This document shows positions 1 through 64,000 of a DNA stretch of 64,000 nucleotides, in pieces (position 1 is the first letter of the stretch; each line of letters starts with the position of its first letter). The position numbers were made by a program, and so were the translations under genes. Source of the DNA: Paraburkholderia aromaticivorans (lineage in GTDB: Bacteria > Pseudomonadota > Gammaproteobacteria > Burkholderiales > Burkholderiaceae); contig NZ_CP051516.1 of assembly GCF_012689525.1 (NCBI RefSeq), positions 1,426,001 to 1,490,000 on the forward strand, written 5' to 3'. The notes beneath the pieces are model-generated. The model was not told the DNA's origin. It ran no database searches and saw only the letters and a program-made list of their open reading frames with translations.

Positions 1-2
1 GC

Positions 3-359
3 GTGAACGTCTGCGCGATTATCGACGGGCGCGTGGTGGGCCACGCCGGTCTCGAGGTCCACCGGCCGAGCCGCGCGCACTGCGCGCATCTAGGTCTGGC
101 CGTGCACGACGCGTATCATGGCCGCGGTGTCGGCGCCGCGCTTTTGCAAGGCTTGATCGATTGCGCGGATGCGTCACTCGGTTTGCGCCGCATCGACCTC
201 ACGGTGTTTTCCGACAACGCGCCGGCCATCGCGCTGTATCGCAAGTTCGGCTTTGTCGAAGAAGGCCGTTCGCGCGGTTTTGCCCTGCGCGACGGCATCC
301 TGGCCGACGTGCTGCATATGGCCCGCCTCGTCGACGCACCGCGCCTCCAGACAATCTGA
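3..359 (+). CDS. GNAT-family N-acetyltransferase, 5'-truncated
   Basis: The C-terminal part of a GCN5-related acetyltransferase, which moves an acetyl group from acetyl-CoA to an amine; the substrate cannot be told. The visible 118 residues include the acetyl-CoA-binding signature (HGRGVGAALL, near residues 38-47) and the typical ending 'DNAPAIALYRKFGFVEEG'. The frame is open to the window edge and the first GTG gives a protein lacking the N-terminal strand and helices of the fold, so the true start lies outside. It ends 13 bases before the RND pump and could be co-transcribed with it. Family call is secure; function is not. Confidence 0.8.
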   Translation: MNVCAIIDGRVVGHAGLEVHRPSRAHCAHLGLAVHDAYHGRGVGAALLQGLIDCADASLGLRRIDLTVFSDNAPAIALYRKFGFVEEGRSRGFALRDGILADVLHMARLVDAPRLQTI

Positions 360-372
360 ACGGATTCATTGA

Positions 373-3300
373 GTGCCATTTTTCTTCATCGACCGCCCGG
401 TCTTCGCATGGATCGTCGCGCTCGCCATTGTCGTGGCGGGCGCGCTGGCTATTCCTCAACTGCCGGTGGCGCAGTATCCGCGCCTTGCGCCGCCGCGCAT
501 CGTGATATCCGCCGTGTATCCGGGGGCGTCGACTGAAGTCGTGGACGAGAGCGTCGGCAGCATCATCGAGGAGAGTCTCGATGGCGCTGACAATATGCTG
601 TACTACCAAACGACCAGCGACAACCTGGGCGAGCTCGAAATCGACGCGACCTTCGCGCCCGGCACCAATCCGGATCTCGCGCTGGTCGACATCCAGAACC
701 GGCTCAAGCAGGTCGAGCCGCGTTTGCCGCAGCAGGTGGTCCAGCAGGGCATCAGCGTGTTCAAGGCGGCCAACACGTTCCTGATGCTCGTCGCGCTCGC
801 GTCCACCGACGGCACGCGCGACTCCGTGCAATTGAGCGACTATCTGAGCCGCTACGTGTTGCGCGAACTGAAGCGCGCGCCGGGTGTGGGCTCGGCCCAA
901 CTCTGGGACGCCGACGAAGCGCTGCGCATCTGGCTCGATCCGATGAAGCTGCGCGAATACGGCCTCGGCGCCGCCGAGGTGAACGCCGCCATCGCCGCAC
1001 AGAACGCGACCGTCACGGCGGGCACGCTCGGCGACGCGCCGTTCGTGCCGGGCCAGCAATTGACGGCCTCGGTGAGCGTGAAAGGCCAGTTGATCTCGCC
1101 GGCCGAATTCAGTCAGATCGTGCTGAAGGCGCGGCCGGACGGCTCGGCTGTGCGCCTGCGCGACGTCGCGCGAGTCGAACTCGGGCGTGACAACTACTCG
1201 TACTATTCGCGCCTGAACGGCAAGGCTGCGGCAACGGTCGGGATTCAGCTCGGGCCGCGTGGCAACGCGCTCGAAACGTCGAACGCGATTCGCGCGCGGC
1301 TTGCCGAGTTGGCAAAAGGATTGCCTTCGGGCGTCTCCATCGAAATCCCGTTCGACAACGCGCATTTTGTGCAGATCGCCATTCACGAGGTACTCGTCAC
1401 GCTCGCGGAAGCGGTAGTGCTGGTGTTCTTCGTGATGTGGCTGTTCCTGCGCGATCTGCGCTATACGCTGGTACCAACCGTGGTGATTCCGGTCACGCTG
1501 ATGGGCGCGTTTCTCGCCATGTATGCGTGCGGTCTGTCGATCAACGTGTTCACGATGTTCGGGCTCGTGCTCGCCATCGGTATTCTCGTCGACGACGCGA
1601 TCGTGGTGGTGGAGAGCGTGCATCGCGTGATGGAGGAAGAGGGCTTGCCGCCACGCGAGGCCACGCGCAAGGCCATGTCGCAGATCGGCGGCGCGATCGT
1701 CGGCGTGACGGCGGTGTTGACGGCGGTGTTCGTGCCGATGGCGTTCTTTCCCGGCGGCGTCGGCGGGATCTACCGGCAATTCGCGGTGGCGATGATCGCG
1801 TCGATGCTGGTGTCGTCGTTCATGGCCTTGTCGTTGACGCCCGCGTTGTGCGCGAATCTGCTGAAGGCGCACACGCAATCGGTGCGTCAACGCGATGCGC
1901 GCCGCGGCATTCCCGGTCTCGCGGCGCGTGCGGCGAGCCGCTTCACGTCCGGCTTCGATCGCGCCGCAAGTGGTTATCGCGGCTTGACGGCGCGCACGTT
2001 GCGCCGCATCGGCCCGATGCTGGCCGTCTACGCGGTGCTGGTCGGCGTGTGCGGCGTGCTCTACTGGCAGCTGCCCGGCGGTTTCCTGCCGAGCGAGGAC
2101 GAAGGCCAGTTGCAGGTGATGGTGCAATTGCCCGCGGGCGCCACCCAGGCGCGCACGCTGGCCGTGGTGCAACGCGCGGAAAAGATTCTCCATGCCGAGC
2201 CCGCCATCGCGAACGTCACGAGTGTGATCGGCTGGAGCTTTTCGGGCAGTGGTCAGAACGTGGCGATGGGGTTCGTCGAACTCAAGGACTGGGGCAAGCG
2301 CGATATCGATGCACTGGCCTTGCGCGACCGGCTCAACGCAAAGTTCGACCAGATTCTGGACGGTAACGTCGAGGCGCAATTGCCGCCTTCGGTGCCGGGA
2401 CTCGGACATTCGGACGGGTTCGTGTTCCGCCTCGAAGATCGCGGCGGAGTGGGGCTCGACGCGCTGAAGGCCGCGCGCGAGCAACTGTTCGCGCAAGCCA
2501 AGGCGAGTCCGGTGCTGGCCTCGGTGCACTCGGAAGATCTGCCTGACGCGCCGCGCGTCGAGCTTATCGTCGATCGCGCAAAGGCGTACGCGCTCGGCGT
2601 GTCGTTCGATCGCATCGCGGACGTGCTGGGCAGCACCTTCGGCTCGACCTATATCGACGATTTCCCGGCCGGCGGCCGCATGCGCCGCGTGATGATCGCC
2701 GCCGACGCCGCCACACGCATGACCGAAGACGATCTGCTCGCGCTCTCCGTGCCCAACTCGACGGGCGGCATGGTGCCGCTCTCGGCCATCGCGACGCGTC
2801 AGTGGACGATCGGTCCGGTGATGCTGACGCGCTACAACGGCTATCCGTCGCTCGACGTGAGCGGCCACGCGGCGCCCGGCTACAGCTCCGGCGCGGCCAT
2901 GGCGGAGCTGGAGCGGCTTGCCGCTTCGCTGCCGGTCGGCGTGAGCTATGACTGGGTCGATGCGGCACGCGAGGAAACCGCGGCCGCCAAACTCACGCCG
3001 TTGTTGATCGGCCTCTCATTGCTGGCGGTGTTCATGGCGCTGGCCGCGCTCTACGAAAGCTGGACCATTCCGCTTGCCGTGCTGATGGTCGTGCCGCTCG
3101 GCGTGATCGGCGCGGTCGCGGCGGTGCTGTTGCGCGGCATGCCCAACGACGTGTACTTCAAGGTCGGCATGATCACGGTGATCGGCCTCGCGGCGAAAAA
3201 CGCGATTCTGATCGTGCAGTTCGCCCGCGATCTGTACCAGCGCGGCATGCCGTTGACGCGTGCCGTGACCGAGGCCGCGGGCGCGCGCTTCCGGCCGATC

Positions 3301-3585
3301 GTGATGACCTCGGCGGCGTTTCTGCTGGGCGTCGTGCCGCTCGTGGTGTCGAGCGGCGCGGGTGCCGAGAGTCGCCGCTCGATCGGCACGGGCGTCTTCG
3401 GCGGCGTGCTGGCTGCCACGCTGTTCGGGCTGGTGTTCGCGCCGGTCGCGTTCCATGCGGTCGCATCGCTCACGCACGGACGGCGGCGGCTGGCGGAACT
3501 GCATCGCAAGCGCGCGGAGCGGCGGGCGCGCCGTGCCGCGACCGCGATCGAACGCGAATCGTTCGACGAGTCGCCGACGGCCTGA
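373..3585 (+). CDS. RND (HAE1-type) multidrug efflux permease, inner-membrane pump
   Basis: A 1070-residue proton-driven pump of the AcrB/MexB superfamily, which would export hydrophobic or amphiphilic compounds through a periplasmic adaptor and an outer-membrane channel. It begins with the family's usual opening (FFIDRPVFAWI) from a GTG start. The proton-relay residues are in place: Asp407-Asp408 in 'GILVDDAIVVVES' and Lys942 in 'GLAAKNAILIVQF', almost exactly the AcrB numbering. Two periplasmic porter halves lie between TM1/TM2 and TM7/TM8, as expected. No adaptor (MFP) or outer-membrane gene follows it; those may lie to the left of the window or elsewhere. Its length and motifs indicate an intact gene. 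Confidence 0.93.
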   Translation: MPFFFIDRPVFAWIVALAIVVAGALAIPQLPVAQYPRLAPPRIVISAVYPGASTEVVDESVGSIIEESLDGADNMLYYQTTSDNLGELEIDATFAPGTNPDLALVDIQNRLKQVEPRLPQQVVQQGISVFKAANTFLMLVALASTDGTRDSVQLSDYLSRYVLRELKRAPGVGSAQLWDADEALRIWLDPMKLREYGLGAAEVNAAIAAQNATVTAGTLGDAPFVPGQQLTASVSVKGQLISPAEFSQIVLKARPDGSAVRLRDVARVELGRDNYSYYSRLNGKAAATVGIQLGPRGNALETSNAIRARLAELAKGLPSGVSIEIPFDNAHFVQIAIHEVLVTLAEAVVLVFFVMWLFLRDLRYTLVPTVVIPVTLMGAFLAMYACGLSINVFTMFGLVLAIGILVDDAIVVVESVHRVMEEEGLPPREATRKAMSQIGGAIVGVTAVLTAVFVPMAFFPGGVGGIYRQFAVAMIASMLVSSFMALSLTPALCANLLKAHTQSVRQRDARRGIPGLAARAASRFTSGFDRAASGYRGLTARTLRRIGPMLAVYAVLVGVCGVLYWQLPGGFLPSEDEGQLQVMVQLPAGATQARTLAVVQRAEKILHAEPAIANVTSVIGWSFSGSGQNVAMGFVELKDWGKRDIDALALRDRLNAKFDQILDGNVEAQLPPSVPGLGHSDGFVFRLEDRGGVGLDALKAAREQLFAQAKASPVLASVHSEDLPDAPRVELIVDRAKAYALGVSFDRIADVLGSTFGSTYIDDFPAGGRMRRVMIAADAATRMTEDDLLALSVPNSTGGMVPLSAIATRQWTIGPVMLTRYNGYPSLDVSGHAAPGYSSGAAMAELERLAASLPVGVSYDWVDAAREETAAAKLTPLLIGLSLLAVFMALAALYESWTIPLAVLMVVPLGVIGAVAAVLLRGMPNDVYFKVGMITVIGLAAKNAILIVQFARDLYQRGMPLTRAVTEAAGARFRPIVMTSAAFLLGVVPLVVSSGAGAESRRSIGTGVFGGVLAATLFGLVFAPVAFHAVASLTHGRRRLAELHRKRAERRARRAATAIERESFDESPTA

Positions 3586-4319
3586 GCGCGCTTCACTTAC
3601 GCCACGTCCATACACTGCGCCGCGTTTATCCGGCCGGCTGATTCGCCGCTTGCTTTGTTTAAGAAACGCGCTTGCCGCACTTCTGGCAACCGGCGTTCAA
3701 TCCTCTGATGTTTACGATAATTGTGCGCTGCAACCATCGATTGTTCATACGTATAAAACCGCCAATGTTTCAATATAGAAACATTTTTAGACGTTCGAGA
3801 AATGCGTTTATAAAACTGTAATGGCGACCGATTCGTTAAATGCAGGTCGATTGCAGCGGGCAGTCAATAAATTCCCAATTTGCGAATAAATCGGCTATTG
3901 AATGGTCATTATCTGAGAGGTTTGCAGTTCAGGTTTGAAACACTTTTGGATGCTGCTTCGCCATACGCAAGTCACAAATTGGATATCATCCGACGCGTTC
4001 GGACGCCACCTGTCGATGCCTGAAAAACCAGACTGGTAGCCATTTAGCGGCAAGGCGCCGAAATCGTGCCAGTATGCCTTGCCGTGGCGCGCCCGCAACC
4101 CCCGTTCTCATATCAAACGCACGATAACGGTTTTCTTCATACATTCTGTTTCTCGATAGTAATTTGTTTTTCAAATTTACTATAGCGAGCCATTCCGCTA
4201 ACATCACGCTTAATCCGTTAAGTGCCTTGCCGCGATTTCTGCTGGCAATAATCATTCCGCTCATACCGGCTGCTAACGGCGATCGGGGTCCACAATGTAC
4301 GACAGTTTAGGGAAATATC
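3586..4319. other. Long AT-rich intergenic region
   Basis: About 730 bases between the RND pump and the AraC-type regulator, clearly richer in A+T than the flanks. An imperfect inverted repeat lies at 4152-4190 (CTCG..ATAGTAA.TTTG with a T-rich loop), which could be an operator or a weak bidirectional terminator. A 92-codon frame on the minus strand (3986-4264) overlaps it but matches no family I recognise and has no clear ribosome-binding site. I see no other gene. Confidence 0.5.
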
Positions 4320-5315
4320 ATGCCGCACATGCACCTTGATACTGCGAGGATCACCTGGCTACATACGCCCACACTGAACGTGCGTAGTGCAACGCGGCGA
4401 ATCGGCGTGTTGCTGTTCGACGGCTTCTGGCTGCTCGGCCCAGGCACGGTGGTGGAGATGTTCCAGACCGCGAACGAACTCTCGGGTTCGCACGCCGGTG
4501 AAGAGCAGCCTTACGAAGTGCAATTCCTTTCCATGGACGGCGGCAGCGTCGCCAGTTCTTCTTCTGCGCGCATCTGGACTGACCGTATCGACGCGCGCTT
4601 TGCCAGCGGTTTCGACGTGCTGTTCATCGCGGGCGGCTATGGCGCGCATGTGGCCGCGCGCGACGAGCGGGTGCTTGGCTGGCTGCGTTCGGTGCAATCG
4701 CGCACGCGTGCGATCGAAACGATCGGTGAAGGGCGGCTCGTGCTGGAAGCGGCCGGCCCGACGGATAGCGACGGACCGCAGGTGAACCGCTATCTCTCCA
4801 GCGTCACGGGTGAGTCCGCGCTCAACGCGTCCAACGATCGTAACGACTGTGCCCGCAGCGCGCTCATGTTCATCAAACGCGATCTCGGTGCCGAGCTTGC
4901 ACGCAGCGTCGCCGACCGTGTGATGCCCGGCATGGCTGCCACCTGGGTGCCGCTCCCGGCAGAGGGCGGCACGCTCAGCGTGGCCGAGAAGATCCGCGCG
5001 GCGGCGCGCTGGATGGAGGCGAATTGCGACCGTCCGGTTTCGGTGGCCGACGCCGCGCAGGTCGCGGCGATGAGCGAGCGCAATTTCCTGCGGCGTTTCA
5101 AGCATGAAATGCAGGTCACGCCGTCGGACTATTTGCTGCAAGTTCGCCTGCGCATTGCCTGCAACTTCCTGACCGAGACCGAACTACCGGTCGACAAGAT
5201 CGCGCGGCGCAGCGGTACCGGCAACGGCGATCGTCTCGCGAAGATTTTCCGCAAGCGCATGGCGCTCTCTCCAACCGAATATCGCGCACGCAGCCGAGTG
5301 GCGAGCGAGGCATAA
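4320..5315 (+). CDS. GlxA-like AraC-family transcriptional regulator (DJ-1/PfpI sensor domain + AraC HTH)
   Basis: A 331-residue two-domain regulator. Residues about 25-190 form a DJ-1/PfpI-like domain (RIGVLLFDGFWLLGPGTVVE, then AGGYGAHVAARDERVLGWL) without the nucleophilic Cys of true DJ-1 hydrolases, as is common in such regulators. Residues about 225-325 are the two helix-turn-helix AraC domain (VSVADAAQVAAMSERNFLRR and the closing 'ALSPTEYR'). Regulators of this class often control amine, carnitine or amino-acid metabolism, but the target here is unknown. The next gene, an epimerase, starts about 110 bases downstream on the same strand. Confidence 0.85.
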   Translation: MPHMHLDTARITWLHTPTLNVRSATRRIGVLLFDGFWLLGPGTVVEMFQTANELSGSHAGEEQPYEVQFLSMDGGSVASSSSARIWTDRIDARFASGFDVLFIAGGYGAHVAARDERVLGWLRSVQSRTRAIETIGEGRLVLEAAGPTDSDGPQVNRYLSSVTGESALNASNDRNDCARSALMFIKRDLGAELARSVADRVMPGMAATWVPLPAEGGTLSVAEKIRAAARWMEANCDRPVSVADAAQVAAMSERNFLRRFKHEMQVTPSDYLLQVRLRIACNFLTETELPVDKIARRSGTGNGDRLAKIFRKRMALSPTEYRARSRVASEA

Positions 5316-5423
5316 TATTCATGCAGGCGCCCGTGTCGGCGGCGGCGCGCCTTACGACAGTTGGACGCGTCCGTCGTGGCGGCCGCGTTTTCGCCGGTCA
5401 GGCTTCTTACGAGCACAGTGGCA

Positions 5424-5975
5424 ATGGGCAACAAGGTGATCGCGACGGCATTGCCGGAGGTTAAGCTCATCGAGCCCGAGGTGTTTTGCGACGAATTCGG
5501 CTTCTGCTTCGAGAGCTTCAGCGCGGACGAGTTTATCGACGATGTCTCGCAAGCTTTCCAGTTTGTGCAGGACCGGCATTCGCGTGCGGTGCGTGGCGTG
5601 TTGCGCGGGTTGCACTATCAGGTGCAACGCCCTCAGGGCCGGCTCATGCGGGTCGTGGTGGGCGAAGTGTTCGCCGTCGCCGTCGACGTGCGGCTCAATT
5701 CGCCGAATTTCGGCAAGTGGTGCGGGGCGCATCTGAGCGCGGCCAATTACCGGCAGATCTGGGCGCCGCCGGGCTTCGCGCACGGTTTCGTGGTGCTGTC
5801 CAACTTCGCCGAGTGTTTGTGGAAAACCACCGAATACTGGTTTCCCGAACTGGAGCGCTGCATTCTGTGGCGCGATCCCGACATCGGCATCGAGTGGCCG
5901 ATCGGTTTCGAACCGACGCTTGGCGCGAAGGATGCCGCGGGCCGGCGTATTTACGAAGCGGAAAATATCGCCTGA
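5424..5975 (+). CDS. rfbC: dTDP-4-dehydrorhamnose 3,5-epimerase
   Basis: RmlC-type cupin epimerase converting dTDP-4-dehydro-6-deoxy-glucose to dTDP-4-dehydro-L-rhamnose for surface polysaccharides. From the ATG at 5424 it is 183 residues, the normal family length; a TTG 63 bases upstream would add an unconserved leader. The signature 'RGVLRGLHYQ' places the catalytic His at residue 64. 'APPGFAHGFVVLS' and the ending 'ILWRDPDIGIEWP' supply the other active-site elements. The usual partners rmlA, rmlB and rmlD are not beside it, so it stands alone and may supplement a main rhamnose operon elsewhere. Confidence 0.9.
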   Translation: MGNKVIATALPEVKLIEPEVFCDEFGFCFESFSADEFIDDVSQAFQFVQDRHSRAVRGVLRGLHYQVQRPQGRLMRVVVGEVFAVAVDVRLNSPNFGKWCGAHLSAANYRQIWAPPGFAHGFVVLSNFAECLWKTTEYWFPELERCILWRDPDIGIEWPIGFEPTLGAKDAAGRRIYEAENIA

Positions 5976-6027
5976 GCTACGCGCACGGTCTGGCCGCGCC
6001 GAGGCGCGCGCGTCATGCCGCGGATAT

Positions 6028-6957
6028 TCAGCGCGTCACCATCACGGCGCCGACGCTCGCGGTCACCACCAGCAGCGTGCCCATGATTTGCAAAATCCCC
6101 ATCGGCTGATGCAGTACGACGAAGCCGGCCAACGCGCCGATCGCCGGTTCGACGCTCATCAGGATTCCGAACGAGGCGGCCGGCATGTGCCGCAATGCCA
6201 CCATTTCCAGCGCATACGGCAGCAGCGGGACCAGTATCGCGAGGCCCGCTGTCGCTGCGATCTGGCCTACCTCGACATGAAGACCGCTTTGCGCCAATCC
6301 GAATGGCGTGGCCACGAGTGCCGCCGCGATCAGCGACACGGACAGTCCCTCGAGTCCCGCGAACAGGGTGCCGGTCTTCTTCATCAACACGATATAGCTG
6401 CCCCAGCCGAGCGCCGCGCCGCAGGCGAGCAGCACGCCGAGCGGTTCGCCGATCCAGCCGGCGCGATCGCGCGAGAGCAGGATCACGCCGGCAATCGCGA
6501 GCGCGGGCCAGAGCAACGCGCGTGCGCGACGGACCGCGAAGGTCGCCACGGCGAGCGGCCCAAGAAAGTCGATCGCCACGGCGAGTCCTAACGGAATGCG
6601 CTGAAGCGCGGCGAAAAAGCACAGCGTCATGCCCGCCATCGCCGCGCCGAGCACGCCGGCGGCAGTCCAATGAGCGCGCGAGTAACTCAGAAAGCGCGGA
6701 CGTACCAGCAAGGCGAGCACCAATGCCGCCCAGCACAGGCGCAGCCAGGTGGTGCTGAGTGAACCGTACGTGGCCATCGTCGGCGCGGAAAGCGCGGCGC
6801 CGAACTGCACGCACGACATCGACAGCACGCACAGCAACGCTGCCCCGGCCGCGCTGCGGGCGGGTTTCACGCTGGTTTGCGCGGGATTCAACGCGGGTTG
6901 GAGGGTGGTGTCCTGCATGGTCGTCTGGTGTGTTGGCGTTCGATCGGAATTCGTCAT
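6028..6957 (-). CDS. EamA/RhtA-family drug/metabolite (amino-acid) exporter
   Basis: A 309-residue inner-membrane protein with ten predicted helices in two EamA repeats. The first repeat is recognisable by 'YGSLSTTWLRLCWAALVLAL' and 'IPLGLAVAIDFLGPLAVA'; the second ends in 'MSVEPAIGALAGFVVLHQ', typical of RhtA-like threonine/homoserine exporters. The 40-residue hydrophilic N-terminus before TM1 is slightly long, and a later start is possible. It is transcribed divergently from the LysR gene at 7026, an arrangement that usually means the LysR protein controls the exporter through the shared 6958-7025 region. Confidence 0.88.
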   Translation of the reverse strand: MTNSDRTPTHQTTMQDTTLQPALNPAQTSVKPARSAAGAALLCVLSMSCVQFGAALSAPTMATYGSLSTTWLRLCWAALVLALLVRPRFLSYSRAHWTAAGVLGAAMAGMTLCFFAALQRIPLGLAVAIDFLGPLAVATFAVRRARALLWPALAIAGVILLSRDRAGWIGEPLGVLLACGAALGWGSYIVLMKKTGTLFAGLEGLSVSLIAAALVATPFGLAQSGLHVEVGQIAATAGLAILVPLLPYALEMVALRHMPAASFGILMSVEPAIGALAGFVVLHQPMGILQIMGTLLVVTASVGAVMVTR

Positions 6958-6963
6958 CGCTAT

Positions 6964-7006
6964 CTTATCGGTGCTGGCGGTATTAAGATAAGTTGATATT
7001 TCTTAT
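6964..7006. promoter_or_regulatory. Candidate LysR operator between divergent exporter and regulator
   Basis: Three copies of a CTTAT(C)/GATAAG half-site occur in the short divergent gap: CTTATC at 6964-6969, GATAAG at 6987-6992 and CTTAT at 7002-7006. Adjacent halves form inverted repeats of the size LysR-type tetramers bind. The assignment rests on position and symmetry only. Confidence 0.5.
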
Positions 7007-7025
7007 GCCGACTTCAAGAACCTTT

Positions 7026-7931
7026 ATGACCCGAGATCTTGACAGCAACCTGCTGCGCGCCTTTGTCACCGTGGCGGAGACGGGCGCGGTGGGCGTGGCG
7101 GCGACGCGCCTCGCGCGAACCCAAGCCGCGGTAAGCATGCAATTGCGCCGGCTCGAAGACGAACTCGGGCAGCGTTTGCTCGACCGCTCGCCGCGCGGCG
7201 TGCAACTTACGGAAGCGGGACATTTGTTGCTGCCGTATGCCCATACGATACTCGGCGCGGGCGCCGATGCGCGTCGCGCGTTGAGCGCAGGGCAGGTGTC
7301 CGGCACCGTGCGGCTCGGCATGCTGGAGGACATTGCGGTCGGTCGTTTGCCGCGAGCGTTGCGGCGTTTTTCGATCGCTTATCCGCAAGTGGCGCTGGAG
7401 ATCGTCGTCGACAGCAGCGCAGCGTTGTCGAGCCGGCTCGCGGATGGCAGCCTCGACGTGGTGGTCGGCGATCCCGCGCTGGTCGACGCAACGCCGCATC
7501 TCACGTGGAAGCAGCCGCTCTTCTGGGTCGGCGCGCGCGGCTTCAGCCGCGACGCGCAGGCGGCCTTACCGGTGGTGGCATTCGGCGACGCGTGTCTGTG
7601 GCAGCAGCAGGTGTTGACGGCGTTGCGCCGCGCGGGGATCGCGTGGCGCATCGTGTGCACGAGCACCAGTCTGCCGGCCGTGCAATCCGCGGTTGAAGCG
7701 GGGCTCGGTGTGTCCGTGCTGCTCGACGGCAACATCCGTTCGGAGTCGATGCGCGTGCTCGGCCAAAACGATGGTTTGCCCGACGCGCCCACCGCGGACT
7801 TCGGGCTTTTCATGCGCGAGGTTTCCGGCGCGCAGGCGGCCGCCGTGCAAACCTTGCAAACGTTCCTCTGCGAGGAATTGCATCTCGGTCTACGCGAAGG
7901 CGAGCCGCAGCTTGCGCCGGCTTTGGCCTAG
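7026..7931 (+). CDS. LysR-family transcriptional regulator (divergent to EamA exporter)
   Basis: About 301 residues from the ATG at 7026; an in-frame ATG at 7005 is the alternative, but it overlaps the operator repeats. The N-terminal winged HTH is clear: 'LDSNLLRAFVTVAETGAVG' and 'RTQAAVSMQLRRLEDELG'. The LysR substrate-binding domain follows with 'GTVRLGMLEDIAVGRLPRAL'. Related proteins next to EamA exporters respond to amino acids or toxic metabolites; the ligand here cannot be read. Probably autoregulated and controls 6028-6957. Confidence 0.9.
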   Translation: MTRDLDSNLLRAFVTVAETGAVGVAATRLARTQAAVSMQLRRLEDELGQRLLDRSPRGVQLTEAGHLLLPYAHTILGAGADARRALSAGQVSGTVRLGMLEDIAVGRLPRALRRFSIAYPQVALEIVVDSSAALSSRLADGSLDVVVGDPALVDATPHLTWKQPLFWVGARGFSRDAQAALPVVAFGDACLWQQQVLTALRRAGIAWRIVCTSTSLPAVQSAVEAGLGVSVLLDGNIRSESMRVLGQNDGLPDAPTADFGLFMREVSGAQAAAVQTLQTFLCEELHLGLREGEPQLAPALA

Positions 7932-8026
7932 CGCGCCGGCAGCGGCTCCCATGTGAGTTTTTACGACATTTTTTCTTGAGACGCGTCCACGCGAAATCTA
8001 CACTTCGGGCATCTTGATACCGCGAG

Positions 8027-8665
8027 GTGCTCAACGTGAAACAACGTGCAACGAAGCAACAATCCGTTCGTATCGACTATGTGTGTCACGGCGTGGGCCG
8101 TGTCGAATTGCGCCGCTTCGATCCGGCGCGCGATTCGTTCGTCGCATTGACGGCGTTGTTGCATCGGGCCTTCACGCCGCTCGGCGCAATGGGCCTCAAC
8201 TGTACGTGCGTGGATCAGACCGTCGAGACGACACGCCTGCGCGCAACGCGCGGCGATTGCTATGTGGCGGTGTGCGACGGGCGCATCGTCGGCACGATGA
8301 CACTCTATGCAACAGATCGTGAATCGGCTTGCGAGCTATACCGGCGCGACGATATCGCCAGCTTGCGCCAGTTCGCGGTCGAGCCGGTGTGGCAGGCGCG
8401 CGGTATCGGTACGTTGCTGATTGCCTTCGCCGACCATTGGGCCGCGACGCGGGGCTATGCGGAGCTTGCGCTCGATACGCCGCAACCCGCTGCGCATCTG
8501 ATCGAGTTTTATCGTGGACAGGGGTTTCGTATTGTCGATTTCGTACGCTTCGACGGCAAGGGTTATGACAGCGCGATCTTGAGCAAGCCGCCGGTGGCGA
8601 CGCGTACGCTCGCTAACTGGTCGCATCGGTTGAGTGTGCGTGCGCCGATTGCGCGCGCGGCGTGA
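8027..8665 (+). CDS. GNAT-family N-acetyltransferase
   Basis: A 212-residue acetyltransferase with the GNAT core at about residues 75-175. 'LRQFAVEPVWQARGIGTLLI' holds the acetyl-CoA loop (ARGIGT) and 'LIEFYRGQGFRIVDFVRF' the closing motif. Residues 1-30 are a family-specific leader. The GTG start at 8027 is preceded by a weak GCGAG; the GTG at 8036 is an alternative. Substrate unknown. It faces the DUF1328 gene, with a long hairpin between them. Confidence 0.82.
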   Translation: MLNVKQRATKQQSVRIDYVCHGVGRVELRRFDPARDSFVALTALLHRAFTPLGAMGLNCTCVDQTVETTRLRATRGDCYVAVCDGRIVGTMTLYATDRESACELYRRDDIASLRQFAVEPVWQARGIGTLLIAFADHWAATRGYAELALDTPQPAAHLIEFYRGQGFRIVDFVRFDGKGYDSAILSKPPVATRTLANWSHRLSVRAPIARAA

Positions 8666-8767
8666 AGACAAGGAAGCGGCAACGAAGCGGCAACGAAGAT
8701 TGGAGGAGTGCTGCGGTGCAATGCGTGGTAGAGGACGCTTGGATGCAGGTTTAGCCTGAAGTGAAAA

Positions 8768-8842
8768 CCCCGGCGCGGGGCAGCAACAATTGCAATACGG
8801 TACGGCAAGTATTGCAACGGATTGCTGATTCTCGCGCCGGGG
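8768..8842 (-). terminator. Long convergent-intergenic hairpin, probable terminator of the DUF1328 gene
   Basis: A compound inverted repeat. An outer 10-bp perfect stem (CCCCGGCGCG at 8768-8777 with its complement at 8833-8842) encloses CAGCAA/TTGCTG (8781-8786 with 8822-8827) and TTGCAATAC/GTATTGCAA (8790-8798 with 8809-8817). On the minus strand the GC-rich end is followed directly by TTTT, which suits a rho-independent terminator for the gene at 8877-9038. It may serve both converging genes. It is longer than an ordinary terminator, so it could also be a mobile palindromic element. Confidence 0.6.
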
Positions 8843-8876
8843 CAGGTGTGTTTCGCCTAAACAGTCGACGCGTTCA

Positions 8877-9038
8877 TCAGCGTCGCATCACGCCCATCAG
8901 CAAGGTGACGAGGAAGATCACCACGAAGATGAAGAACAGTACCTTGGCGATTTCCGTCGCGCCTGCGGCAATGCCGCCGAAGCCGAATACCGCGGCGATG
9001 ATCGCGATGATGAAGAAGATTGCAGCGTATCGAAGCAT
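8877..9038 (-). CDS. DUF1328 small inner-membrane protein (YtjA-like)
   Basis: A 53-residue protein. It starts '[20 protein letters not shown]' and ends 'LMGVMRR', the standard DUF1328 pattern of two hydrophobic helices (about residues 4-20 and 31-48) separated by a glycine-rich turn and '[11 protein letters not shown]'. A strong ribosome-binding site (GGGAGG) precedes the ATG. Function of the family is unknown; members are often induced by envelope or starvation stress in enterobacteria (family knowledge, not shown here). It is a single-gene unit ending at the hairpin at 8768-8842. Confidence 0.92.
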
Positions 9039-9241
9039 GGGGCCTCCCACCGATGGATTGCTGGATTAAATGGAAAACGGCGACTCGTTGTGGGCACTGC
9101 GTGCTTTGACGGGTTATTTGCCGGCGAGCGGAATAGAGCAATAGGTGTGCCCAGACCTGGGCACACCAAGGGGAGCCCCTGATCGGCCCGCTGCTTTTCT
9201 GCTGTTACCATCGCGGATCGTCGATTTCCGCACACCCCGCC

Positions 9242-10219
9242 ATGCAAGCCAACCCGCTCAGCGAGATTTCCCTGATCCGCAAGCTGAAGCTCAATCAGCT
9301 CATGATCTTCGAACGCGTACTGGAAACGCGCTCGGTGGTGCGCGCAGCCAACGAAATGCGCCTCACGCAGCCGGCCGTCACCAAGGTCATCCACGAACTC
9401 GAATCCTGTTTCGACGGCGCATTGTTCGCGCGCTCGAATCGCGGCGTCGTGCCCACGGAACTGGGGCTGCTGCTCGGGCGGCGCGTCAAATCGCTGATGG
9501 CCGAGTTGCGCTATATGACCGACGAACTCAACGATTTCAGGCTCGGCACCAGTGGACATGTGATCGTCGGCACGCTCATCTCGGCATCGGCGCGGCTGTT
9601 GCCGGCCGCCATTGCCATGCTGAAGGCGCGCACACCGAATGTCCTGGTGACAGTGCGCGAAGGCACCACGGCGCATCTGTTCCCGGCGCTCGCCACCGGC
9701 GACCTCGATATCGTCGTGGGACGGCTGCCTGAACGCGAGTTGCCGATTGCCAGTGCTTTTCCGCTGACGCACGAGGCGCTCTTCGACGAGTCGCTGTGCG
9801 TGGTGGTCGGCAAAGGCTATGGTCCCGCGCCGGCGGGCGTGACGCATCTCACGGAGCTGGTCGGCTCGCCGTGGATTCTGCCGACCCCCGACTCGCCCGC
9901 GCGGCTCTCGGCGGAACATCTGTTCCGCGCGGCGGGATTGCCGCTGCCTACGGATATCGTGGAGTCACTCTCGCTGCTGACGAATATCGGCTTGCTGCTC
10001 GATACGCCGAGGATCGCGCTGATGCCGCGCGTCGCCGCGCAGCAGTTCGCCGAGGCGGGCTTGCTGCGGATTCTGGATTTGCCCGAGAGCGGCGCGTTCG
10101 GCACGGTCGGTTTTTCGGTGCGCTCGCACAAGGAGCAGAGCGCGGCGTGCCAGGCGTTTGTCGAATGTCTGCGCGAGGCGGTCAAGGTGGCCACGCCTGA
10201 ACTCGACGTGCCCGCGTGA
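9242..10219 (+). CDS. LysR-family regulator, likely controlling the 3-hydroxyanthranilate operon
   Basis: A 325-residue LysR regulator of the GbpR/PcaQ type. The HTH spans about residues 17-75 ('LKLNQLMIFERVLETRSVVR', 'LTQPAVTKVIHELESCFDGA'), and 'GTLISASARLLPAAIAML' opens the effector domain. It sits 109 bases upstream of the catabolic operon on the same strand, where a pathway regulator would be expected. The P. fluorescens KU-7 nba cluster also carries a LysR gene (nbaR), although at the other end. An aromatic intermediate is the likely inducer, by inference from position. Confidence 0.85.
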   Translation: MQANPLSEISLIRKLKLNQLMIFERVLETRSVVRAANEMRLTQPAVTKVIHELESCFDGALFARSNRGVVPTELGLLLGRRVKSLMAELRYMTDELNDFRLGTSGHVIVGTLISASARLLPAAIAMLKARTPNVLVTVREGTTAHLFPALATGDLDIVVGRLPERELPIASAFPLTHEALFDESLCVVVGKGYGPAPAGVTHLTELVGSPWILPTPDSPARLSAEHLFRAAGLPLPTDIVESLSLLTNIGLLLDTPRIALMPRVAAQQFAEAGLLRILDLPESGAFGTVGFSVRSHKEQSAACQAFVECLREAVKVATPELDVPA

Positions 10220-10328
10220 GGAACTCTGGTATTCCGCTTTAGCATATCCAGCGCTCAATCTTTGATTACCGCCGCGTGAGGCGCCAACCGTAGACTCCTG
10301 CCAATACTTCAATCGAGCAGGAGACGTT

Positions 10329-11819
10329 GTGACCTTCACCCCGGCCGCCGCGCAGCGCGCTCAACCGTTACTTCGCCATTACGTCGACGGCGAATTCATC
10401 GCGACCGCGACCACGTTCCCCAATCTCAGCCCGGTCGACGGCACCGTACTTGCCCAGGTCTGCGAGGCCGACGCCGCCACCGTCGACGCCGCCGTGCGCG
10501 CCGCCGCCGCCGCCCAGCGCGCTGGCTGGCGCAGTACCACGCCGGCGCAACGCGCCGACTGGCTGCACAAGATCGCCGACGGTATTCAGGCGCGCTTCGA
10601 CGACTTCGTCGCCGCCGAAGTCGCCGACACCGGCCGTCCCCTCGAACAGGCCCGCAAACTCGATATCGCGCGCGGCATTGCCAACTTCCGCACGTTTGGC
10701 GATCTGATCCGCACCGCGAATAGCGAGTTTTTCGAAACGCATGCGGCCGATGGTAGCGAGCTGATCAACTACGTGACGCGCAAGCCGCTCGGCGTGATCG
10801 GCATCATCTCGCCGTGGAATCTGCCGTTGCTGCTGTTCACGTGGAAGGTCGCGCCGGCGCTCGCCATGGGCAATTGCGTCGTCGCCAAGCCTTCGGAAGA
10901 GACACCCAGTTCGGCCACGCTGCTGGCCGAAGTCATGCACGACATCGGCTTGCCGCCCGGTGTGTTCAATCTCATCCACGGTCACGGTCCGAATGCGGCT
11001 GGCGAGTTTCTCACGCGTCATCCGGACATCAGTGCGATTACGTTTACCGGCGAATCGCGCACTGGCAGCACGATCATGAAGACCGTTGCCGATGGCGTGA
11101 AGGAAATCTCGTTCGAACTCGGCGGTAAGAATGCGGCGGTCGTATTCGCCGATGCGGACTTCGACGCGGCGGTGGCGGGCGTGCTGAAGTCGAGCTTCAC
11201 GAATGCCGGGCAGGTGTGTCTATGCAGCGAACGCGTGTACGTGGAGCGGCCGATCTTCGAGCGCTTCGTCGCCGCGTTGAAAGAGCAGACCGAAACATTG
11301 CGTGTCGGCGCACCGCACGATCCCGAGACGACGATGGGGCCGCTGATTTCGCGCGGACATCGCGAGAAGGTGCTGTCGTATTTCCGTCTCGCGGTCGAAG
11401 AGGGCGCCACCGTCGTGACGGGCGGCCACGTTCCGCAATTTAATGACGAACGCGATCACGGTGCATTCGTGATGCCGACCATCTGGACCGGCCTCGCCGA
11501 CGACGCACGCTGCGTCAGGGAAGAAATCTTCGGACCTGTCTGCCACATTGCGCCGTTCGACACGGAAGACGAAGTGATCGGCCGCGTGAACGACAGCGCC
11601 TACGGTCTCGCCGCGAGCATCTGGACCACGCAGCTCGCACGCGGACATCGCGTGGCACGTCAGATCGAAACCGGCATCGTGTGGGTCAATGCATGGTTCG
11701 TGCGCGATCTGCGTACGCCGTTCGGCGGCGCGAAACTCTCGGGCATCGGCCGCGAAGGTGGACGTCACTCGCTCGACTTCTATTCGGAACTGACCAACAT
11801 TTGCGTGAGGATCGCATGA
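10329..11819 (+). CDS. nbaE: 2-aminomuconate-6-semialdehyde dehydrogenase
   Basis: A 496-residue NAD-dependent aldehyde dehydrogenase oxidising 2-aminomuconate semialdehyde to 2-aminomuconate, closely akin to DmpC/XylG hydroxymuconic semialdehyde dehydrogenases. The catalytic Cys is residue 297 (NAGQVC) and the general base Glu263 (FELGGKN). '[19 protein letters not shown]' and '[11 protein letters not shown]' are typical of this branch. The GTG start follows AGGAGA. First gene of a tightly packed operon; its stop overlaps the next start (ATGA). The specific substrate is assigned from the co-encoded HAO, ACMSD and deaminase. Confidence 0.88.
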
Positions 11820-12637
11820 GCGGATTCGACCTGGACGCCGTGCAACAAATCGCCGACGCACTGTGGCACGCGCAATGGAACGGCGTGCCGGTCGCGCCGG
11901 TTCGCGCCGCGATCGCGGAACTCGGCGGCAATGCGCTCGACGCGGCCTACGCAGTGCAGCGCGTGAATACCGAGCGCCAGTTGGCGGCTGGCCGCCGTCT
12001 GGTGGGCCGCAAGATCGGCCTCACGTCGAAAGCCGTGCAGACGCAACTCGGCGTCGATCAACCGGACTTCGGCATGCTGTTCGACGACATGTCGATCGTC
12101 GATGGCGAGGAGATTGCGCTGTCGCGCACGCAACAGCCCAAGGTGGAAGCGGAAATCGCGCTGGTGCTCGCGCGTGATTTGCCGCACGAACGTCACACGA
12201 TCGCCGATCTGATCGGCGCGACGGCCTACGCGTTGCCCGCAATCGAAATTGTCGGCAGCCGCATCGCCAACTGGGATATCCGCCTGACCGACACGGTGGC
12301 CGATAACGCATCCAGTGGCCTCTTCGTGCTCGGCAACCGGCCCGTCAAGCTCGACGCGTTCGACATCGTCAACTGCGGCATGGTGATGGAGCGTCGCGGC
12401 GATCACGTGAGCGTGGGCGTCGGTGCGGCGTGCCTCGGCAATCCGCTCTACGCGGCGCTCTGGCTCGCCAATACGATGACGCGTGTCGGTGCGCCGCTCA
12501 AGGCAGGCGACATCGTGCTCACGGGCGCGCTCGGACCCATGGCGGCCGTGCAGGCCGGCGACGTCTTTACCGCCCATATCGAAGGACTCGGCTCCGTGAG
12601 CGCGAGTTTCGCTCATCACTCTGAATCGACGTCGTGA
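11816..12637 (+). CDS. nbaH: 2-oxopent-4-enoate (2-hydroxypenta-2,4-dienoate) hydratase
   Basis: A 273-residue member of the hydratase/decarboxylase branch of the FAH fold (DmpE/MhpD type), adding water to 2-hydroxypentadienoate to give 4-hydroxy-2-oxovalerate. Motifs include '[20 protein letters not shown]', '[14 protein letters not shown]' and '[17 protein letters not shown]'. The ATG at 11816 overlaps the upstream TGA by four bases, which decides the start. It is paralogous to the decarboxylase at 14647, as in other meta-pathways where the two form a complex. Confidence 0.9.
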
Positions 12638-12648
12638 ACGGGAGCGCC

Positions 12649-13593
12649 ATGTACGACAAACAGGACAAGCAGGCCGTGGCCATCATCGGCTCCGGCAACA
12701 TCGGCACCGATCTGATGATCAAGGTGTTGCGCAACGCAAAGCACCTTGAAATGGGCGCGATGGTCGGCATCGACCCGGCTTCGGACGGCCTCGCGCGCGC
12801 CGAACGGCTCGGTGTGGCGACTACCGCAAACGGCATCGAAGGGCTCGTCGCCATGCCGAATTTCGGCGCGATCCGTATCGCGTTCGATGCAACTTCGGCG
12901 GGCGCGCATCATCGGCATGCGGCCGTAATGCGCGAACACGGCGTGACCGTCATCGATCTGACACCGGCTGCGATCGGGCCGTTCGTGGTGCCGGTCGTGA
13001 ATCTGTTCGCGCATCTCGACGCGCCGAACCTGAACATGGTGACGTGCGGCGGCCAGGCGACCATCCCGATCGTGCACGCGGTCTCACGCGTCGCGCCGGT
13101 GCGGTACGCGGAAATCGTCGCTTCGATTGCGAGCCGCTCGGCAGGGCCGGGCACGCGCGCCAATATCGACGAGTTCACCGAAACGACCTCGAAGGCGATC
13201 GAAACCGTAGGCGGCGCGGCGCGCGGCAAGGCCATCATCGTGTTGAACCCGGCCGAGCCGCCGTTGATGATGCGCGACACCGTCTACTGTCTGACCGAAG
13301 AACACGCCAATACCGATGAGATCGAACGCTCGATTCATGCAATGGTCGCCGCGGTGGCGAGCTACGTGCCCGGCTATCGGTTGAAGCAGGCGGTGCAGTT
13401 CGACCGCTATACCGCGGCGAATCCGCTCGCCTTGCATGCGAACGAGCGCCGCGCGGGCTTGAAGGTGAGCGTGTTCCTCGAAGTGGAGGGCGCCGCGCAC
13501 TATCTGCCTTCGTATGCGGGGAATCTGGACATCATGACATCGGCCGCACTGGCCGCCGCCGAGCAGATCGCGGCGAGTCGCGTGGCAGCGTGA
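12649..13593 (+). CDS. nbaJ: Acetaldehyde dehydrogenase (acylating)
   Basis: A 314-residue DmpF/MhpF-type enzyme making acetyl-CoA from acetaldehyde, NAD and CoA. The Rossmann motif is '[12 protein letters not shown]' near residue 13, and the catalytic Cys133 lies in '[12 protein letters not shown]'. I chose the ATG at 12649 (GGGAG seven bases upstream) over the GTG at 12634 that overlaps the previous stop. It would channel acetaldehyde directly from the aldolase encoded next. Confidence 0.93.
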
Positions 13594-13606
13594 GAGGAAC
13601 AACGCA

Positions 13607-14650
13607 ATGACCGATAGCACCAAAAAAATCTACGTGTCCGACGTGACGCTGCGCGACGGCATGCACGCGATCCGCCATCAGTACTCGCTGGACCACGCGG
13701 TCGCGATTGCGCAGGCGCTCGACGAAGCCGGTGTCGACAGTATCGAAGTCGCGCATGGCGACGGCCTCGCGGGCTCCAGCTTCAATTACGGATTCGGCGC
13801 GCACACCGACCTCGAATGGATCGAAGCCGTTGCGGCGACGGTGAAGCGTGCGCAAGTGGCGACGCTGTTGCTGCCCGGCATCGGCACGGTCCACGATCTG
13901 CGCGCGGCCTACGACGCCGGCGCGCGCGTCGTGCGGATCGCCACGCACTGCACGGAAGCGGATATCTCGAAGCAGCACATCGAGTACGCGCGTTCGCTCG
14001 GCATGGACACGGTCGGCTTTCTGATGATGTCGCATATGACATCGCCCGATGCATTGGCGAAGCAGGCCAAGCAGATGGAAAGCTACGGCGCGCAATGCGT
14101 GTATGTGGTCGATTCGGGCGGCGCGCTGAACATGCGCGAGGTCGCCGAGCGGTTCGACGCGTTCAAAGCCGTGCTCGATCCGGCAACGCAGACCGGCATG
14201 CATGCGCACCACAATCTCTCGCTGGGCGTGGCGAATTCCATCGTCGCGCTCGAACACGGTTGCGACCGTGTCGATGCGTCGCTCACCGGCATGGGTGCGG
14301 GCGCAGGCAACGCGCCACTCGAAGTGTTCGTCGCCGCGGTGGATCGCATGAAGCTCAAGCACGGCTGCGATGTGAAGCAACTGATCGACGCCGCGGAAGA
14401 TATCGTGCGCCCATTGCAGGAGCGCCCGGTGCGCGTGGATCGCGAAACGCTCGCGCTCGGTTACGCCGGCGTGTATTCGAGCTTTCTGCGCCACACTGAA
14501 GCGGCCGCGGCGAAATACGGTCTGTCGGCGTTCGACATCATGGTCGAGTTGGGCAAGCGCCGCATGGTCGGCGGCCAGGAAGACATGATCGTCGACGTTG
14601 CGCTGGATATGCTCAAAGCACGCGAGCTGGCACAGCGGGAGGCTGCATGA
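13607..14650 (+). CDS. nbaI: 4-hydroxy-2-oxovalerate aldolase
   Basis: A 347-residue DmpG/MhpE-type class II aldolase splitting 4-hydroxy-2-oxovalerate into pyruvate and acetaldehyde. '[17 protein letters not shown]' supplies Arg16, Asp17 and His20, and '[10 protein letters not shown]' the metal ligands His199 and His201. The C-terminal domain that docks to the dehydrogenase is present ('[20 protein letters not shown]'). It starts 13 bases after the dehydrogenase stop, and its own stop overlaps the next start. Confidence 0.94.
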
Positions 14651-15416
14651 TCGACCTTGACGGCATCGCCGCACGCCTCGATGACGCAGCCCGCCACGCT
14701 GAGCCGATTGCGCAGATCACCGCGGCCGCGCCGTTTTCGCTCGACGACGCGTACGTGATCCAGCGTGCGTCGATCGAGCGGCGCATTCATCGCGGCGAGA
14801 GCATGGTCGGCGTGAAGCTCGGTTTTACGAGCCGCGCGAAAATGATACAGATGGGTGTCGATAGTCTGATCTGGGGCTGGCTGACCGATGCGATGCTCGA
14901 TGAAGACGCCGGCCGCGTCGCGCTCGATCGCTTCATTCATCCGCGCGTGGAACCCGAAGTCTGCTTTCTGACGAGCCGCGATATCGATCGTCCGTTGACG
15001 CTGCTCGAGGCCTCGCGTTATCTGGAAGCGGTCGCCCCGGCGATGGAGATCATCGATTCGCGCTACCGCGATTTCAGGTTCACGCTCGAGGACGTGGTGG
15101 CCGATAACTGTTCGTCGGCGGGCCTCGTCATCGGACCGTGGGCGCGGAAGTTCGACGGCCTGCGTAATGCGGGCGTGACGATGCGCATCGATGGCCGGCT
15201 CGTGCAGGCCGGCTCGACCGCGGCGATTCTCGGCGACCCGCTGCGTTCGATCGTGCAGGCTTCGCGCCTGCTTACGCAAAGCGGCCTGGTGTTGCCGGCC
15301 GGTTCGCTGATCATGGCGGGCGCCGCAACCGCCGCTCATCCGTTGCCTGCCAATGCGCATGTGCATTGCGTCGTCAATGGGCTCGGCAGCACTGAATTCT
15401 CTACCTATCGACTTTC

Positions 15417-15420
<4 letters not shown>
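14647..15420 (+). CDS. nbaG: 4-oxalocrotonate (2-oxo-3-hexenedioate) decarboxylase
   Basis: A 257-residue DmpH/XylI-type decarboxylase converting 2-oxo-3-hexenedioate to 2-hydroxypentadienoate. Recognised by '[20 protein letters not shown]', '[14 protein letters not shown]' and '[17 protein letters not shown]', with the family ending '[14 protein letters not shown]'. ATGA overlap with the aldolase before it and with the RidA gene after it shows translational coupling through this stretch. Confidence 0.9.
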
Positions 15421-16402
<982 letters not shown>

Positions 16403-16417
16403 ACCAACAGAATCACA

Positions 16418-17440
16418 ATGACACTTCGAATCGACATGCACTCCCACTTCTTTCCGCCGATCGCGCGGGAAGAGGCCGCACGTCTCGACGCGCAACACGC
16501 GCCGTGGCTGCAGATCGACGCGGACGGCGAACGCGGCATGATCATGACCGGCGAGAAGCGCTTTCGCCCGGTATATCGCGCGCTGTGGGACCCGGCGGCG
16601 CGGATTGCCGAAATGGACGCGCTCGGCGTCGACATTCAATTGATGTGCGCGACGCCCGTGATGTTCGGCTATGGCTATGAAGCGGTCGCCGCGCACGATT
16701 GGGCCGCGCGCATGAACGACCACGCGCTCGAACTCTGCGCACACGCACCGCAGCGCTTGATGGCGCTCGCCCAGGTGCCGTTGCAGGACGTCGAGCTGGC
16801 TTGTCGTGAAGCGACGCGCGCGCATCGCGCCGGCCATCGCGGCGTGCAGATCGGCAATCACCTCGGCCCGCGCGATCTCGACGACGAACATCTCGTGACC
16901 TTCCTCACGCACTGCGCGAACGAAGGCATTCCGGTGCTCGTGCATCCGTGGGACATGATGACCGACGGCCGCATGAAGAAATGGATGCTGCCGTGGCTCG
17001 TCGCGATGCCGGCGGAAACGCAACTGAGTATGGTGTCGCTGATTCTGTCGGGCGCGTTCGAGCGGATTCCGAAATCGCTCAAGCTGTGCTTCGCGCATGG
17101 TGGCGGCAGCTTCGCGTTTCTGCTTGGCCGTGTGCAGAACGCGTGGGAGCAGCGCGACATCGTGCGTGAAGATTGTCCCAATCCACCGGTGTCGTACCTC
17201 GAGCGCTTTCATGTGGATAGCGCCGTGTTCGACGAAGGCGCGTTGCGCCTGCTCGTCGAAACGATGGGCGAGGACCACGTGCTGCTCGGTTCCGACTATC
17301 CGTTCCCGCTCGGCGAACAGAAGATCGGCGACCTCGTCGCGCATCATCCACAACTGAGCGATACGGCCAAGGCCAAGATTCTCGGCGCTAACGCGCAGCG
17401 ATTCTTCAGCCTGCCGGTGAACGTCGTGCACGCGGTTTGA
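16418..17440 (+). CDS. nbaD: 2-amino-3-carboxymuconate-6-semialdehyde decarboxylase (ACMSD)
   Basis: A 340-residue amidohydrolase-fold, zinc-dependent decarboxylase. Metal ligands and catalytic residues are visible: His8 and His10 (DMHSHF), His176 (VLVHPW), His227 (FAHGGG) and Asp293 (GSDYPFPLG), one position offset from the Pseudomonas fluorescens enzyme. It removes CO2 from ACMS to give 2-aminomuconate semialdehyde, diverting it from quinolinate formation. It follows the dioxygenase gene by 15 bases. Confidence 0.96.
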
Positions 17441-17507
17441 AAAACGAACTCAGGCAAGGCCTCACGGCGTTTGTCATTGCAAGAAGAAATAACAGGAAAT
17501 TAGCCAC

Positions 17508-18737
17508 ATGATTACCCGGGAACACTGCGCCGCGCTCGACGCTGCCGACACCTTGGCCCATTGCCGCGCTCGCTTCGATCTGCCCGCCGACACGATTTAT
17601 CTCGACGGCAACTCGCTGGGCGCGATGCCCGCCAATGTGCCCGCGCGCATCGAACAGGCGTTGAAGCAGGAATGGGCGCACGGTCTGATCCGCTCATGGA
17701 ACGACGCCGACTGGTATCCGGCGCCGCAGCGCACCGGCAACAAGATTGCCACGCTGATCGGCGCGGGACAGGACGAAGTGATCGTCGCCGATTCGACCTC
17801 GGTGAATCTGTTCAAGGTGCTGGTGGCGGCCACGCGCATGCGCCCCGGCCGCAATGTGATTCTGGCCGAACGCACCAACTTTCCGACTGACGTGTATGTC
17901 GCGTCGAGCGTCGCGGAGATGACCGGTTGCGAACTGCGCTGCGTCGATCCCGACGAGATCGCGGCGGCCATCGACGACACCGTGGCAATCGTGTCGCTCA
18001 CGCACGTCAATTACAAAACCGGCAAACGCTACGACATGGAAGCGGTCACGCGTCAGGCGCATGAGGCCGGTGCGTTGATCGTGTGGGACCTGTGTCATTC
18101 GGCGGGCGCCATGCCGGTGAATCTGAATCGTTGCGAGGCCGACTTTGCGGTCGGATGTGGCTACAAGTATCTGAACGGTGGCCCTGGCGCGCCGGCTTTC
18201 GTGTTCGTTGCATCGCGTCATATCGAGGCCGTGCGTCAACCGCTGACCGGGTGGCACGGGCATTCGAAGCCGTTCGAATTTACCCATGACTATGCGCCGC
18301 ATCCTGGCATTGAGCGGATGTTGACGGGCACCGCGCCGCAACTCGGCGTGATCGCACTGGAGAGTGCGCTCGAGGCTTTCGACGGTGTCGATCTCGACGT
18401 GCTGCGCGACAAGAGCGTGGCGCTTGGCAACCTGTTTATCGAATTGACCGATCAGGAACTGACGGCCCTGGGTTGCACGCTGGCTTCGCCGCGCGACGCC
18501 GAAAAGCGGGGCAGTCAGGTCTCCCTCGGTCACGCGGAAGGCTACGCGATCATGCAGGCGCTGATCGCGCGCAATGTCATCGGCGACTTCCGTGCTCCCG
18601 ACATTTTGCGCTTCGGTTTCGCGCCGCTCTATGTGCGCTACGTGGATATCTGGGACACGATCGCGCAACTCAAGGACATCATCGCGACCGATGCATGGAA
18701 TACCGAAGAGTTCAAGGCGCGCAAGTCGGTCACGTGA
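17508..18737 (+). CDS. kynU: Kynureninase
   Basis: A 409-residue PLP enzyme of the aspartate aminotransferase fold, cleaving kynurenine or 3-hydroxykynurenine to (3-hydroxy)anthranilate and alanine. The PLP lysine is Lys220 in 'GCGYKYLNGGPG'; 'YLDGNSLGAMP' near the N-terminus and 'TGWHGHSKPFEF' are family signatures. It lies 67 bases after ACMSD and feeds the operon its substrate. Kynurenine 3-monooxygenase is not in the window, so hydroxylation must be encoded elsewhere if tryptophan is the source. Confidence 0.96.
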   Translation: MITREHCAALDAADTLAHCRARFDLPADTIYLDGNSLGAMPANVPARIEQALKQEWAHGLIRSWNDADWYPAPQRTGNKIATLIGAGQDEVIVADSTSVNLFKVLVAATRMRPGRNVILAERTNFPTDVYVASSVAEMTGCELRCVDPDEIAAAIDDTVAIVSLTHVNYKTGKRYDMEAVTRQAHEAGALIVWDLCHSAGAMPVNLNRCEADFAVGCGYKYLNGGPGAPAFVFVASRHIEAVRQPLTGWHGHSKPFEFTHDYAPHPGIERMLTGTAPQLGVIALESALEAFDGVDLDVLRDKSVALGNLFIELTDQELTALGCTLASPRDAEKRGSQVSLGHAEGYAIMQALIARNVIGDFRAPDILRFGFAPLYVRYVDIWDTIAQLKDIIATDAWNTEEFKARKSVT

Positions 18738-18854
18738 GCCGTTTTCAGAATCGATGGTGAAGCATACGCCGCGCTTCGAATAGCGAAGCCGCACGACAGC
18801 GCGGCACCGGCGCTTGTGTCCACACACGCAAGCGCATCCAGGAGGAGACAAGAG

Positions 18855-20255
18855 ATGACGCAAGAGCAGCGAGGCTTCGACGCGATTGTCGAACGTGAGA
18901 AGGGGTTGCACCGCGGATTATCGACCGGGCAGTTGTCGATGATCGCGATTGGCGGCGCGATCGGCACCGGGCTATTTCTCGGCAGTGGTTTTGCGATCGG
19001 GTTTGCCGGACCGAGCGTGCTGGTCAGTTATGCGATCGGCGCGCTGATCGCCTTGCTACTGATGGGATGCCTCGCGGAGATGACCGTCGCGCATCCGACT
19101 TCGGGTTCGTTCGGCGCGTATGCCGAGCACTATATCGCGCCGTGGGCGGGCTTTCTGGTGCGCTACGCGTATTGGTCGTCGATCGTGTTCGCGGTCGGCA
19201 CCGAGGTGACGGCGATTGCCGTGTATATGAAGTACTGGTTTCCCGCCGTGCCCGGTTGGTACTGGATCGTCGGATTTTCGGCGGCGCTGATCGGGATCAA
19301 TTCGGTCAGCGTGAAAGTGTTCGGTGCGGTGGAGTATGTGTTTTCGATGCTGAAGATCGTCGCGATCGTCGGCTTCATTCTGCTCGGCGCTTATGTGGTG
19401 TTCGGCGCGCCGGCGGATTCGACGATCGGCTTTGCCAATTACACGTCGCACGGCGGTTTCTTTCCGAAAGGCGTGTGGGGTATGTGGGTGGCGGTGATCG
19501 TGTCGATTTTCAGTTATCTGAGCATCGAGATGATTGCTGTCGCGGCGGGCGAGGCGCGCGATCCGCAGAAGGCGATCACGCGGGCTTTTCGCGCGACGAT
19601 GTTCCGGCTGGTGTTCTTCTATCTGCTGACGTTGGCGCTCATGCTGGCGATCGTGCCGTGGAATGCGGCCGGTACGGACGAGAGTCCTTTCGTGCGGGTG
19701 ATGGCCGCTACTCACGTGCCGGGTGCGGCTGGCGTCATCAACTTTGTGATCCTGGTGGCGGCGTTGTCGGCGATGAACAGCCAACTCTATATCACGACGC
19801 GGATGATGTTCAGTCTGTCCCGTGCCGGGTATGCGCCGCGAAGGTTGGGCGCGTTGAACGGTAATGGAGTGCCTGTGGCCGCGCTCTGGTTATCGACGAT
19901 CGGGATCGCGCTGGCTACCGTGTTAAACGTGGTTTATCCCGACGCTTCGTTTGTGTTGATGATGTCGATTTCCATGTTCGGGGCGATGTTGACCTGGCTG
20001 ATGATCTTTGTGACGCACTTCTTTTTTCGTCATCGACATAAGGGCACGCCGTTAGCATTTCGGATGTGGGGATATCCGGGGACTTCCGCGTTGGGAGCCG
20101 GGTTGATGGTGAGCGCGTTGGTTACCACGTGGTTTACCAGGGAGTTCCGAATGACGCTCGTGATTGGCGTGCCGTTTATTGTTTGCTTGCTGGTCGTTTA
20201 TTTCGTTTGGTATCGCAAGCGAGCGGTTGAGGGTGCGGCGGCTGAGCTTGTATGA
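18855..20255 (+). CDS. Amino-acid permease (APC superfamily)
   Basis: A 466-residue, twelve-helix APC transporter of the AroP/GabP/ProY group ('SMIAIGGAIGTGLFLGSG' in TM1, 'AEMTVAHPTSGSFGAYAEHY'). The ATG at 18855 is preceded by AGGAGGAG, which decides the start. Its place after kynureninase suggests uptake of tryptophan or kynurenine, by inference only. 117 bases separate it from kynU, so it may have its own promoter. Confidence 0.88.
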   Translation: MTQEQRGFDAIVEREKGLHRGLSTGQLSMIAIGGAIGTGLFLGSGFAIGFAGPSVLVSYAIGALIALLLMGCLAEMTVAHPTSGSFGAYAEHYIAPWAGFLVRYAYWSSIVFAVGTEVTAIAVYMKYWFPAVPGWYWIVGFSAALIGINSVSVKVFGAVEYVFSMLKIVAIVGFILLGAYVVFGAPADSTIGFANYTSHGGFFPKGVWGMWVAVIVSIFSYLSIEMIAVAAGEARDPQKAITRAFRATMFRLVFFYLLTLALMLAIVPWNAAGTDESPFVRVMAATHVPGAAGVINFVILVAALSAMNSQLYITTRMMFSLSRAGYAPRRLGALNGNGVPVAALWLSTIGIALATVLNVVYPDASFVLMMSISMFGAMLTWLMIFVTHFFFRHRHKGTPLAFRMWGYPGTSALGAGLMVSALVTTWFTREFRMTLVIGVPFIVCLLVVYFVWYRKRAVEGAAAELV

Positions 20256-20276
20256 ACGCTTGAATCCTGCGACGTG

Positions 20277-20298
20277 ACGACGGTGTGGATGCCGTCGT
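20277..20298 (+). terminator. Weak hairpin after the permease gene
   Basis: ACGACGG (20277-20283) pairs with CCGTCGT (20292-20298) across an 8-base loop, 22 bases past the permease stop. There is no strong T-tract, so termination is uncertain. Confidence 0.35.
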
Positions 20299-20471
20299 AC
20301 GTCTTCTACGGTGCCGCGGCCATAAAATTCCGTCAGCGTTTCGGCCACGGGGCGGAAGAAGGCTGAACTACTACTACGAGTCGGCGCACGAGTTTGCGCA
20401 CCGCCTGTCCACCGGATCGTTTAATCGGTCTAACCCCGAACGCCGACGACGACAAAGGTCCTCCGTGATGC

Positions 20472-20570
20472 ATGCATATCGAAGCGGCGTTTGGCGATTT
20501 GCTCGATCCGCGCAGCCGCACGCCGGCTCACGATCTGACGGAGATGCTGGTGGTGGCGCGCTGTGCACGC
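20472..20570 (+). pseudogene. Remnant of an ISAs1-type transposase N-terminus
   Basis: About 33 codons read 'IEAAFGDLLDPRSRTPAHDL' then 'TEMLVVARCA', which resembles the start of ISAs1-family transposases (DPRxx...HxLxExLVVAxCA). After this the similarity stops and the frame wanders into unrelated sequence, so only a fragment is left. It sits in the gene-free stretch at the boundary between the catabolic operon and the type I secretion unit, consistent with past insertion. Identification is by eye from a short segment. Confidence 0.55.
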
Positions 20571-20691
20571 GAGAATCGGATTCGACCTATGGCCGAATTC
20601 CGCCTCATCACAGTCAATGGATTTGCGTACAGAAGCGGAATGTCAAGCTCTCGCCAAGAGGTTTCGCTTCGGACGTATCTCAGTTTATAGC

Positions 20692-20716
20692 CCGCCTCAT
20701 TGGCGGACTTTTTTTT
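20692..20716 (+). terminator. Rho-independent terminator without an obvious gene
   Basis: CCGCC (20692-20696) pairs with GGCGG (20702-20706), followed within two bases by eight Ts (20709-20716). It is a clear terminator for a plus-strand transcript, yet no intact gene ends here. It may have served the lost transposase or a small RNA from about 20580. Confidence 0.7.
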
Positions 20717-20786
20717 GCGAAGTCGGAGTGTCGTCAAGATGACGGCGTGCGGCCTTCAAGGGCAGATGCGCGAAATGTTCATGGTG

Positions 20787-20851
20787 GCAAGCATCCATCG
20801 ATGCTTGCGACATGCTGCGTCCGCAAACTTCCGGAAATTTGCGGACGCAGC
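20787..20851 (-). terminator. Tandem hairpins downstream of the repeat-protein gene
   Basis: Two perfect inverted repeats in a row: a 9-bp stem with 4-base loop at 20787-20808 (GCAAGCATC) and a 14-bp stem with 10-base loop at 20814-20851 (GCTGCGTCCGCAAA). They lie 29 bases past the stop of the minus-strand repeat protein and probably end or stabilise its mRNA. Confidence 0.6.
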
Positions 20852-20879
20852 AACTGCTAGCCGTCACTCTGGCCGGCTA

Positions 20880-23384
20880 TCAGATGTAGAAGCCATAATC
20901 GGAGCTGTATCCGGTGCCGCCCAGGTTGGTCGTGAAACCCCAGTCGGCCCCGCACTCGTAGCCGTCGTCCAGCGTGAAGTTGTACGCGCCGCCGCTCGTT
21001 GAAATCTGCGTGCCGTTCGAAGCGTAATCCGCCCAGCCGCTTTCATATCCAGTCGGCCCATACGCAACGGCGTTATAGCCACCACCCACCGTATAGGTGA
21101 AGTTCGTGAATCCGGTAAGTTGCCCCTGGCTGTTGTATGCGTCGTATTGCGTCTCCTGGCCCGATGCGTTGTAAATGATCAGGTCCTGACTGTTGTCGCT
21201 ATGGAAGATATTAGCGACCATGCTTCCATCGCTACCATAGTGATCGTACTCAGTTTCCCGACCGGTCGGCCCGTTGAAGAAGTAGTCGTCGGTCTTGTGC
21301 CCGCGGGCGTCGAACCGGGCGAACTCGGTTTCCTGATTGGCGCCGTTGTAGACAGTCGCCGTTTGCGTATTGTCCGCATTGATAATGTGGACGGTCGTCT
21401 GGTTACCGGAGTACTCGTTCAGTTGCGTCTCTCGGCCGTTGGGATCGAAGAAGGCGTCAGTCTTCACCTTGCCGTTTGTGCCATACGTCGCGTATTCGGA
21501 GACGTGACCAGATGGATCGAAAACTGCAGCGGTCTGCGTACCGTCAGGGTTAAAGATATGGGCAACGCCGCTACCGTTGGCGTTATAGTCAGTCTCCTGT
21601 AGCTCTCGACCGGTCGATCCGTCAAAGACCAGGTCCTGCGTGATCTTACCGTTGGCGCCGAATGTTGCCTGTTCCGTTTCGTGACCCGCTGCGTTGAAGG
21701 CGTAAGCGGTTTGCGTGCCGTTGGTGTTGAAGATGTGATCAACCTGGCTTCCGTCAGCGTTGAAGTCGTTCTCCTGGGTCAGACGGCCGGACGTTGCGTC
21801 ATAGAACAAATCCTGCGTCTTCGCTCCGTTTATGCCGAAGGTTGCCTGCTCGGTTTCATGACTCGCAGCATTGAAGGTAGACGCCGTTTGCGTCCCGTTA
21901 GCATTGAAGATGTGGTCAACCTGACTTCCATCAGCGTTGAAGTCGTTCTCCCGCGTTTCACGTCCGGTCGTGGCGTCGAAAAATACGTCCTGGGTGATCT
22001 TGCCGTTGGTGCCAAAGGTTGACTGTTCGGTTTCGTGACCCGCTGCGTTGAAGGCGTAAGCGGTTTGCGTCCCGTTGGTGTTGAAGATGTGATCGACCTG
22101 ACTACCGTCAGCGTTGAAGTCGTTCTCCCGTGTCAGGCGGCCGGACGACGCGTCGTAGAACTGATCCTGCGCCATCTTGCCGTTGGTGCCGAAGGTCGCA
22201 TACTCGGTTTCATGACCGGCAGCATTGAAGACCGCAGTGTTCTGCGTGCCGTTGGTGTTGAAGATGTGGTCAACCTGACTTCCATCAGCGTTGAAGTCGT
22301 TCTCCCGCGTCAGACGGCCGGACGTCGCGTCATAGAGCAAATCCTGCGTCTTCGCTCCGGTGCTGGCGAACGTCGCATACTCAGTCTCGCGCCCGGCCGC
22401 ATTGAGAACCGTCGCATTCTGCGTGCCGTTGGCATTGAACACATAATCAACTTGGCTGCCATCGCTATGGAACTGGTTCTGCGCGGTTGCATGCCCTTGG
22501 CCGTCATAGATATTGGCGACGTAACTGCCGTCGGTGTTGTGTGAATAGAGAGTTTGGGTAAGGACGTTGCCGAACTGATCGGCGGTTACGGCGGAGCTGA
22601 GTGCCGTGCCGCTGAATTGTTGAGTCACAGTGTCGCCGGACGAAAACGTCTCTTTCATCGAGGTATAGTTGCCGTTGCCGTTTGGATCGACAATCGAAAA
22701 CCCCGTAGCAGCGCCAGGCGCTGGAGAATGTGCTCCGCGTGAACTACCGTAGTAATCGAAGTAGTTCTGTTGTGTGTTGCTGGTGGAGGGCGTCGAATAG
22801 ACTCCCATTGCCTGTTCGATCATAAACTGTTGGTCGATTGACGCGCTGCAACCCGCCTTGACATCCGCCGAATGCTGCGTATCCAGCAACGATTGCAGAG
22901 CCGTAGTGCTTCCGTCTGCCCGAGCCTGTCCCGCCAGGTAGACTAGGCCACCACCGTTTTGCTTGATTTCCTGCTGCACAATATAGTTGTTATCGACGGC
23001 TTCTCCCTCCCGATGAAGGCCGATCATTGCGTCCATGGAGTAAGCGTTCGGATCACCCAGCGCCGTTTGATGCTGAATCGCGAAAGCCCGGTCGTTAGCA
23101 GAATTCACGTAATGGCCAATTTCGTGAGCCAAATTTCCGACCGTGATCGAGTCCGTCCAGTTTTGATAATTGCCGGCGAAAACAACCTGATTGCTCGCGG
23201 AATCGTAAAAAGTCCCGTTTCCGGTGCCGATCTGCATTGGACTGGTGGTGTGGTCGGCGACTGCATTCCCGTACTGCTGCAATTGGTTAACCAAGGTGGG
23301 ACTTTTGTTTATCAGCGCAAGTGCGCCGGCTGAAAGCTTGACACTGCCCCAGAATGATTCATTGCCAGTAATGGTTGTAGACAT
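20880..23384 (-). CDS. Putative type I-secreted repeat protein with N-terminal HExxH metallopeptidase-like domain
   Basis: An 834-residue protein without an N-terminal signal. Residues 1-200 carry a zincin motif, His87-Glu88-x-x-His91 (NLAHEIGHYVNS), with a candidate third ligand in 'HREGEAVDNNY' (Glu126 or Glu128). From about residue 270 to 740 it consists of YD/RHS-like repeats of 59 residues (core 'NDFNADGSQVDHIFNTNGTQ'), four of them nearly identical. The C-terminus ends in 'SSDYGFYI', acidic then hydrophobic, like type I secretion signals. No RTX nonapeptides are present. It is the last gene of a unit encoding a complete type I secretion system and two lipoproteins, so I infer a secreted effector, adhesin or protease. 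Catalytic activity is untested and the fold is not one I can name. Confidence 0.7.
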   Translation of the reverse strand: MSTTITGNESFWGSVKLSAGALALINKSPTLVNQLQQYGNAVADHTTSPMQIGTGNGTFYDSASNQVVFAGNYQNWTDSITVGNLAHEIGHYVNSANDRAFAIQHQTALGDPNAYSMDAMIGLHREGEAVDNNYIVQQEIKQNGGGLVYLAGQARADGSTTALQSLLDTQHSADVKAGCSASIDQQFMIEQAMGVYSTPSTSNTQQNYFDYYGSSRGAHSPAPGAATGFSIVDPNGNGNYTSMKETFSSGDTVTQQFSGTALSSAVTADQFGNVLTQTLYSHNTDGSYVANIYDGQGHATAQNQFHSDGSQVDYVFNANGTQNATVLNAAGRETEYATFASTGAKTQDLLYDATSGRLTRENDFNADGSQVDHIFNTNGTQNTAVFNAAGHETEYATFGTNGKMAQDQFYDASSGRLTRENDFNADGSQVDHIFNTNGTQTAYAFNAAGHETEQSTFGTNGKITQDVFFDATTGRETRENDFNADGSQVDHIFNANGTQTASTFNAASHETEQATFGINGAKTQDLFYDATSGRLTQENDFNADGSQVDHIFNTNGTQTAYAFNAAGHETEQATFGANGKITQDLVFDGSTGRELQETDYNANGSGVAHIFNPDGTQTAAVFDPSGHVSEYATYGTNGKVKTDAFFDPNGRETQLNEYSGNQTTVHIINADNTQTATVYNGANQETEFARFDARGHKTDDYFFNGPTGRETEYDHYGSDGSMVANIFHSDNSQDLIIYNASGQETQYDAYNSQGQLTGFTNFTYTVGGGYNAVAYGPTGYESGWADYASNGTQISTSGGAYNFTLDDGYECGADWGFTTNLGGTGYSSDYGFYI
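21594..22301 (-). repeat. Tandem 177-bp repeats, four near-identical copies
   Basis: The same anchor sequence (CAGCGTTGAAGTCGTT on the plus strand) recurs at 21755, 21932, 22109 and 22286, exactly 177 bases apart, giving 59 residues per unit. More diverged copies continue on both sides, to about 22480 and about 21100. The near-identity of the four central copies implies recent duplication or gene conversion, so copy number may vary between strains. Confidence 0.93.
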
Positions 23385-23390
23385 GAGTTT

Positions 23391-23975
23391 TTATTTGTTC
23401 CGATTTTGAAATAAGGAAACCTTAGATGCGCATTTGGCATCACGCGCGTCAAACTGAAAAATTAATGAGATTGAGTTCAAGTATTCGAACTCGTACTCAA
23501 CGTCGGTAGTTGGAGCGTGCGGGGTTCTGTGAACAGCCCCCGAACCAAATGCGGCGAAAATTTGAGGCCGAGAAAGGCATATTTTTGTCTGGTCTAGTTC
23601 CTCCGTGTAGATCACTCGTTTAAACTTTTTATTTGCAGGTGAAAAAACGGAAAAATAGGGATTTTTATTCTCGCTTTTGGATAGGACTTCACCTGTCAAT
23701 ATGCGGACGTCAAAAGACTGCGTGATGCCCAAAATTTCGCTCGTCGTTAAGCTGCGACTTTCCTCCGACGTGATTTTTACAGGATCGACCAGAAACGCTT
23801 CACCTATATATCTCTTGTCGGCAAGATCGCCATGCTTGACAAGTTTCATTGTCGCCTCTAGAAAACGCTCCGAAGTTCGCGAGTTTTCAGATGCATGTTC
23901 AATCCCTGCGCAACCGAACGAGAACCCAGCGACAGTTAAATAAAATGGAATCAATGCCAATTGGTGTATTTTCAT
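23391..23975 (-). CDS. Putative lipoprotein, paralogue of the next gene upstream (candidate immunity protein)
   Basis: About 194 residues from the ATG at 23975; an in-frame ATG at 24005 would overlap the previous gene. The N-terminus is a signal peptide ending 'VAGFSFGC', a weak lipobox with Phe at -2. The mature part shares with the neighbouring lipoprotein the pattern 'FLEATMKLVKHGDLADK', followed by a Leu/Phe-containing strand. It ends six bases before the repeat protein starts, so the two are translationally linked. Base composition is far more AT-rich than the surrounding genome. No family recognised. Confidence 0.65.
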   Translation of the reverse strand: MKIHQLALIPFYLTVAGFSFGCAGIEHASENSRTSERFLEATMKLVKHGDLADKRYIGEAFLVDPVKITSEESRSLTTSEILGITQSFDVRILTGEVLSKSENKNPYFSVFSPANKKFKRVIYTEELDQTKICLSRPQIFAAFGSGAVHRTPHAPTTDVEYEFEYLNSISLIFQFDARDAKCASKVSLFQNRNK

Positions 23976-23982
23976 ATTTACA

Positions 23983-24549
23983 TTATTCCTCTTGAATATT
24001 TTCAATGATACTTATCTGCTTAATGCAACTATTCTGTGGTGAGTAAGAAAATATTATCGAAAATTTTTCTCCTCCATTGTTAATGATGAATTTTTCTGAG
24101 TCTTTGATAGAAACTGTATCTTTAGTATAGAATTTTCCGAAAATTGAATGGACCTCCGGCTTTCCCATAGCAAAGTCGCTGCATGCAAGATGCAGAATTA
24201 ACATTGCACCGCCATCTTCTTTTTCAGGACTTGGATCTATATGTTCTGAGTATTCGATTTCTTTAAAAAAAATAAAAGGGTATCGATTAGAGGGTCCGTC
24301 AGCTTGGTAATTTATTACGCTAACATCGGTATTTGCTCCATACCAATTCTTCATAGGGACCGCAGCCGTCGGTGAAAAATTAATGCCAAGTTGATTTGCC
24401 GAGAATTGATAATCGGCGAGATTAGAATGCTCCCCAATCTCAAGAATCGCATGAAGAAAACCATGCGGTCCCGTCGAAAAATTAAGGGGTTGCGAACATC
24501 CGAATGTGCAAACAAATAGAAGGCAGGAGGCTATTAATTTGAGAATCAT
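23983..24549 (-). CDS. Putative lipoprotein (candidate immunity protein)
   Basis: A 188-residue protein with the signal peptide 'MILKLIASCLLFVCTFGC', whose cleavage would leave an N-terminal Cys (again Phe at -2). Its 'FLHAILEIGEHSNLADYQFS' aligns with 'FLEATMKLVKHGDLADKRYI' in the downstream lipoprotein, pointing to an old tandem duplication. The gene is AT-rich and lies 46 bases after the HlyD gene. Small lipoproteins encoded beside secreted toxins are commonly immunity or secretion-accessory factors; which applies here is not known. Confidence 0.65.
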   Translation of the reverse strand: MILKLIASCLLFVCTFGCSQPLNFSTGPHGFLHAILEIGEHSNLADYQFSANQLGINFSPTAAVPMKNWYGANTDVSVINYQADGPSNRYPFIFFKEIEYSEHIDPSPEKEDGGAMLILHLACSDFAMGKPEVHSIFGKFYTKDTVSIKDSEKFIINNGGEKFSIIFSYSPQNSCIKQISIIENIQEE

Positions 24550-24595
24550 TTTTTCGATTCATGATTAATTGAAAACCGAATTGGATGGAAATGGG

Positions 24596-25990
24596 TTAAT
24601 CCCGCATGGACTTCTGAATCCCGTCCCAGAGCGGTTCGAACAGGTAATCCAACGCGCTGCGCGAGCGGGTCTTGATGAATACCTGCGCCCGCAAGCCTGG
24701 CCCAAGCACGATCGGCTCACGCGCCACGCTGTTCGCGTGTGCGATAACGTCCGCCGGGATTTCTATATGGGCCAGATAGAACGGTTGCCGTGTCTCCTTG
24801 TCATTGAGCGAGTCGGCAGAGAGGTAGGCGACCGTGCCTTCCAGCACAGGAGACGTCCTGGGGTTATAGGCGGTCAGCCGCACGTCAGCCTTGCGGCCAG
24901 GCAGAATTTCGCGCACGTTATCGGGCTTGACCTTCGCCTCAACAATTAACGGGGTGCCCGACGGCACCAGATCAAGAAGCGGCTCGCGCGGACCAACGGC
25001 CGCGCCAATGGTGTGCACCATGAGGCCTACGACTTCGCCGTCCACAGGTGCAACGATCCTGGTGCGCGCTTCGATATCCTGGGCCGGGCGTAGCTGATCG
25101 GTGACCTGCTGGATTTTCGCCGTCGTGTCCTTTAACTGCGTGTCGGCCGCCCTCACGTAGTCATTGCGCAGCGCGGTGATCTTCATATCGAGATCAGTCT
25201 GCTTCTGGCGGGCGCGAATCAATTCTGCCGTATCCGATTGCTGGCGTGACTTGTAATCCGCCGCAGCACGCCGCAGTTCCATCATCTTCGTTTCGGTCAC
25301 GTAGCCGTCGCTGCGCAGCTGTTCGTTGACCTGAAGCTCCTGCTTCGAAATGCCGAGGCTTTCGTCACTGGTGCGTACAAGCGAGGTCACCATTGCAATC
25401 TCTTCACGCGTCTGCGCCGCCTGTTCCTGCAAGAGTCGCAACTGGTCGTCCAGCGTCTGGCGCTCCGAATCGAACAGTATCTGTTCGCGGTGCAATAGCG
25501 CAGCGATGGCCGGGTCCGACGAGCGGGCAGTCAACTCTGCGGAAAACGCGACAGAGCGCTTCATGTCGCGCTCTGCCTGGAGTCGTGCGGCCTTGGCCTG
25601 AGCGTCGGCAAGTTGCGCTTGCAGCACAGAGACCTCGGCGTCGGGTCGTACATTGTCGAGCTTGAGCAGCACCTGACCGGCTTTCACATAGTCGCCATCT
25701 TTCACAAGGATAGCCCTGACGATCCCGCCTTCCTGATGCATCACCGTCTTGCGCTCGCCGTCATCACGTACAACCCCATCTGCGACGACTGCGCCCGAGA
25801 GCGGCGCGAGCGCAGCCCAGACGCCCAGCGCACCGAACCCAAGAACAAGCGCAACGCACCCCGATGCAATAGCCGTTCGCGGCAGGTGCAAGGGTGCGAA
25901 TGTCCCTTCTGGCTCGGGTGTCCGGCGGGGCTCAGACAGCGCGCCACGGATACGGGCATGCACCTTCTTCACGATAGTGCACACGTTCAT
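24596..25990 (-). CDS. Type I secretion membrane-fusion protein (HlyD/PrtE family)
   Basis: A 464-residue periplasmic adaptor. One TM helix (about residues 41-61, 'AIASGCVALVLGFGALGVWA') is followed by a lipoyl/barrel-sandwich half ('GIVRAILVKDGDYVKAGQVL'), a long coiled-coil hairpin (about 115-290), the second lipoyl half ('IVAPVDGEVVGLMVHTIGAA') and the beta-barrel that closes with 'LGPGLRAQVFIKTRSRSALD'. The ATG at 25990 overlaps the ABC gene stop (ATGA), which fixes the start. It bridges the ABC transporter and TolC for one-step export. Confidence 0.93.
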   Translation of the reverse strand: MNVCTIVKKVHARIRGALSEPRRTPEPEGTFAPLHLPRTAIASGCVALVLGFGALGVWAALAPLSGAVVADGVVRDDGERKTVMHQEGGIVRAILVKDGDYVKAGQVLLKLDNVRPDAEVSVLQAQLADAQAKAARLQAERDMKRSVAFSAELTARSSDPAIAALLHREQILFDSERQTLDDQLRLLQEQAAQTREEIAMVTSLVRTSDESLGISKQELQVNEQLRSDGYVTETKMMELRRAAADYKSRQQSDTAELIRARQKQTDLDMKITALRNDYVRAADTQLKDTTAKIQQVTDQLRPAQDIEARTRIVAPVDGEVVGLMVHTIGAAVGPREPLLDLVPSGTPLIVEAKVKPDNVREILPGRKADVRLTAYNPRTSPVLEGTVAYLSADSLNDKETRQPFYLAHIEIPADVIAHANSVAREPIVLGPGLRAQVFIKTRSRSALDYLFEPLWDGIQKSMRD

Positions 25991-27711
25991 GATGCTGCGA
26001 TCTCCCGACGTTGTTCGTTGCCTGTCGCAGGGTCTGCCGTTCGGGCCTTCGAGCGAAGCCATGCCTCGACCTGTTCGCGTGTGCCGAAACACTCAGTCTG
26101 TCCGTTGCGCATCATCATCACGCGATCGGCGATCGAGAGCACTGCCTGCCTGTGAGTGACGACAACGACGGTTACGCCGTCCCGCTTTAGCTGAAGCAGG
26201 GCCGCGTTCAACCGGCGTTCGCCGTCTGCGTCGAGATTGGCGTTGGGTTCATCGAGCAGCACAAGGCGCGGGTCGCCGTAGAGTGCACGGGCCAGCGCAA
26301 TCGCCTGGCGTTGACCACCTGATAGCGCTTCTCCTGACTCACCGATTTCCGTTTCATAGCCGTCCGGCAACCTGAGAACCATGTCGTGCACGCCCGCACG
26401 CTGCGCAGCAAGCACAATTGCTTCGGCCTGGTGATTCGCCGGGTCAGGATCGCGCGCAATGTTGCCCGCAACGCTGCCTGAGAAGAGTTCGACGTCCTGC
26501 GGCACGTAACCCAGATAGCGCCCGAGCCTGTCGCGCGGCCACTGTGCAATATCAGCGCCGTCAAGCCGCACGGTGCCCGACTGCGGCTCCCAGAGGCCGG
26601 CCAGAAGCCGCAGGAGTGTTGATTTGCCAGAGGCGCTGGAACCGACAATCACCAGCAACTGGCCAGGAGACAGCGAGAATTGAATGCCACGGAGCAGAAG
26701 GCGACCCTGCTGATCGTTAACGCGGCGACTGCTGAACGTGAGCGCTTCGACAGTCAGCTGGCCGGCCGGGCGAGGTAACTCGATAGCGCTCCGTCCGGGC
26801 ATCCAGCGATGCAGCGCGTCCAGTCGCTCCCATCCCTGACGCACCTCGACAAACTGCTTCCAGCTTCCAAGCATCTGCTCGACCGGGGCCAGTGCCTTGC
26901 CCAGAAGAATGGTTGTGGCAAGCATGACTCCACCGGTTGCATATTGATTGATAACGAGCCATGCCCCCGCGCCCATCATCACGACCTGAATCGCCTGGCG
27001 CAGCGCCTTGCTGATATTCCTGTTCAGGGTTGACGCGTTGCCCACCTGCTCCTGCGCGTCAAGGTCCAGGCTACGTCGTGCTGCCCACGCGCCGATGACG
27101 GCGGCGTTCATGCCAAGTACTGTCACGATCTCCGCATTGCGGCCGATCTGCGCTGCGATCTGCTCAGTCTCGCGCTGACGCGTCGTGTAAGTGCGAACGC
27201 CTGCTCTTGTGAGTCGGTCATTCACGACGGTCAGACAGACGAGCAGGATTGCACTGACGATAGCGATCAGTCCAAGCGACCAGTGAAAAAGGAACATCAG
27301 CGCGAGGTAGACAAAGAGCCACGGCAAGTCCAGAAGGGCTATTACGCCCGTGCCGGAAAGGAAGGAACGCAGAGCGGCTACGTCCTGTGACGTAGCGAGA
27401 TCAGGCCGGGGTGATCGTCTTGCGAGCGTCTCGACCCGGGCCGCCAGTGCCAGCCGGTCGAGACGGTCGGCCAACTGGCGGCCAAGATCAGCGAGCAGGA
27501 GACTCCGCACGACGTCAACAGCGAACATCATGAACAGGGCAATTGCCATGAAGATCACTAGCATGGCGAGCGTTTCCAGGCTGCGGCTTGGCAGGACGCG
27601 GTCGTAGACCTGAAGCATATACAGCGTGGGCGCCACCACCAGCAGATTGCTGGCAATGCCGAAAAGTGCGGCGAACAGCAGGTGCCGCCGTATTGCCTGA
27701 TACATCGTCAT
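25987..27711 (-). CDS. Type I secretion ABC transporter (PrtD/AprD type, permease-ATPase)
   Basis: A 574-residue fused half-transporter. Six TM helices fill residues about 10-300 without a C39 peptidase domain, so it is the PrtD class used for proteases and lipases with C-terminal signals and not a bacteriocin leader-peptide exporter. The nucleotide-binding domain has Walker A 'GSSASGKST', signature 'LSGGQRQ' and Walker B 'LVLLDEPNANLD'. It begins three bases after the TolC stop. The PrtD class fits an HExxH substrate encoded downstream. Confidence 0.94.
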   Translation of the reverse strand: MTMYQAIRRHLLFAALFGIASNLLVVAPTLYMLQVYDRVLPSRSLETLAMLVIFMAIALFMMFAVDVVRSLLLADLGRQLADRLDRLALAARVETLARRSPRPDLATSQDVAALRSFLSGTGVIALLDLPWLFVYLALMFLFHWSLGLIAIVSAILLVCLTVVNDRLTRAGVRTYTTRQRETEQIAAQIGRNAEIVTVLGMNAAVIGAWAARRSLDLDAQEQVGNASTLNRNISKALRQAIQVVMMGAGAWLVINQYATGGVMLATTILLGKALAPVEQMLGSWKQFVEVRQGWERLDALHRWMPGRSAIELPRPAGQLTVEALTFSSRRVNDQQGRLLLRGIQFSLSPGQLLVIVGSSASGKSTLLRLLAGLWEPQSGTVRLDGADIAQWPRDRLGRYLGYVPQDVELFSGSVAGNIARDPDPANHQAEAIVLAAQRAGVHDMVLRLPDGYETEIGESGEALSGGQRQAIALARALYGDPRLVLLDEPNANLDADGERRLNAALLQLKRDGVTVVVVTHRQAVLSIADRVMMMRNGQTECFGTREQVEAWLRSKARTADPATGNEQRREIAAS

Positions 27712-27714
27712 GTT

Positions 27715-29112
27715 CTATTTCTGTGAGGGTGCGGCTCTGGACGCGTCCAGGCCGTCAAGTTGCGCGAGTGTCGATTCGTCGAGCTGCGCGACGCTCGCCT
27801 TCAGATGAAAAAACTGCATCAGCGCGTCGTAACGCGCCCTGGCAAGGTCGCGCCGCGTGCGAAAAAGTTTGTCCTCGGCGTCGAGCACGTTCGCATTGAT
27901 CCGCACGCCTACGCGAAATCCTTTGCGGTCGGAATTCAGGGCAGTTTCGGCGGATTGCTGCGCGGTGTGTAGCGCGGCGATCTGCGCTAGTCCATCACGC
28001 ACCCCGAGAAACGCCTGCTGGGCATCAAGTGCGGCCGAGCGGCGCGCATCCTCCAGATCGTCTTCGGCCTTATCCCGAAGCGCCAGGGCTTCGCGCTGTT
28101 TGCTCAACGTTGAAAGGCCATCGAACAGCGGAATGCTGATCTGGATACCAATCTCACCGGACGAAGCCCGATGGGCGCCGGTATAGAAGTTGGTCTGTCC
28201 GTTGATGAATGCGGCATTGCCGTTACTTGCGTTTCCAACTATCGACACGCTCGGCATATAGCCTGCATTCACCTTGCTAATTTCCCGCTTTGCGATCTCC
28301 AGCGCGATCTGCTGCTGCCTGACGTCAAGCCCCGACGTCTGCGCATCCGATTCCCACGTATCGGATGAACTGTCAGTAAATGCCGCCAGCGTGGCGTCTG
28401 CATCGACCGACCCAACCGCATCGATGGGATGACCGACTATCTTTTGCAGCGCGGCGTAGCGTCTTGCAACTTCGCCCTGCGCCTTGAGGAGATCGGCATG
28501 CGCGGAGTCGGAAGCCGCCCGCGCCTCGTCCATGTCAACGACTGTCGCTGCGCCCAGCGTAAAGCTTCGGGTGGTCAGTCCCAACTGTTCGTCGACCGAG
28601 CGCAGATGCTCCTGCGCCAGCAGAAAAGCATCTTTCGCTGCAAGCGCGTCAAAATACGCCTGTGCCACGCGAAGCAGAAGGTCCTGCTTCGCGCTGGCGA
28701 ACGTGAAGCCCGCGCCGATGACCGAGAGCCGGCTTTCCTGATAGGCCTGCCAGTCGTCCCACCTGAATAACGACTGGTTGAACGACAGCGACGCCCCGAC
28801 CGTGGAATAGGGAGCGGCGGCCTGTCCCGGTACATGGATAGCATTCCTGAAATCGGATTGGGTAATGCCAAGGTGTGGAAGCAGCGCGGCGCGCGCCTCG
28901 GGCTCTTTTTCGAGGCCCGCCCGATATGACGCTTCGGCGCTAGCAAACGTGGCATCGTGCGCCAGTGCGTCGTCAGCAAGCTGGGACAGACTGGCCGCAT
29001 GCGCGGTCGCATGGAGCATGGAGAGCGCAAGCATTCCAGCGGAAAGCAACCGGTCGGTCTGACGCCGCGCGCCCGAGGGATAGGTATATACCCAGTCGTG
29101 ACTCCATCTCAT
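27715..29112 (-). CDS. TolC-family outer-membrane channel of the type I secretion system
   Basis: A 465-residue outer-membrane efflux protein. The signal peptide covers about residues 17-39 ('LLSAGMLALSMLHATAHA'), and two OEP repeats follow ('LPHLGITQSDFRNAI', 'FRVGVRINANVLDAEDKLFR'). It is the first gene of the minus-strand secretion unit, so the promoter should lie just above 29112. The pair of repeats, the length and the adjacent ABC and HlyD genes make the role clear. Confidence 0.92.
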   Translation of the reverse strand: MRWSHDWVYTYPSGARRQTDRLLSAGMLALSMLHATAHAASLSQLADDALAHDATFASAEASYRAGLEKEPEARAALLPHLGITQSDFRNAIHVPGQAAAPYSTVGASLSFNQSLFRWDDWQAYQESRLSVIGAGFTFASAKQDLLLRVAQAYFDALAAKDAFLLAQEHLRSVDEQLGLTTRSFTLGAATVVDMDEARAASDSAHADLLKAQGEVARRYAALQKIVGHPIDAVGSVDADATLAAFTDSSSDTWESDAQTSGLDVRQQQIALEIAKREISKVNAGYMPSVSIVGNASNGNAAFINGQTNFYTGAHRASSGEIGIQISIPLFDGLSTLSKQREALALRDKAEDDLEDARRSAALDAQQAFLGVRDGLAQIAALHTAQQSAETALNSDRKGFRVGVRINANVLDAEDKLFRTRRDLARARYDALMQFFHLKASVAQLDESTLAQLDGLDASRAAPSQK

Positions 29113-29653
29113 CGCTATCTTTTCCGCATCGGGTTCGGCAGTGCGGCCGCGGATTCGACCGCCCTCAATTCCCAGCGCTGTGTTGTTCGCCTTCCGGCCT
29201 GTGGAAAGTTTTGTGCACTACCCTGAAAGCTAAATTCTGGTGTCTACAAGAACACTGGGCAATCGAACACATCGATAGCGCAGTCGGATACCGCCGCTGA
29301 GTGCGTAGGAGATTTGGACGGATGCCGAGGGATATTTCAGCGCGATTGCGCCAGCGAGGAATTCGATGATGCAGGACGCATCTGTCAAATTTCGTCACAA
29401 CGCTAGTGCGTCGCGCTGGTATGTGATCGAAGGGGTCTGCCGGTCCGCGAACAGGGGCACACCGATGGCGTCCTCCCACGCCAACCCACGCCGGTATGAA
29501 ATGCAGTGGACCGGCACCTCACGCGCATGCAAAGAAAGTAGGTGCCGCCCCGGGCAGGGGCGACGCCAATAAACCACTAACAAATCAAGGAAAGGCCAAC
29601 ACCAAAAAAAAGTCACACACCCACAACCGCCAACCAAAACAAAAAAATAGCCA
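29113..29653. other. Intergenic region upstream of the type I secretion unit
   Basis: About 540 bases with no convincing gene. The part near 29112 should hold the promoter of the secretion unit. The part near 29540-29650 is A/C-rich on the plus strand and includes the small hairpin repeat described separately. Confidence 0.5.
29531..29565 (-). repeat. Short hairpin repeat of the type common in Burkholderia intergenic regions, possible terminator
   Basis: CGCCCC (29546-29551) pairs with GGGGCG (29557-29562) next to AAAGAAAGTAGGTGCC. I recall near-copies of this element in many Burkholderia intergenic regions, but cannot search. On the minus strand the stem is followed by a T-rich tract (ACCTACTTTCTTT), so it could terminate the cytochrome transcript. 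Confidence 0.5.
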
Positions 29654-29989
29654 CTACCGAACCCCCAAAACCCACTTGGCAAACCGCTCCGCCTCCTCAG
29701 CGGAAATAGCATTAGCCGGCATCCGCGCCCCCGTATTCCACTTCCCCGAACTCCCTTCCAGCATGCTCCTCTTCAGCTTGGCGACAGCATCCGGATCCCC
29801 ACGATACCGTTCGGAGATAGCCCGAAAAGGCGGCCCGACCTTGGTCGTATCCATGGAGTGACAAGCGCGGCAAGTCTGCTCGCTAGCAGAAATAGACCCA
29901 CCTGTAGCAATACCACCAGCAGGCGCCGCAGCCAAAGCACTCGCACAAATCAACCCCACCAAACCAACAACCAGGACACGTAAATTCAC
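29654..29989 (-). CDS. Small class I c-type cytochrome, periplasmic
   Basis: About 111 residues from the GTG at 29989. The signal peptide is 'LVVGLVGLICASALA'; haem attachment is CRACH (Cys40, Cys43, His44) and the likely axial Met90 is in 'GARMPAN', a c551/c552 pattern. Longer frames from 30142 would place a Phe/Gly/Tyr-rich repeat before the signal peptide and are unlikely. It follows the LVIVD-protein gene on the same strand, so it may take electrons from that or a neighbouring enzyme. Confidence 0.82.
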   Translation of the reverse strand: MNLRVLVVGLVGLICASALAAAPAGGIATGGSISASEQTCRACHSMDTTKVGPPFRAISERYRGDPDAVAKLKRSMLEGSSGKWNTGARMPANAISAEEAERFAKWVLGVR

Positions 29990-29999
29990 ACCCACATCC

Positions 30000-30026
30000 C
30001 CATAAAAACCATAAAAGCCATAAAAA
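30000..30026. repeat. Three 9-bp direct repeats (CCATAAAAA) just upstream of the cytochrome start
   Basis: CCATAAAAA, CCATAAAAG and CCATAAAAA follow one another directly. They lie 11 bases before the chosen cytochrome start, within its untranslated leader. A 9-bp unit keeps the reading frame, so a spacing effect on translation would be more likely than frame switching. Confidence 0.7.
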
Positions 30027-30110
30027 CCAAAAAACCCCACCGACGAAAACCGCCGGCAGGGCAAAGCGCTCACCAAAAGACGTATCAACAGAGAAACATG
30101 AAGAATCAAC

Positions 30111-31937
30111 TCACCGCGCCGGCCAAGGCTTACCCGGCACACCGATCACAGGCTTGCCGAGCAGCGGCGTCGACAACGCATAAGCCCCGTTCTCCGTGAA
30201 AGCCCAAATGATGTTCCGGTCGTACTCCGTATAAATCGCCAGCACACCCTTGCCCAAGGTATAGCCAGGCAGCTCACTCTCATCAGCCAGCGCCGGCACG
30301 AAATACCCCGCAATAGTCGGCTTGGCCGGATCGCGCACATCGAAAATCTGCACACCGGCGTTATAGAACGAATACGGAATCACCCCTTGCCGCGAGCCCC
30401 CCGGCTGCCCGGTCGCGTTCGAACGCTTCGGACCGAAGTTACCGCCGCGCTGGCAGAAACTCGTGAACGGCGCACCTTCGGGCGGCGTCGGCTGCGGCAG
30501 CTTCGCAGCAACCTTCAGATGCGAAGGATCGCGTGCGTCCACTACAAAGATGTCTTTGTACGGCTCGTAGCAGTCACGGTTCATCGGATAACCGCTGGTC
30601 AGCACGTAACCGGTGCGGTCGTATTGACTGACATCGGCGTTGTCGTATTCGGTGCCCGCGAAACTCGGCGCCGTGTTGACATTGCCGAGCACCTTCGGCC
30701 TGGCAGGATTCGACAGATCGAACGAGTAGAGACCCAGTCCGCCCATCGCGCCGAAGCCGATCTTGCCACCTTGTTCCAGCGGCTTCGGCAGGAAGATAGG
30801 AATACGCGAACCCATCCACGAAGTGCGATTGCCCGCGCGCGGATTCGTCAGATACGCCTGTTCGTGCGCCTCATTGCCGAGAATCTGTCCCGGCACCGAG
30901 ATCTGCGAGACGAACTTCGGATCCGCCGGATCGGACATGTCCCACACCTGATAGCCAGGCGAATACAGATAGTTCGGGTATTCGGTCAAACCATAACTAT
31001 CGTCCGGCGCGGCGGACAGGATCATGTATTTGCCACCGTAGTATTCCGGCGCATCGAGCGAGCCCGAACCCTGTTGCTGACCGATCGGCGCATCGGGGTG
31101 CTTGTAGTCGGTCGTGCGCGTCGCGATCAACTTCCATTGGCTCGGCAGCGGGCCGTCCATTTCGAAGACCTTGAAACCCTTGAGCGAGTTGTAGTGACGC
31201 TGCGCCTCGACCTTGTCCGGTTGCTCACTCTTGTCGGTCAGCAGACCGTAGCGGCCAATTTCGAACGAGGCAACTAGCACCGGCTTGCCGAGCTTCTTGC
31301 TCCACACGATGGTGGCGCCGCCCAGGTAGTCATGCACATTGTTCGGGTCGAAGTGTTCGGTCGGTCCTTTGGGTCCCCACGTGCCGCCCTGCGAAAACAC
31401 GACCTTGCCGTTGGCGGGATCGGTGACGTCCATGATGCGCAGATAGTCGCGGTCATGAATGTAGAGGTAACGGTGTCCATCGAAGTCGGCGATATTGTTC
31501 CAGGCGTGGAAGGGCGAATCGACGAGCGGATAGAAGGCCAGCACTTTTACGTCCTTGGCGTAGCTCTTCTTGTCCCACGTGGTCATCTCGCCGGGGAAGT
31601 GCTGGCCTTGATGTACCTCGGGCGTCGCCTTCGGCCACACGAATTGCCCGGTCGCCGGGTCCATGCCGTAGTCGACGCCGGGCTTCACCGGAGCAGGGCG
31701 GCGATCGGGCGTCAGACGCAGCCACGCGGCCAGATAGGGGTCCTTGACATTCGGCGTGCCGGGCGTCACCTGCGCGCCCGACGCAGGCGTCGGCCCAGCA
31801 GCCGCGGCAGCCACGGCCGTCGCGCCAGAAGCCGCAGCCGGTTGGGCAGCTTCGCCACTTGCGCAAGCCGCGGCCGACATGAACGCCAACATTGCGCCTG
31901 TTGCGAGAGATGATTTCAGATTGCTTGTGCGAAGCAT
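30111..31937 (-). CDS. LVIVD-repeat (beta-propeller) exported protein
   Basis: A 608-residue exported protein. The N-terminus ('LATGAMLAFMSAAAC') reads as a signal peptide, possibly a lipoprotein one. The body contains repeated 'YLYIHDRDYLRIMDVTDPAN', 'YQVWDMSDPADPKFVSQ', 'LYSFDLSNPARPKVLGN' and 'VQIFDVRDPAKPTIAGYF' blades, the LVIVD pattern of a beta-propeller. The ATG at 31937 has a strong AAGGAGG. The family has no assigned reaction. It sits 19 bases after porin 1 and upstream of the cytochrome c, so I infer a periplasmic partner in an oxidation or binding step. Confidence 0.8.
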   Translation of the reverse strand: MLRTSNLKSSLATGAMLAFMSAAACASGEAAQPAAASGATAVAAAAAGPTPASGAQVTPGTPNVKDPYLAAWLRLTPDRRPAPVKPGVDYGMDPATGQFVWPKATPEVHQGQHFPGEMTTWDKKSYAKDVKVLAFYPLVDSPFHAWNNIADFDGHRYLYIHDRDYLRIMDVTDPANGKVVFSQGGTWGPKGPTEHFDPNNVHDYLGGATIVWSKKLGKPVLVASFEIGRYGLLTDKSEQPDKVEAQRHYNSLKGFKVFEMDGPLPSQWKLIATRTTDYKHPDAPIGQQQGSGSLDAPEYYGGKYMILSAAPDDSYGLTEYPNYLYSPGYQVWDMSDPADPKFVSQISVPGQILGNEAHEQAYLTNPRAGNRTSWMGSRIPIFLPKPLEQGGKIGFGAMGGLGLYSFDLSNPARPKVLGNVNTAPSFAGTEYDNADVSQYDRTGYVLTSGYPMNRDCYEPYKDIFVVDARDPSHLKVAAKLPQPTPPEGAPFTSFCQRGGNFGPKRSNATGQPGGSRQGVIPYSFYNAGVQIFDVRDPAKPTIAGYFVPALADESELPGYTLGKGVLAIYTEYDRNIIWAFTENGAYALSTPLLGKPVIGVPGKPWPAR

Positions 31938-31956
31938 GGGCTTCCTCCTTTTTATA

Positions 31957-32997
31957 TTAGAACGCGTGGCGAATACCGAACTGGAAACCGCTCGGATTCT
32001 GTCCACCGTTCGGATAGACCTGGAACGTCACCGGATAAGGCACGGGCACATCGTGCTGATGTTTGACGTGCGCGAAAGTGGCATACAGGTCGGTCCGTTT
32101 CGACAAACCGTAGAGGTAGCCGATCACGCCGCCGGTGGCACTGGAAATGCTGGTGTTGTTGTCATCGTGACGATGCACCACGCTCAGGTACACGCGATTG
32201 CGTCCGTCGATATTCCAGCGCGCGCCGATCTGCGCATCCCAACCCTGCGAGTTGAACGCGACGTAGGGCGGATACGCGTAATACCCGTTGTACGTGTGAT
32301 AGATCAGCGTCGGCTCGAAGCCGCCGAACTTGTAGACGGCAGAGAAATAGTTGTCACGCGACGAGTGAATCTGCGAGGACTTGAAGATATCCCGCGTGTA
32401 CTGCAACTCGCTGACCGCGCCGATGAAGATCGGCCCGTGCCGGTAGTCGATGCTGGTGCTGAGGAAGCGTCCCGCGCGCGTGCTGTCGCCCACGCCGGTG
32501 GTCGCCATGATCCGTCCGGTGAAGCCGTAGAAGGTCGGCGTCTTGTACTGGATCGCGTTGTCCACGCGGTACGACGCGTAAAAGAACTCCATGTTGTTGA
32601 CCATACTGAAGTCCGCCGCCCAGCTCGGATCGGCGTAACCCGCGATCCAGTACGAAGGCGTGAACTGGCGGCCCATCGTGATTTCACCCCAGTTGCCTTT
32701 CAGGCCGACGAATGACTGGCGAAATTGCGCGGACTGCACGCCGGTGTTCGCGGAGAACATCGGTTCGATGGTGAACACGGCCTTGTTGCCGCCGCCCAGG
32801 TCTTCGACGCCGCTCAGGTTGAAGCGCGAGTTGTTCAGGCCGCCGCTCGACATGCGCGTTACGTTGCCGCCGGAACCGGAAGAAATCAGATGTTCGAGGT
32901 TCAGGTCGACATAGCCGGACAGCCAGACGCTCGACTGAGCATGTGCCCCGGCGCATGCGAGCATCAAGGCGCCTGACACGAGAGTCTTCTTTTTCAT
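31957..32997 (-). CDS. Gram-negative porin (Burkholderia OmpC-like, Porin_4)
   Basis: A 346-residue trimeric-type beta-barrel porin. Signal peptide 'MKKKTLVSGALMLACAGAHA', then 'QSSVWLSGYVDLNLEHL'; the motifs 'SRFNLSGVEDLGGGNKAVF' and 'RQSFVGLKGNWGEITMGRQF' are hallmarks, and it ends with the barrel signature Phe ('GFQFGIRHAF'). First gene of a unit with the LVIVD protein. The region just upstream has a perfect GTGTATACAC palindrome. Confidence 0.95.
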   Translation of the reverse strand: MKKKTLVSGALMLACAGAHAQSSVWLSGYVDLNLEHLISSGSGGNVTRMSSGGLNNSRFNLSGVEDLGGGNKAVFTIEPMFSANTGVQSAQFRQSFVGLKGNWGEITMGRQFTPSYWIAGYADPSWAADFSMVNNMEFFYASYRVDNAIQYKTPTFYGFTGRIMATTGVGDSTRAGRFLSTSIDYRHGPIFIGAVSELQYTRDIFKSSQIHSSRDNYFSAVYKFGGFEPTLIYHTYNGYYAYPPYVAFNSQGWDAQIGARWNIDGRNRVYLSVVHRHDDNNTSISSATGGVIGYLYGLSKRTDLYATFAHVKHQHDVPVPYPVTFQVYPNGGQNPSGFQFGIRHAF

Positions 32998-33084
32998 TCC
33001 ATCTCCAAACAAATCGTCGTTCTTTTCGTGTTGTGAAGAGTGCTGTCGGCGCGCTCGACAGCCGCGGTTACGGCTTATTTATTC

Positions 33085-33094
33085 GTGTATACAC
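33085..33094. promoter_or_regulatory. GTGTATACAC palindrome upstream of porin 1 (candidate GntR operator)
   Basis: A perfect 10-bp palindrome lies 88 bases upstream of the porin start. The same GTATAC core recurs at 35781-35807 and 38696-38743 in the other promoter regions of this cluster. Confidence 0.6.
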
Positions 33095-33200
33095 AAACTA
33101 GTAAAAATTATACCCACGGCAAAATTTGGATTCCGAGCTTTATTTTTTTATACAAAACAACGTTTTGGTTATAGCGGGTTGACCCGAATGGCATCGCGCG

Positions 33201-34226
33201 TCAAAACAGATGCCGGATTCCAGCCGCGTAAGTCATCGCGGTGCCGTAGCCGGAGAGCCGGTCGTAGACGGTGAGCAGGTACAGATCGGTGCGTTTGGAC
33301 AGGAAGTAGTCGAGGCCCGCGGAGCCCGTATTGCGGCCGGTGACGGCGTTCTTCGGCGCGCTGCGTCGCGTGTACGCCCATTCGGCAAGGGCGCTGAGCT
33401 GCGAGGTCAGCGGCACGGACAGGCCGGCTTCGAAGGTGTGCGCGCCGACATCGGTCGAGTCGGTGCGCAGTCCTTGCAGTGCGCCATACAGCTTGAAGAG
33501 CGAAAAGTCGTACGCGGCGCCGACGATGTACGCGTTCTGTGTCGGTGACGCGACACCCGCAACCACGCGCGTGCGTTGTACCGTCGCGACAGCGGTGAGC
33601 GAACCGCCGGCGTAGAGCGCGGAAAAAGCGGCGTTGTAAATCCCGTTCGCGCCCGCGACGCCGCCGGGCGCATACACGGCCGTGGCCGTCACGCCATTCA
33701 GATTGGGGCTGGTGTACTGAATGCCGTTGTTCCAGACGGTGTCGCCCGCCATTGCTCCGCCGTAGGATGCGGTGAACGTCTGCATGACGAGCGGCGAAAA
33801 CAGGATCGACGCCTGGAACGGATTGGCGACCTGCTCGGCGAGGTAGAGCAGGTTGGTGTGCCGCCCAAGCGTCACGCGCCCGAACGGCCCGGCAATGCCG
33901 ACGTACGAATTGCGTCCCCAGAAGGGATCGGCGGCGGTGCGGCCGAGGCCGCCGTTGGTCGGCTGAAAGAAGCTCTCGAGCACGGCGATCGCGCGGTAAC
34001 CGGCACTGAGTTCTTCGTTGATGCGGATGCCCCAGTAGGGCGCCGTGAGCCCGGGGCTCTGTTCGGCGAGTGCGGCGGCCGGCCCGTTGCTGCGTTTGCT
34101 GCTGGCGATATCCAGCCCGACGAGCCCATACAGCGTGACTGACGTCTGCGCCTGCACGGCGCGTGAAGCGATGCCCCATGTGGCGGCGCAAATGAGCGCG
34201 AGCGCGCCCAACGATCGAACGTTCAT
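33201..34226 (-). CDS. Second Gram-negative porin (Porin_4)
   Basis: A 341-residue porin. Signal peptide 'LGALALICAATWGIASRAVQA' is followed by 'QTSVTLYGLVGLDIASSKRS'; 'SYVGIAGPFGRVTLGRHTN' is the conserved constriction region and the protein ends in 'AAGIRHLF' with the terminal Phe. The start at 34226 was chosen because it directly precedes the signal peptide. It is only distantly similar to porin 1, so substrate ranges may differ. It follows the 2-hydroxyacid dehydrogenase by 79 bases. Confidence 0.93.
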   Translation of the reverse strand: MNVRSLGALALICAATWGIASRAVQAQTSVTLYGLVGLDIASSKRSNGPAAALAEQSPGLTAPYWGIRINEELSAGYRAIAVLESFFQPTNGGLGRTAADPFWGRNSYVGIAGPFGRVTLGRHTNLLYLAEQVANPFQASILFSPLVMQTFTASYGGAMAGDTVWNNGIQYTSPNLNGVTATAVYAPGGVAGANGIYNAAFSALYAGGSLTAVATVQRTRVVAGVASPTQNAYIVGAAYDFSLFKLYGALQGLRTDSTDVGAHTFEAGLSVPLTSQLSALAEWAYTRRSAPKNAVTGRNTGSAGLDYFLSKRTDLYLLTVYDRLSGYGTAMTYAAGIRHLF

Positions 34227-34305
34227 AGCGAGTCCTTGTGAGCGATTGGGAACAGCGAAGACGGCGGAACGGGCGGGCGGCGGCAGGACGCCGCGCCGCC
34301 GCGTG

Positions 34306-35250
34306 TCAGGCAGTGCGCACCGCGAATTCGACGGGGGTGTGCGTGAAATGCTGGGACAGGCTGGCAATCAATGCGTCGCGTTGTGCCATCAGCGAGGCGG
34401 GTGAGCGGCCCGCGATGTGCGGCGTGACGAGCACATCGGGATGATCGAGCAGCGCGCGCGGCACCTCCGGTTCGTGCTCGATCACGTCGAGCCCCGCGCC
34501 GGCAATCGCGCGCTCCGCCAGCGAGTCGAGCAACGCCTGCGTGTCGAGCACCGAGCCGCGCGAGACGTTCACCAGGTAGCCGTGCGGCCCGAGCGCGTAC
34601 AAGACGTCGCGATTGACCAGATGCTTCGTCGCCGGACCGCCGTTGCAGGCGATCACGAGAAAGTCGCTGGCAGCGGCGAGTTCCGTGAGCCGGCTGTAGT
34701 AGCGGCCCGGCGCGTCGGCATGCGGCCCGCGTGTGTGATAGCCGAGCGTCATGTCGAAACCCTGCGCGCGCGCCGCAATCAATCTGCCGATGCGGCCCAT
34801 GCCGACAATCCCGAGACGCGCGCCCGTCAGCGTGGCACGCTCGCCGCGCGACGTGCGCCAGTTGCCGGCGCGTACCGCGTCGGTGAGCGGCGCATAGCCG
34901 CGCGCGAGTGCTAGCAGCAGACCGATGGCGTGATCGGCGACGGTCGCCGCATTCGCGCCAGGCGCATGCGTCACCACGATGCCGCGTCGCGCGGCCGCGG
35001 CGACATCGACGTTCTCGTAGCCCGCGCCGAACGCGCTGACGATCTCGAGCGCGGGCAGCGAAGCCATCCGCGCTTCAGACAAACCGGTCGAACCATTCGT
35101 CACTGCCGCGCGCACCGTCGTCAGGTCGACGCTGGCAGGCCACGTTTCAGGCCAACCGTCCGGCAGGTAATGCAGCGCGTAATCGCGCCGCAGCGCATCG
35201 AGCGTCGTGTCGGGCAACGGGATCAGCGCGAGCACGTGGGTGGCGCTCAT
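34306..35250 (-). CDS. D-isomer-specific 2-hydroxyacid dehydrogenase
   Basis: A 314-residue NAD(P)-dependent oxidoreductase reducing a 2-oxoacid, hydroxypyruvate/glyoxylate reductase-like. The Rossmann motif is 'GIVGMGRIGRLIAARAQGFD'; catalytic residues are Arg in 'NVSRGSVLD', Glu in 'IEHEPEVP' and His in 'TPHIAG'. The ATG at 35250 and the GTG at 35262 are both possible; the latter overlaps the VOC stop. The substrate is probably a 2-oxoacid formed in the cluster's own pathway. Confidence 0.9.
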   Translation of the reverse strand: MSATHVLALIPLPDTTLDALRRDYALHYLPDGWPETWPASVDLTTVRAAVTNGSTGLSEARMASLPALEIVSAFGAGYENVDVAAAARRGIVVTHAPGANAATVADHAIGLLLALARGYAPLTDAVRAGNWRTSRGERATLTGARLGIVGMGRIGRLIAARAQGFDMTLGYHTRGPHADAPGRYYSRLTELAAASDFLVIACNGGPATKHLVNRDVLYALGPHGYLVNVSRGSVLDTQALLDSLAERAIAGAGLDVIEHEPEVPRALLDHPDVLVTPHIAGRSPASLMAQRDALIASLSQHFTHTPVEFAVRTA

Positions 35251-35258
35251 GCGTGCGC

Positions 35259-35687
35259 TCACGATTGCGGATCGGCCGGTTTCGCGGCCGGTGCCACTTC
35301 CTTCACCGCGCCTTTCCAGCCGTTTTCGGTGATGTCGAACACGGTGCCGTCGGGCATGCGGTACTTCACTTCGTAGAACACGTTCGGGTCTTTCTCATGG
35401 CGTCCCGTCAAATAGGTGCCGCCCGCCGCGACCACGCGCGCCGCGGTGGCTTCCACGTTATCCACCCACATGCCGAAGTGAATCACGCCACGCACGTCCT
35501 TCAGACCGGCGTAGCCGGGCACGGTCTCGTCCTTGAAATTGAGGAGCGCCACGTTCATCGTGCCGTCCGTCATATAGATACCGCGCATCGCGTTGCCCGC
35601 GCGGCGCATGCCGAATGCCTGCTCGAAGAATTGCGCGGCTGCTTCCGGATCTTCGACCGAAAGTGCGATATGACGGAGCTTGTCCAT
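35259..35687 (-). CDS. VOC/glyoxalase-superfamily protein
   Basis: A 142-residue two-motif vicinal-oxygen-chelate protein: 'LRHIALSVEDPEAAAQFFEQ' in the first half, 'GVIHFGMWVDNVEATAARVV' in the second and 'VKYRMPDGTVFDITENGW' at the end, with metal-ligand His7 and the closing Glu-type position. The start at 35687 follows AAGGACA. VOC proteins can be dioxygenases, isomerases or lyases; the reaction is unknown. First gene of the minus-strand unit that includes the dehydrogenase and porin 2. Confidence 0.82.
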   Translation of the reverse strand: MDKLRHIALSVEDPEAAAQFFEQAFGMRRAGNAMRGIYMTDGTMNVALLNFKDETVPGYAGLKDVRGVIHFGMWVDNVEATAARVVAAGGTYLTGRHEKDPNVFYEVKYRMPDGTVFDITENGWKGAVKEVAPAAKPADPQS

Positions 35688-35780
35688 GTGATGTCCTTGC
35701 GTTGTCCTGAAGGTGAATCGCCCGCGGGCGAGAAGAGGGTTGTCGTGACTGTGAATCAAGAGTGTTCGCAACTTCACCAG

Positions 35781-35807
35781 GTATACTACGTACGATAAAT
35801 GTATACA
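35781..35807. promoter_or_regulatory. Pair of GTATAC sites in the divergent VOC/hydrolase promoter region
   Basis: GTATAC at 35781-35786 and TGTATACA at 35800-35807 lie 20 bases apart, two helical turns, in the gap between two divergent units. The geometry suits a dimeric GntR regulator acting in both directions. Confidence 0.6.
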
Positions 35808-35893
35808 CAAAATAGATTTGATATACCAGAATGGTCCTCATGCGCTAGCCAGAGCCGGCCGCGCTGAATCGCTGCGACGCATGAGGACCACCG

Positions 35894-36850
35894 ATGCACA
35901 CCTTGCAGGAACCGTTGGGCAGTCTCTCCGCCACGCTCAGGCAGCGCTTTGCGCAGATCGGACCGGTGTGGGGACGCGACATCAACAGCCATCGCGATCT
36001 GGTGATCGACGCGTATTCGCCACTGGTGGCGGCGGCGCGCGATGCCGGCGAGTCGTTCGAGGCCGCGCGCGAGCTCGCTTACGGCAGCCACGAGCGGCAG
36101 CGTCTGGACGTGTTCGCATCGGAAGAAACTCGGCGCAAGGGCAATGCCGATGTGGTGCTGTTCGTCCACGGCGGCGCGTTTCTGCGCGGCAGCAAGAGCT
36201 TCAACGGACTCATCTACGACAACGTGTCGCGCTGGTTCGCCCGGCAAGGCTGCGTCGCGCTGAACGTGGAATACCGGCTTGCGCCTGACGCGCCGTATCC
36301 CGCGGGCGCCGATGATGTCGCCGCCGCGTTGGCGTGGGCACAGAAACACGTCGGTGAACTTGGTGGCAATCCGCAAAGGATCTTTCTGGTCGGCCATTCG
36401 GCGGGCGGTGCGCACGTCGCCACCTACCTATGCGATCCGCTCTTCAGCGAATTGCGCGGGAGCACGCCGCTCATCGCGGGCGCCGTGCTGATCAGCGCGC
36501 GGCTCGTGGCGGACGTGCACGCCGACAATCCCAACGCCGCCGGCGTGCGAGCCTATTTTGGCGCCGACGAAACACGCTACGCCGCACGTTCGCCGCTGAC
36601 TCATGCGGCGCATTTCAACACGCCGCTGATGGTGGTCGTCGCCGAATACGAGAACCCTTATCTGGACGCCTACGGTGCGGCGTTTTTCGAGCGCGTGCTG
36701 ACGGCGCGCCAGCGTGCCGACGACGCGGCCGCGCCATGCGCACCACGCTTCGTGCAGATGCTGCGGCACAACCACACCTCGGTGGTTGCGCATTTCGACT
36801 CGGGCGAGACCCTGTTAGGCGACGCGATGCTCGATTTTTTCGGTGCGTGA
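35894..36850 (+). CDS. Alpha/beta hydrolase (HSL/arylformamidase-like)
   Basis: A 318-residue esterase-fold hydrolase. The oxyanion motif His92-Gly-Gly (VHGGAFLRG) and nucleophile Ser169 (GHSAGGAH) are clear; the catalytic His is probably in 'LRHNHTSVVAHF'. 'NVEYRLAPDAPYPAGADDV' is typical of the hormone-sensitive lipase and kynurenine formamidase branch. No signal peptide, so cytoplasmic. It could open an ester, amide or lactone early in the cluster's pathway. It leads a plus-strand unit with the DHDPS-family gene. Confidence 0.85.
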   Translation: MHTLQEPLGSLSATLRQRFAQIGPVWGRDINSHRDLVIDAYSPLVAAARDAGESFEAARELAYGSHERQRLDVFASEETRRKGNADVVLFVHGGAFLRGSKSFNGLIYDNVSRWFARQGCVALNVEYRLAPDAPYPAGADDVAAALAWAQKHVGELGGNPQRIFLVGHSAGGAHVATYLCDPLFSELRGSTPLIAGAVLISARLVADVHADNPNAAGVRAYFGADETRYAARSPLTHAAHFNTPLMVVVAEYENPYLDAYGAAFFERVLTARQRADDAAAPCAPRFVQMLRHNHTSVVAHFDSGETLLGDAMLDFFGA

Positions 36851-36900
36851 GCGCGCACGCCCGATCGCTTTCGTTCGCATCCCATATCAAGGAGCTCCGC

Positions 36901-37848
36901 ATGGTCATCCACAGGCCGCCCGCTTTTGCGACCCCGCGCGCCTTCGCGCCGGTCATCACGCCGTTCACCAACGACTTGCGCATCGACGCGCCGCGCTTCG
37001 TCGCGTTCTGCCGCTGGCTGGTCGGGCAGGGCGCGGGCCTTGCGCTATTCGGCACCAACAGCGAGGCCAACTCGTTGGGTTTGACCGAGCGTCATGCGTT
37101 GCTGGATGACGTGATCGAGGCCGGCATCGATCCCGCGCAAATGTTGCCGGGCACAGGCTCGTGCGCGCTGCCCGACGCGATCGCGTTGACGCGCCATGCG
37201 TGCGAGGCCGGTTGCGCGGGCGCGCTAATGTTGCCACCGTTCTTCTACCAGGGCGTTAGCGACGACGGTCTCTTCGCGTACTACTCCGATGTGATCCAGG
37301 CGGTCGGTTCGGATCAGTTGCGCGTGCTGCTGTATCACATCCCGCAGTTCACCGGCGTGCCGATCACGCACACGCTGATCGAACGGCTGATCAGGGCGTA
37401 TCCGCGAACGGTGGTGGGCATCAAGGACAGTTCGGGCGACTGGGCTAACACCGAGGCGATGCTGCGCAAGTTTCCCGGCTTCGCGGTGTTTCCCGCGTCC
37501 GAGGCTTTGCTCGGCAAAGCGCTGCCGCTCGGCGCCGCCGGCTGTATTTCAGCGACCGCGAATATTCAGCCGCAGGCGATCGCGAGTCTGCTGAGTGCGG
37601 CGACATTGGAAGAGCGGACGGTGTGGGAAGGCCGGGTGGCGACAGTGCGGCTGGCCGTACAGGCGCAACCGATGATCCCGGCGTTGAAGCATATCGTCGC
37701 GCACTTCGCGAACGACGAGGCGTGGACCCGCGTGCGTCCGCCGTTGACGCCGATGGACCCCGCGCAATCTGGCGCGCTATTGCAGCAGCTTCAGGCGTTG
37801 GATTTTTCGATGCCCGCGATGGCATCGCTCGGGACGGTGGCCGCGTGA
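36901..37848 (+). CDS. Dihydrodipicolinate synthase/N-acetylneuraminate lyase-family aldolase
   Basis: A 315-residue class I TIM-barrel lyase. The Schiff-base Lys175 lies in 'VVGIKDSSGDW' and Tyr145 in 'LLYHIPQ'; the substrate-binding 'FGTNSEANSLG' replaces the usual GTTGE, so it is not a housekeeping DapA. The ATG is preceded by AAGGAGCT. Enzymes of this family cleave or condense 2-oxoacids (pyruvate usually). The product or substrate here is unknown but would fit with the neighbouring 2-hydroxyacid dehydrogenase. Confidence 0.87.
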   Translation: MVIHRPPAFATPRAFAPVITPFTNDLRIDAPRFVAFCRWLVGQGAGLALFGTNSEANSLGLTERHALLDDVIEAGIDPAQMLPGTGSCALPDAIALTRHACEAGCAGALMLPPFFYQGVSDDGLFAYYSDVIQAVGSDQLRVLLYHIPQFTGVPITHTLIERLIRAYPRTVVGIKDSSGDWANTEAMLRKFPGFAVFPASEALLGKALPLGAAGCISATANIQPQAIASLLSAATLEERTVWEGRVATVRLAVQAQPMIPALKHIVAHFANDEAWTRVRPPLTPMDPAQSGALLQQLQALDFSMPAMASLGTVAA

Positions 37849-37892
37849 GCACGCAGCACACCGAGGCGCACCGCACTGCGAGCGCCGCAACC

Positions 37893-38558
37893 TCAGGCGT
37901 TCGCGCGCTCCGTGCGCTGGCGCTTGAGCCGGCCGAGCACGACGATCGACAGCCGTGCGGTGTGATCGCGCATGGCGTTGTACGCGCGTTCCGGTTCGGA
38001 GTTGAGGATGGCGGACACGATCTCGCGATGCTCGTCGGTCGCCGCTTCGAAGCGCGACGGCGAAGCCGGCTGCGCGGCGCGAAAGCCCGCCAGACGCTGA
38101 CGCTGCACCGCCATGATCTGCGCCAGCGATTTGCTTTGCGCGCCCTTGCAGATCAGTTCGTGGAATTCGCGATTGAGTGCGAAGTACTCCGTCTCGTCGC
38201 CGCGCGCGATCGCGGCGTTCATTTCGGTCTGCAGCTCTTCGAGCTGCTTCTTCTCGACGAGGCTCATGCGCTGCGCGCTCAAACGGCAGCACAGCGCTTC
38301 GAGTTCGCACATGGCCTCGAGCATGTCGGCGAGTTCGTCGATGCTGAATTGCGCGACCACCACGCCTTTGCGCGGCGTCAGCTCGACGAGGCCGCGCGCG
38401 GCCAGCTCGCGCAGCGCTTCGCGGATCGGCGTGCGCGACGCGTTGAAGCGTTCGGCGAGCGCCGCTTCTTCGAGCTTCTGGCCCGGTTCGAGCGCGCCGT
38501 CGATGATCTCGTCGCACAGCAGGCGGTAAATCTTGGAGGAGAGCGTGGTCATCGTCAT
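37893..38558 (-). CDS. GntR-family transcriptional regulator (FCD/FadR subfamily)
   Basis: A 221-residue regulator. The winged HTH covers about residues 5-70 ('LEPGQKLEEAALAERFNASR' then 'TPIREALRELAARGLVEL'); an FCD ligand domain follows with the metal-binding pattern 'YFALNREFHELI' and 'DEHREIVSAI'. It is transcribed divergently from the FAH gene, and the gap holds two TGTATACGAG repeats, so autoregulation is likely. I infer that it controls the whole 30-43 kb cluster. Confidence 0.92.
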   Translation of the reverse strand: MTMTTLSSKIYRLLCDEIIDGALEPGQKLEEAALAERFNASRTPIREALRELAARGLVELTPRKGVVVAQFSIDELADMLEAMCELEALCCRLSAQRMSLVEKKQLEELQTEMNAAIARGDETEYFALNREFHELICKGAQSKSLAQIMAVQRQRLAGFRAAQPASPSRFEAATDEHREIVSAILNSEPERAYNAMRDHTARLSIVVLGRLKRQRTERANA

Positions 38559-38695
38559 GGTCGTGGGTTGAGCGAAACCGTGGGCAGGCGGCCCTCATTA
38601 TGCGCCAGCGACCCAACCGCCTCAATCGCCACCGCGCATATCCGGCCTTTGCAAGCTCATGCAGTGTACGCGCGAACGTGTTCACGCCCCGATAA

Positions 38696-38743
38696 GTGTA
38701 TACGAGGATGTAATAAAAAATACACTAATGACTGAATGTATAC
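38696..38743. promoter_or_regulatory. Two TGTATACGAG direct repeats between the GntR and FAH genes
   Basis: GTGTATAC at 38696-38703 and TGTATAC at 38737-38743, each followed by GAG, with centres 40 bases apart (about four helical turns). They lie 72-119 bases upstream of the FAH start and 138 or more from the GntR start. Confidence 0.62.
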
Positions 38744-38814
38744 GAGCGTGTCAGTCCGGTTATTAAAAATCCTCGACAGCCGCAAATTCACCCCTACAAA
38801 AAGCGAGGCAAGAC

Positions 38815-39735
38815 GTGACCTGGTTTGGTATCGCAACCTACGAATTGAATGGCCGCAGCGCCACTGGCCTGGCTGTCGACGGCAAACTGTACGACGCGCA
38901 CGCCGCGTTGAAGCGTGTCGCCCCCGAGGCGCCGCTCGCGGATGTCGGCACGCTGATCGCCGGCTGGGAGACGGACGGCGCCGCCACTGTCGAACGGCTC
39001 GAACGGGCGGCGCGCGCGATCGAGTCGGGCACGCTGGAGCTCGCCGCGTTGCAAGGGCATACGCTATGCGTGCCGTTCCAGCCGCGGCGTATTTTCGCGG
39101 CCGCTTCGAACTATTACGAGCACGCGCGGGAAATGGGCACCGAACTCGCGCCGCGCGAGGAAAGCACACCGTACATGTTCATGAAAGCCGAGACGAGCGT
39201 AGTGCCCACGCTTGCCAACGTCGTGATTCCGCCGCATGCCGAGCGGGTCGACTGGGAAGTGGAACTGGCCGTGGTGATCGGCAAAACCGGCCGTCATATC
39301 GCCCAGCAGGACGCTTATGACTATATTGCCGGCTACACGATTCTGAACGACGTCAGCGCGCGCGACCTGAATCGCCGCACCGACTATCCGTTCAAACACG
39401 ACTGGTTTCGTGGCAAGAGTTTCGATACCTTTGGTCCGCTCGGGCCGTGGTTCGTGCCGCGTGCGTGCATCGCCGAGCCGCAGAATCTGCGCATGCGTCT
39501 TTCGGTGAACGGCGAAATGATGCAGGACGGCAACACGTCCGGGATGATTTTCAACATCGCCGAGCAGATCGAATATTTATCGACGATCCTCACGCTGCAG
39601 CCCGGCGATCTGATCGCCACGGGCACGCCGACCGGCGTCGGCATGGGACGCGGCATTTATCTGAAGGCGGGCGACGTGATGGTCGCTTCCATCGACGGCA
39701 TCGGTTCGATCGAGAATCCACTGGTCGCGGGCTGA
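38815..39735 (+). CDS. Fumarylacetoacetate hydrolase (FAH)-family protein
   Basis: A 306-residue enzyme with an N-terminal extension (about 1-75) and the FAH domain after it. Metal ligands are in 'ERVDWEVELAVVIGK' (Glu) and the substrate loop in 'YTILNDVSARDLN'; 'LQPGDLIATGTPTGVGMGRG' is the conserved end. Family members hydrolyse or isomerise acylpyruvates (fumarylpyruvate, homoprotocatechuate intermediates). It heads the unit with the ABC importer. Start GTG at 38815; the substrate is not readable. Confidence 0.88.
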   Translation: MTWFGIATYELNGRSATGLAVDGKLYDAHAALKRVAPEAPLADVGTLIAGWETDGAATVERLERAARAIESGTLELAALQGHTLCVPFQPRRIFAAASNYYEHAREMGTELAPREESTPYMFMKAETSVVPTLANVVIPPHAERVDWEVELAVVIGKTGRHIAQQDAYDYIAGYTILNDVSARDLNRRTDYPFKHDWFRGKSFDTFGPLGPWFVPRACIAEPQNLRMRLSVNGEMMQDGNTSGMIFNIAEQIEYLSTILTLQPGDLIATGTPTGVGMGRGIYLKAGDVMVASIDGIGSIENPLVAG

Positions 39736-39774
39736 GCGCCATCCATTGACTTTACTCATAGACGGGGACACGAC

Positions 39775-40830
39775 ATGTTGCAGCGGATACGACGCGCGGT
39801 GTCACAGCGAGTGTCGCGGCTGACGCGGCGCGCGGCGTTGAGCGCGGCCGCGCTGGCCGCCGCGACGCTCTTCACCAGAGGTCACGCGGCCGCTCAGGTG
39901 GCCGCTCAGGTGGCCGATAAGGTACGCGTCAATCTGGCGTGGCTGCCGCAGGGCAGCACCGGCGGCATTCTGCTCGCGCAGGCCAAGGGCTACTACCGCG
40001 AGGCGGGGCTCGATGTCAGCGTGATGCGCGGTTACGGCGGCCAACGCACCGTCAATGAAGTGGATGGCGGTCTGTTCGAGTTTGGCTACGGCGACCCCGT
40101 GAGCGTGATGCTGAACCGCGCGCACGGTGGTCATGCCGTGATGGTCGGCGCGATCAACACGCGCTGGCCCGGTGCGATGTGTTATCTGGAGCGGCCCGGT
40201 TTCAAGGTGAGTTCGCTGAAGGATCTCGCCGGCATGACGCTCGGTGGCGGTGGCGCGTCGCCGGTGCAGAACATCATGCCAGCCTGGTTGAAGCAGAACG
40301 GCATGGCGCCCGATGCGATCAAAACGGTGCGGCTCGATCCGGCGGTGATCAACACCGCGTTACTGCAGAAGCGCATCGACCTGTCCGAGTGCTGGGAAGG
40401 CGCGAGCCTGCCGGTGCAGGCCGCGCTGGCGAAGCGGGCAGGGCAGCAACTCGGCAAGGTGTATTACCGCGATTTCGGTCTGGATATGATGGGCAACGGC
40501 ATCGTCACCACGGACACTTTCGTGGCCCAGCATCCGGACGTGGTCAAGCGCTTCGTGACCGCTACTTATCGCGGCTATGCGCTGATGCGCGAGCATCCAC
40601 AGGAAGCCGCCGATGCGATCGCGGCGCAATATCCCGTGCTCGACAAGACGATCCTGTTGCAGCAGATCGTCGAGACCAACGGCCTGATCAGCGACGACCC
40701 CGCGCAGCACAAGACCGGATGGCTGCGGCCGGCACGCATGGAGGCTACCGCGGCCTTTGTGTCGCACGCGTTCGGCGTCGGCGCGAAGGTCAAGGCGGTC
40801 GACCTGTATACGAATCGGTTTGTGGAATGA
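39775..40830 (+). CDS. ABC importer substrate-binding protein (NMT1/TauA/SsuA type)
   Basis: A 351-residue periplasmic binding protein. The twin-arginine-like leader 'RRAALSAAALAAATLFTRG' is followed by the NMT1 fold ('RVNLAWLPQGSTGGILLAQA', 'GYYREAGLDVSVMRG', 'EFGYGDPVSVML'). Relatives bind taurine, sulfonates, nitrate, thiamine precursors or aromatic acids. It belongs with the permease and ATPase that follow; the gene for a VOC protein is inserted between them. Confidence 0.9.
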   Translation: MLQRIRRAVSQRVSRLTRRAALSAAALAAATLFTRGHAAAQVAAQVADKVRVNLAWLPQGSTGGILLAQAKGYYREAGLDVSVMRGYGGQRTVNEVDGGLFEFGYGDPVSVMLNRAHGGHAVMVGAINTRWPGAMCYLERPGFKVSSLKDLAGMTLGGGGASPVQNIMPAWLKQNGMAPDAIKTVRLDPAVINTALLQKRIDLSECWEGASLPVQAALAKRAGQQLGKVYYRDFGLDMMGNGIVTTDTFVAQHPDVVKRFVTATYRGYALMREHPQEAADAIAAQYPVLDKTILLQQIVETNGLISDDPAQHKTGWLRPARMEATAAFVSHAFGVGAKVKAVDLYTNRFVE

Positions 40831-40875
40831 AGCGCGGTCAAGACCGCAGCGAGTGCATGACAAAGGAGACAGGTA

Positions 40876-41481
40876 ATGAACAGTTTGCGTCCGAAGCGGC
40901 TTGGACATATGGTGCTGATGGTGCGCGACATCCAGAAGTCCGCACGCTTTTACACGGAAGTGCTAGGCCTCAAAATATCCGACTGGATCGGCGATCAGAT
41001 GGTGTTTCTGCGCGCCGGCAGCGATCACCACGATCTCGCGCTCGCGCAACTGCCGAAAGATTCCGCCGATTTCGACGACCTGCCGCGTTATTCGCGACCG
41101 GGACTCGAACACTTCTCGTATCTGATCGACAGCTATGAGGAAATGGAGCGCTCGGTAAAGGTATTGCAGGAGCATGGCGTGGAGATCGTGCGCGGCATCG
41201 GCCGGCATGGTCCGGGTAATAACCTGTTCCTCGTGTTCAAAGATCCGGACGGCAATAACGTCGAGGTGTACTGCGAGATGACGCAGATCGGCGAGCGCGA
41301 CGAACATGAGCCGCAGGTGTGGGAGCGCACCATCGAATCGTTCGATCAGTATCGCTTCGAGCGCTTCGTGGTTTCGCCGCCGCCGCATCTGGTCGCGCAG
41401 AAGTCGGCGCAAACAGCGCAAGGCGACATGCAAACTACCGCTGAAGAAACAAAGAAATCCGATCCTTCCGCGCAAACATAA
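40876..41481 (+). CDS. VOC-superfamily (extradiol dioxygenase-like) protein
   Basis: A 201-residue protein with a standard VOC core (residues 8-140) and a hydrophilic tail. His11 ('RLGHMVLMVRD'), His in 'PGLEHFSYLID' and Glu in 'DGNNVEVYCEM' form the 2-His-1-Glu set found in catechol 2,3-dioxygenase-like proteins, so a ring-cleaving role is possible. AAGGAGA precedes the ATG. Its position inside the ABC importer operon suggests it works on the imported compound. Confidence 0.83.
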   Translation: MNSLRPKRLGHMVLMVRDIQKSARFYTEVLGLKISDWIGDQMVFLRAGSDHHDLALAQLPKDSADFDDLPRYSRPGLEHFSYLIDSYEEMERSVKVLQEHGVEIVRGIGRHGPGNNLFLVFKDPDGNNVEVYCEMTQIGERDEHEPQVWERTIESFDQYRFERFVVSPPPHLVAQKSAQTAQGDMQTTAEETKKSDPSAQT

Positions 41482-41493
41482 TTCGGAACCCTT

Positions 41494-42237
41494 ATGAAGC
41501 GATTGATCGAAACCGTCTCGTTCTGGGTCGTGATCGGCCTGATCTGGGAATTCGGCGTGCGCTGGACGGGCACGCGCGACTACGTGCTGCCGGCGCTCTC
41601 GCAGGTGTTCGCCGCCGGTTGGGAGATGCGCGGCCAGTTGCTCTCGGATACGCTCGCGACCGCCTGGGAAGTGTTCGCCGGTTTCGCGGTGGCGCTAGTC
41701 GGTGGCCTGGCGATCGGCCTGCTCGCGAGCATGTCGAGCATCGCGCGACGCACCTTGTTCCCGCTCGTCACCGCGTTGCAGAGCATGCCGAAGATCGCGC
41801 TCGCGCCCTTGCTGATCGTATGGTTCGGCTATGGATTCGCCTCGAAGCTGGCCGCGGCCGTGCTGTTCGCGTTCTTCCCGATCGTGATCGCGACGATGGG
41901 TGGTCTGTCCGGCGTGCCGCGCAATCTGGACGAGCATTTCCGCGCGCTCGGCGCGTCGCCGGCCAGGACCTTCTGGCATTTGCGCTTACCTGCTGCGTTG
42001 CCCGCGCTGATCGACGGCTTGAAGATCGCCATGCCGCTCGCGGTGATCGGCGCGATCGTCGGCGAGTTCATCGGTTCGGAGTCCGGGCTCGGGCATCTGA
42101 TCGTCTTCGCGACCTCGAACGCGCAGACGGCGCTTTCGTTCGCGGCGATCCTGATGGTCACCGCGCTGGCCATGCTATTTTACTGGGCCGTCGAACTGGT
42201 TTCGCGCGGCGTGTGGTGGAGAGGAGTGACGGTCTGA
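41494..42237 (+). CDS. ABC importer permease (TauC/SsuC type)
   Basis: A 247-residue inner-membrane permease with about six helices and the EAA-type loop 'LDEHFRALGASPARTFWHLR'. 'QSMPKIALAPLLIVWFGYG' is the usual TauC/SsuC segment. Its stop overlaps the ATPase start (TGATG). It partners the binding protein at 39775. Confidence 0.93.
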   Translation: MKRLIETVSFWVVIGLIWEFGVRWTGTRDYVLPALSQVFAAGWEMRGQLLSDTLATAWEVFAGFAVALVGGLAIGLLASMSSIARRTLFPLVTALQSMPKIALAPLLIVWFGYGFASKLAAAVLFAFFPIVIATMGGLSGVPRNLDEHFRALGASPARTFWHLRLPAALPALIDGLKIAMPLAVIGAIVGEFIGSESGLGHLIVFATSNAQTALSFAAILMVTALAMLFYWAVELVSRGVWWRGVTV

Positions 42238-43088
42238 TGGCACTGGTCGACAAGTTGCGTATCGTGCAGCGCGCCGCGGCAACCGGCGCGGCGATTCATC
42301 CACTGCGCCGGGACGAGACGGCGCCCGCGCTGATCTCGGTCGAGCAGGTGGGCAAGCGTTTCGCCGCACGCGGCGGCGCAGAAGCGTTCAGCGCGCTGGA
42401 CAGCGTCTCGATGCAGATTCGCGAGAGCGAGTTTGTTTCGATCCTGGGGCCGAGCGGTTGCGGCAAGAGCACCTTGCTGCGCATGGTCGCGGGCCTCGTG
42501 CCCTGTGACGACGGCCGCATCCTCCTCGGCGCCGAACCGATCGGCGCGCCGGTACCGGACATCGGTGTGGTGTTTCAGACCAGCAATCTGCTGCCATGGC
42601 TGAGCGTCGGCGCCAATATCCGACTCGGCGCGAAATTGCGGAATCTGCCGCGCGCGCAAGTGGATGAGCGGCTTCCCGCCTTGCTCGAAACGTTGGGTCT
42701 GACGGCGTTCGCCGATCGCTATCCGCATGAGTTGTCGGGCGGCATGCGGCAGCGCGCCGCGATCGGGCAGATTCTGCTGCTCGAACCACGCGTGATGCTG
42801 ATGGACGAGCCCTTCGGCGCGCTGGATGCGCTCACGCGCGACCGCCTGAATGTCGAGTTGCTGAGAATCTGGCAGCAGAGCACGCTTACCGTGTTGCTGG
42901 TGACGCATAGCATCCACGAGGCCGTATTCCTGTCGGACCGCGTGCTGGTGATGTCCGAACGCCCCGGCCGCGTGATTCACGACGTCAAAATCGATCTGCC
43001 GCGGCCGAGACAACCCGATCAGGTGAAAAGCGATCCGCTATACGGCGAGTACGTTTCGCAGTTGTCGAAACTGATGGGCGTGTTCTAG
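42237..43088 (+). CDS. ABC importer ATP-binding protein (TauB/SsuB type)
   Basis: A 283-residue ATPase with a 30-residue N-terminal extension. Walker A 'GPSGCGKST', Q-loop 'GVVFQTSNLLPWL', signature 'LSGGMRQR' and Walker B 'VMLMDEPFGALD' are intact. Last gene of the plus-strand importer unit; the 43128-43152 hairpin lies 40 bases past its stop. Confidence 0.94.
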   Translation: MALVDKLRIVQRAAATGAAIHPLRRDETAPALISVEQVGKRFAARGGAEAFSALDSVSMQIRESEFVSILGPSGCGKSTLLRMVAGLVPCDDGRILLGAEPIGAPVPDIGVVFQTSNLLPWLSVGANIRLGAKLRNLPRAQVDERLPALLETLGLTAFADRYPHELSGGMRQRAAIGQILLLEPRVMLMDEPFGALDALTRDRLNVELLRIWQQSTLTVLLVTHSIHEAVFLSDRVLVMSERPGRVIHDVKIDLPRPRQPDQVKSDPLYGEYVSQLSKLMGVF

Positions 43089-43127
43089 TCTCAATCACGA
43101 CGCGGCGGCTGCATCGTCCACGAGATA

Positions 43128-43152
43128 CTGCGGCCGGCGTGGCCGGCCGCAG
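43128..43152. terminator. Perfect 11-bp hairpin between convergent genes
   Basis: CTGCGGCCGGC (43128-43138) pairs with GCCGGCCGCAG (43142-43152) over a 3-base loop. It lies between the ends of the ABC ATPase gene and the spherulin-like gene and could serve both strands. Confidence 0.65.
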
Positions 43153-43181
43153 CAAACATTGTGGCGACATGAGTCACGTCG

Positions 43182-44063
43182 TCAATGCGCGGCGGCGTCC
43201 GTGACTTCATCGTTCCAGTAGGGCGGCAGCGTCTTATACGGATTGCCCCCGGAGAGCGACGTGACATACACGCCGCCCGCGCCATGCGTCTTCGCGTATT
43301 GCACGACACCCGGCAACTGCGCGGCGGTCGCGCCGTACACCATGTGCACGAAGCGGCTCTTCGGATAGGCGGCTTGCCAGCTCATCGGCTGGTATTTCGC
43401 ATAACTCTTCGCGGTACTTTCGAACACGACGAACTGGTCGGCCGTCGGCAAGCTCGCGTAAAGCTCGGGAATGTTGGTGCCCGGATTGGCCGTCACCGAG
43501 TAGGTGGCGTTCAGTCCTTTGATGTAGTTGTAGATCGACTGATAGAACTGGATGTGCGACATCTGGCTGTCGGACGTCATCTCGTCGATGAAGAAGCCGT
43601 CCACCTTATACATTGCCACGTAAGCATTGATGTCGGTCACGACCGCGGAAAGCGAGCGCTTGCCGTACGAGGTGGAGATATAGCCCAGTACCTTGCCGCC
43701 CGCGGCGCGAAGCTTGGCGGCCGCCGCCGCATAGTTCGGATCTTCCGTGACGCCGGGTCCGCTGTTCGGATTCAGGATGGCGGTGGTCGGCACCTTGCGC
43801 GCCGAGGTCACGAGACTGTTCCAGTTCGCGACGCTGCCGGTGGCGTTGAAGTAGGAAGGGACGACGAGACTGGTGGTTGTCGTGGTTGCCGTGGTTGCCG
43901 TGGTCGCCGCGAAGGCTGTGCCGTTCAGGCATCCTACAACTAGCAGGCCGGCGATCAGTCCGGCCCGTTTCAGACTTCTACCTGTGCGGCCCAAAAGACG
44001 GATTCCTTCCGCCGATTCCGAAGCCACAACCGCAACCGCACCCATTCCCCGATTTTCTTGCAT
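43182..44063 (-). CDS. Spherulin-4-like (GH135/Sph3-type) exported glycosidase
   Basis: About 293 residues. A long basic leader and hydrophobic stretch (about 35-51, 'AGLIAGLLVVGCLNGTAFA') export it, and a Thr-rich linker follows. The TIM-barrel carries 'SLVVPSYFNATGSVANWNSL', 'GKVLGYISTSYGKR' and 'VDGFFIDEMTSD', the spherulation-specific family 4 pattern. Fungal Sph3 of this family cleaves alpha-1,4-GalNAc polymers, and Pel is GalNAc-rich, so action on Pel is a fair inference given the divergent pel operon. The ATG at 44063 follows AGGAGG (44068-44073), and a c-di-GMP riboswitch lies in its leader. Confidence 0.8.
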   Translation of the reverse strand: MQENRGMGAVAVVASESAEGIRLLGRTGRSLKRAGLIAGLLVVGCLNGTAFAATTATTATTTTTSLVVPSYFNATGSVANWNSLVTSARKVPTTAILNPNSGPGVTEDPNYAAAAAKLRAAGGKVLGYISTSYGKRSLSAVVTDINAYVAMYKVDGFFIDEMTSDSQMSHIQFYQSIYNYIKGLNATYSVTANPGTNIPELYASLPTADQFVVFESTAKSYAKYQPMSWQAAYPKSRFVHMVYGATAAQLPGVVQYAKTHGAGGVYVTSLSGGNPYKTLPPYWNDEVTDAAAH

Positions 44064-44076
44064 GTAGCCTCCTGAC

Positions 44077-44118
44077 GCGGTGTGGTCACCGCTGTCGATT
44101 GGCCCGCCGTGGATACGG
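44077..44118 (-). promoter_or_regulatory. Expression-platform hairpins between riboswitch and ribosome-binding site
   Basis: Reading the minus strand, GCCCGCCG pairs with CGGCGGGC just after the aptamer, and GCGGTG/CACCGC (44077-44092) forms a second stem four bases before AGGAGG. The first hairpin's 5' arm (around 44113-44122) overlaps the 3' strand of aptamer P1, so the two structures exclude each other. Confidence 0.6.
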
Positions 44119-44119
44119 C

Positions 44120-44188
44120 GGGCAACTGGCAAACTCCCGCGAGGGAGTCCCTGTAGTTTTGCGTCGCCGGATCGCTCCGGGTTTGCCC
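44120..44188 (-). promoter_or_regulatory. Cyclic-di-GMP-I (GEMM-I) riboswitch aptamer
   Basis: On the minus strand the leader reads GGGCAAACC, a CCGGA stem with GCGA tetraloop and TCCGG, then CGACGCAAA, an ACTCCC/GGGAGT stem and TTGCCAGTTGCCC. GGGCAAACC and GACGCAAA are the invariant GEMM-I blocks around the ligand pocket, the GNRA loop is in the expected P2 position, and GGGCAA/TTGCCC closes P1. It lies 57 bases upstream of the AGGAGG-ATG of the spherulin-like gene. I read this by eye against the Vc2 aptamer; no covariance search was possible. Confidence 0.85.
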
Positions 44189-44841
44189 AAACTGCACTAA
44201 CGGCATCCCTTGAGTTTTCTTTAGGGGGCCGATTTATTTTTCTTATCGTTTGAATCGAATGCCCTCAAGAGTATCCCAAAATAATTTGCTGTTTTTACGT
44301 TTCGGTATTTATTGCAGCAAGCAGCGATGACCCGGGCGGACGAACCGGTCGAACGCGCGTGTTAGGCCGTGCTTAAAAAGATTTGCAGGAACTGAAAAAT
44401 GCACGACGGTGCATTTTTCCCGATGAGTTTATTGATCAGAACATTAAGGGTCGGCGAGATTAATCTGACATGCTGCGGCGATTTTCCAACACATAGCCAA
44501 ATTGCTTGACGAATCAATTTTAAGTATCCGCCGCGTTGATATCGGCTGCCTCTGGGCGCGCAATCGTTTGCCTTTGAATTCAAACGGATGCATTTGTCAG
44601 TGTTTAACTATCGGGATTCTCGCGATGACATAGGCGAGCTTGAGACGCCACATGTCATGTGATATCTTCCACCGCCTTACCAGTAACCAAACAAAAAGTC
44701 GGTATCGCATCCGCCGCACTGTCACTTTTGCGCGATGTAAATAATGCCGATGGGCCGGCTCGAAAATCCGCAAGCGGAAACTTTCTCCCCACAAGGAGGA
44801 CGCCGCTCGCGTTCAGACTGAACGGGGAAAAGATTTTGGCG
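44189..44841. other. Regulatory region between the riboswitch gene and pelA
   Basis: About 650 bases without a convincing gene. It should hold the minus-strand promoter for the riboswitch transcript and the pelA promoter. Visible symmetry includes AAAAATGCAC/GTGCATTTTT (44395-44418) and the palindrome CACATG-T-CATGTG (44649-44661), about 180 bases before pelA. Confidence 0.6.
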
Positions 44842-47637
44842 ATGAAGAAGCGGACCCGGGCATGCGCCGGCGGGGACTCTTGCGGGGTTGTCGAACGTGC
44901 GGGCGAACGATTTCTTGCGCGAAGCTTGATTGCGGTAATCCTTGGCGCGGCCGGTATTGCACCGCTCGTGACACATGCAGTGACGCAGGCTGAAACTGCA
45001 CCGTTGCAGTCCGCCGCTGCGGCGGACCACTCCGCCGCGTCTCAACCCAACCTCGCTTTCTTCTATGCAGCCGATCCGCCTGTCGGCGAATTGCAAGCAT
45101 TCGATGCCGTCGTGGTCGACCCCGCCACCGGTTTCGAACCGGCGGCCCACCCGCTGGCACATACCACGTGGATCGCGCGCACTAATGGCGCCGAGTCCGC
45201 CGGTTCGGCCGACGCGTTCCTCTCCAGCCAGATCGAGCCGCTGTGGCGGCGCGGCTATCGTGGCTTCCTGCTCGACACGCCCGCGGCCGTGGCCGCAGCC
45301 GGCCGCATTCATGAAGCTCATCCGGACGCGCGCCTCGTGGCGGGCGGCGCCGACGTCATGCGTAACGCGCTGCCGGTGGCGAAGTCGCTCTACGCGGTAG
45401 TTGGCGATTCGCTGGTGCGCGGTGTCGACGACAGCGGCCAGCTTCTCGAAGTCCCCGAATCGTTGCGTGCACAGCGCATGGCGGATGCGCGCGCGTTCAC
45501 GCAGCAAAGCGGCGTGCCGGTGGTGTCCGTGGAATATTGCGCGCGCAATGACCGGCAATGCGCCCGCGACACCGCCGCGCGCGTCGTATCGGCCGGCATG
45601 CTGCCTTACGTGACGAGCAAGGCGCGCGATGTGGTCGGCATCGGCAAGATCGAGGTTCTGCCGCGCAAGATTCTCATCGTGCAGGACCGCGATACCAAAG
45701 ATCCGCTCGACCTGAGCGCCGGTGTGCGCGATCTGGCCACGCCGCTCAACTATATGGGCTACGACGTCGAGTACGCCGACTTCTCGTCGCGTCTGCCGGA
45801 CGCCATTACGCCGGACCGTTACGCGGGTGTCGTCGCGTGGATCCAGCGCGGCGCGGTGCCGGATCCCGAAGCGTGGCAACGCTGGGTCGCGGCTCGCATG
45901 GCGGATCACGTTCCCGTTGCGTTTCTCGGCGCGTTCGGCTTCGACGCCGCCGGCTCGGCCGGCGCGGCGCTCGACCTGCAAGCCGTGGGCGGCACGCTGG
46001 CCGCGCCGGTCACGGTAGTCAAGAGCGATCCGATGGTCGGCTTCGAAATCAGCCCGAAGCCCGAGCCGCGCGATCTGCAAGGCGTGCGCGTGGGCTCGCG
46101 CAGTCAGTCGTTGCTGCGTGTCTCGGCCAACGGCGTACTGCTCGATCAGGTCGCGCTCACACCGTGGGGCGGCTACGCGCTCAGCCCGTACACCGTGGCG
46201 TCGCTCGACAGCATCGAGCAGGAACGCTGGGCGATTCAGCCGATGGCGTTCATGAAAGCGGCACTGCAGTTGCAGGACATGCCGTCGCCGAGCGTCACGA
46301 CCGAAAACGGCCGGCGGCTGTTCATGTCGCACGTGGACGGCGACGGTTTCGCCTCGCGCGCCGAATTCCCCGGCCCCGACTATTCCGGCGAAGCGCTGTA
46401 TCAGCAGATCTTCACCCGCTATCAGGTGCCGATGACGCTCTCCGTGATCGAAGGCGAAGTGGGTCCCAAGGGACTGCATCCGGATATCTCGCCGCGTCTC
46501 GAAGAGATCGCACGCAAGATGTTCGCGCTGCCGCATGTGGAGATCGGCACGCATACCTATTCGCATCCGTTCCAGTGGGAGCAGGTGGACAGCAAGACCG
46601 GCGCGCAGGTGGACCGCGGAGGCGGCGACGCGGCGTTCTCGCTGAACATTCCGGGTTATCACTTCAATATCGACCGTGAGATCACCGGTTCGATCGACTA
46701 CATCAACACGCGTCTTGCGCCGCCCGGAAAGAAGACCGTGCTGCTGCAATGGTCTGGCGACTGCCGGCCGCCGGGTTTCGTCGTGCGCAAGGTGTACGAA
46801 GCCGGTGTCTACAACTTCAACGGCGGCGACACGGTCATCACGAAATCGGCCAATAGCTGGACCAATATCGCGCCGATCGGCGTGGACAAGGGGCCCGGCG
46901 CTTATCAGGTGTACGCGCCGAATCAGGACGAGAACGTCTACACGAACGACTGGCAAGGTCCGTTCTACGGCTTCCAGCGCGTGCTCGAAACTTTCTCGAT
47001 GACCGACCGGCCGCTGCGTTTCAAGCCGATCGACGTCTACTACCACATGTATAGCGGTACCAAGGTGGCCTCGCTGCGCGCGCTCGACCAGATCTTTTCG
47101 ACGGTGCTCAAGCAGCCGGTGATGCCGGTTTACGTGAGCGAGTACATCCGCAAGGTGCTCGACTGGCACACGTTCGCCGTGGCGAAAGAGGTGGGCCCGC
47201 AGGCGAACGACTGGATCGTGCGCGGCAACGGCGAGGTGCGCGAGTTGCACTGGCCGCAGGCGGCCAAGCCGTCGCTCGCCGATGCTTCCGGCGTGACCGG
47301 TTTCGCAAACGGTCCGGACGGCACCTATATCCATATCGACGGCGGCAGCGCGCGCTTTGCGATCGGCAACGCCACGGCCACGGAAGCGACGCCGTATATC
47401 GGCGAAGCCAACGGGTTCGTGCGCAACTTCCGGCGCACGGCGCAGGGCATGCGTTTCGAGTTCGCCGGTCACTACCAGCCATTCGTCAAGCTGGCCAACG
47501 CGCAGCAATGCAAGGTCAGCGTCAACAAGCAGGCCGTCGCCGCGCGTCGCGACGGCGAGTTCCTGCGTTTCGATACGCTGGCTGAGGTCGGACAGAAATT
47601 GAACTACCAGTCAGTCGAGGTCGCTTGTGGCCGATAA
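44842..47637 (+). CDS. pelA: Pel polysaccharide deacetylase/hydrolase-like protein PelA
   Basis: A 931-residue periplasmic protein; the P. aeruginosa one is 948. Hydrophobic export segment about 29-47. Residues about 68-270 are the PelA hydrolase-like domain, but compared with the free-standing paralogue at 59162 it lacks two segments and has Asp189 (VVGDSLVRGVD) where the catalytic Glu belongs; Asp145 is kept. The middle is the linker/Rossmann-like part, and residues about 490-740 the CE4 deacetylase with Asp499, Asp501 (SHVDGDGF), His571 and His575 (THTYSHP). A start at 44659 is possible but adds 61 unlike residues. Deacetylation of Pel is expected; hydrolase activity is doubtful. Confidence 0.93.
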   Translation: MKKRTRACAGGDSCGVVERAGERFLARSLIAVILGAAGIAPLVTHAVTQAETAPLQSAAAADHSAASQPNLAFFYAADPPVGELQAFDAVVVDPATGFEPAAHPLAHTTWIARTNGAESAGSADAFLSSQIEPLWRRGYRGFLLDTPAAVAAAGRIHEAHPDARLVAGGADVMRNALPVAKSLYAVVGDSLVRGVDDSGQLLEVPESLRAQRMADARAFTQQSGVPVVSVEYCARNDRQCARDTAARVVSAGMLPYVTSKARDVVGIGKIEVLPRKILIVQDRDTKDPLDLSAGVRDLATPLNYMGYDVEYADFSSRLPDAITPDRYAGVVAWIQRGAVPDPEAWQRWVAARMADHVPVAFLGAFGFDAAGSAGAALDLQAVGGTLAAPVTVVKSDPMVGFEISPKPEPRDLQGVRVGSRSQSLLRVSANGVLLDQVALTPWGGYALSPYTVASLDSIEQERWAIQPMAFMKAALQLQDMPSPSVTTENGRRLFMSHVDGDGFASRAEFPGPDYSGEALYQQIFTRYQVPMTLSVIEGEVGPKGLHPDISPRLEEIARKMFALPHVEIGTHTYSHPFQWEQVDSKTGAQVDRGGGDAAFSLNIPGYHFNIDREITGSIDYINTRLAPPGKKTVLLQWSGDCRPPGFVVRKVYEAGVYNFNGGDTVITKSANSWTNIAPIGVDKGPGAYQVYAPNQDENVYTNDWQGPFYGFQRVLETFSMTDRPLRFKPIDVYYHMYSGTKVASLRALDQIFSTVLKQPVMPVYVSEYIRKVLDWHTFAVAKEVGPQANDWIVRGNGEVRELHWPQAAKPSLADASGVTGFANGPDGTYIHIDGGSARFAIGNATATEATPYIGEANGFVRNFRRTAQGMRFEFAGHYQPFVKLANAQQCKVSVNKQAVAARRDGEFLRFDTLAEVGQKLNYQSVEVACGR

Positions 47638-50600
47638 TCGCCCTCGCATCGCGCCCACGTGGCTCGTCCTGCTGCTCGCGGGCGTCGTGTTGATCACGCT
47701 GTATCTCGTGCATCCGCGCGGCGGTCTGCGTAGCCGGATGACGTCGACTGACGCGCCGAGCGATCTCAGCATCGCCTATCTGGAAGCATGGCTGCGCGTG
47801 CAGCCCGACAACACGGAAATCCTCTCGGTGCTCGGTACGCAGTACGTGCGTCTGGGCCGCAACGAGGACGCGCGCCGTATCGCCGCCCGCATGGAGGCGA
47901 TGCCGAGCGAGCAGATGCGCCGCGCGGCACAGTTGCTGCGTCTGACGGTCGACACGCGCGAGACGTTCGCGCTGCCCGCCAACGATCCGGGCCGCGAAGC
48001 CGCGCTTGCCCGTTTGCGCACGCAGCTTACGAATGCGGCTGCGCTGACGTGGTCGAATGCCGATCTGCAGATGCTGGCTGAAGCAGCCGCTTCGGTGAAT
48101 GCGCAACAGCTCGCCGGCCAGCTCTATGCGCGCCTCGCTGAACAGGATCCGGCGCAGCAAACGCGCTGGAACCGCGAAGTAGTGCGCTTCGCCATGTATG
48201 GCGGCGACTATCGCGGCGCGGCGAACGGCTGGTTCCGCTTGCAAGCCAGTGCGGCGACGTTCGATGCGAAACGTCAGTGCTTCATCGAAGGCATCAAGGC
48301 GTTGCAATCGGGCAACCTGCTCGACGAAGCGCTCGCTGCCGCCAACGAACACGGCGCCGCGTTTGCCCACGATCATGAGACGCTCGTCGTGCTGCTGAAT
48401 CTGGCGCGCGCGGCGCATCGTCCGGATCTCGTCGACCGCTACGCGAAGGCGCTGGCGGGCTATGCGCAGGCTCGGCCGGACCAGGACGGCGCGCTGCGAC
48501 TCGTCGACTTCATCCGCGAACGCGCGCGTGAAGACGGTTCGCAAGGGCAGTACGCTTATATGGATGGCCCGCAAGCCGGGTCCAGCCTCGCCACGCGCGC
48601 TCTTACGCACGGCTCGCGTGATGTGCATGTCGTGCGCGTCGCGGCGTCCACCGCTGCGCCGGTGTCCGCAAGTGCCGCGGCTGCTGCGTCTGTGTCGGCT
48701 GCTGCGCCAGCGTCTGCGAAGCCCGCGGCCGCTGCGTCTACCGCAACGGCATCAGGCGCCGCAGCAGCGCCGGCCGCTGCGTCGAACTCCGCCGCATCGA
48801 ACGACGTCCCGGGCCTCCTGTATCAGTCGTTCCTCGAATCGAGCGATCTGCCGAACGCACAGCGTGTGGCCACCGAGCAGGTCAGCAAGAACCCCGGTTC
48901 GCCAGTCTGGACCAAGCGCCTCGCCCAGGTCGCCGAATGGAACCATGCGTCGCCGCTCGCCTTGCAGATGTGGCTCACCTACGCACAGGCCACGCACGAT
49001 CCGGAAGGCTGGAAAAACGTCATGCGCCTCGCGCCGATGCTCAACGACGACAACGCCTATCTGGCCGCGTTGATCCAGGCATCGAACGCGGCGCCCGGCG
49101 ATCTCAAGCTGGTCGATTCGGTGGTCGCGGCCTACGAACGTCTCGGCCGTCCGGACGACGCGCTGGCTTTCCTGCGCACCCGTCAACGCAATTCGCCGGC
49201 GGAAGCGATCGACTCGCGTTTGGGTCAGCTCGCCGAGCGCTCCGGTCACGACGACGAAGCGCTGGCCTACTACCGCAAGCTGAATCAGCTCTATCCGTCG
49301 AACACGCAATACGCGCTGCGCACGGCGAGCCTCTTGTATCGTCACGGCGACTACAAGGGCGCGCTCGACACGTTGCTCGCCGCGCGCCGCGGTGCCAAGG
49401 ACGACGACGTGCTGTTCTGGCGCAACGCCGCGCAACTCGCGCGTCTGCTGCAGCGTGACGACATCGCGAACGACGCCTACAAGCATCTGCTGGCAAGCGG
49501 CCAGGCGGCGCCTGAAGACCTGAGCGCGATGACGTACTTCTACGACGCCTATCCGGTCGACGCGGCCCGCACGTCCGAGCTGCAGTTCCGCCGCGATCAC
49601 TCGCAGCGCGCGCTGCAGAGCGCGATTCACTATTACACCGATGCGGAGCAATACGACCGCGTCGACGCATTGCTGAAGAGCCTGACGCCCGAGCAACTGA
49701 CGGCCGCCGAAGCCGACCCGGCGTTCCTGCGCGTGCGGGCCGAATACTATCGCCAGATCGATCGTCCGCTCGACGCGCTGCACGATTTGCAGCACGCAGT
49801 GTCGCTGCCTGGCGCGACGCTCGACTTGCGCGCCGCGCTGCTCTGGACGCTGGTGGACTACGGCAGCGAAGCGCAATTGCGCGAGGCGGTCGCCGAATGG
49901 CGCGATGCGCCCGCGCAGGCGCCGGCTTTGTGGGGGCCGCTGGCCGCCGCGCTGATGCGTTTGAACCGGCCGGAAGCCGCGCTCAATTATCTGCGCCTGC
50001 AGTCCGCTTCGATGTCGCGCGATCCGCTGTGGCAACTCACCTACGCCGAAGCGCAGGAAATGGCGGGACGCAGCGATCTCGCATGGTCGATCCGCCGCAA
50101 CGTCTGGCGTCAGATGCAGCAGGAAGAGGCCGAGGTTCGCGCCAACAGCGCGCAAGGCCAGATCGTGCTGCGCACACGCGCCTCGCAGGGCAGCGAAGTG
50201 CGTGAGCAGATGCTCGGCCGCCGCGTCACGCTCGCGTCGATCTTCGAAAACGCGGACGTGTCGAAGGCTTTCCTGATCGATCTGCTCGCCAGCGACGCAG
50301 GCCGCAACGACAACGCCGAAGCGCGTCGCACGCTGCTCGGCGACGCGGCAGGCCTGCCGCCCTCGCAACCCACGAAGGCACACGCCGCGGCGAAGTCGCC
50401 GGACCAGGCGCAATTGACTTCGTCGGTGGCGCGCGACGTGGCGCTTGCCTGGGCGATGTCGCACGAAGCGAATCCGTTGGCGAAGCGCTGGCTGGCTCGC
50501 CAGTACGCCGACGTGCTGGTGCAGCCTTCGGAGCAGTTGATCGCGATCGCGCTCGCCGAAAACGACAAGCCCGCGATGGAGCGTCTGCTCGATCAGCAAG

Positions 50601-51670
50601 GCGCGCGCTTGCCGCTCTACAACCGTATCGATGCATCGATCGCCGTGGATCGTCCGGGCGCGGCAGAAAACCTCGCGTTTCAGGGCCTGGAAGGCGCGCC
50701 CTACGATTCGGAACTGCATGGCCGGCTGGAGCAGACCGCGTTGACGTGGCCGCAGTCGCTCGACGCGACCGTGACCAGCTACGTCGAACATCCGCTCGAC
50801 TATATCGAGCAGACGTTGGCGGGCAGCATCAAGGTCGCCGATCTCTACATGGTCGGCGTGAACGGTATCCAACGCTTCCAGCACTCGACGGATCAGTCGC
50901 AACTCACCAACGTACCTTCGGTGGATCGTTCGGTGGAGTTTTACGCGCGCCGTCAAACGTACGACACCGCCTTCATGGTGACCGCCGGCCGCCGCGAAGC
51001 ACTGGACAGTTTCTATAGCGTGTCGGTGGGCGCGGAGTGGGGCAGGAATTCGCCGTTGTCGATCGCGCTGAAAGCGGGCCGCAATCAGGTGGCGCGGGAA
51101 TCGCAGGCATTGCAGGTCGGCGGCATGAAGGACAACGTGGTCGGCACGATCACATACCGCGCGACCCAGCATCTGTATGCGACGGGCACCGTCGAAGCCG
51201 ATCGTTTCTATAGCCAGGCGCGCAATTACCTCGGCAGCGGCGTGCTCTCGACAGGTGAGATCGGCTATCGGATCCGCACGAACTATCCGGACTACACGGT
51301 GCGCCTGATCGGCGCGCATGGCGACTACGGTGCGAGCGGCTCTGCGGACGGCCTGATTTCGCGGCTAATCCCAGCGGACGCCGGCCCGGTCACCGCATCG
51401 ACCTTCATCCCGCAGACCTACTCGCAATACGGGCTGTTCTTCGGTTTCGGCAACGATCTGATCGACCAGTACACGCGCGCATGGCGGCCGTTCCTCGATG
51501 TCGGCCTGCTGCACGACTCGTTCCAGGGCTGGGGTCCGTCGATCAGTCTGGGCCTCGCGGGCACGGTGTTCGGCGGCGATCACGCGGCACTCTTTTTCTC
51601 GCATCAGCGCGTCTCGCGTCTCGGCACACCGGTGACCCAGATCGGCGCGCGCTATAGCTGGTTTTATTGA
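47627..51670 (+). CDS. pelB: Pel outer-membrane export porin with TPR scaffold PelB
   Basis: A 1347-residue protein, longer than P. aeruginosa PelB (1193). An N-terminal TM helix (about 12-30, 'WLVLLLAGVVLITLYLVHP') leads into TPR repeats. An Ala/Ser-rich linker interrupts them at about residues 345-390. A C-terminal beta-barrel (about 1070-1347) ends 'RYSWFY'. It binds PelA and PelC and passes the polymer across the outer membrane. The GTG at 47627 overlaps the pelA stop by 11 bases. Confidence 0.95.
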   Translation: MADNRPRIAPTWLVLLLAGVVLITLYLVHPRGGLRSRMTSTDAPSDLSIAYLEAWLRVQPDNTEILSVLGTQYVRLGRNEDARRIAARMEAMPSEQMRRAAQLLRLTVDTRETFALPANDPGREAALARLRTQLTNAAALTWSNADLQMLAEAAASVNAQQLAGQLYARLAEQDPAQQTRWNREVVRFAMYGGDYRGAANGWFRLQASAATFDAKRQCFIEGIKALQSGNLLDEALAAANEHGAAFAHDHETLVVLLNLARAAHRPDLVDRYAKALAGYAQARPDQDGALRLVDFIRERAREDGSQGQYAYMDGPQAGSSLATRALTHGSRDVHVVRVAASTAAPVSASAAAAASVSAAAPASAKPAAAASTATASGAAAAPAAASNSAASNDVPGLLYQSFLESSDLPNAQRVATEQVSKNPGSPVWTKRLAQVAEWNHASPLALQMWLTYAQATHDPEGWKNVMRLAPMLNDDNAYLAALIQASNAAPGDLKLVDSVVAAYERLGRPDDALAFLRTRQRNSPAEAIDSRLGQLAERSGHDDEALAYYRKLNQLYPSNTQYALRTASLLYRHGDYKGALDTLLAARRGAKDDDVLFWRNAAQLARLLQRDDIANDAYKHLLASGQAAPEDLSAMTYFYDAYPVDAARTSELQFRRDHSQRALQSAIHYYTDAEQYDRVDALLKSLTPEQLTAAEADPAFLRVRAEYYRQIDRPLDALHDLQHAVSLPGATLDLRAALLWTLVDYGSEAQLREAVAEWRDAPAQAPALWGPLAAALMRLNRPEAALNYLRLQSASMSRDPLWQLTYAEAQEMAGRSDLAWSIRRNVWRQMQQEEAEVRANSAQGQIVLRTRASQGSEVREQMLGRRVTLASIFENADVSKAFLIDLLASDAGRNDNAEARRTLLGDAAGLPPSQPTKAHAAAKSPDQAQLTSSVARDVALAWAMSHEANPLAKRWLARQYADVLVQPSEQLIAIALAENDKPAMERLLDQQGARLPLYNRIDASIAVDRPGAAENLAFQGLEGAPYDSELHGRLEQTALTWPQSLDATVTSYVEHPLDYIEQTLAGSIKVADLYMVGVNGIQRFQHSTDQSQLTNVPSVDRSVEFYARRQTYDTAFMVTAGRREALDSFYSVSVGAEWGRNSPLSIALKAGRNQVARESQALQVGGMKDNVVGTITYRATQHLYATGTVEADRFYSQARNYLGSGVLSTGEIGYRIRTNYPDYTVRLIGAHGDYGASGSADGLISRLIPADAGPVTASTFIPQTYSQYGLFFGFGNDLIDQYTRAWRPFLDVGLLHDSFQGWGPSISLGLAGTVFGGDHAALFFSHQRVSRLGTPVTQIGARYSWFY

Positions 51671-51707
51671 ACCTGATTTCGCATAGTTATCCCAAGGAGA
51701 ATTCTTC

Positions 51708-52259
51708 ATGTACGGCATTAAACGATTGGCTCGTACGAGCGCCTGGTGTGTCGCGGCAGCCGCGCTTGCCGTGATGGTGAGCGCGTGCGGCACAGTGCGC
51801 CAGACGTCGGGCCCGGCGCTCGCGCGCGGCGACAAGGTGGCGGTGGTGTCGATCGCCAACTACACTGAAACGCCGGATGCCGGTCATAGCGCCGAGTCGA
51901 TCGCGGCCAACACGCTGCGCGCGGGCGGGATCGCCGATGTGCGCATCGCGCCGGCCGATTCGAACCGCAACTCCCTGTTCGACACGACGCAGCGCGCCGA
52001 CAGCGACAAGGCGCTGGAATGGGCGCGTTCGCAGAACGCCCGCTATGTGCTGTCGGGCGCGGTCGAAGAATGGCGCTACAAGACGGGTGTGGACGGTGAG
52101 CCGGTGGTCGGCGTGACGTTTGAACTGATCGACGTGTCGAACGGCGCCGTGGTGTGGAGTGCGACGGGTACGCGTACGGGCTGGAGCCGCTCGGGTCTGT
52201 CGAGTGTGGCGACCTCGCTGATCGCCAAAGTTCTGTCGCCGTTGCAAGCGCGTCAGTAA
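51708..52259 (+). CDS. pelC: Pel outer-membrane lipoprotein PelC
   Basis: A 183-residue lipoprotein with the lipobox 'VMVSAC' (Cys27). PelC forms a dodecameric periplasmic funnel that guides positively charged Pel to PelB. 'ARYVLSGAVEEWRYKTGVDG' and 'VEVSNGAVVW'-like strands (here 'LIDVSNGAVVWSATG') match the family. A clear AAGGAGA precedes the ATG. Confidence 0.93.
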   Translation: MYGIKRLARTSAWCVAAAALAVMVSACGTVRQTSGPALARGDKVAVVSIANYTETPDAGHSAESIAANTLRAGGIADVRIAPADSNRNSLFDTTQRADSDKALEWARSQNARYVLSGAVEEWRYKTGVDGEPVVGVTFELIDVSNGAVVWSATGTRTGWSRSGLSSVATSLIAKVLSPLQARQ

Positions 52260-52342
52260 GGACGTCAGTAAGCATATCCCCAAGGTTGCGGCTTGCGCCC
52301 GAAGTGCGGGCCGCAAGCCGCAACCCGACATGTGAAAAGGAA

Positions 52343-53761
52343 ATGGCCGTGAATACCGCAGCCGTGGAAAACAACCCGGGCGCCTCGAAGCCGCGCCATG
52401 CGCATCCGTTCGGCAATCTCGGACGCGTGCGCCGCTTGCTGGCGCCCGCGGTGGCGCGGCCGTTCGCGATCGTGGAGACCGTCCTGCTCGTGCTGGTCGT
52501 ACTGGCCGTGGCCCGCTGGCTTCATCCTGAAGACCCGTTGCTGCTGCACAATGGTTTTCCGTGGCTGTGGCTGGCTTCGTTGCTGGTGGCCTTGCGCTAC
52601 GGCAGCCTGCTCGGCTTGCTGAGCGGAGCTTTGATGGTCGGCGCATGGGCGCTCTTTTATCCGCACGGCGGCCCGTTCCCCACGCTGTATTTCGCGGGCG
52701 GTTTGATCCAGACGATTCTCGCCGGGCACTTCGGCGATACGTGGGGCAGCCGCGCTGAGCGCGCGTCCTCGCTGAACGATTACCTGAACGACCGTCTCGT
52801 CGCGTTGACCAACAGTCACTATCTGCTGCGACTTTCGCACGAGCGGCTCGAAAAGGATTTGCTGTCCCGCCCGACCACGTTGCGCGATTCGATTACCGAG
52901 TTGCGCCGTCTGTCGGTCGCCACCGATACGGCGCTCGCCGTGCCCGCAGCGGGCAAGGAAAACGCTCCGCTCGGCGGCGCAAGCGGTCTGCTCGAATTTG
53001 TCGCGCAAGCCTGCCAGATCGAAGTCGCGGCGTTGTATCCAGTGCATCACGGCAAGCTCGGCACGCAGGCCATCGCGCAGATCGGCGACCCGTTCGAACT
53101 CGCCATGCACGACGAACTCGTCACGCATGCGCTCAACACGCTGAGCGTCGCGCATCTGAAGAACGAAGATACGGTCGTGCCGGTCAGCCAGTATCTGGTG
53201 TGCGCGCCGCTCGTGTCCGCGGACGGTGAACTGCGTGCGCTGCTCGTCGTCAAGCGCATGCCGTTCCTGTCGCTCAATTTCGACAACCTGCAACTGCTGC
53301 TGGTGTTGCTCGGCTATTACGCCGACGGCGTCGAGCATTCCGCCTTCGTGCAGCGCATTCTCGACCGCGTGCCGAACTGCCCGTACGAATTCGCGCTCGA
53401 CCTGAGCCGTCTCACGCGTCTTCAGCAGAAGGCGGGCGTGGCGTCGTCGCTCGTCGCGCTCGCGTTTCCGCGCGATGAAGAGGGCGACTCGCTGTTCGAG
53501 CATGTCATGCGCCGCCGTCGTTCACTCGACGTGATGTGGCCGGTGCAGACGGCCAGGCAGTCGGTGCTGGTGAATCTGATGCCGGCTACCGATACGACCG
53601 GTATCGACGGCTATCTGGCACGGATCGAAGCCAGCCTGACGGCCCAGTTCAACACCGACCTGGAACGCGCGCGCGTCGGCGTTCACACGCTCCACCTCGA
53701 GGGCGACGAGCCGGGCGCGGCGCTGATGCGTCTTCTCAAACGAAGCGGCCTCGATGTCTAA
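52343..53761 (+). CDS. pelD: Cyclic-di-GMP-binding Pel polymerisation regulator PelD
   Basis: A 472-residue inner-membrane protein (455 in P. aeruginosa). About four TM helices in residues 35-130, a GAF domain (about 195-350) and a degenerate GGDEF domain. The inhibitory-site motif is Arg393-Ser-Leu-Asp396 (RRRSLDV), followed by an Arg in 'YLARIEASL', matching the c-di-GMP-binding residues of P. aeruginosa PelD. Binding of c-di-GMP is expected to switch on PelF through this protein. AAAAGGAA precedes the ATG at 52343. Confidence 0.95.
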   Translation: MAVNTAAVENNPGASKPRHAHPFGNLGRVRRLLAPAVARPFAIVETVLLVLVVLAVARWLHPEDPLLLHNGFPWLWLASLLVALRYGSLLGLLSGALMVGAWALFYPHGGPFPTLYFAGGLIQTILAGHFGDTWGSRAERASSLNDYLNDRLVALTNSHYLLRLSHERLEKDLLSRPTTLRDSITELRRLSVATDTALAVPAAGKENAPLGGASGLLEFVAQACQIEVAALYPVHHGKLGTQAIAQIGDPFELAMHDELVTHALNTLSVAHLKNEDTVVPVSQYLVCAPLVSADGELRALLVVKRMPFLSLNFDNLQLLLVLLGYYADGVEHSAFVQRILDRVPNCPYEFALDLSRLTRLQQKAGVASSLVALAFPRDEEGDSLFEHVMRRRRSLDVMWPVQTARQSVLVNLMPATDTTGIDGYLARIEASLTAQFNTDLERARVGVHTLHLEGDEPGAALMRLLKRSGLDV

Positions 53762-54764
53762 GGCCCTTTCTCTCATCGTCAGCGCGCTCGCGGCCGTGGT
53801 GGCCGTGATCGTGCAATATCTGGCGATCGCGAGCCTGCTGCAACCGGCCGGCGCGATCGATCCGTTGCTGCGCTTTTTCGCGTTGCAGGCGTTGGCGGGA
53901 CTCGCCGAGGCGGTCGCGTTCCGCTCGTGGCTGCCGCTGAATTATCGCGAGCCCCGGGCGGTTTCGTTGCTGTTCCTGTGGCTCGCCTGCACCTTCGTGC
54001 CGCTGTTCGGCGGCATCGTGGTGCTGATCAGCTGCATCTGGGCGGCACTCTTTCCGGGCAGCAAGGACAGCGATCAACTCGCCGATGTGCCACGCCCGGA
54101 ATTCGTCACCTACCTGGTGTCACGTGTGTCGCACGGCGGCGGCGCGCGGCTGCAGGCGCGCCTCGCCAACACTCAGGTGTCGGCTACCGACCGGCTGTCC
54201 GCGCTCGTGGCGATCCAGAGCATGCCTACCCGCACCACGGGCACATTGTTGCGCGAGTTGCTTGCCGACCCGCTCGAAGACATTCGCCTGATCGCTTACG
54301 GCACGCTGGATCACGCCGAAAACGAAATCATGCAGAAGATCTTCCGCACCAGCAAAGCGCTGGAAGCGACTGACAACGACGTCGAACGCCGCGCGCTCAA
54401 CCGCTTGCTCGCCGAGTTGTACTTCGAACTCGTGTACCAGAACCTGGTGCAGGGCGCGGTTTACCGCCATACGCTGCAACAGGCCGACCGCTACGCCCAG
54501 GCGGCGCTCGAAACCGATCCGGGCGATGCCGCGCTGTGGCTGATTCGCGGCCGTCTCGCACTGGCGAACGGCTTGCCCAATGCCGCGCATGAATACATCG
54601 GCCAGGCGCTCGCACTCGGTTTTCCGCGCGAACGGCTGGTGCCGTGGCTGGCGGAAGCCGACTTCCTGCGCGGCGACTACGCCAGCGTCAAACAGCTTCT
54701 CGCATCGCTGGGCAATGCTGCCGCGTTGCCCACACTCAAACCGGTTGTGAAGTACTGGTCATGA
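53754..54764 (+). CDS. pelE: Pel inner-membrane TPR protein PelE
   Basis: A 336-residue protein with two TM segments near the N-terminus ('LAAVVAVIVQYLAIASLLQ' and 'CTFVPLFGGIVVLISCIW') and TPR-like helices after about residue 200. It is part of the PelDEFG synthase complex. It overlaps the pelD stop by eight bases and the pelF start by four. Confidence 0.93.
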   Translation: MSKALSLIVSALAAVVAVIVQYLAIASLLQPAGAIDPLLRFFALQALAGLAEAVAFRSWLPLNYREPRAVSLLFLWLACTFVPLFGGIVVLISCIWAALFPGSKDSDQLADVPRPEFVTYLVSRVSHGGGARLQARLANTQVSATDRLSALVAIQSMPTRTTGTLLRELLADPLEDIRLIAYGTLDHAENEIMQKIFRTSKALEATDNDVERRALNRLLAELYFELVYQNLVQGAVYRHTLQQADRYAQAALETDPGDAALWLIRGRLALANGLPNAAHEYIGQALALGFPRERLVPWLAEADFLRGDYASVKQLLASLGNAAALPTLKPVVKYWS

Positions 54765-56413
54765 TGAAAGAACTCCCGATCCGCCGTGCCGCCGATGCCG
54801 ATGTCTGCCTGCTGCTCGAAGGTACGTTCCCGTTCGTGCGTGGCGGCGTGTCGAGCTGGGTCAATGAAATGATCCGCTCCTACCCGGAGACCCGGTTCGC
54901 GATTGTGTTCATCGGCAGCCGGGAACAGGACTATAACGGTGTCGCCTATGCGTTACCGGACAACGTCGTGCATATCGAAACGCACTTCCTGTACGAGCAG
55001 GCCGTGGCGGATTTTCAGCCACGTGCCGTCGCTGGCGATGCCGCGGCGTTCGCGCGCTCACAGGAGTTGCACGACGCCTTGCGTGATCCGCGCCATGGCC
55101 TGGACGCCGGTGGCCTGATGGCCGGCATGATCCCGATGCTCGGGACGAAGGGCGCGCTGAACGAGGAACAGTTCCTGTCGAGTCGCGCGGCCTGGGACAC
55201 GATTGTCGATCAGTATCAGAAGTACTGCACCGATCCCTCGTTTACCGACTACTTCTGGACCGTGCGCATCATGCACAAGCCGCTGTGGCAACTCGCGCGC
55301 GTCGCCGAGAAGCTGTTGCCGGCGAAGGTCTATCACACGGTATCGACGGGTTACGGCGGCTTTCTCGGCGCACTGATGCATTACCGTACGGGCCGTCCGC
55401 TGCTGATCTCCGAGCACGGCATCTATACGAAAGAGCGCAAGATCGACCTGCTGCAGAGCCAGTGGATTCGCGACAACCGCGGCGTGTTCGAACGCGATAT
55501 CTCGCGCGTCAGTTATTTCCGCGAGTTGTGGGTGCGTTTCTTCGAAGCGATTGGCAAGCTCGCGTACGACGCCGCGGACGATATCGTCGCGTTGTACGAG
55601 GCGAACCGTCAGCGCCAGATCACGGACGGCGCGCGTGCCGAGCGCACGCAATGCATTCCGAACGGGATCGATGTCGACGCGCTGGCGCCGCTGGTGGCTG
55701 AGCGCAAGCCGCGCTCGCACCACGTGGTCGCGCTGATCGGGCGCGTGGTGCCGATCAAGGATATCAAGACCTTCATTCGCGCGATCTTCATTGCGTCGCG
55801 CACCATGCCGGACCTCGAAGGCTGGATCATCGGGCCGGAAGAGGAAGATCCCGCTTACGCGCTCGAATGCCGCGCGCTGGTGGAGAGTCTCGGCTTGAGC
55901 CGCAATGTGAAATTCCTCGGCTTCCAACGCATCGACGACATGATGCCGCAGATCGACGTGATCGCGCTGACCTCGATCAGCGAGGCGCTGCCGCTGGTGG
56001 TGCTGGAAGGCTTCGCGGCCGGCGTGCCCGCCATCACGACGGACGTGGGCTCGTGCCGTCAGCTGATCGAAGGCGTGGATGCGGAAGATCGCGCGCTCGG
56101 CTCCGCGGGTGCGGTAGTCCAGCTCGCGGACCCGGCCGCCTTCGCCCAGGCTGTGCTGGCGCTGCTCGCCGACGAAACCCGCTGGCAGGCCGCGCAGCAA
56201 GCCGGACTCGCGCGCGTGCGCCGCTATTACACCAAGAAGCAGATGATCGACCGCTATCGCACGCTGTATGAGCGCCTCGCCGCGCTGCCGGACCGCGAGC
56301 GCAACGCTACGGCCGCCGATGCGGCGCGCTGCCCGATGCACCACGGCACCCAATCCAAGGCGGAGCCGCGCGTGCAATCGGCGCAGCCCGTTCAATCGCA
56401 GGAGACACGCTAA
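54761..56413 (+). CDS. pelF: Pel glycosyltransferase PelF (GT4)
   Basis: A 550-residue cytoplasmic GT-B glycosyltransferase that polymerises Pel from UDP-GalNAc/GlcNAc. 'LLLEGTFPFVRGGVSSWVNE' begins the acceptor domain; the donor domain has 'IGRVVPIKDIKTFIRA' and the E-x7-E region 'ISEALPLVVLEGFAAGVP'. The ATG at 54761 overlaps the pelE stop. A low-complexity Gln/Ser-rich tail (about 515-550) is unusual and may be tolerated. Confidence 0.95.
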   Translation: MMKELPIRRAADADVCLLLEGTFPFVRGGVSSWVNEMIRSYPETRFAIVFIGSREQDYNGVAYALPDNVVHIETHFLYEQAVADFQPRAVAGDAAAFARSQELHDALRDPRHGLDAGGLMAGMIPMLGTKGALNEEQFLSSRAAWDTIVDQYQKYCTDPSFTDYFWTVRIMHKPLWQLARVAEKLLPAKVYHTVSTGYGGFLGALMHYRTGRPLLISEHGIYTKERKIDLLQSQWIRDNRGVFERDISRVSYFRELWVRFFEAIGKLAYDAADDIVALYEANRQRQITDGARAERTQCIPNGIDVDALAPLVAERKPRSHHVVALIGRVVPIKDIKTFIRAIFIASRTMPDLEGWIIGPEEEDPAYALECRALVESLGLSRNVKFLGFQRIDDMMPQIDVIALTSISEALPLVVLEGFAAGVPAITTDVGSCRQLIEGVDAEDRALGSAGAVVQLADPAAFAQAVLALLADETRWQAAQQAGLARVRRYYTKKQMIDRYRTLYERLAALPDRERNATAADAARCPMHHGTQSKAEPRVQSAQPVQSQETR

Positions 56414-57786
56414 TGGCGGGTATTGGCTTCGAATTACGCAAGATCATGCGCCGCGACACGCTGACCGGCGTGGCGCGCGCCTATGCCTACGCGGGCCTGA
56501 TCAGTTCCGGTCCGCTGATCCTGTCGATCTTCGGCATCCTGATCATCGGGCTGATCAGTCTCACTTCGGTGATTCCGACCTTCGCGATCGTGCAGTTTCA
56601 GGTGTCGGTCACGTATCTGATCGCGCTCAGTCTGATTCTGACCGGGCCGTTGCAATTGTCGTTCACGCGCTTCATCTCCGACCGGCTGTTCGAAAAGCGC
56701 GACGACCTCGTGCTGTCGAACTATAACGGCGTGGTGCTGGTGTCGTCGATTCTGGCCAGTGTGGTCGCGGTGATCGCGATGCTGGTGGGTTTCCGCGAGG
56801 AGCCCCTGATCTACCGCTTGCTGATGATTACGGGCTTCGTGGTGGTCAGCAACATCTGGATCGCGGTGATCTTTTTGTCGAGCGTGAAGCAGTACCGGCA
56901 GATCCTGGTGGTGTTCGCGGTCGGCTATGCGTGCGTGGTGTGCCTCGCGCTCGCGTTGAACGGCTATGGACTGGTCGGTCTGCTCGGCGGCTTCGTGGCG
57001 GGGCACATCGTGCTGCTCGCCGGTCTGTCGGGTCTGATTTACCGTAACTACCGCAGCGAGCGTTTCGTTTCGTTCGAAGTGTTCGAGCGGCGCTTCGCCT
57101 ATCCGAGCCTCGCGCTGGTCGGCCTGCTGTTCAATATCGGCGTGTGGCTCGACAAGTTTATGTTCTGGTATACGCCGGGCACGGGCACGCGCGTGATCGG
57201 GCCGCTGCACGCGTCGGTGATTTACGACATTCCGATTTTTATCGCTTACGTGTGCGTGATGCCCGGCATGGCGACGTTCCTCGTGCGCATCGAGGCGGAT
57301 TTCGTCGAGTACTACGATGCCTTCTACGACGCGGTGCGCAGCGGCGCGACGCTGCGGCATATCAACGAAATGCGCGACATGATGGTGGGCAGCGTGCGTG
57401 CCGGCCTGTACGAAATCATCAAGGTGCAGTCGGTCGTGCTGCTGCTGATCATCGCCTTCGGCGAGCGCGTGCTGGGCTCGCTCGGCATTTCGCCGCTGTA
57501 TATGCCGCTGCTCGTCGTCGACGTGGTGTCGGCGAGTCTGCAGGTGTTGCTGCTGGGTCTGCTCAACGTGTTCTTCTATCTCGACGGAAGGCGTATGGTG
57601 CTGCGGCTCACCGGCGCATTCGTCGTGCTGAATGGACTCTTCACCGGCATTACGCTCAGGCTAGGGCCGGATTTCTACGGCTATGGATTTGCACTGGCGT
57701 TGCTGGTCGTGGTGGTGGCATCCGTGAAGGTGCTCGACCGCAAATTCATGTCTTTGGAATACGAGACGTATATGTTGCGGGGTTGA
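56413..57786 (+). CDS. pelG: Pel inner-membrane transporter PelG
   Basis: A 457-residue polytopic (about twelve-helix) protein of the MOP/Wzx-like superfamily, beginning with the PelG signature 'MAGIGFELRKIMRRDTLTG'. It forms the synthase complex with PelD, PelE and PelF and translocates the nascent chain. The ATG overlaps the pelF stop by one base. This closes the canonical pelA-G set. Confidence 0.95.
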   Translation: MAGIGFELRKIMRRDTLTGVARAYAYAGLISSGPLILSIFGILIIGLISLTSVIPTFAIVQFQVSVTYLIALSLILTGPLQLSFTRFISDRLFEKRDDLVLSNYNGVVLVSSILASVVAVIAMLVGFREEPLIYRLLMITGFVVVSNIWIAVIFLSSVKQYRQILVVFAVGYACVVCLALALNGYGLVGLLGGFVAGHIVLLAGLSGLIYRNYRSERFVSFEVFERRFAYPSLALVGLLFNIGVWLDKFMFWYTPGTGTRVIGPLHASVIYDIPIFIAYVCVMPGMATFLVRIEADFVEYYDAFYDAVRSGATLRHINEMRDMMVGSVRAGLYEIIKVQSVVLLLIIAFGERVLGSLGISPLYMPLLVVDVVSASLQVLLLGLLNVFFYLDGRRMVLRLTGAFVVLNGLFTGITLRLGPDFYGYGFALALLVVVVASVKVLDRKFMSLEYETYMLRG

Positions 57787-57923
57787 ATCCAGGGCGTCGC
57801 TGTTTCGGCCCGAGATCGTGTTCATGCTGCCGTTCTAGAAGCGGTGAGGGCAGGGCGCGCTTGACGAGGCGAACCGGCGCGTCGGCACCCTCAGCCTCAC
57901 ACCGTTCGACTTCGGATTCCTCC

Positions 57924-59123
57924 ATGCATCAGTATGACCTTGGCCCGCTTCGGCGGGCCGCCCGCGCGCGCCTTGCCGCCGATGTTCATTACGGCAGCGT
58001 CTCCCAACGCTGGATCGGTGCAGCCGTGATCGTCGCGGCCTGCAGTCTGCTGGCCGCCTGCGGAGGCGGAGGCAGTGGGGCGGGCAGCACGAACGGATCG
58101 ACCGCGGCTGCGGCGACCTCGGCGAGCGGTAGCGTCAGTAACTCGGGTAACTCGGGTAACTCGGGTAACTCGACCGGCTCGACCGGCTCGACCAACTCGG
58201 CCGGTTCGAGCAATTCATCGACAAATACGAATTCCGGCTCGACTACCACGCCGACGATCTCGACGGCGCGCGCCTTGCCGGCGGCGCCAGTTTGGGCGGC
58301 CTATTACGGTCAGGGCAGCGCGATCAACATCGCCCAGGCGGCGGCCACGTTCAAGCTGATTGTGATCGACGCGGATCCGGGCAACGGCACGCCCGCCTTC
58401 TCGGCCGCGCAAATCGCCGCGCTGAAGGTGAACGGCGCGAAAGTGCTCAGCTACCTGAATTTCGGCGCCTGCGAGAAATCGCGGACTTACTGGAACACGG
58501 TGCCGTCCGGCTTCGTGTCGTGCGGCGCGAATACCTCGGCGCAAATCAGCAGATATTCAGGCTTCCAGGAATACTGGATGAATCCCGCCAACGCCGACTA
58601 TCAGAACCTGATCGTCAACTACGTCGCGCCGCGTCTCGCGGCAACCGGTGTCGACGGATTCATGCTGGATAACTTCGAAATCGTCGGCCACGGCGCCAAT
58701 GCATCAAGTGCCCCGTGCAATGCAACCTGCGCGCAAGGCGGCCTCGATCTCGTCAAACAGCTGCGCGACCGCTTCCCGGATCTGGCGATGGTGCCGAATG
58801 CCGCGCCGGTGTCGGCCATCGGCGGGACGTCGGGCGGTGTATCGTTTCCGTGGCTGATCGACGGCGTGATCGCGGAACAGGTCTTCTTGCCGTCGACGAG
58901 CACGTCGGTCGTGCAGCAGTTGAAGTCGTGGCAAAGCACTGAGCAGAATCTCGGCCGCAGCGCTTTTTTTGTGGGGTCGCTCGACTATACGTCGTCATGC
59001 ACGTCGAGTTCGACTGCGCAAACCGCGTGGACGGCTGCGCAACAGGCGGGTTTTAGTCCGTCGATCTCGACTGTATCGCTCGATAGTATCTGCTGGTGGT
59101 CGTTCCTGCCTGTGGGCACTTAG
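57924..59123 (+). CDS. GH114-like lipoprotein (endo-alpha-1,4-polygalactosaminidase family)
   Basis: A 399-residue lipoprotein with lipobox 'SLLAAC' and a long Gly/Ser/Asn/Thr linker that contains repeated SGN units. The TIM-barrel includes 'AKVLSYLNFGACEKSRTYW', 'VDGFMLDNFEIVGHG' and 'LIDGVIAEQVFLP', the Asp/Glu positions of GH114 glycosidases. GH114 enzymes cut alpha-1,4-galactosamine polymers, so Pel or de-N-acetylated Pel is the plausible substrate. 137 bases after pelG and co-directional. The ATG at 57924 is chosen because it precedes the lipobox; there is no strong ribosome-binding site. Confidence 0.83.
   Translation: MHQYDLGPLRRAARARLAADVHYGSVSQRWIGAAVIVAACSLLAACGGGGSGAGSTNGSTAAAATSASGSVSNSGNSGNSGNSTGSTGSTNSAGSSNSSTNTNSGSTTTPTISTARALPAAPVWAAYYGQGSAINIAQAAATFKLIVIDADPGNGTPAFSAAQIAALKVNGAKVLSYLNFGACEKSRTYWNTVPSGFVSCGANTSAQISRYSGFQEYWMNPANADYQNLIVNYVAPRLAATGVDGFMLDNFEIVGHGANASSAPCNATCAQGGLDLVKQLRDRFPDLAMVPNAAPVSAIGGTSGGVSFPWLIDGVIAEQVFLPSTSTSVVQQLKSWQSTEQNLGRSAFFVGSLDYTSSCTSSSTAQTAWTAAQQAGFSPSISTVSLDSICWWSFLPVGT
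58139..58175 (+). repeat. Tandem GGTAACTCG repeats in the lipoprotein linker
   Basis: GGTAACTCG is repeated three or more times, then drifts into ACCGGCTCG, encoding SGN/STG units of a flexible linker between the membrane anchor and the glycosidase domain. Linker length is likely to vary by slippage. Confidence 0.8.
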
Positions 59124-59161
59124 AAACGACAGCCTCAAGCGGGCGGCGTTGCCCGAACAAC

Positions 59162-60097
59162 ATGAAAGAGGAACCGGATTTGTCCGAGCACGATCACGAT
59201 CACGACCGACGTTTCACCTTGCGCGCGCTGCTGCGTCGTGTCAGCCGGTTCGCGCGCATGGCCGCGCTCGGCGCGCTGGCTTCGGTGGCGCACGCGCAGG
59301 GCGCGGCGGACGCGCCGGCGGGACCGTCGGTGGCGCTCTACTACGGCGCGAATCCACCCGTCGAGGACCTGGCCGCATTCGATGTCGTGGTGGTCGACCC
59401 CGACGCGCACTTCGATCCGCGCGCTCACGCGAAGACGCATCCGGCGTGGTTCGCTTATGTGAGCGTCGGCGAGGTGAACCCGCATCGCGCGTATTACAGC
59501 GCCATGCCGCGCGAGTGGCTGCCGGGCGTCAACGAGGCATGGGCCTCGCATGTGATCGATCAGACGGCTGCTGGATGGCCGGCGTTTTTCGTCGACAAGG
59601 TGATCGCGCCGTTATGGAAAAAAGGCTATCGCGGCTTCTTCCTCGATACGCTCGATTCCTACCACCTGATCGCCAAAACCGACGCCACGCGAGCCGCGCA
59701 GGAAGCGGGGCTGGTGCGGGTCATCCGCGCGATCAAGAAGCGTTATCCGAACGCCAAGCTGATCTTCAATCGCGGTTTCGAGGTCTTGCCGCAGGTCCAT
59801 GATCTCGCCTACATGGTGGCGTTCGAATCGCTGTATCGCGGTTGGGATGCCGGCAAGCAGCGTTACACGGAAGTGCCGCAAGCCGATCGCGACTGGCTGC
59901 TGATGCAGACGGCGACGATCCGCGATCAATACAAGCTGCCGGTGCTGTCCATCGACTATTGCCCGCCCGCCGACGACACATGCGCAGCCGCCACCGCGGC
60001 GCGGATTACTGAAGCCGGGTTCGTGCCCTACGTCACTGACGGTGGCCTCGCGACCGTCGGCGTGGGCGTGGCCGGGACCGGCAATGCACGGCCGTGA
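59162..60097 (+). CDS. Free-standing PelA-hydrolase-like glycosidase, exported
   Basis: A 311-residue protein homologous to the N-terminal domain of PelA. Signal peptide about 27-47 ('MAALGALASVAHAQ'). The domain opens 'SVALYYGANPPVEDLAAFDV', closely matching PelA's 'NLAFFYAADPPVGELQAFDA', and keeps both candidate catalytic residues: Asp162 (GFFLDTLDSY) and Glu222 (VAFESLYRGW), at nearly the P. aeruginosa PelA numbers (160 and 218). TTG at 59180 (after AGAGGA) is an alternative start. I infer it hydrolyses Pel in the periplasm in place of the degenerate PelA domain. Confidence 0.86.
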   Translation: MKEEPDLSEHDHDHDRRFTLRALLRRVSRFARMAALGALASVAHAQGAADAPAGPSVALYYGANPPVEDLAAFDVVVVDPDAHFDPRAHAKTHPAWFAYVSVGEVNPHRAYYSAMPREWLPGVNEAWASHVIDQTAAGWPAFFVDKVIAPLWKKGYRGFFLDTLDSYHLIAKTDATRAAQEAGLVRVIRAIKKRYPNAKLIFNRGFEVLPQVHDLAYMVAFESLYRGWDAGKQRYTEVPQADRDWLLMQTATIRDQYKLPVLSIDYCPPADDTCAAATAARITEAGFVPYVTDGGLATVGVGVAGTGNARP

Positions 60098-60132
60098 CAA
60101 CCGAATTGAATGAATACCAAAGGGAATTTCGC

Positions 60133-61155
60133 ATGGACTTGAAAGGCACGATTCTGGTCACCGGCGGCGCGGGATTTATCGGCTCGCATACCTGTGTCGA
60201 ATTGCTGAACGGTGGTTACGACGTGGTCGTGGTCGATAACCTCGTCAACAGCAACCGCGAGTCGCTCAAACGCGTCGAGCAGATCACGGGTAAGCGCGTC
60301 GCGTTCTACGAAACAGATTCGCGCGATGAAGCCGCGCTGCAACTCATTTTCGACGCGCATCCGGTGACCGGCGCGATTCACTTCGCGGCGCTCAAAGCGG
60401 TGGGCGAATCGGTCTCGAAGCCAATCGAGTACTACGACAACAACCTCGGCAGTCTGTTGACGCTGCTGTCGGTGATGCGCGCGCGCAATGTGAAGCAGTT
60501 CGTGTTCAGTTCGTCGGCCACGGTGTACGGCGTGCCGAAGACTTCGCCGATCGACGAATCGTTTCCGCTGTCCGCCACGAATCCGTACGGCCAGACCAAG
60601 CTGATCGCCGAACAGATCTTGCGCGATCTGGAAGTGTCGGATCCGTCGTGGCGCATCGCCACGCTGCGGTATTTCAATCCGGTCGGCGCGCACGAGAGCG
60701 GTCTGATCGGCGAAGACCCGGGCGGCGTGCCGAACAACCTCATGCCGTATGTCGCGCAAGTCGCGGTCGGCAAACTGGAGAAGCTGCGTGTGTTCGGCGG
60801 CGACTACGACACGCCGGACGGCACGGGTGTGCGTGATTACATCCACGTGGTGGATCTGGCGCGCGGACACCTGGCCGCGCTCGACGCGCTGGTCGCGCGC
60901 GATGCGAGCTTCGTCGTGAATCTCGGCACGGGGCAGGGCTATAGCGTGCGGGACGTGGTGCGCTCGTTCGAGAAGGCGTCGGGCAAGCCAGTGCCTTATG
61001 AAATCGTGGCGCGCCGTCCGGGCGACGTCGCGTCCTGCTTCGCCGATCCGGCCGCGGCGGAACAACTGCTCGGCTGGCGCGCGCAGTACGGCATCGAACG
61101 CATGTGCGCCGACCATTGGCGCTGGCAATCGACCAATCCCGCCGGTTACGCCTGA
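60133..61155 (+). CDS. galE: UDP-hexose/UDP-N-acetylhexosamine 4-epimerase (GalE type)
   Basis: A 340-residue short-chain dehydrogenase epimerase: NAD motif 'VTGGAGFIGSHT', Ser/Tyr/Lys catalytic set ('VFSSSATVYG', 'NPYGQTK'). It aligns well with E. coli GalE to the C-terminus, where E. coli Tyr299 is replaced by Cys302 ('GDVASCFAD'). A small residue at this gate is known to let UDP-GlcNAc/UDP-GalNAc fit, so it likely supplies UDP-GalNAc for Pel, the role of PelX elsewhere. 35 bases after the hydrolase gene. Confidence 0.93.
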   Translation: MDLKGTILVTGGAGFIGSHTCVELLNGGYDVVVVDNLVNSNRESLKRVEQITGKRVAFYETDSRDEAALQLIFDAHPVTGAIHFAALKAVGESVSKPIEYYDNNLGSLLTLLSVMRARNVKQFVFSSSATVYGVPKTSPIDESFPLSATNPYGQTKLIAEQILRDLEVSDPSWRIATLRYFNPVGAHESGLIGEDPGGVPNNLMPYVAQVAVGKLEKLRVFGGDYDTPDGTGVRDYIHVVDLARGHLAALDALVARDASFVVNLGTGQGYSVRDVVRSFEKASGKPVPYEIVARRPGDVASCFADPAAAEQLLGWRAQYGIERMCADHWRWQSTNPAGYA

Positions 61156-61218
61156 GGCTCAACTCGATTCGGGGCGGCTCGCCCCATCCGATACAACATC
61201 ACGTGGGAAAGCAAATTT

Positions 61219-63036
61219 ATGTGTGGCATTGTCGGCGCGGTAGCGCAACGTAACATCGTCCCGGTTCTGATCGAAGGACTGCGTCGTCTGGAGTATCGCG
61301 GCTACGACTCGTGCGGCGTCGCCGTGCTGGCCGCCGCCGGCCCGCGCCGCGCGCGCAGCACGGCGCGCGTCGCCGATCTCGACACGCAGACGCGCGAGAC
61401 GCATCTCGAAGGCGGCACGGGCGTCGCGCACACGCGGTGGGCGACGCATGGCGCGCCGGTCACGGACAACGCGCATCCGATTTTTTCGAAGGACGAGTTG
61501 GCGCTGGTGCATAACGGCATCATCGAAAACTACGAGCCGTTGCGCGAGATGCTGCGCGCGAAGGGCTACGTGTTCGTTTCGCAAACCGACACCGAGGTGG
61601 TCGCTCACCTGGTGCATAGCCTGTATCGCGGCGATCTGTTCGAGGCGGTTCGGAAGGCCGTGAAGCAACTGGACGGCGCGTATGCGATTGCGGTCGAGCA
61701 TAAGGCTCATCCGCATCTCGTGGTGGGCGCGCGGCAAGGCTCGCCGCTGGTGGTCGGTATCGGCGAAGGCGAGAATTTCCTCGCGTCCGATGCGCTGGCT
61801 TTGGCCGGCGAGACCGAACGCTTCATCTTCCTGGAAGAGGGCGACGTGTGCGAGTTGACGCTGGAGCGCGTGCGGGTTGTGAGCCGCGACGGCGCCGACG
61901 TGCAGCGCGAAGTGCGCACGGTGGCCGCGTATGGCGGTGGCGTGGAACTCGGCCCGTACCGGCATTTCATGCAGAAGGAAATCTTCGAGCAGCCGCGCGC
62001 GATCGCCGATACGGTGCCGCAGGGCGAATCGCTCGATGCGTCGCTGTTCGGTGAAGAGGCCGCCGCTGTGTTCGCGGATATCGACAGTCTGTTGATTCTC
62101 GCTTGCGGCACCAGCTATTACTCGGGACTGACGGCCAAGTACTGGCTCGAATCGATCGCGAAGATTCCCACTCAGGTCGAAATCGCCAGCGAATACCGCT
62201 ACCGCGATTCGGTGCCGAATCCGAAGGCGCTGGTGGTCGTAATATCTCAATCCGGCGAAACGGCCGACACGCTCGCTGCGTTGAAGCATGCGCAGTCGCT
62301 CGGACATCAGCACACGTTGTCGGTCTGCAATGTGGCGACGAGCGCGATGGTCCGGCTGACCTCACTGTCGTTTCACACGCACGCGGGCCGCGAGATCGGC
62401 GTGGCGTCGACCAAGGCGTTCACCACGCAACTGGTCGGCCTGTTCGTGCTTGCCGCGACGCTGGGCAAAATCCGTGGCACGGTGAGCGCGGAACAGGAAG
62501 CCGACTACGTACGCCAGTTACGCCATCTGCCGGCCGCGTTGAATGCGGTGCTCGCGCTGGAGCCGCAGATCATCGCGTGGTCGGAGAAGTTTTCGGGCAA
62601 GGAAAGCGCGCTGTTTCTCGGACGTGGGTCGCACTATCCGATCGCACTCGAAGGCGCGCTCAAGCTCAAGGAGATTTCCTATATTCACGCGGAGGCGTAT
62701 CCGGCCGGTGAATTGAAGCATGGTCCGCTGGCGCTCGTCACCGATGCGATGCCGGTCGTGACGATCGCGCCGAACGATGCGCTGCTCGAGAAGCTGAAGT
62801 CAAATCTTCAGGAAGTGAAGGCGCGAGGCGGCGAGCTTTATGTGTTTGCGGATACGGACACGCGGATTGGGAGTGAGCCCGGGATTCATGTGATCAGAAT
62901 GCCGGAGCACTATGGGCCGTTGTCGCCGATTTTGCATGTGGTGCCGTTGCAATTGCTCGCTTATCACACGGCGTGCGCGCGTGGGACGGATGTGGATAAG
63001 CCGAGGAATCTGGCGAAGTCGGTTACGGTGGAGTGA
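61219..63036 (+). CDS. glmS: Glutamine-fructose-6-phosphate aminotransferase (isomerising)
   Basis: A 605-residue enzyme producing glucosamine 6-phosphate from fructose 6-phosphate and glutamine, the entry step to UDP-GlcNAc. Cys2 is the glutaminase nucleophile ('MCGIVGAV'); the sugar-isomerase half has two SIS domains ('[13 protein letters not shown]', '[12 protein letters not shown]') and the family ending '[15 protein letters not shown]'. It closes the Pel locus and probably boosts precursor supply; a second, housekeeping glmS may exist elsewhere. Confidence 0.96.
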
Positions 63037-63474
63037 AGGGTTAGCGGCGGTGTGGCCGGCGGCGGCTTCGCCGGCCTTGATGCTGATTGGTTGCAGAAAC
63101 AGGTTTTTGACCAGGTCCGGATGCGCGTGTAGCGGACTGCGTCGAAGTCCTGACCGCGCAGCGAATATCCGCAACCAACCCGAAAACGCTTTCGGACCAT
63201 GTGTTAGTTTTGTAGTTTGACGGCTGCTCCCGAAAACCCGTGTCAGGCTCCCTGCCCGCCAAAGCTCATTCAGAGTTTTGGCAATCGCTCGCGAACCGCG
63301 CGGCGACTATGTTCTCATCCTCGTTACGCAGTGGCGTCATGCCCGGGGCGCAAACTGCTCCGCGACGATCATTGGATTGCGCAAAGACCTGTATGGATGT
63401 ACAGTATCCTGCATGGAATCTCGTCGCGCTGCTGTAGTTGCGGCGGCGCGAGCGATGGAGCATAGGGAGAGAAC
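63037..63474. other. Intergenic region between glmS and the LexA-controlled genes
   Basis: About 440 bases. A GGCCGGCG/CGCCGGCC hairpin at 63054-63076 follows the glmS stop and may terminate it, though no T-tract follows. A promoter with an overlapping LexA box lies at the right end. I see no gene here. Confidence 0.55.
63377..63405 (+). promoter_or_regulatory. Promoter overlapped by a LexA box
   Basis: CTGT-N8-ACAG at 63389-63404 matches the proteobacterial LexA consensus exactly in its conserved bases. TTGCGC (63377-63382) and TACAGT (63400-63405), 17 bases apart, form a plausible sigma-70 promoter, with the LexA box over the -10. The next gene starts 70 bases downstream. Confidence 0.65.
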
Positions 63475-63825
63475 ATGTTTCGATTTTTGGGCTTGGGCAC
63501 CATGCTGTTCGCGGCGGCTTCGACGGCAATGGCTGGCCAGCACTATGTCGAGGTCTGGAACCCGCCGGAAGCGCAAGCTGGCAAGCCGCATTGCGCGGTC
63601 GTTGCCTGTCGGCCTGCCGGTAGTCGGCACATCGTTCCCCATGCCGTGAAAGCTCGCGCGCGGCCTGCACCGGCGCCGGTTGCGAGGCTCGTCGCGAAAA
63701 CGGATCGGCGGGAAAACGTGCCTGTCCACGCACGGGACATGTCCGAGATTCCGCGGCAGATCACGCCCGAGGGCAACGTGTTGCGGGTGGATTCTCGCGG
63801 CATCACGGCCGAGGTGACACGCTGA
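63475..63825 (+). CDS. Exported small protein of unknown function
   Basis: A 116-residue protein with a clear signal peptide ('LGLGTMLFAAASTAMA', cleavage after residue 20) and a basic, Pro/Ala/Arg-rich middle (about 55-75). Two Cys residues (about 39 and 45) could form a disulfide. I recognise no family. GGGAGA precedes the ATG. Its stop overlaps the next start, and a LexA box lies upstream, so SOS induction is possible. Confidence 0.65.
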   Translation: MFRFLGLGTMLFAAASTAMAGQHYVEVWNPPEAQAGKPHCAVVACRPAGSRHIVPHAVKARARPAPAPVARLVAKTDRRENVPVHARDMSEIPRQITPEGNVLRVDSRGITAEVTR

Positions 63826-64000
63826 TGGAGTCCCAGACCTATCACGGCTACACCGTCTGGGGTCACGCCATCTTGCAGCAGGAGGACATCTTGCAGCCTG
63901 AGCGGTACGGCGCTAGCGGGACCATCACGCTCGCCGGCAAGCTGATCGAAGCGTCGGGCGTTCTCGCCTACTTCGATACTGAGGACGAAGCGCAACGCGC
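63825..64000 (+). CDS. Uncharacterised protein, 3'-truncated by the window
   Basis: Begins at an ATG overlapping the last base of the previous stop (TGATG), so the two are co-translated. The 58 visible residues ('MESQTYHGYTVWGHAILQQE' onward) show no signal peptide or family I can name. The rest lies past the window edge. Confidence 0.6.
   Translation, partial: MESQTYHGYTVWGHAILQQEDILQPERYGASGTITLAGKLIEASGVLAYFDTEDEAQR

Follow-up and report, generated by a model that had tools for sequence, protein, structure and literature searches.

Organization of the sph4 and pel genes

The window, by which we mean the whole 64-kb stretch of Paraburkholderia aromaticivorans DNA that was analysed, contains a gene for a predicted glycosidase, here denoted sph4, which is separated by 595 bp from the divergently oriented pelA gene of a pel cluster. 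The protein-coding features of the locus are the following:

43182..44063, minus strand: sph4, GH135/Spherulin4-type glycosidase, 293 aa (PF12138, E 5.3e-46)
44659..47637, plus strand: pelA, divergent from sph4, 992 aa (PelA structure, PDB 9cgy, E 2.3e-142)
47627..51670, plus strand: pelB (PF24604)
52154..53761, plus strand: pelD, c-di-GMP receptor (PF16963; PDB 4dmz)
54644..57786, plus strand: pelF and pelG (PF11997; PF16933)

The sph4 product matches the Pfam Spherulin4 family with 157.5 bits (cut-off 30.2) and carries a likely Sec signal, as judged by eye. Its relatives in the PDB at an E-value of 0.001 are the Aspergillus Sph3 entries 5c5g and 5d6t (best E 3.5e-13). Three acidic residues that correspond to the catalytic region of Sph3, D160, E161 and E215, do not vary among 42 homologues, and 5c5g has the same residues at these positions. 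A preliminary description of the locus had placed a spherulin-4-like glycosidase gene directly downstream of a riboswitch, which is borne out by these matches. The same description called the enzyme a 'Pel-type' glycosidase next to pel; the neighbourhood is as described, with pelA divergent, but the family is GH135 (Sph3-like) and not the GH166 of PelA. Sph3, a GH135 enzyme, is reportedly unable to disrupt the Pel biofilm of P. aeruginosa and is described as disrupting GalNAc-rich aggregates of S. intermedius, and the characterised GH135 favours the fully acetylated polymer (PMC12054363, PMC12345266). The enzyme encoded at the present locus is predicted to cut, probably, the cell's own Pel.

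Within the pel cluster, the ORF in the pelC position matches LpoB weakly, and the one in the pelE position had no Pfam match. PelD retains the RxxD motif (RSLD, residues 456-459, aligned with RGLD of P. aeruginosa PelD, 4dmz), in agreement with the c-di-GMP site that had been ascribed to a nearby PelD. After pelG, at 57144-60097 (plus strand), there are two ORFs with GH114 matches (PF03537; 57144-59123 and 59096-60097), followed by galE and glmS, so that the cluster seems to include extra predicted galactosaminidases and precursor genes. On the other side of sph4, at 42180-43013 (minus strand), lies a conserved ORF that matched no family of Pfam or NCBIfam and that is co-directional behind sph4 in several relatives (for example L030, L032 and L035).

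A c-di-GMP-I aptamer precedes sph4

When the 64-kb window was scanned with cmscan for 4227 Rfam families, one match reached its gathering threshold, RF01051 (c-di-GMP-I), at 44197-44118 on the minus strand, with 49.3 bits (gathering threshold 35; E 1.3e-6) and over the full length of the model (positions 1-87). In a search of the whole 10.8-Mb genome with RF01051 at E 0.001, this was the sole match found. The element proposed in the preliminary description is thus confirmed, at the level of sequence, as a genuine c-di-GMP-I riboswitch match; the span given for it, 44064-44188, starts nine bases inside the Rfam match and does not take in the promoter described below. The features of the leader, in the order of transcription, are as follows:

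44219..44223, minus strand: -35 element TAAAG of a predicted sigma-28 (FliA) promoter (1.5-2.0 bits per column in 33 leaders)
44198..44204, minus strand: -10 element GCCGTTA, 14 nt from the -35 element (1.2-2.0 bits per column)
44118..44197, minus strand: c-di-GMP-I (GEMM-I) riboswitch aptamer (RF01051, 49.3 bits, E 1.3e-6)
44191..44193, minus strand: predicted transcription start, 5-7 nt before G20, as judged from the position of the -10 element
44186, minus strand: G20-equivalent, placed by sequence (role from PMC6274999, PMC9262584)
44167..44180, minus strand: P2 stem CCGGA/UCCGG with a GCGA (GNRA) tetraloop (RF01051 match and fold)
44122, minus strand: C92-equivalent, predicted ligand contact that also pairs in P4 (placed by aligned words)
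44102..44123, minus strand: P4 hairpin GCCCGCCGU-AUCC-ACGGCGGGC of the predicted expression platform (pairing and covariation in 42 leaders)
44101..44103, minus strand: predicted 5' arm of P5a, GCC, overlapping the last P4 pairs (part of an anchor word)
44074..44096, minus strand: P5 hairpin, closed by GAC/GUC and abutting the ribosome site (pairing in 42 leaders)
44068..44073, minus strand: Shine-Dalgarno sequence AGGAGG, ahead of the ATG at 44063 (sequence)
44067..44069, minus strand: predicted 3' arm of P5a, GGC, overlapping the end of the Shine-Dalgarno sequence (42 leaders, partition functions)

The GEMM-I words GGGCAAACC (from 44188) and GACGCAAA and the P3 stem are all present, as are the GNRA-capped P2, the GC-rich hairpin GCCCGCCG/CGGCGGGC (within 44123-44102) and the AGGAGG (44073-44068) to which the preliminary description had drawn attention. 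The fold of the 137-nt leader is more stable than that of 200 out of 200 dinucleotide shuffles (z -3.5). In Vc2, C92 is the base that contacts the ligand. Counterparts of this base are described as C75 in pilM and C87 in Cd1 (PMC9262584). Position 20 has been tied to the selectivity for c-di-GMP versus cGAMP (PMC6274999, PMC9262584); a cGAMP-type (GEMM-Ib) switch was considered and rejected, because the base at this position is G (44186). Some of the aptamers analysed here may already be included in the Rfam full alignment of RF01051.

A predicted sigma-28-type promoter abuts the aptamer

The sequence TAAAG-N14-GCCGTTA at 44223-44198 (minus strand) directly abuts the 5' side of the aptamer. 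TAAAG-N13..15-GCCGWTA is the sigma-28 consensus of E. coli, and the motif upstream of sph4 conforms to it at a fixed place: of 30 leaders, 29 have 10-12 nt between the last A of the -10 element and G20, and the remaining one has 24 nt. A related sigma-28-type motif is described in Bdellovibrio (PMC3627812). Scored against TAAAG plus GCCGWTA, 33 chosen leaders from genomes named Paraburkholderia, Caballeronia or Burkholderia reach 10-12 of 12 positions, a score of 10 being attained by 2.2% of shuffles. Across these leaders, the columns of the two boxes contain 1.2-2.0 bits, compared with 0.1-0.8 bits for those spacer columns that are shown.

The motif is present at 33 of 38 loci in this group of genera and in every leader of the group that bears the aptamer, whereas five loci of the same genera without aptamer (L038, L052, L058, L162 and L163) score 8 and lack it. 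Two loci keep both the motif and the gene with a degraded or unseen aptamer, namely L034, which has lost P3 and has other letters in P5/P5a, and L161, in which no aptamer was seen. The motif is absent from 11 leaders of Ralstonia or Burkholderiaceae MAGs and from two leaders of Oxalobacteraceae; L099, read by eye, has none. Seven Ralstonia leaders (L083, L085, L087-L090 and L092) share a TAGAGTCnTnnnnCAATGGGTTCACAC block where the motif would stand.

In the P. aromaticivorans genome, the exact motif occurs 28 times, compared with 13 occurrences of the reversed pattern. One copy lies 29 nt before the GTG start of flgM (PF04316, E 2e-13), and 12 of 27 ORFs with an MCP-signal domain have a site scoring at least 10 near their start, as against 1 of 27 for the reversed control. 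FliA-dependent transcription of sph4 is inferred from these patterns. The preliminary description had overlooked the promoter, and its recognition changes the biological reading of the locus. Elsewhere, a sigma-28-like motif scoring 10 of 12 immediately precedes a GEMM-I match without sph4 in a Zoogloea MAG (L101), so that the pairing of riboswitch and motif may occur in other settings too; and in the P. aromaticivorans genome (L112, contig C1 near 1619900), a short Flp-pilin-like ORF is preceded at ~150 nt by a sigma-28-like motif located by eye.

Expression platform

Base pairing in the RNA was scored in 42 leaders, which were anchored on conserved words common to all of them, with no fitted alignment. 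These counts leave out L034 and L161, neither of which has an intact aptamer, together with L025 (gene broken), L026 (match in an apparent coding region, without sph4), L043 and the G163 locus. The set does contain L085 and L086, for which the start codons were located by hand.

Two hairpins, P4 and P5, stand out. The six pairs of P4 are formed in 243 of 252 cells (78-125 in slid controls), and for the pairs at C92+2, +4, +5 and +7, which lie beyond C93, nearly all of 500 shuffles gave a lower frequency of pairing. Because the anchor words fix C92-G, C93-G and the GCC, these carry no independent weight. Pairing of C92 in P4 is predicted to exclude its contact with the ligand. The three closing pairs of P5 are formed in 123 of 126 cells (1-60 in slid controls), with compensatory double changes in L099, L104 and L003 (G-C to A-U, A-U to U-A and C-G to U-A); these double changes come from three leaders, two of which belong to Oxalobacteraceae.

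A third element, P5a, would link the two hairpins to the ribosome site. The arrangement GCC-N4-P5 followed by N4 or N3 and GGC is found in all 42 leaders, the GGC being located 4 nt past P5 in 34 of them and 3 nt past it in 8, and the GGC is kept even in Oxalobacteraceae, where the Shine-Dalgarno sequence differs. The first G of the GCC is the partner of C92 in P4. P5a gains no support from covariation, because it is invariant and its GCC belongs to an anchor word. In partition functions of the leader only, the mean probability of P5a in the 42 leaders rises from 0.21 with P4 free to 0.89 with C92-C93 taken; this capture raises P5a in 39 of the 42 and lowers it in 2, and the Shine-Dalgarno sequence becomes less open in 37 and more open in none. 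When the 5' tail and the amount of coding sequence were varied in twelve contexts, each context gave a rise of P5a in 27-39 of 42 leaders and a fall in 0-2, and the predicted closing of the ribosome site weakens with added coding length. For instance, with 45 nt of coding sequence and the aptamer omitted, openness of the Shine-Dalgarno sequence is lower in 16 leaders, higher in 9 and the same in 17, and in constrained runs with the same 45 nt, it is lower in 15-18 and higher in 7-9 of the 42. When P2 and P3 are forced in the leader of the window itself, P5a climbs from 0.00 to 0.96, and the openness of the Shine-Dalgarno sequence is 0.51 in the free and 0.50 in the bound state; in the unconstrained fold of this leader, part of P3 pairs with the GGC. 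Overall, sequence and folding support a predicted hand-off from P4 to P5a, whereas the direction of the switch, given the mixed effect on the Shine-Dalgarno sequence once coding sequence is included, is assigned as likely OFF.

The preliminary description had proposed a different switching device, a closing P1 helix GGGCAA/TTGCCC, the 3' strand of which overlaps the 5' arm of the GC-rich hairpin. The two strands are indeed complementary in the window, but they are not supported as a conserved helix. The inner four pairs coincide with near-invariant positions of the aptamer core, so that covariation says little there; by letters, 4 of the 42 leaders break the C-G pair and 2 of them the last A-U pair. 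Outward from G19-C93, the successive pairs form in 41, 25, 30 and 13 of 42 leaders, close to the means of the shuffles. As the outer pairs perform no better than shuffles, we consider P1 unsupported as a conserved helix and rejected it as the switching helix; the overlap that is kept is that of the ligand-contacting C92 with hairpin P4. This lack of support for a closing helix P1 is not decisive for membership in RF01051, because Cd1 is described without P1 (PMC9262584) and the Rfam model itself has no P1 pairs. An intrinsic terminator was also considered and discarded: for 43900-44700, the scan listed nothing resembling a terminator on the minus strand, and no T run stands behind P4.

Distribution of the aptamer and co-occurrence with pel

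The RF01051 search of 144 genomes of the same genus, in which stricter filters were applied and weak matches were lost, yielded a match in 26 genomes, above the cut-off in 24. Sequence of sph4 lies directly downstream of the match in 25 of the 26 loci, one of these genes being broken: in L025, the aptamer is weakened (31.8 bits) and sph4 is in fragments, with the sigma-28-type motif and pelA persisting. The exception is L026, a match without sph4. Two further loci, L080 and L102, have no sph4. Among 34 further genomes bearing the gene, RF01051 is found somewhere in 24, and the aptamer stands right before sph4 in 18, to which G163 can be added by coordinates. These 18 include Caballeronia, Burkholderia sp. 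8Y, Ralstonia, a Burkholderiaceae MAG and Oxalobacteraceae. The element is accordingly conserved upstream of homologues, a point that the preliminary description had suggested checking. By contrast with these lineages, relatives in Nitrosomonas, Zoogloea and Acidovorax have no aptamer at the sph4 homologue, and in two Zoogloea loci sph4 lies directly before pelA with the aptamer absent. The Zoogloea genomes G170, G171 and G172 contain 5, 3 and 2 GEMM-I matches, respectively.

The pelA gene is next door in 15 of the 25 same-genus sph4 loci; the other 10 have no pelA within the flanking ~1.5 kb, yet all ten of the respective genomes encode PelG, so that the link between sph4 and pel is one of co-occurrence more than of adjacency. 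The nine proteins encoded next to three such unlinked loci (L040, L051 and L060) show no common theme. Across the 144 genomes, PF12138 is found in 27 and PelG in 60, with PelG present in 25 of the 27 genomes with sph4 versus 35 of the 117 without it; in the two genomes with the gene and no PelG (G001 and G055), the gene is a distant member of the family and no aptamer match was obtained. Both sph4 and PelG are present in all 24 genomes whose aptamer exceeds the cut-off. Fisher tests, which are uncorrected for the kinship of the genomes, give 1.5e-9 for the gene with PelG and 2.7e-11 for the aptamer with PelG. In the 34 further gene-bearing genomes, PelG is found in 31, and in 18 of the 19 that have both aptamer and gene, the one without a PelG match being the MAG G164.

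Proposed mechanism and alternatives

We propose that sph4 is controlled by a sigma-28-promoted, likely translational OFF switch of the c-di-GMP-I class, such that the enzyme would be made in motile cells with low c-di-GMP and likely cuts the cell's own Pel, a reading to which we assign a probability of roughly 0.57. RNA polymerase with FliA would initiate 5-7 nt ahead of G20, as suggested by the conserved motif, and a start at this position would leave no room for a long P1. As long as no ligand is bound, P4 is predicted to take up C92 with the rest of the aptamer's 3' edge, with P5 forming alongside and the Shine-Dalgarno sequence open. Upon binding, c-di-GMP would take C92 and the base of P4 would open; the freed GCC would then find its partner in the GGC that overlaps the Shine-Dalgarno end, and the resulting P5a would stack on P5 and shut the ribosome site. 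At high c-di-GMP, PelD would make Pel with the enzyme off; once c-di-GMP drops and the flagellar genes are on, the enzyme would be transcribed and translated and would trim or dissolve Pel. A more specific version, in which a P1-less GEMM-I aptamer with its C92 relay acts as a two-key dispersal gate, with transcription needing the flagellar sigma factor and translation needing the absence of c-di-GMP, is put forward tentatively, at a little under even odds.

Several alternatives have to be weighed against this scenario. If the switch were of the ON type, c-di-GMP would raise the enzyme, which would aid processing or release of Pel during its synthesis, much like Sph3 in Aspergillus, where the enzyme is described as essential for synthesis of GAG (galactosaminogalactan) (PMC12054363). 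GEMM-I switches are reported to work in both directions (PMC9262584), closing of the Shine-Dalgarno sequence is not clear with coding sequence included, and a Pel enzyme co-produced with Pel would likewise co-occur with pelG. However, capture of C92 raises P5a in 27-39 of 42 leaders per context and lowers it in at most 2, and a motility sigma factor promoter would be odd for a gene needed at high c-di-GMP, which makes the ON direction unlikely. We consider control at the level of transcription rather improbable. In that case, Rho-dependent termination or the decay of the RNA, instead of ribosome access, would be governed by the two hairpins in tandem, and the conserved P4 and P5 could hide or expose a Rho site; yet the minus strand of 43900-44700 showed no terminator-like site, P4 is not followed by a T run, and the fixed distance from P5 to the GGC at the Shine-Dalgarno end points to translation.

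A switch based on P1, as in the preliminary description, would have GGGCAA/UUGCCC close on the ligand in competition with the hairpin. The letters of the window allow this, and Vc2 is described as dependent on P1 (PMC9262584), but the second and third outer pairs, at 25 and 30 of 42, do no better than shuffles, a transcript from the predicted start would have 5-7 nt ahead of G20, and Cd1 is presented in the same source as a GEMM-I switch without P1; this device therefore seems very improbable. Swimming cells could deploy the enzyme against fungal galactosaminogalactan or another polymer, in keeping with the reported preference of the characterised GH135 for fully acetylated polymer (PMC12345266, PMC12054363) and with the 10 of 25 same-genus loci that are not beside pelA. 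Set against this are the co-occurrence of PelG in 25 of 27 same-genus and 31 of 34 other gene-bearing genomes and the adjacency of pelA in 15 of 25 same-genus loci and, with the aptamer missing, in two Zoogloea loci, and we regard a target other than the cell's own Pel as unlikely.

Should the proposed OFF switch acting on the cell's own Pel be correct, this would be, as far as the literature searched shows, the first riboswitch on an enzyme dismantling the cell's own Pel matrix. One messenger would set the making of Pel, through the PelD protein, and its cutting, through the RNA switch, in opposite directions across a facing promoter, and the flagellar programme would decide on transcription of the cutter, yielding a circuit for leaving the Pel biofilm. 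The bacterial GH135-type family would become a candidate endogenous Pel hydrolase, and a GEMM-I platform that is seemingly independent of P1 would be common to leaders of Burkholderiaceae and Oxalobacteraceae. The novelty claimed in the preliminary description for a riboswitch on a matrix hydrolase is upheld insofar as no paper pairing 'spherulin' with 'riboswitch' was found in the library searched. Nothing on sph4 appeared among the matches listed for c-di-GMP riboswitches (with Burkholderia and GEMM, or with FliA, motility and exopolysaccharide), nor among the best matches listed for Pel, Sph3 and riboswitch, for the pel operon and Paraburkholderia, or for hydrolases and dispersal.

Comparison with known systems

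The leader of sph4 has in common with other RF01051 switches, such as Vc2 and Cd1, the aptamer core, the GNRA-capped P2, P3 and the equivalents of G20 and C92. Vc2 is described as a translational OFF switch that requires P1, and Cd1 as having no P1 (PMC9262584). The sph4 leader is set apart within the class in that P1 is unsupported, that the P4/P5/P5a platform would pass the partner of C92 to the ribosome site, that a sigma-28-type start abuts the aptamer and that the target is a GH135-type gene. The pilM riboswitch, in which the ligand-contacting base (C75) is described as paired by the terminator (PMC9262584), similarly shares this C with a downstream hairpin.

In regulatory logic, the nearest system appears to be that of ZmpI (CD2830) of C. 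difficile, which is reported to be repressed by c-di-GMP via a type I switch and to cut the neighbouring c-di-GMP-induced adhesin CD2831 (PMC4591827): in both cases, a GEMM-I-repressed degradative enzyme would be encoded beside the c-di-GMP-activated factor that it removes. ZmpI is a protease acting on a protein adhesin, whereas the sph4 product is a predicted glycosidase that would act on a matrix polysaccharide in Gram-negatives, with control predicted at translation and a promoter of the motility type. Compared with the Aspergillus GH135 enzyme Sph3 (5c5g, 5d6t), which belongs to the same family and has the same acidic residues of the catalytic region, the enzyme encoded by sph4 is bacterial, riboswitch-led and co-occurs with pel. 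A tie between a c-di-GMP riboswitch RNA and the FliA-associated motile phase is also described for the merRNA of Bdellovibrio, which is made in massive amounts during the attack phase, when FliA dominates (PMC3627812), and in the present case this tie is suggested by the promoter motif. In that study, merRNA is presented as having no conserved downstream gene and is proposed to be a store of c-di-GMP, whereas the RNA described here leads a gene.
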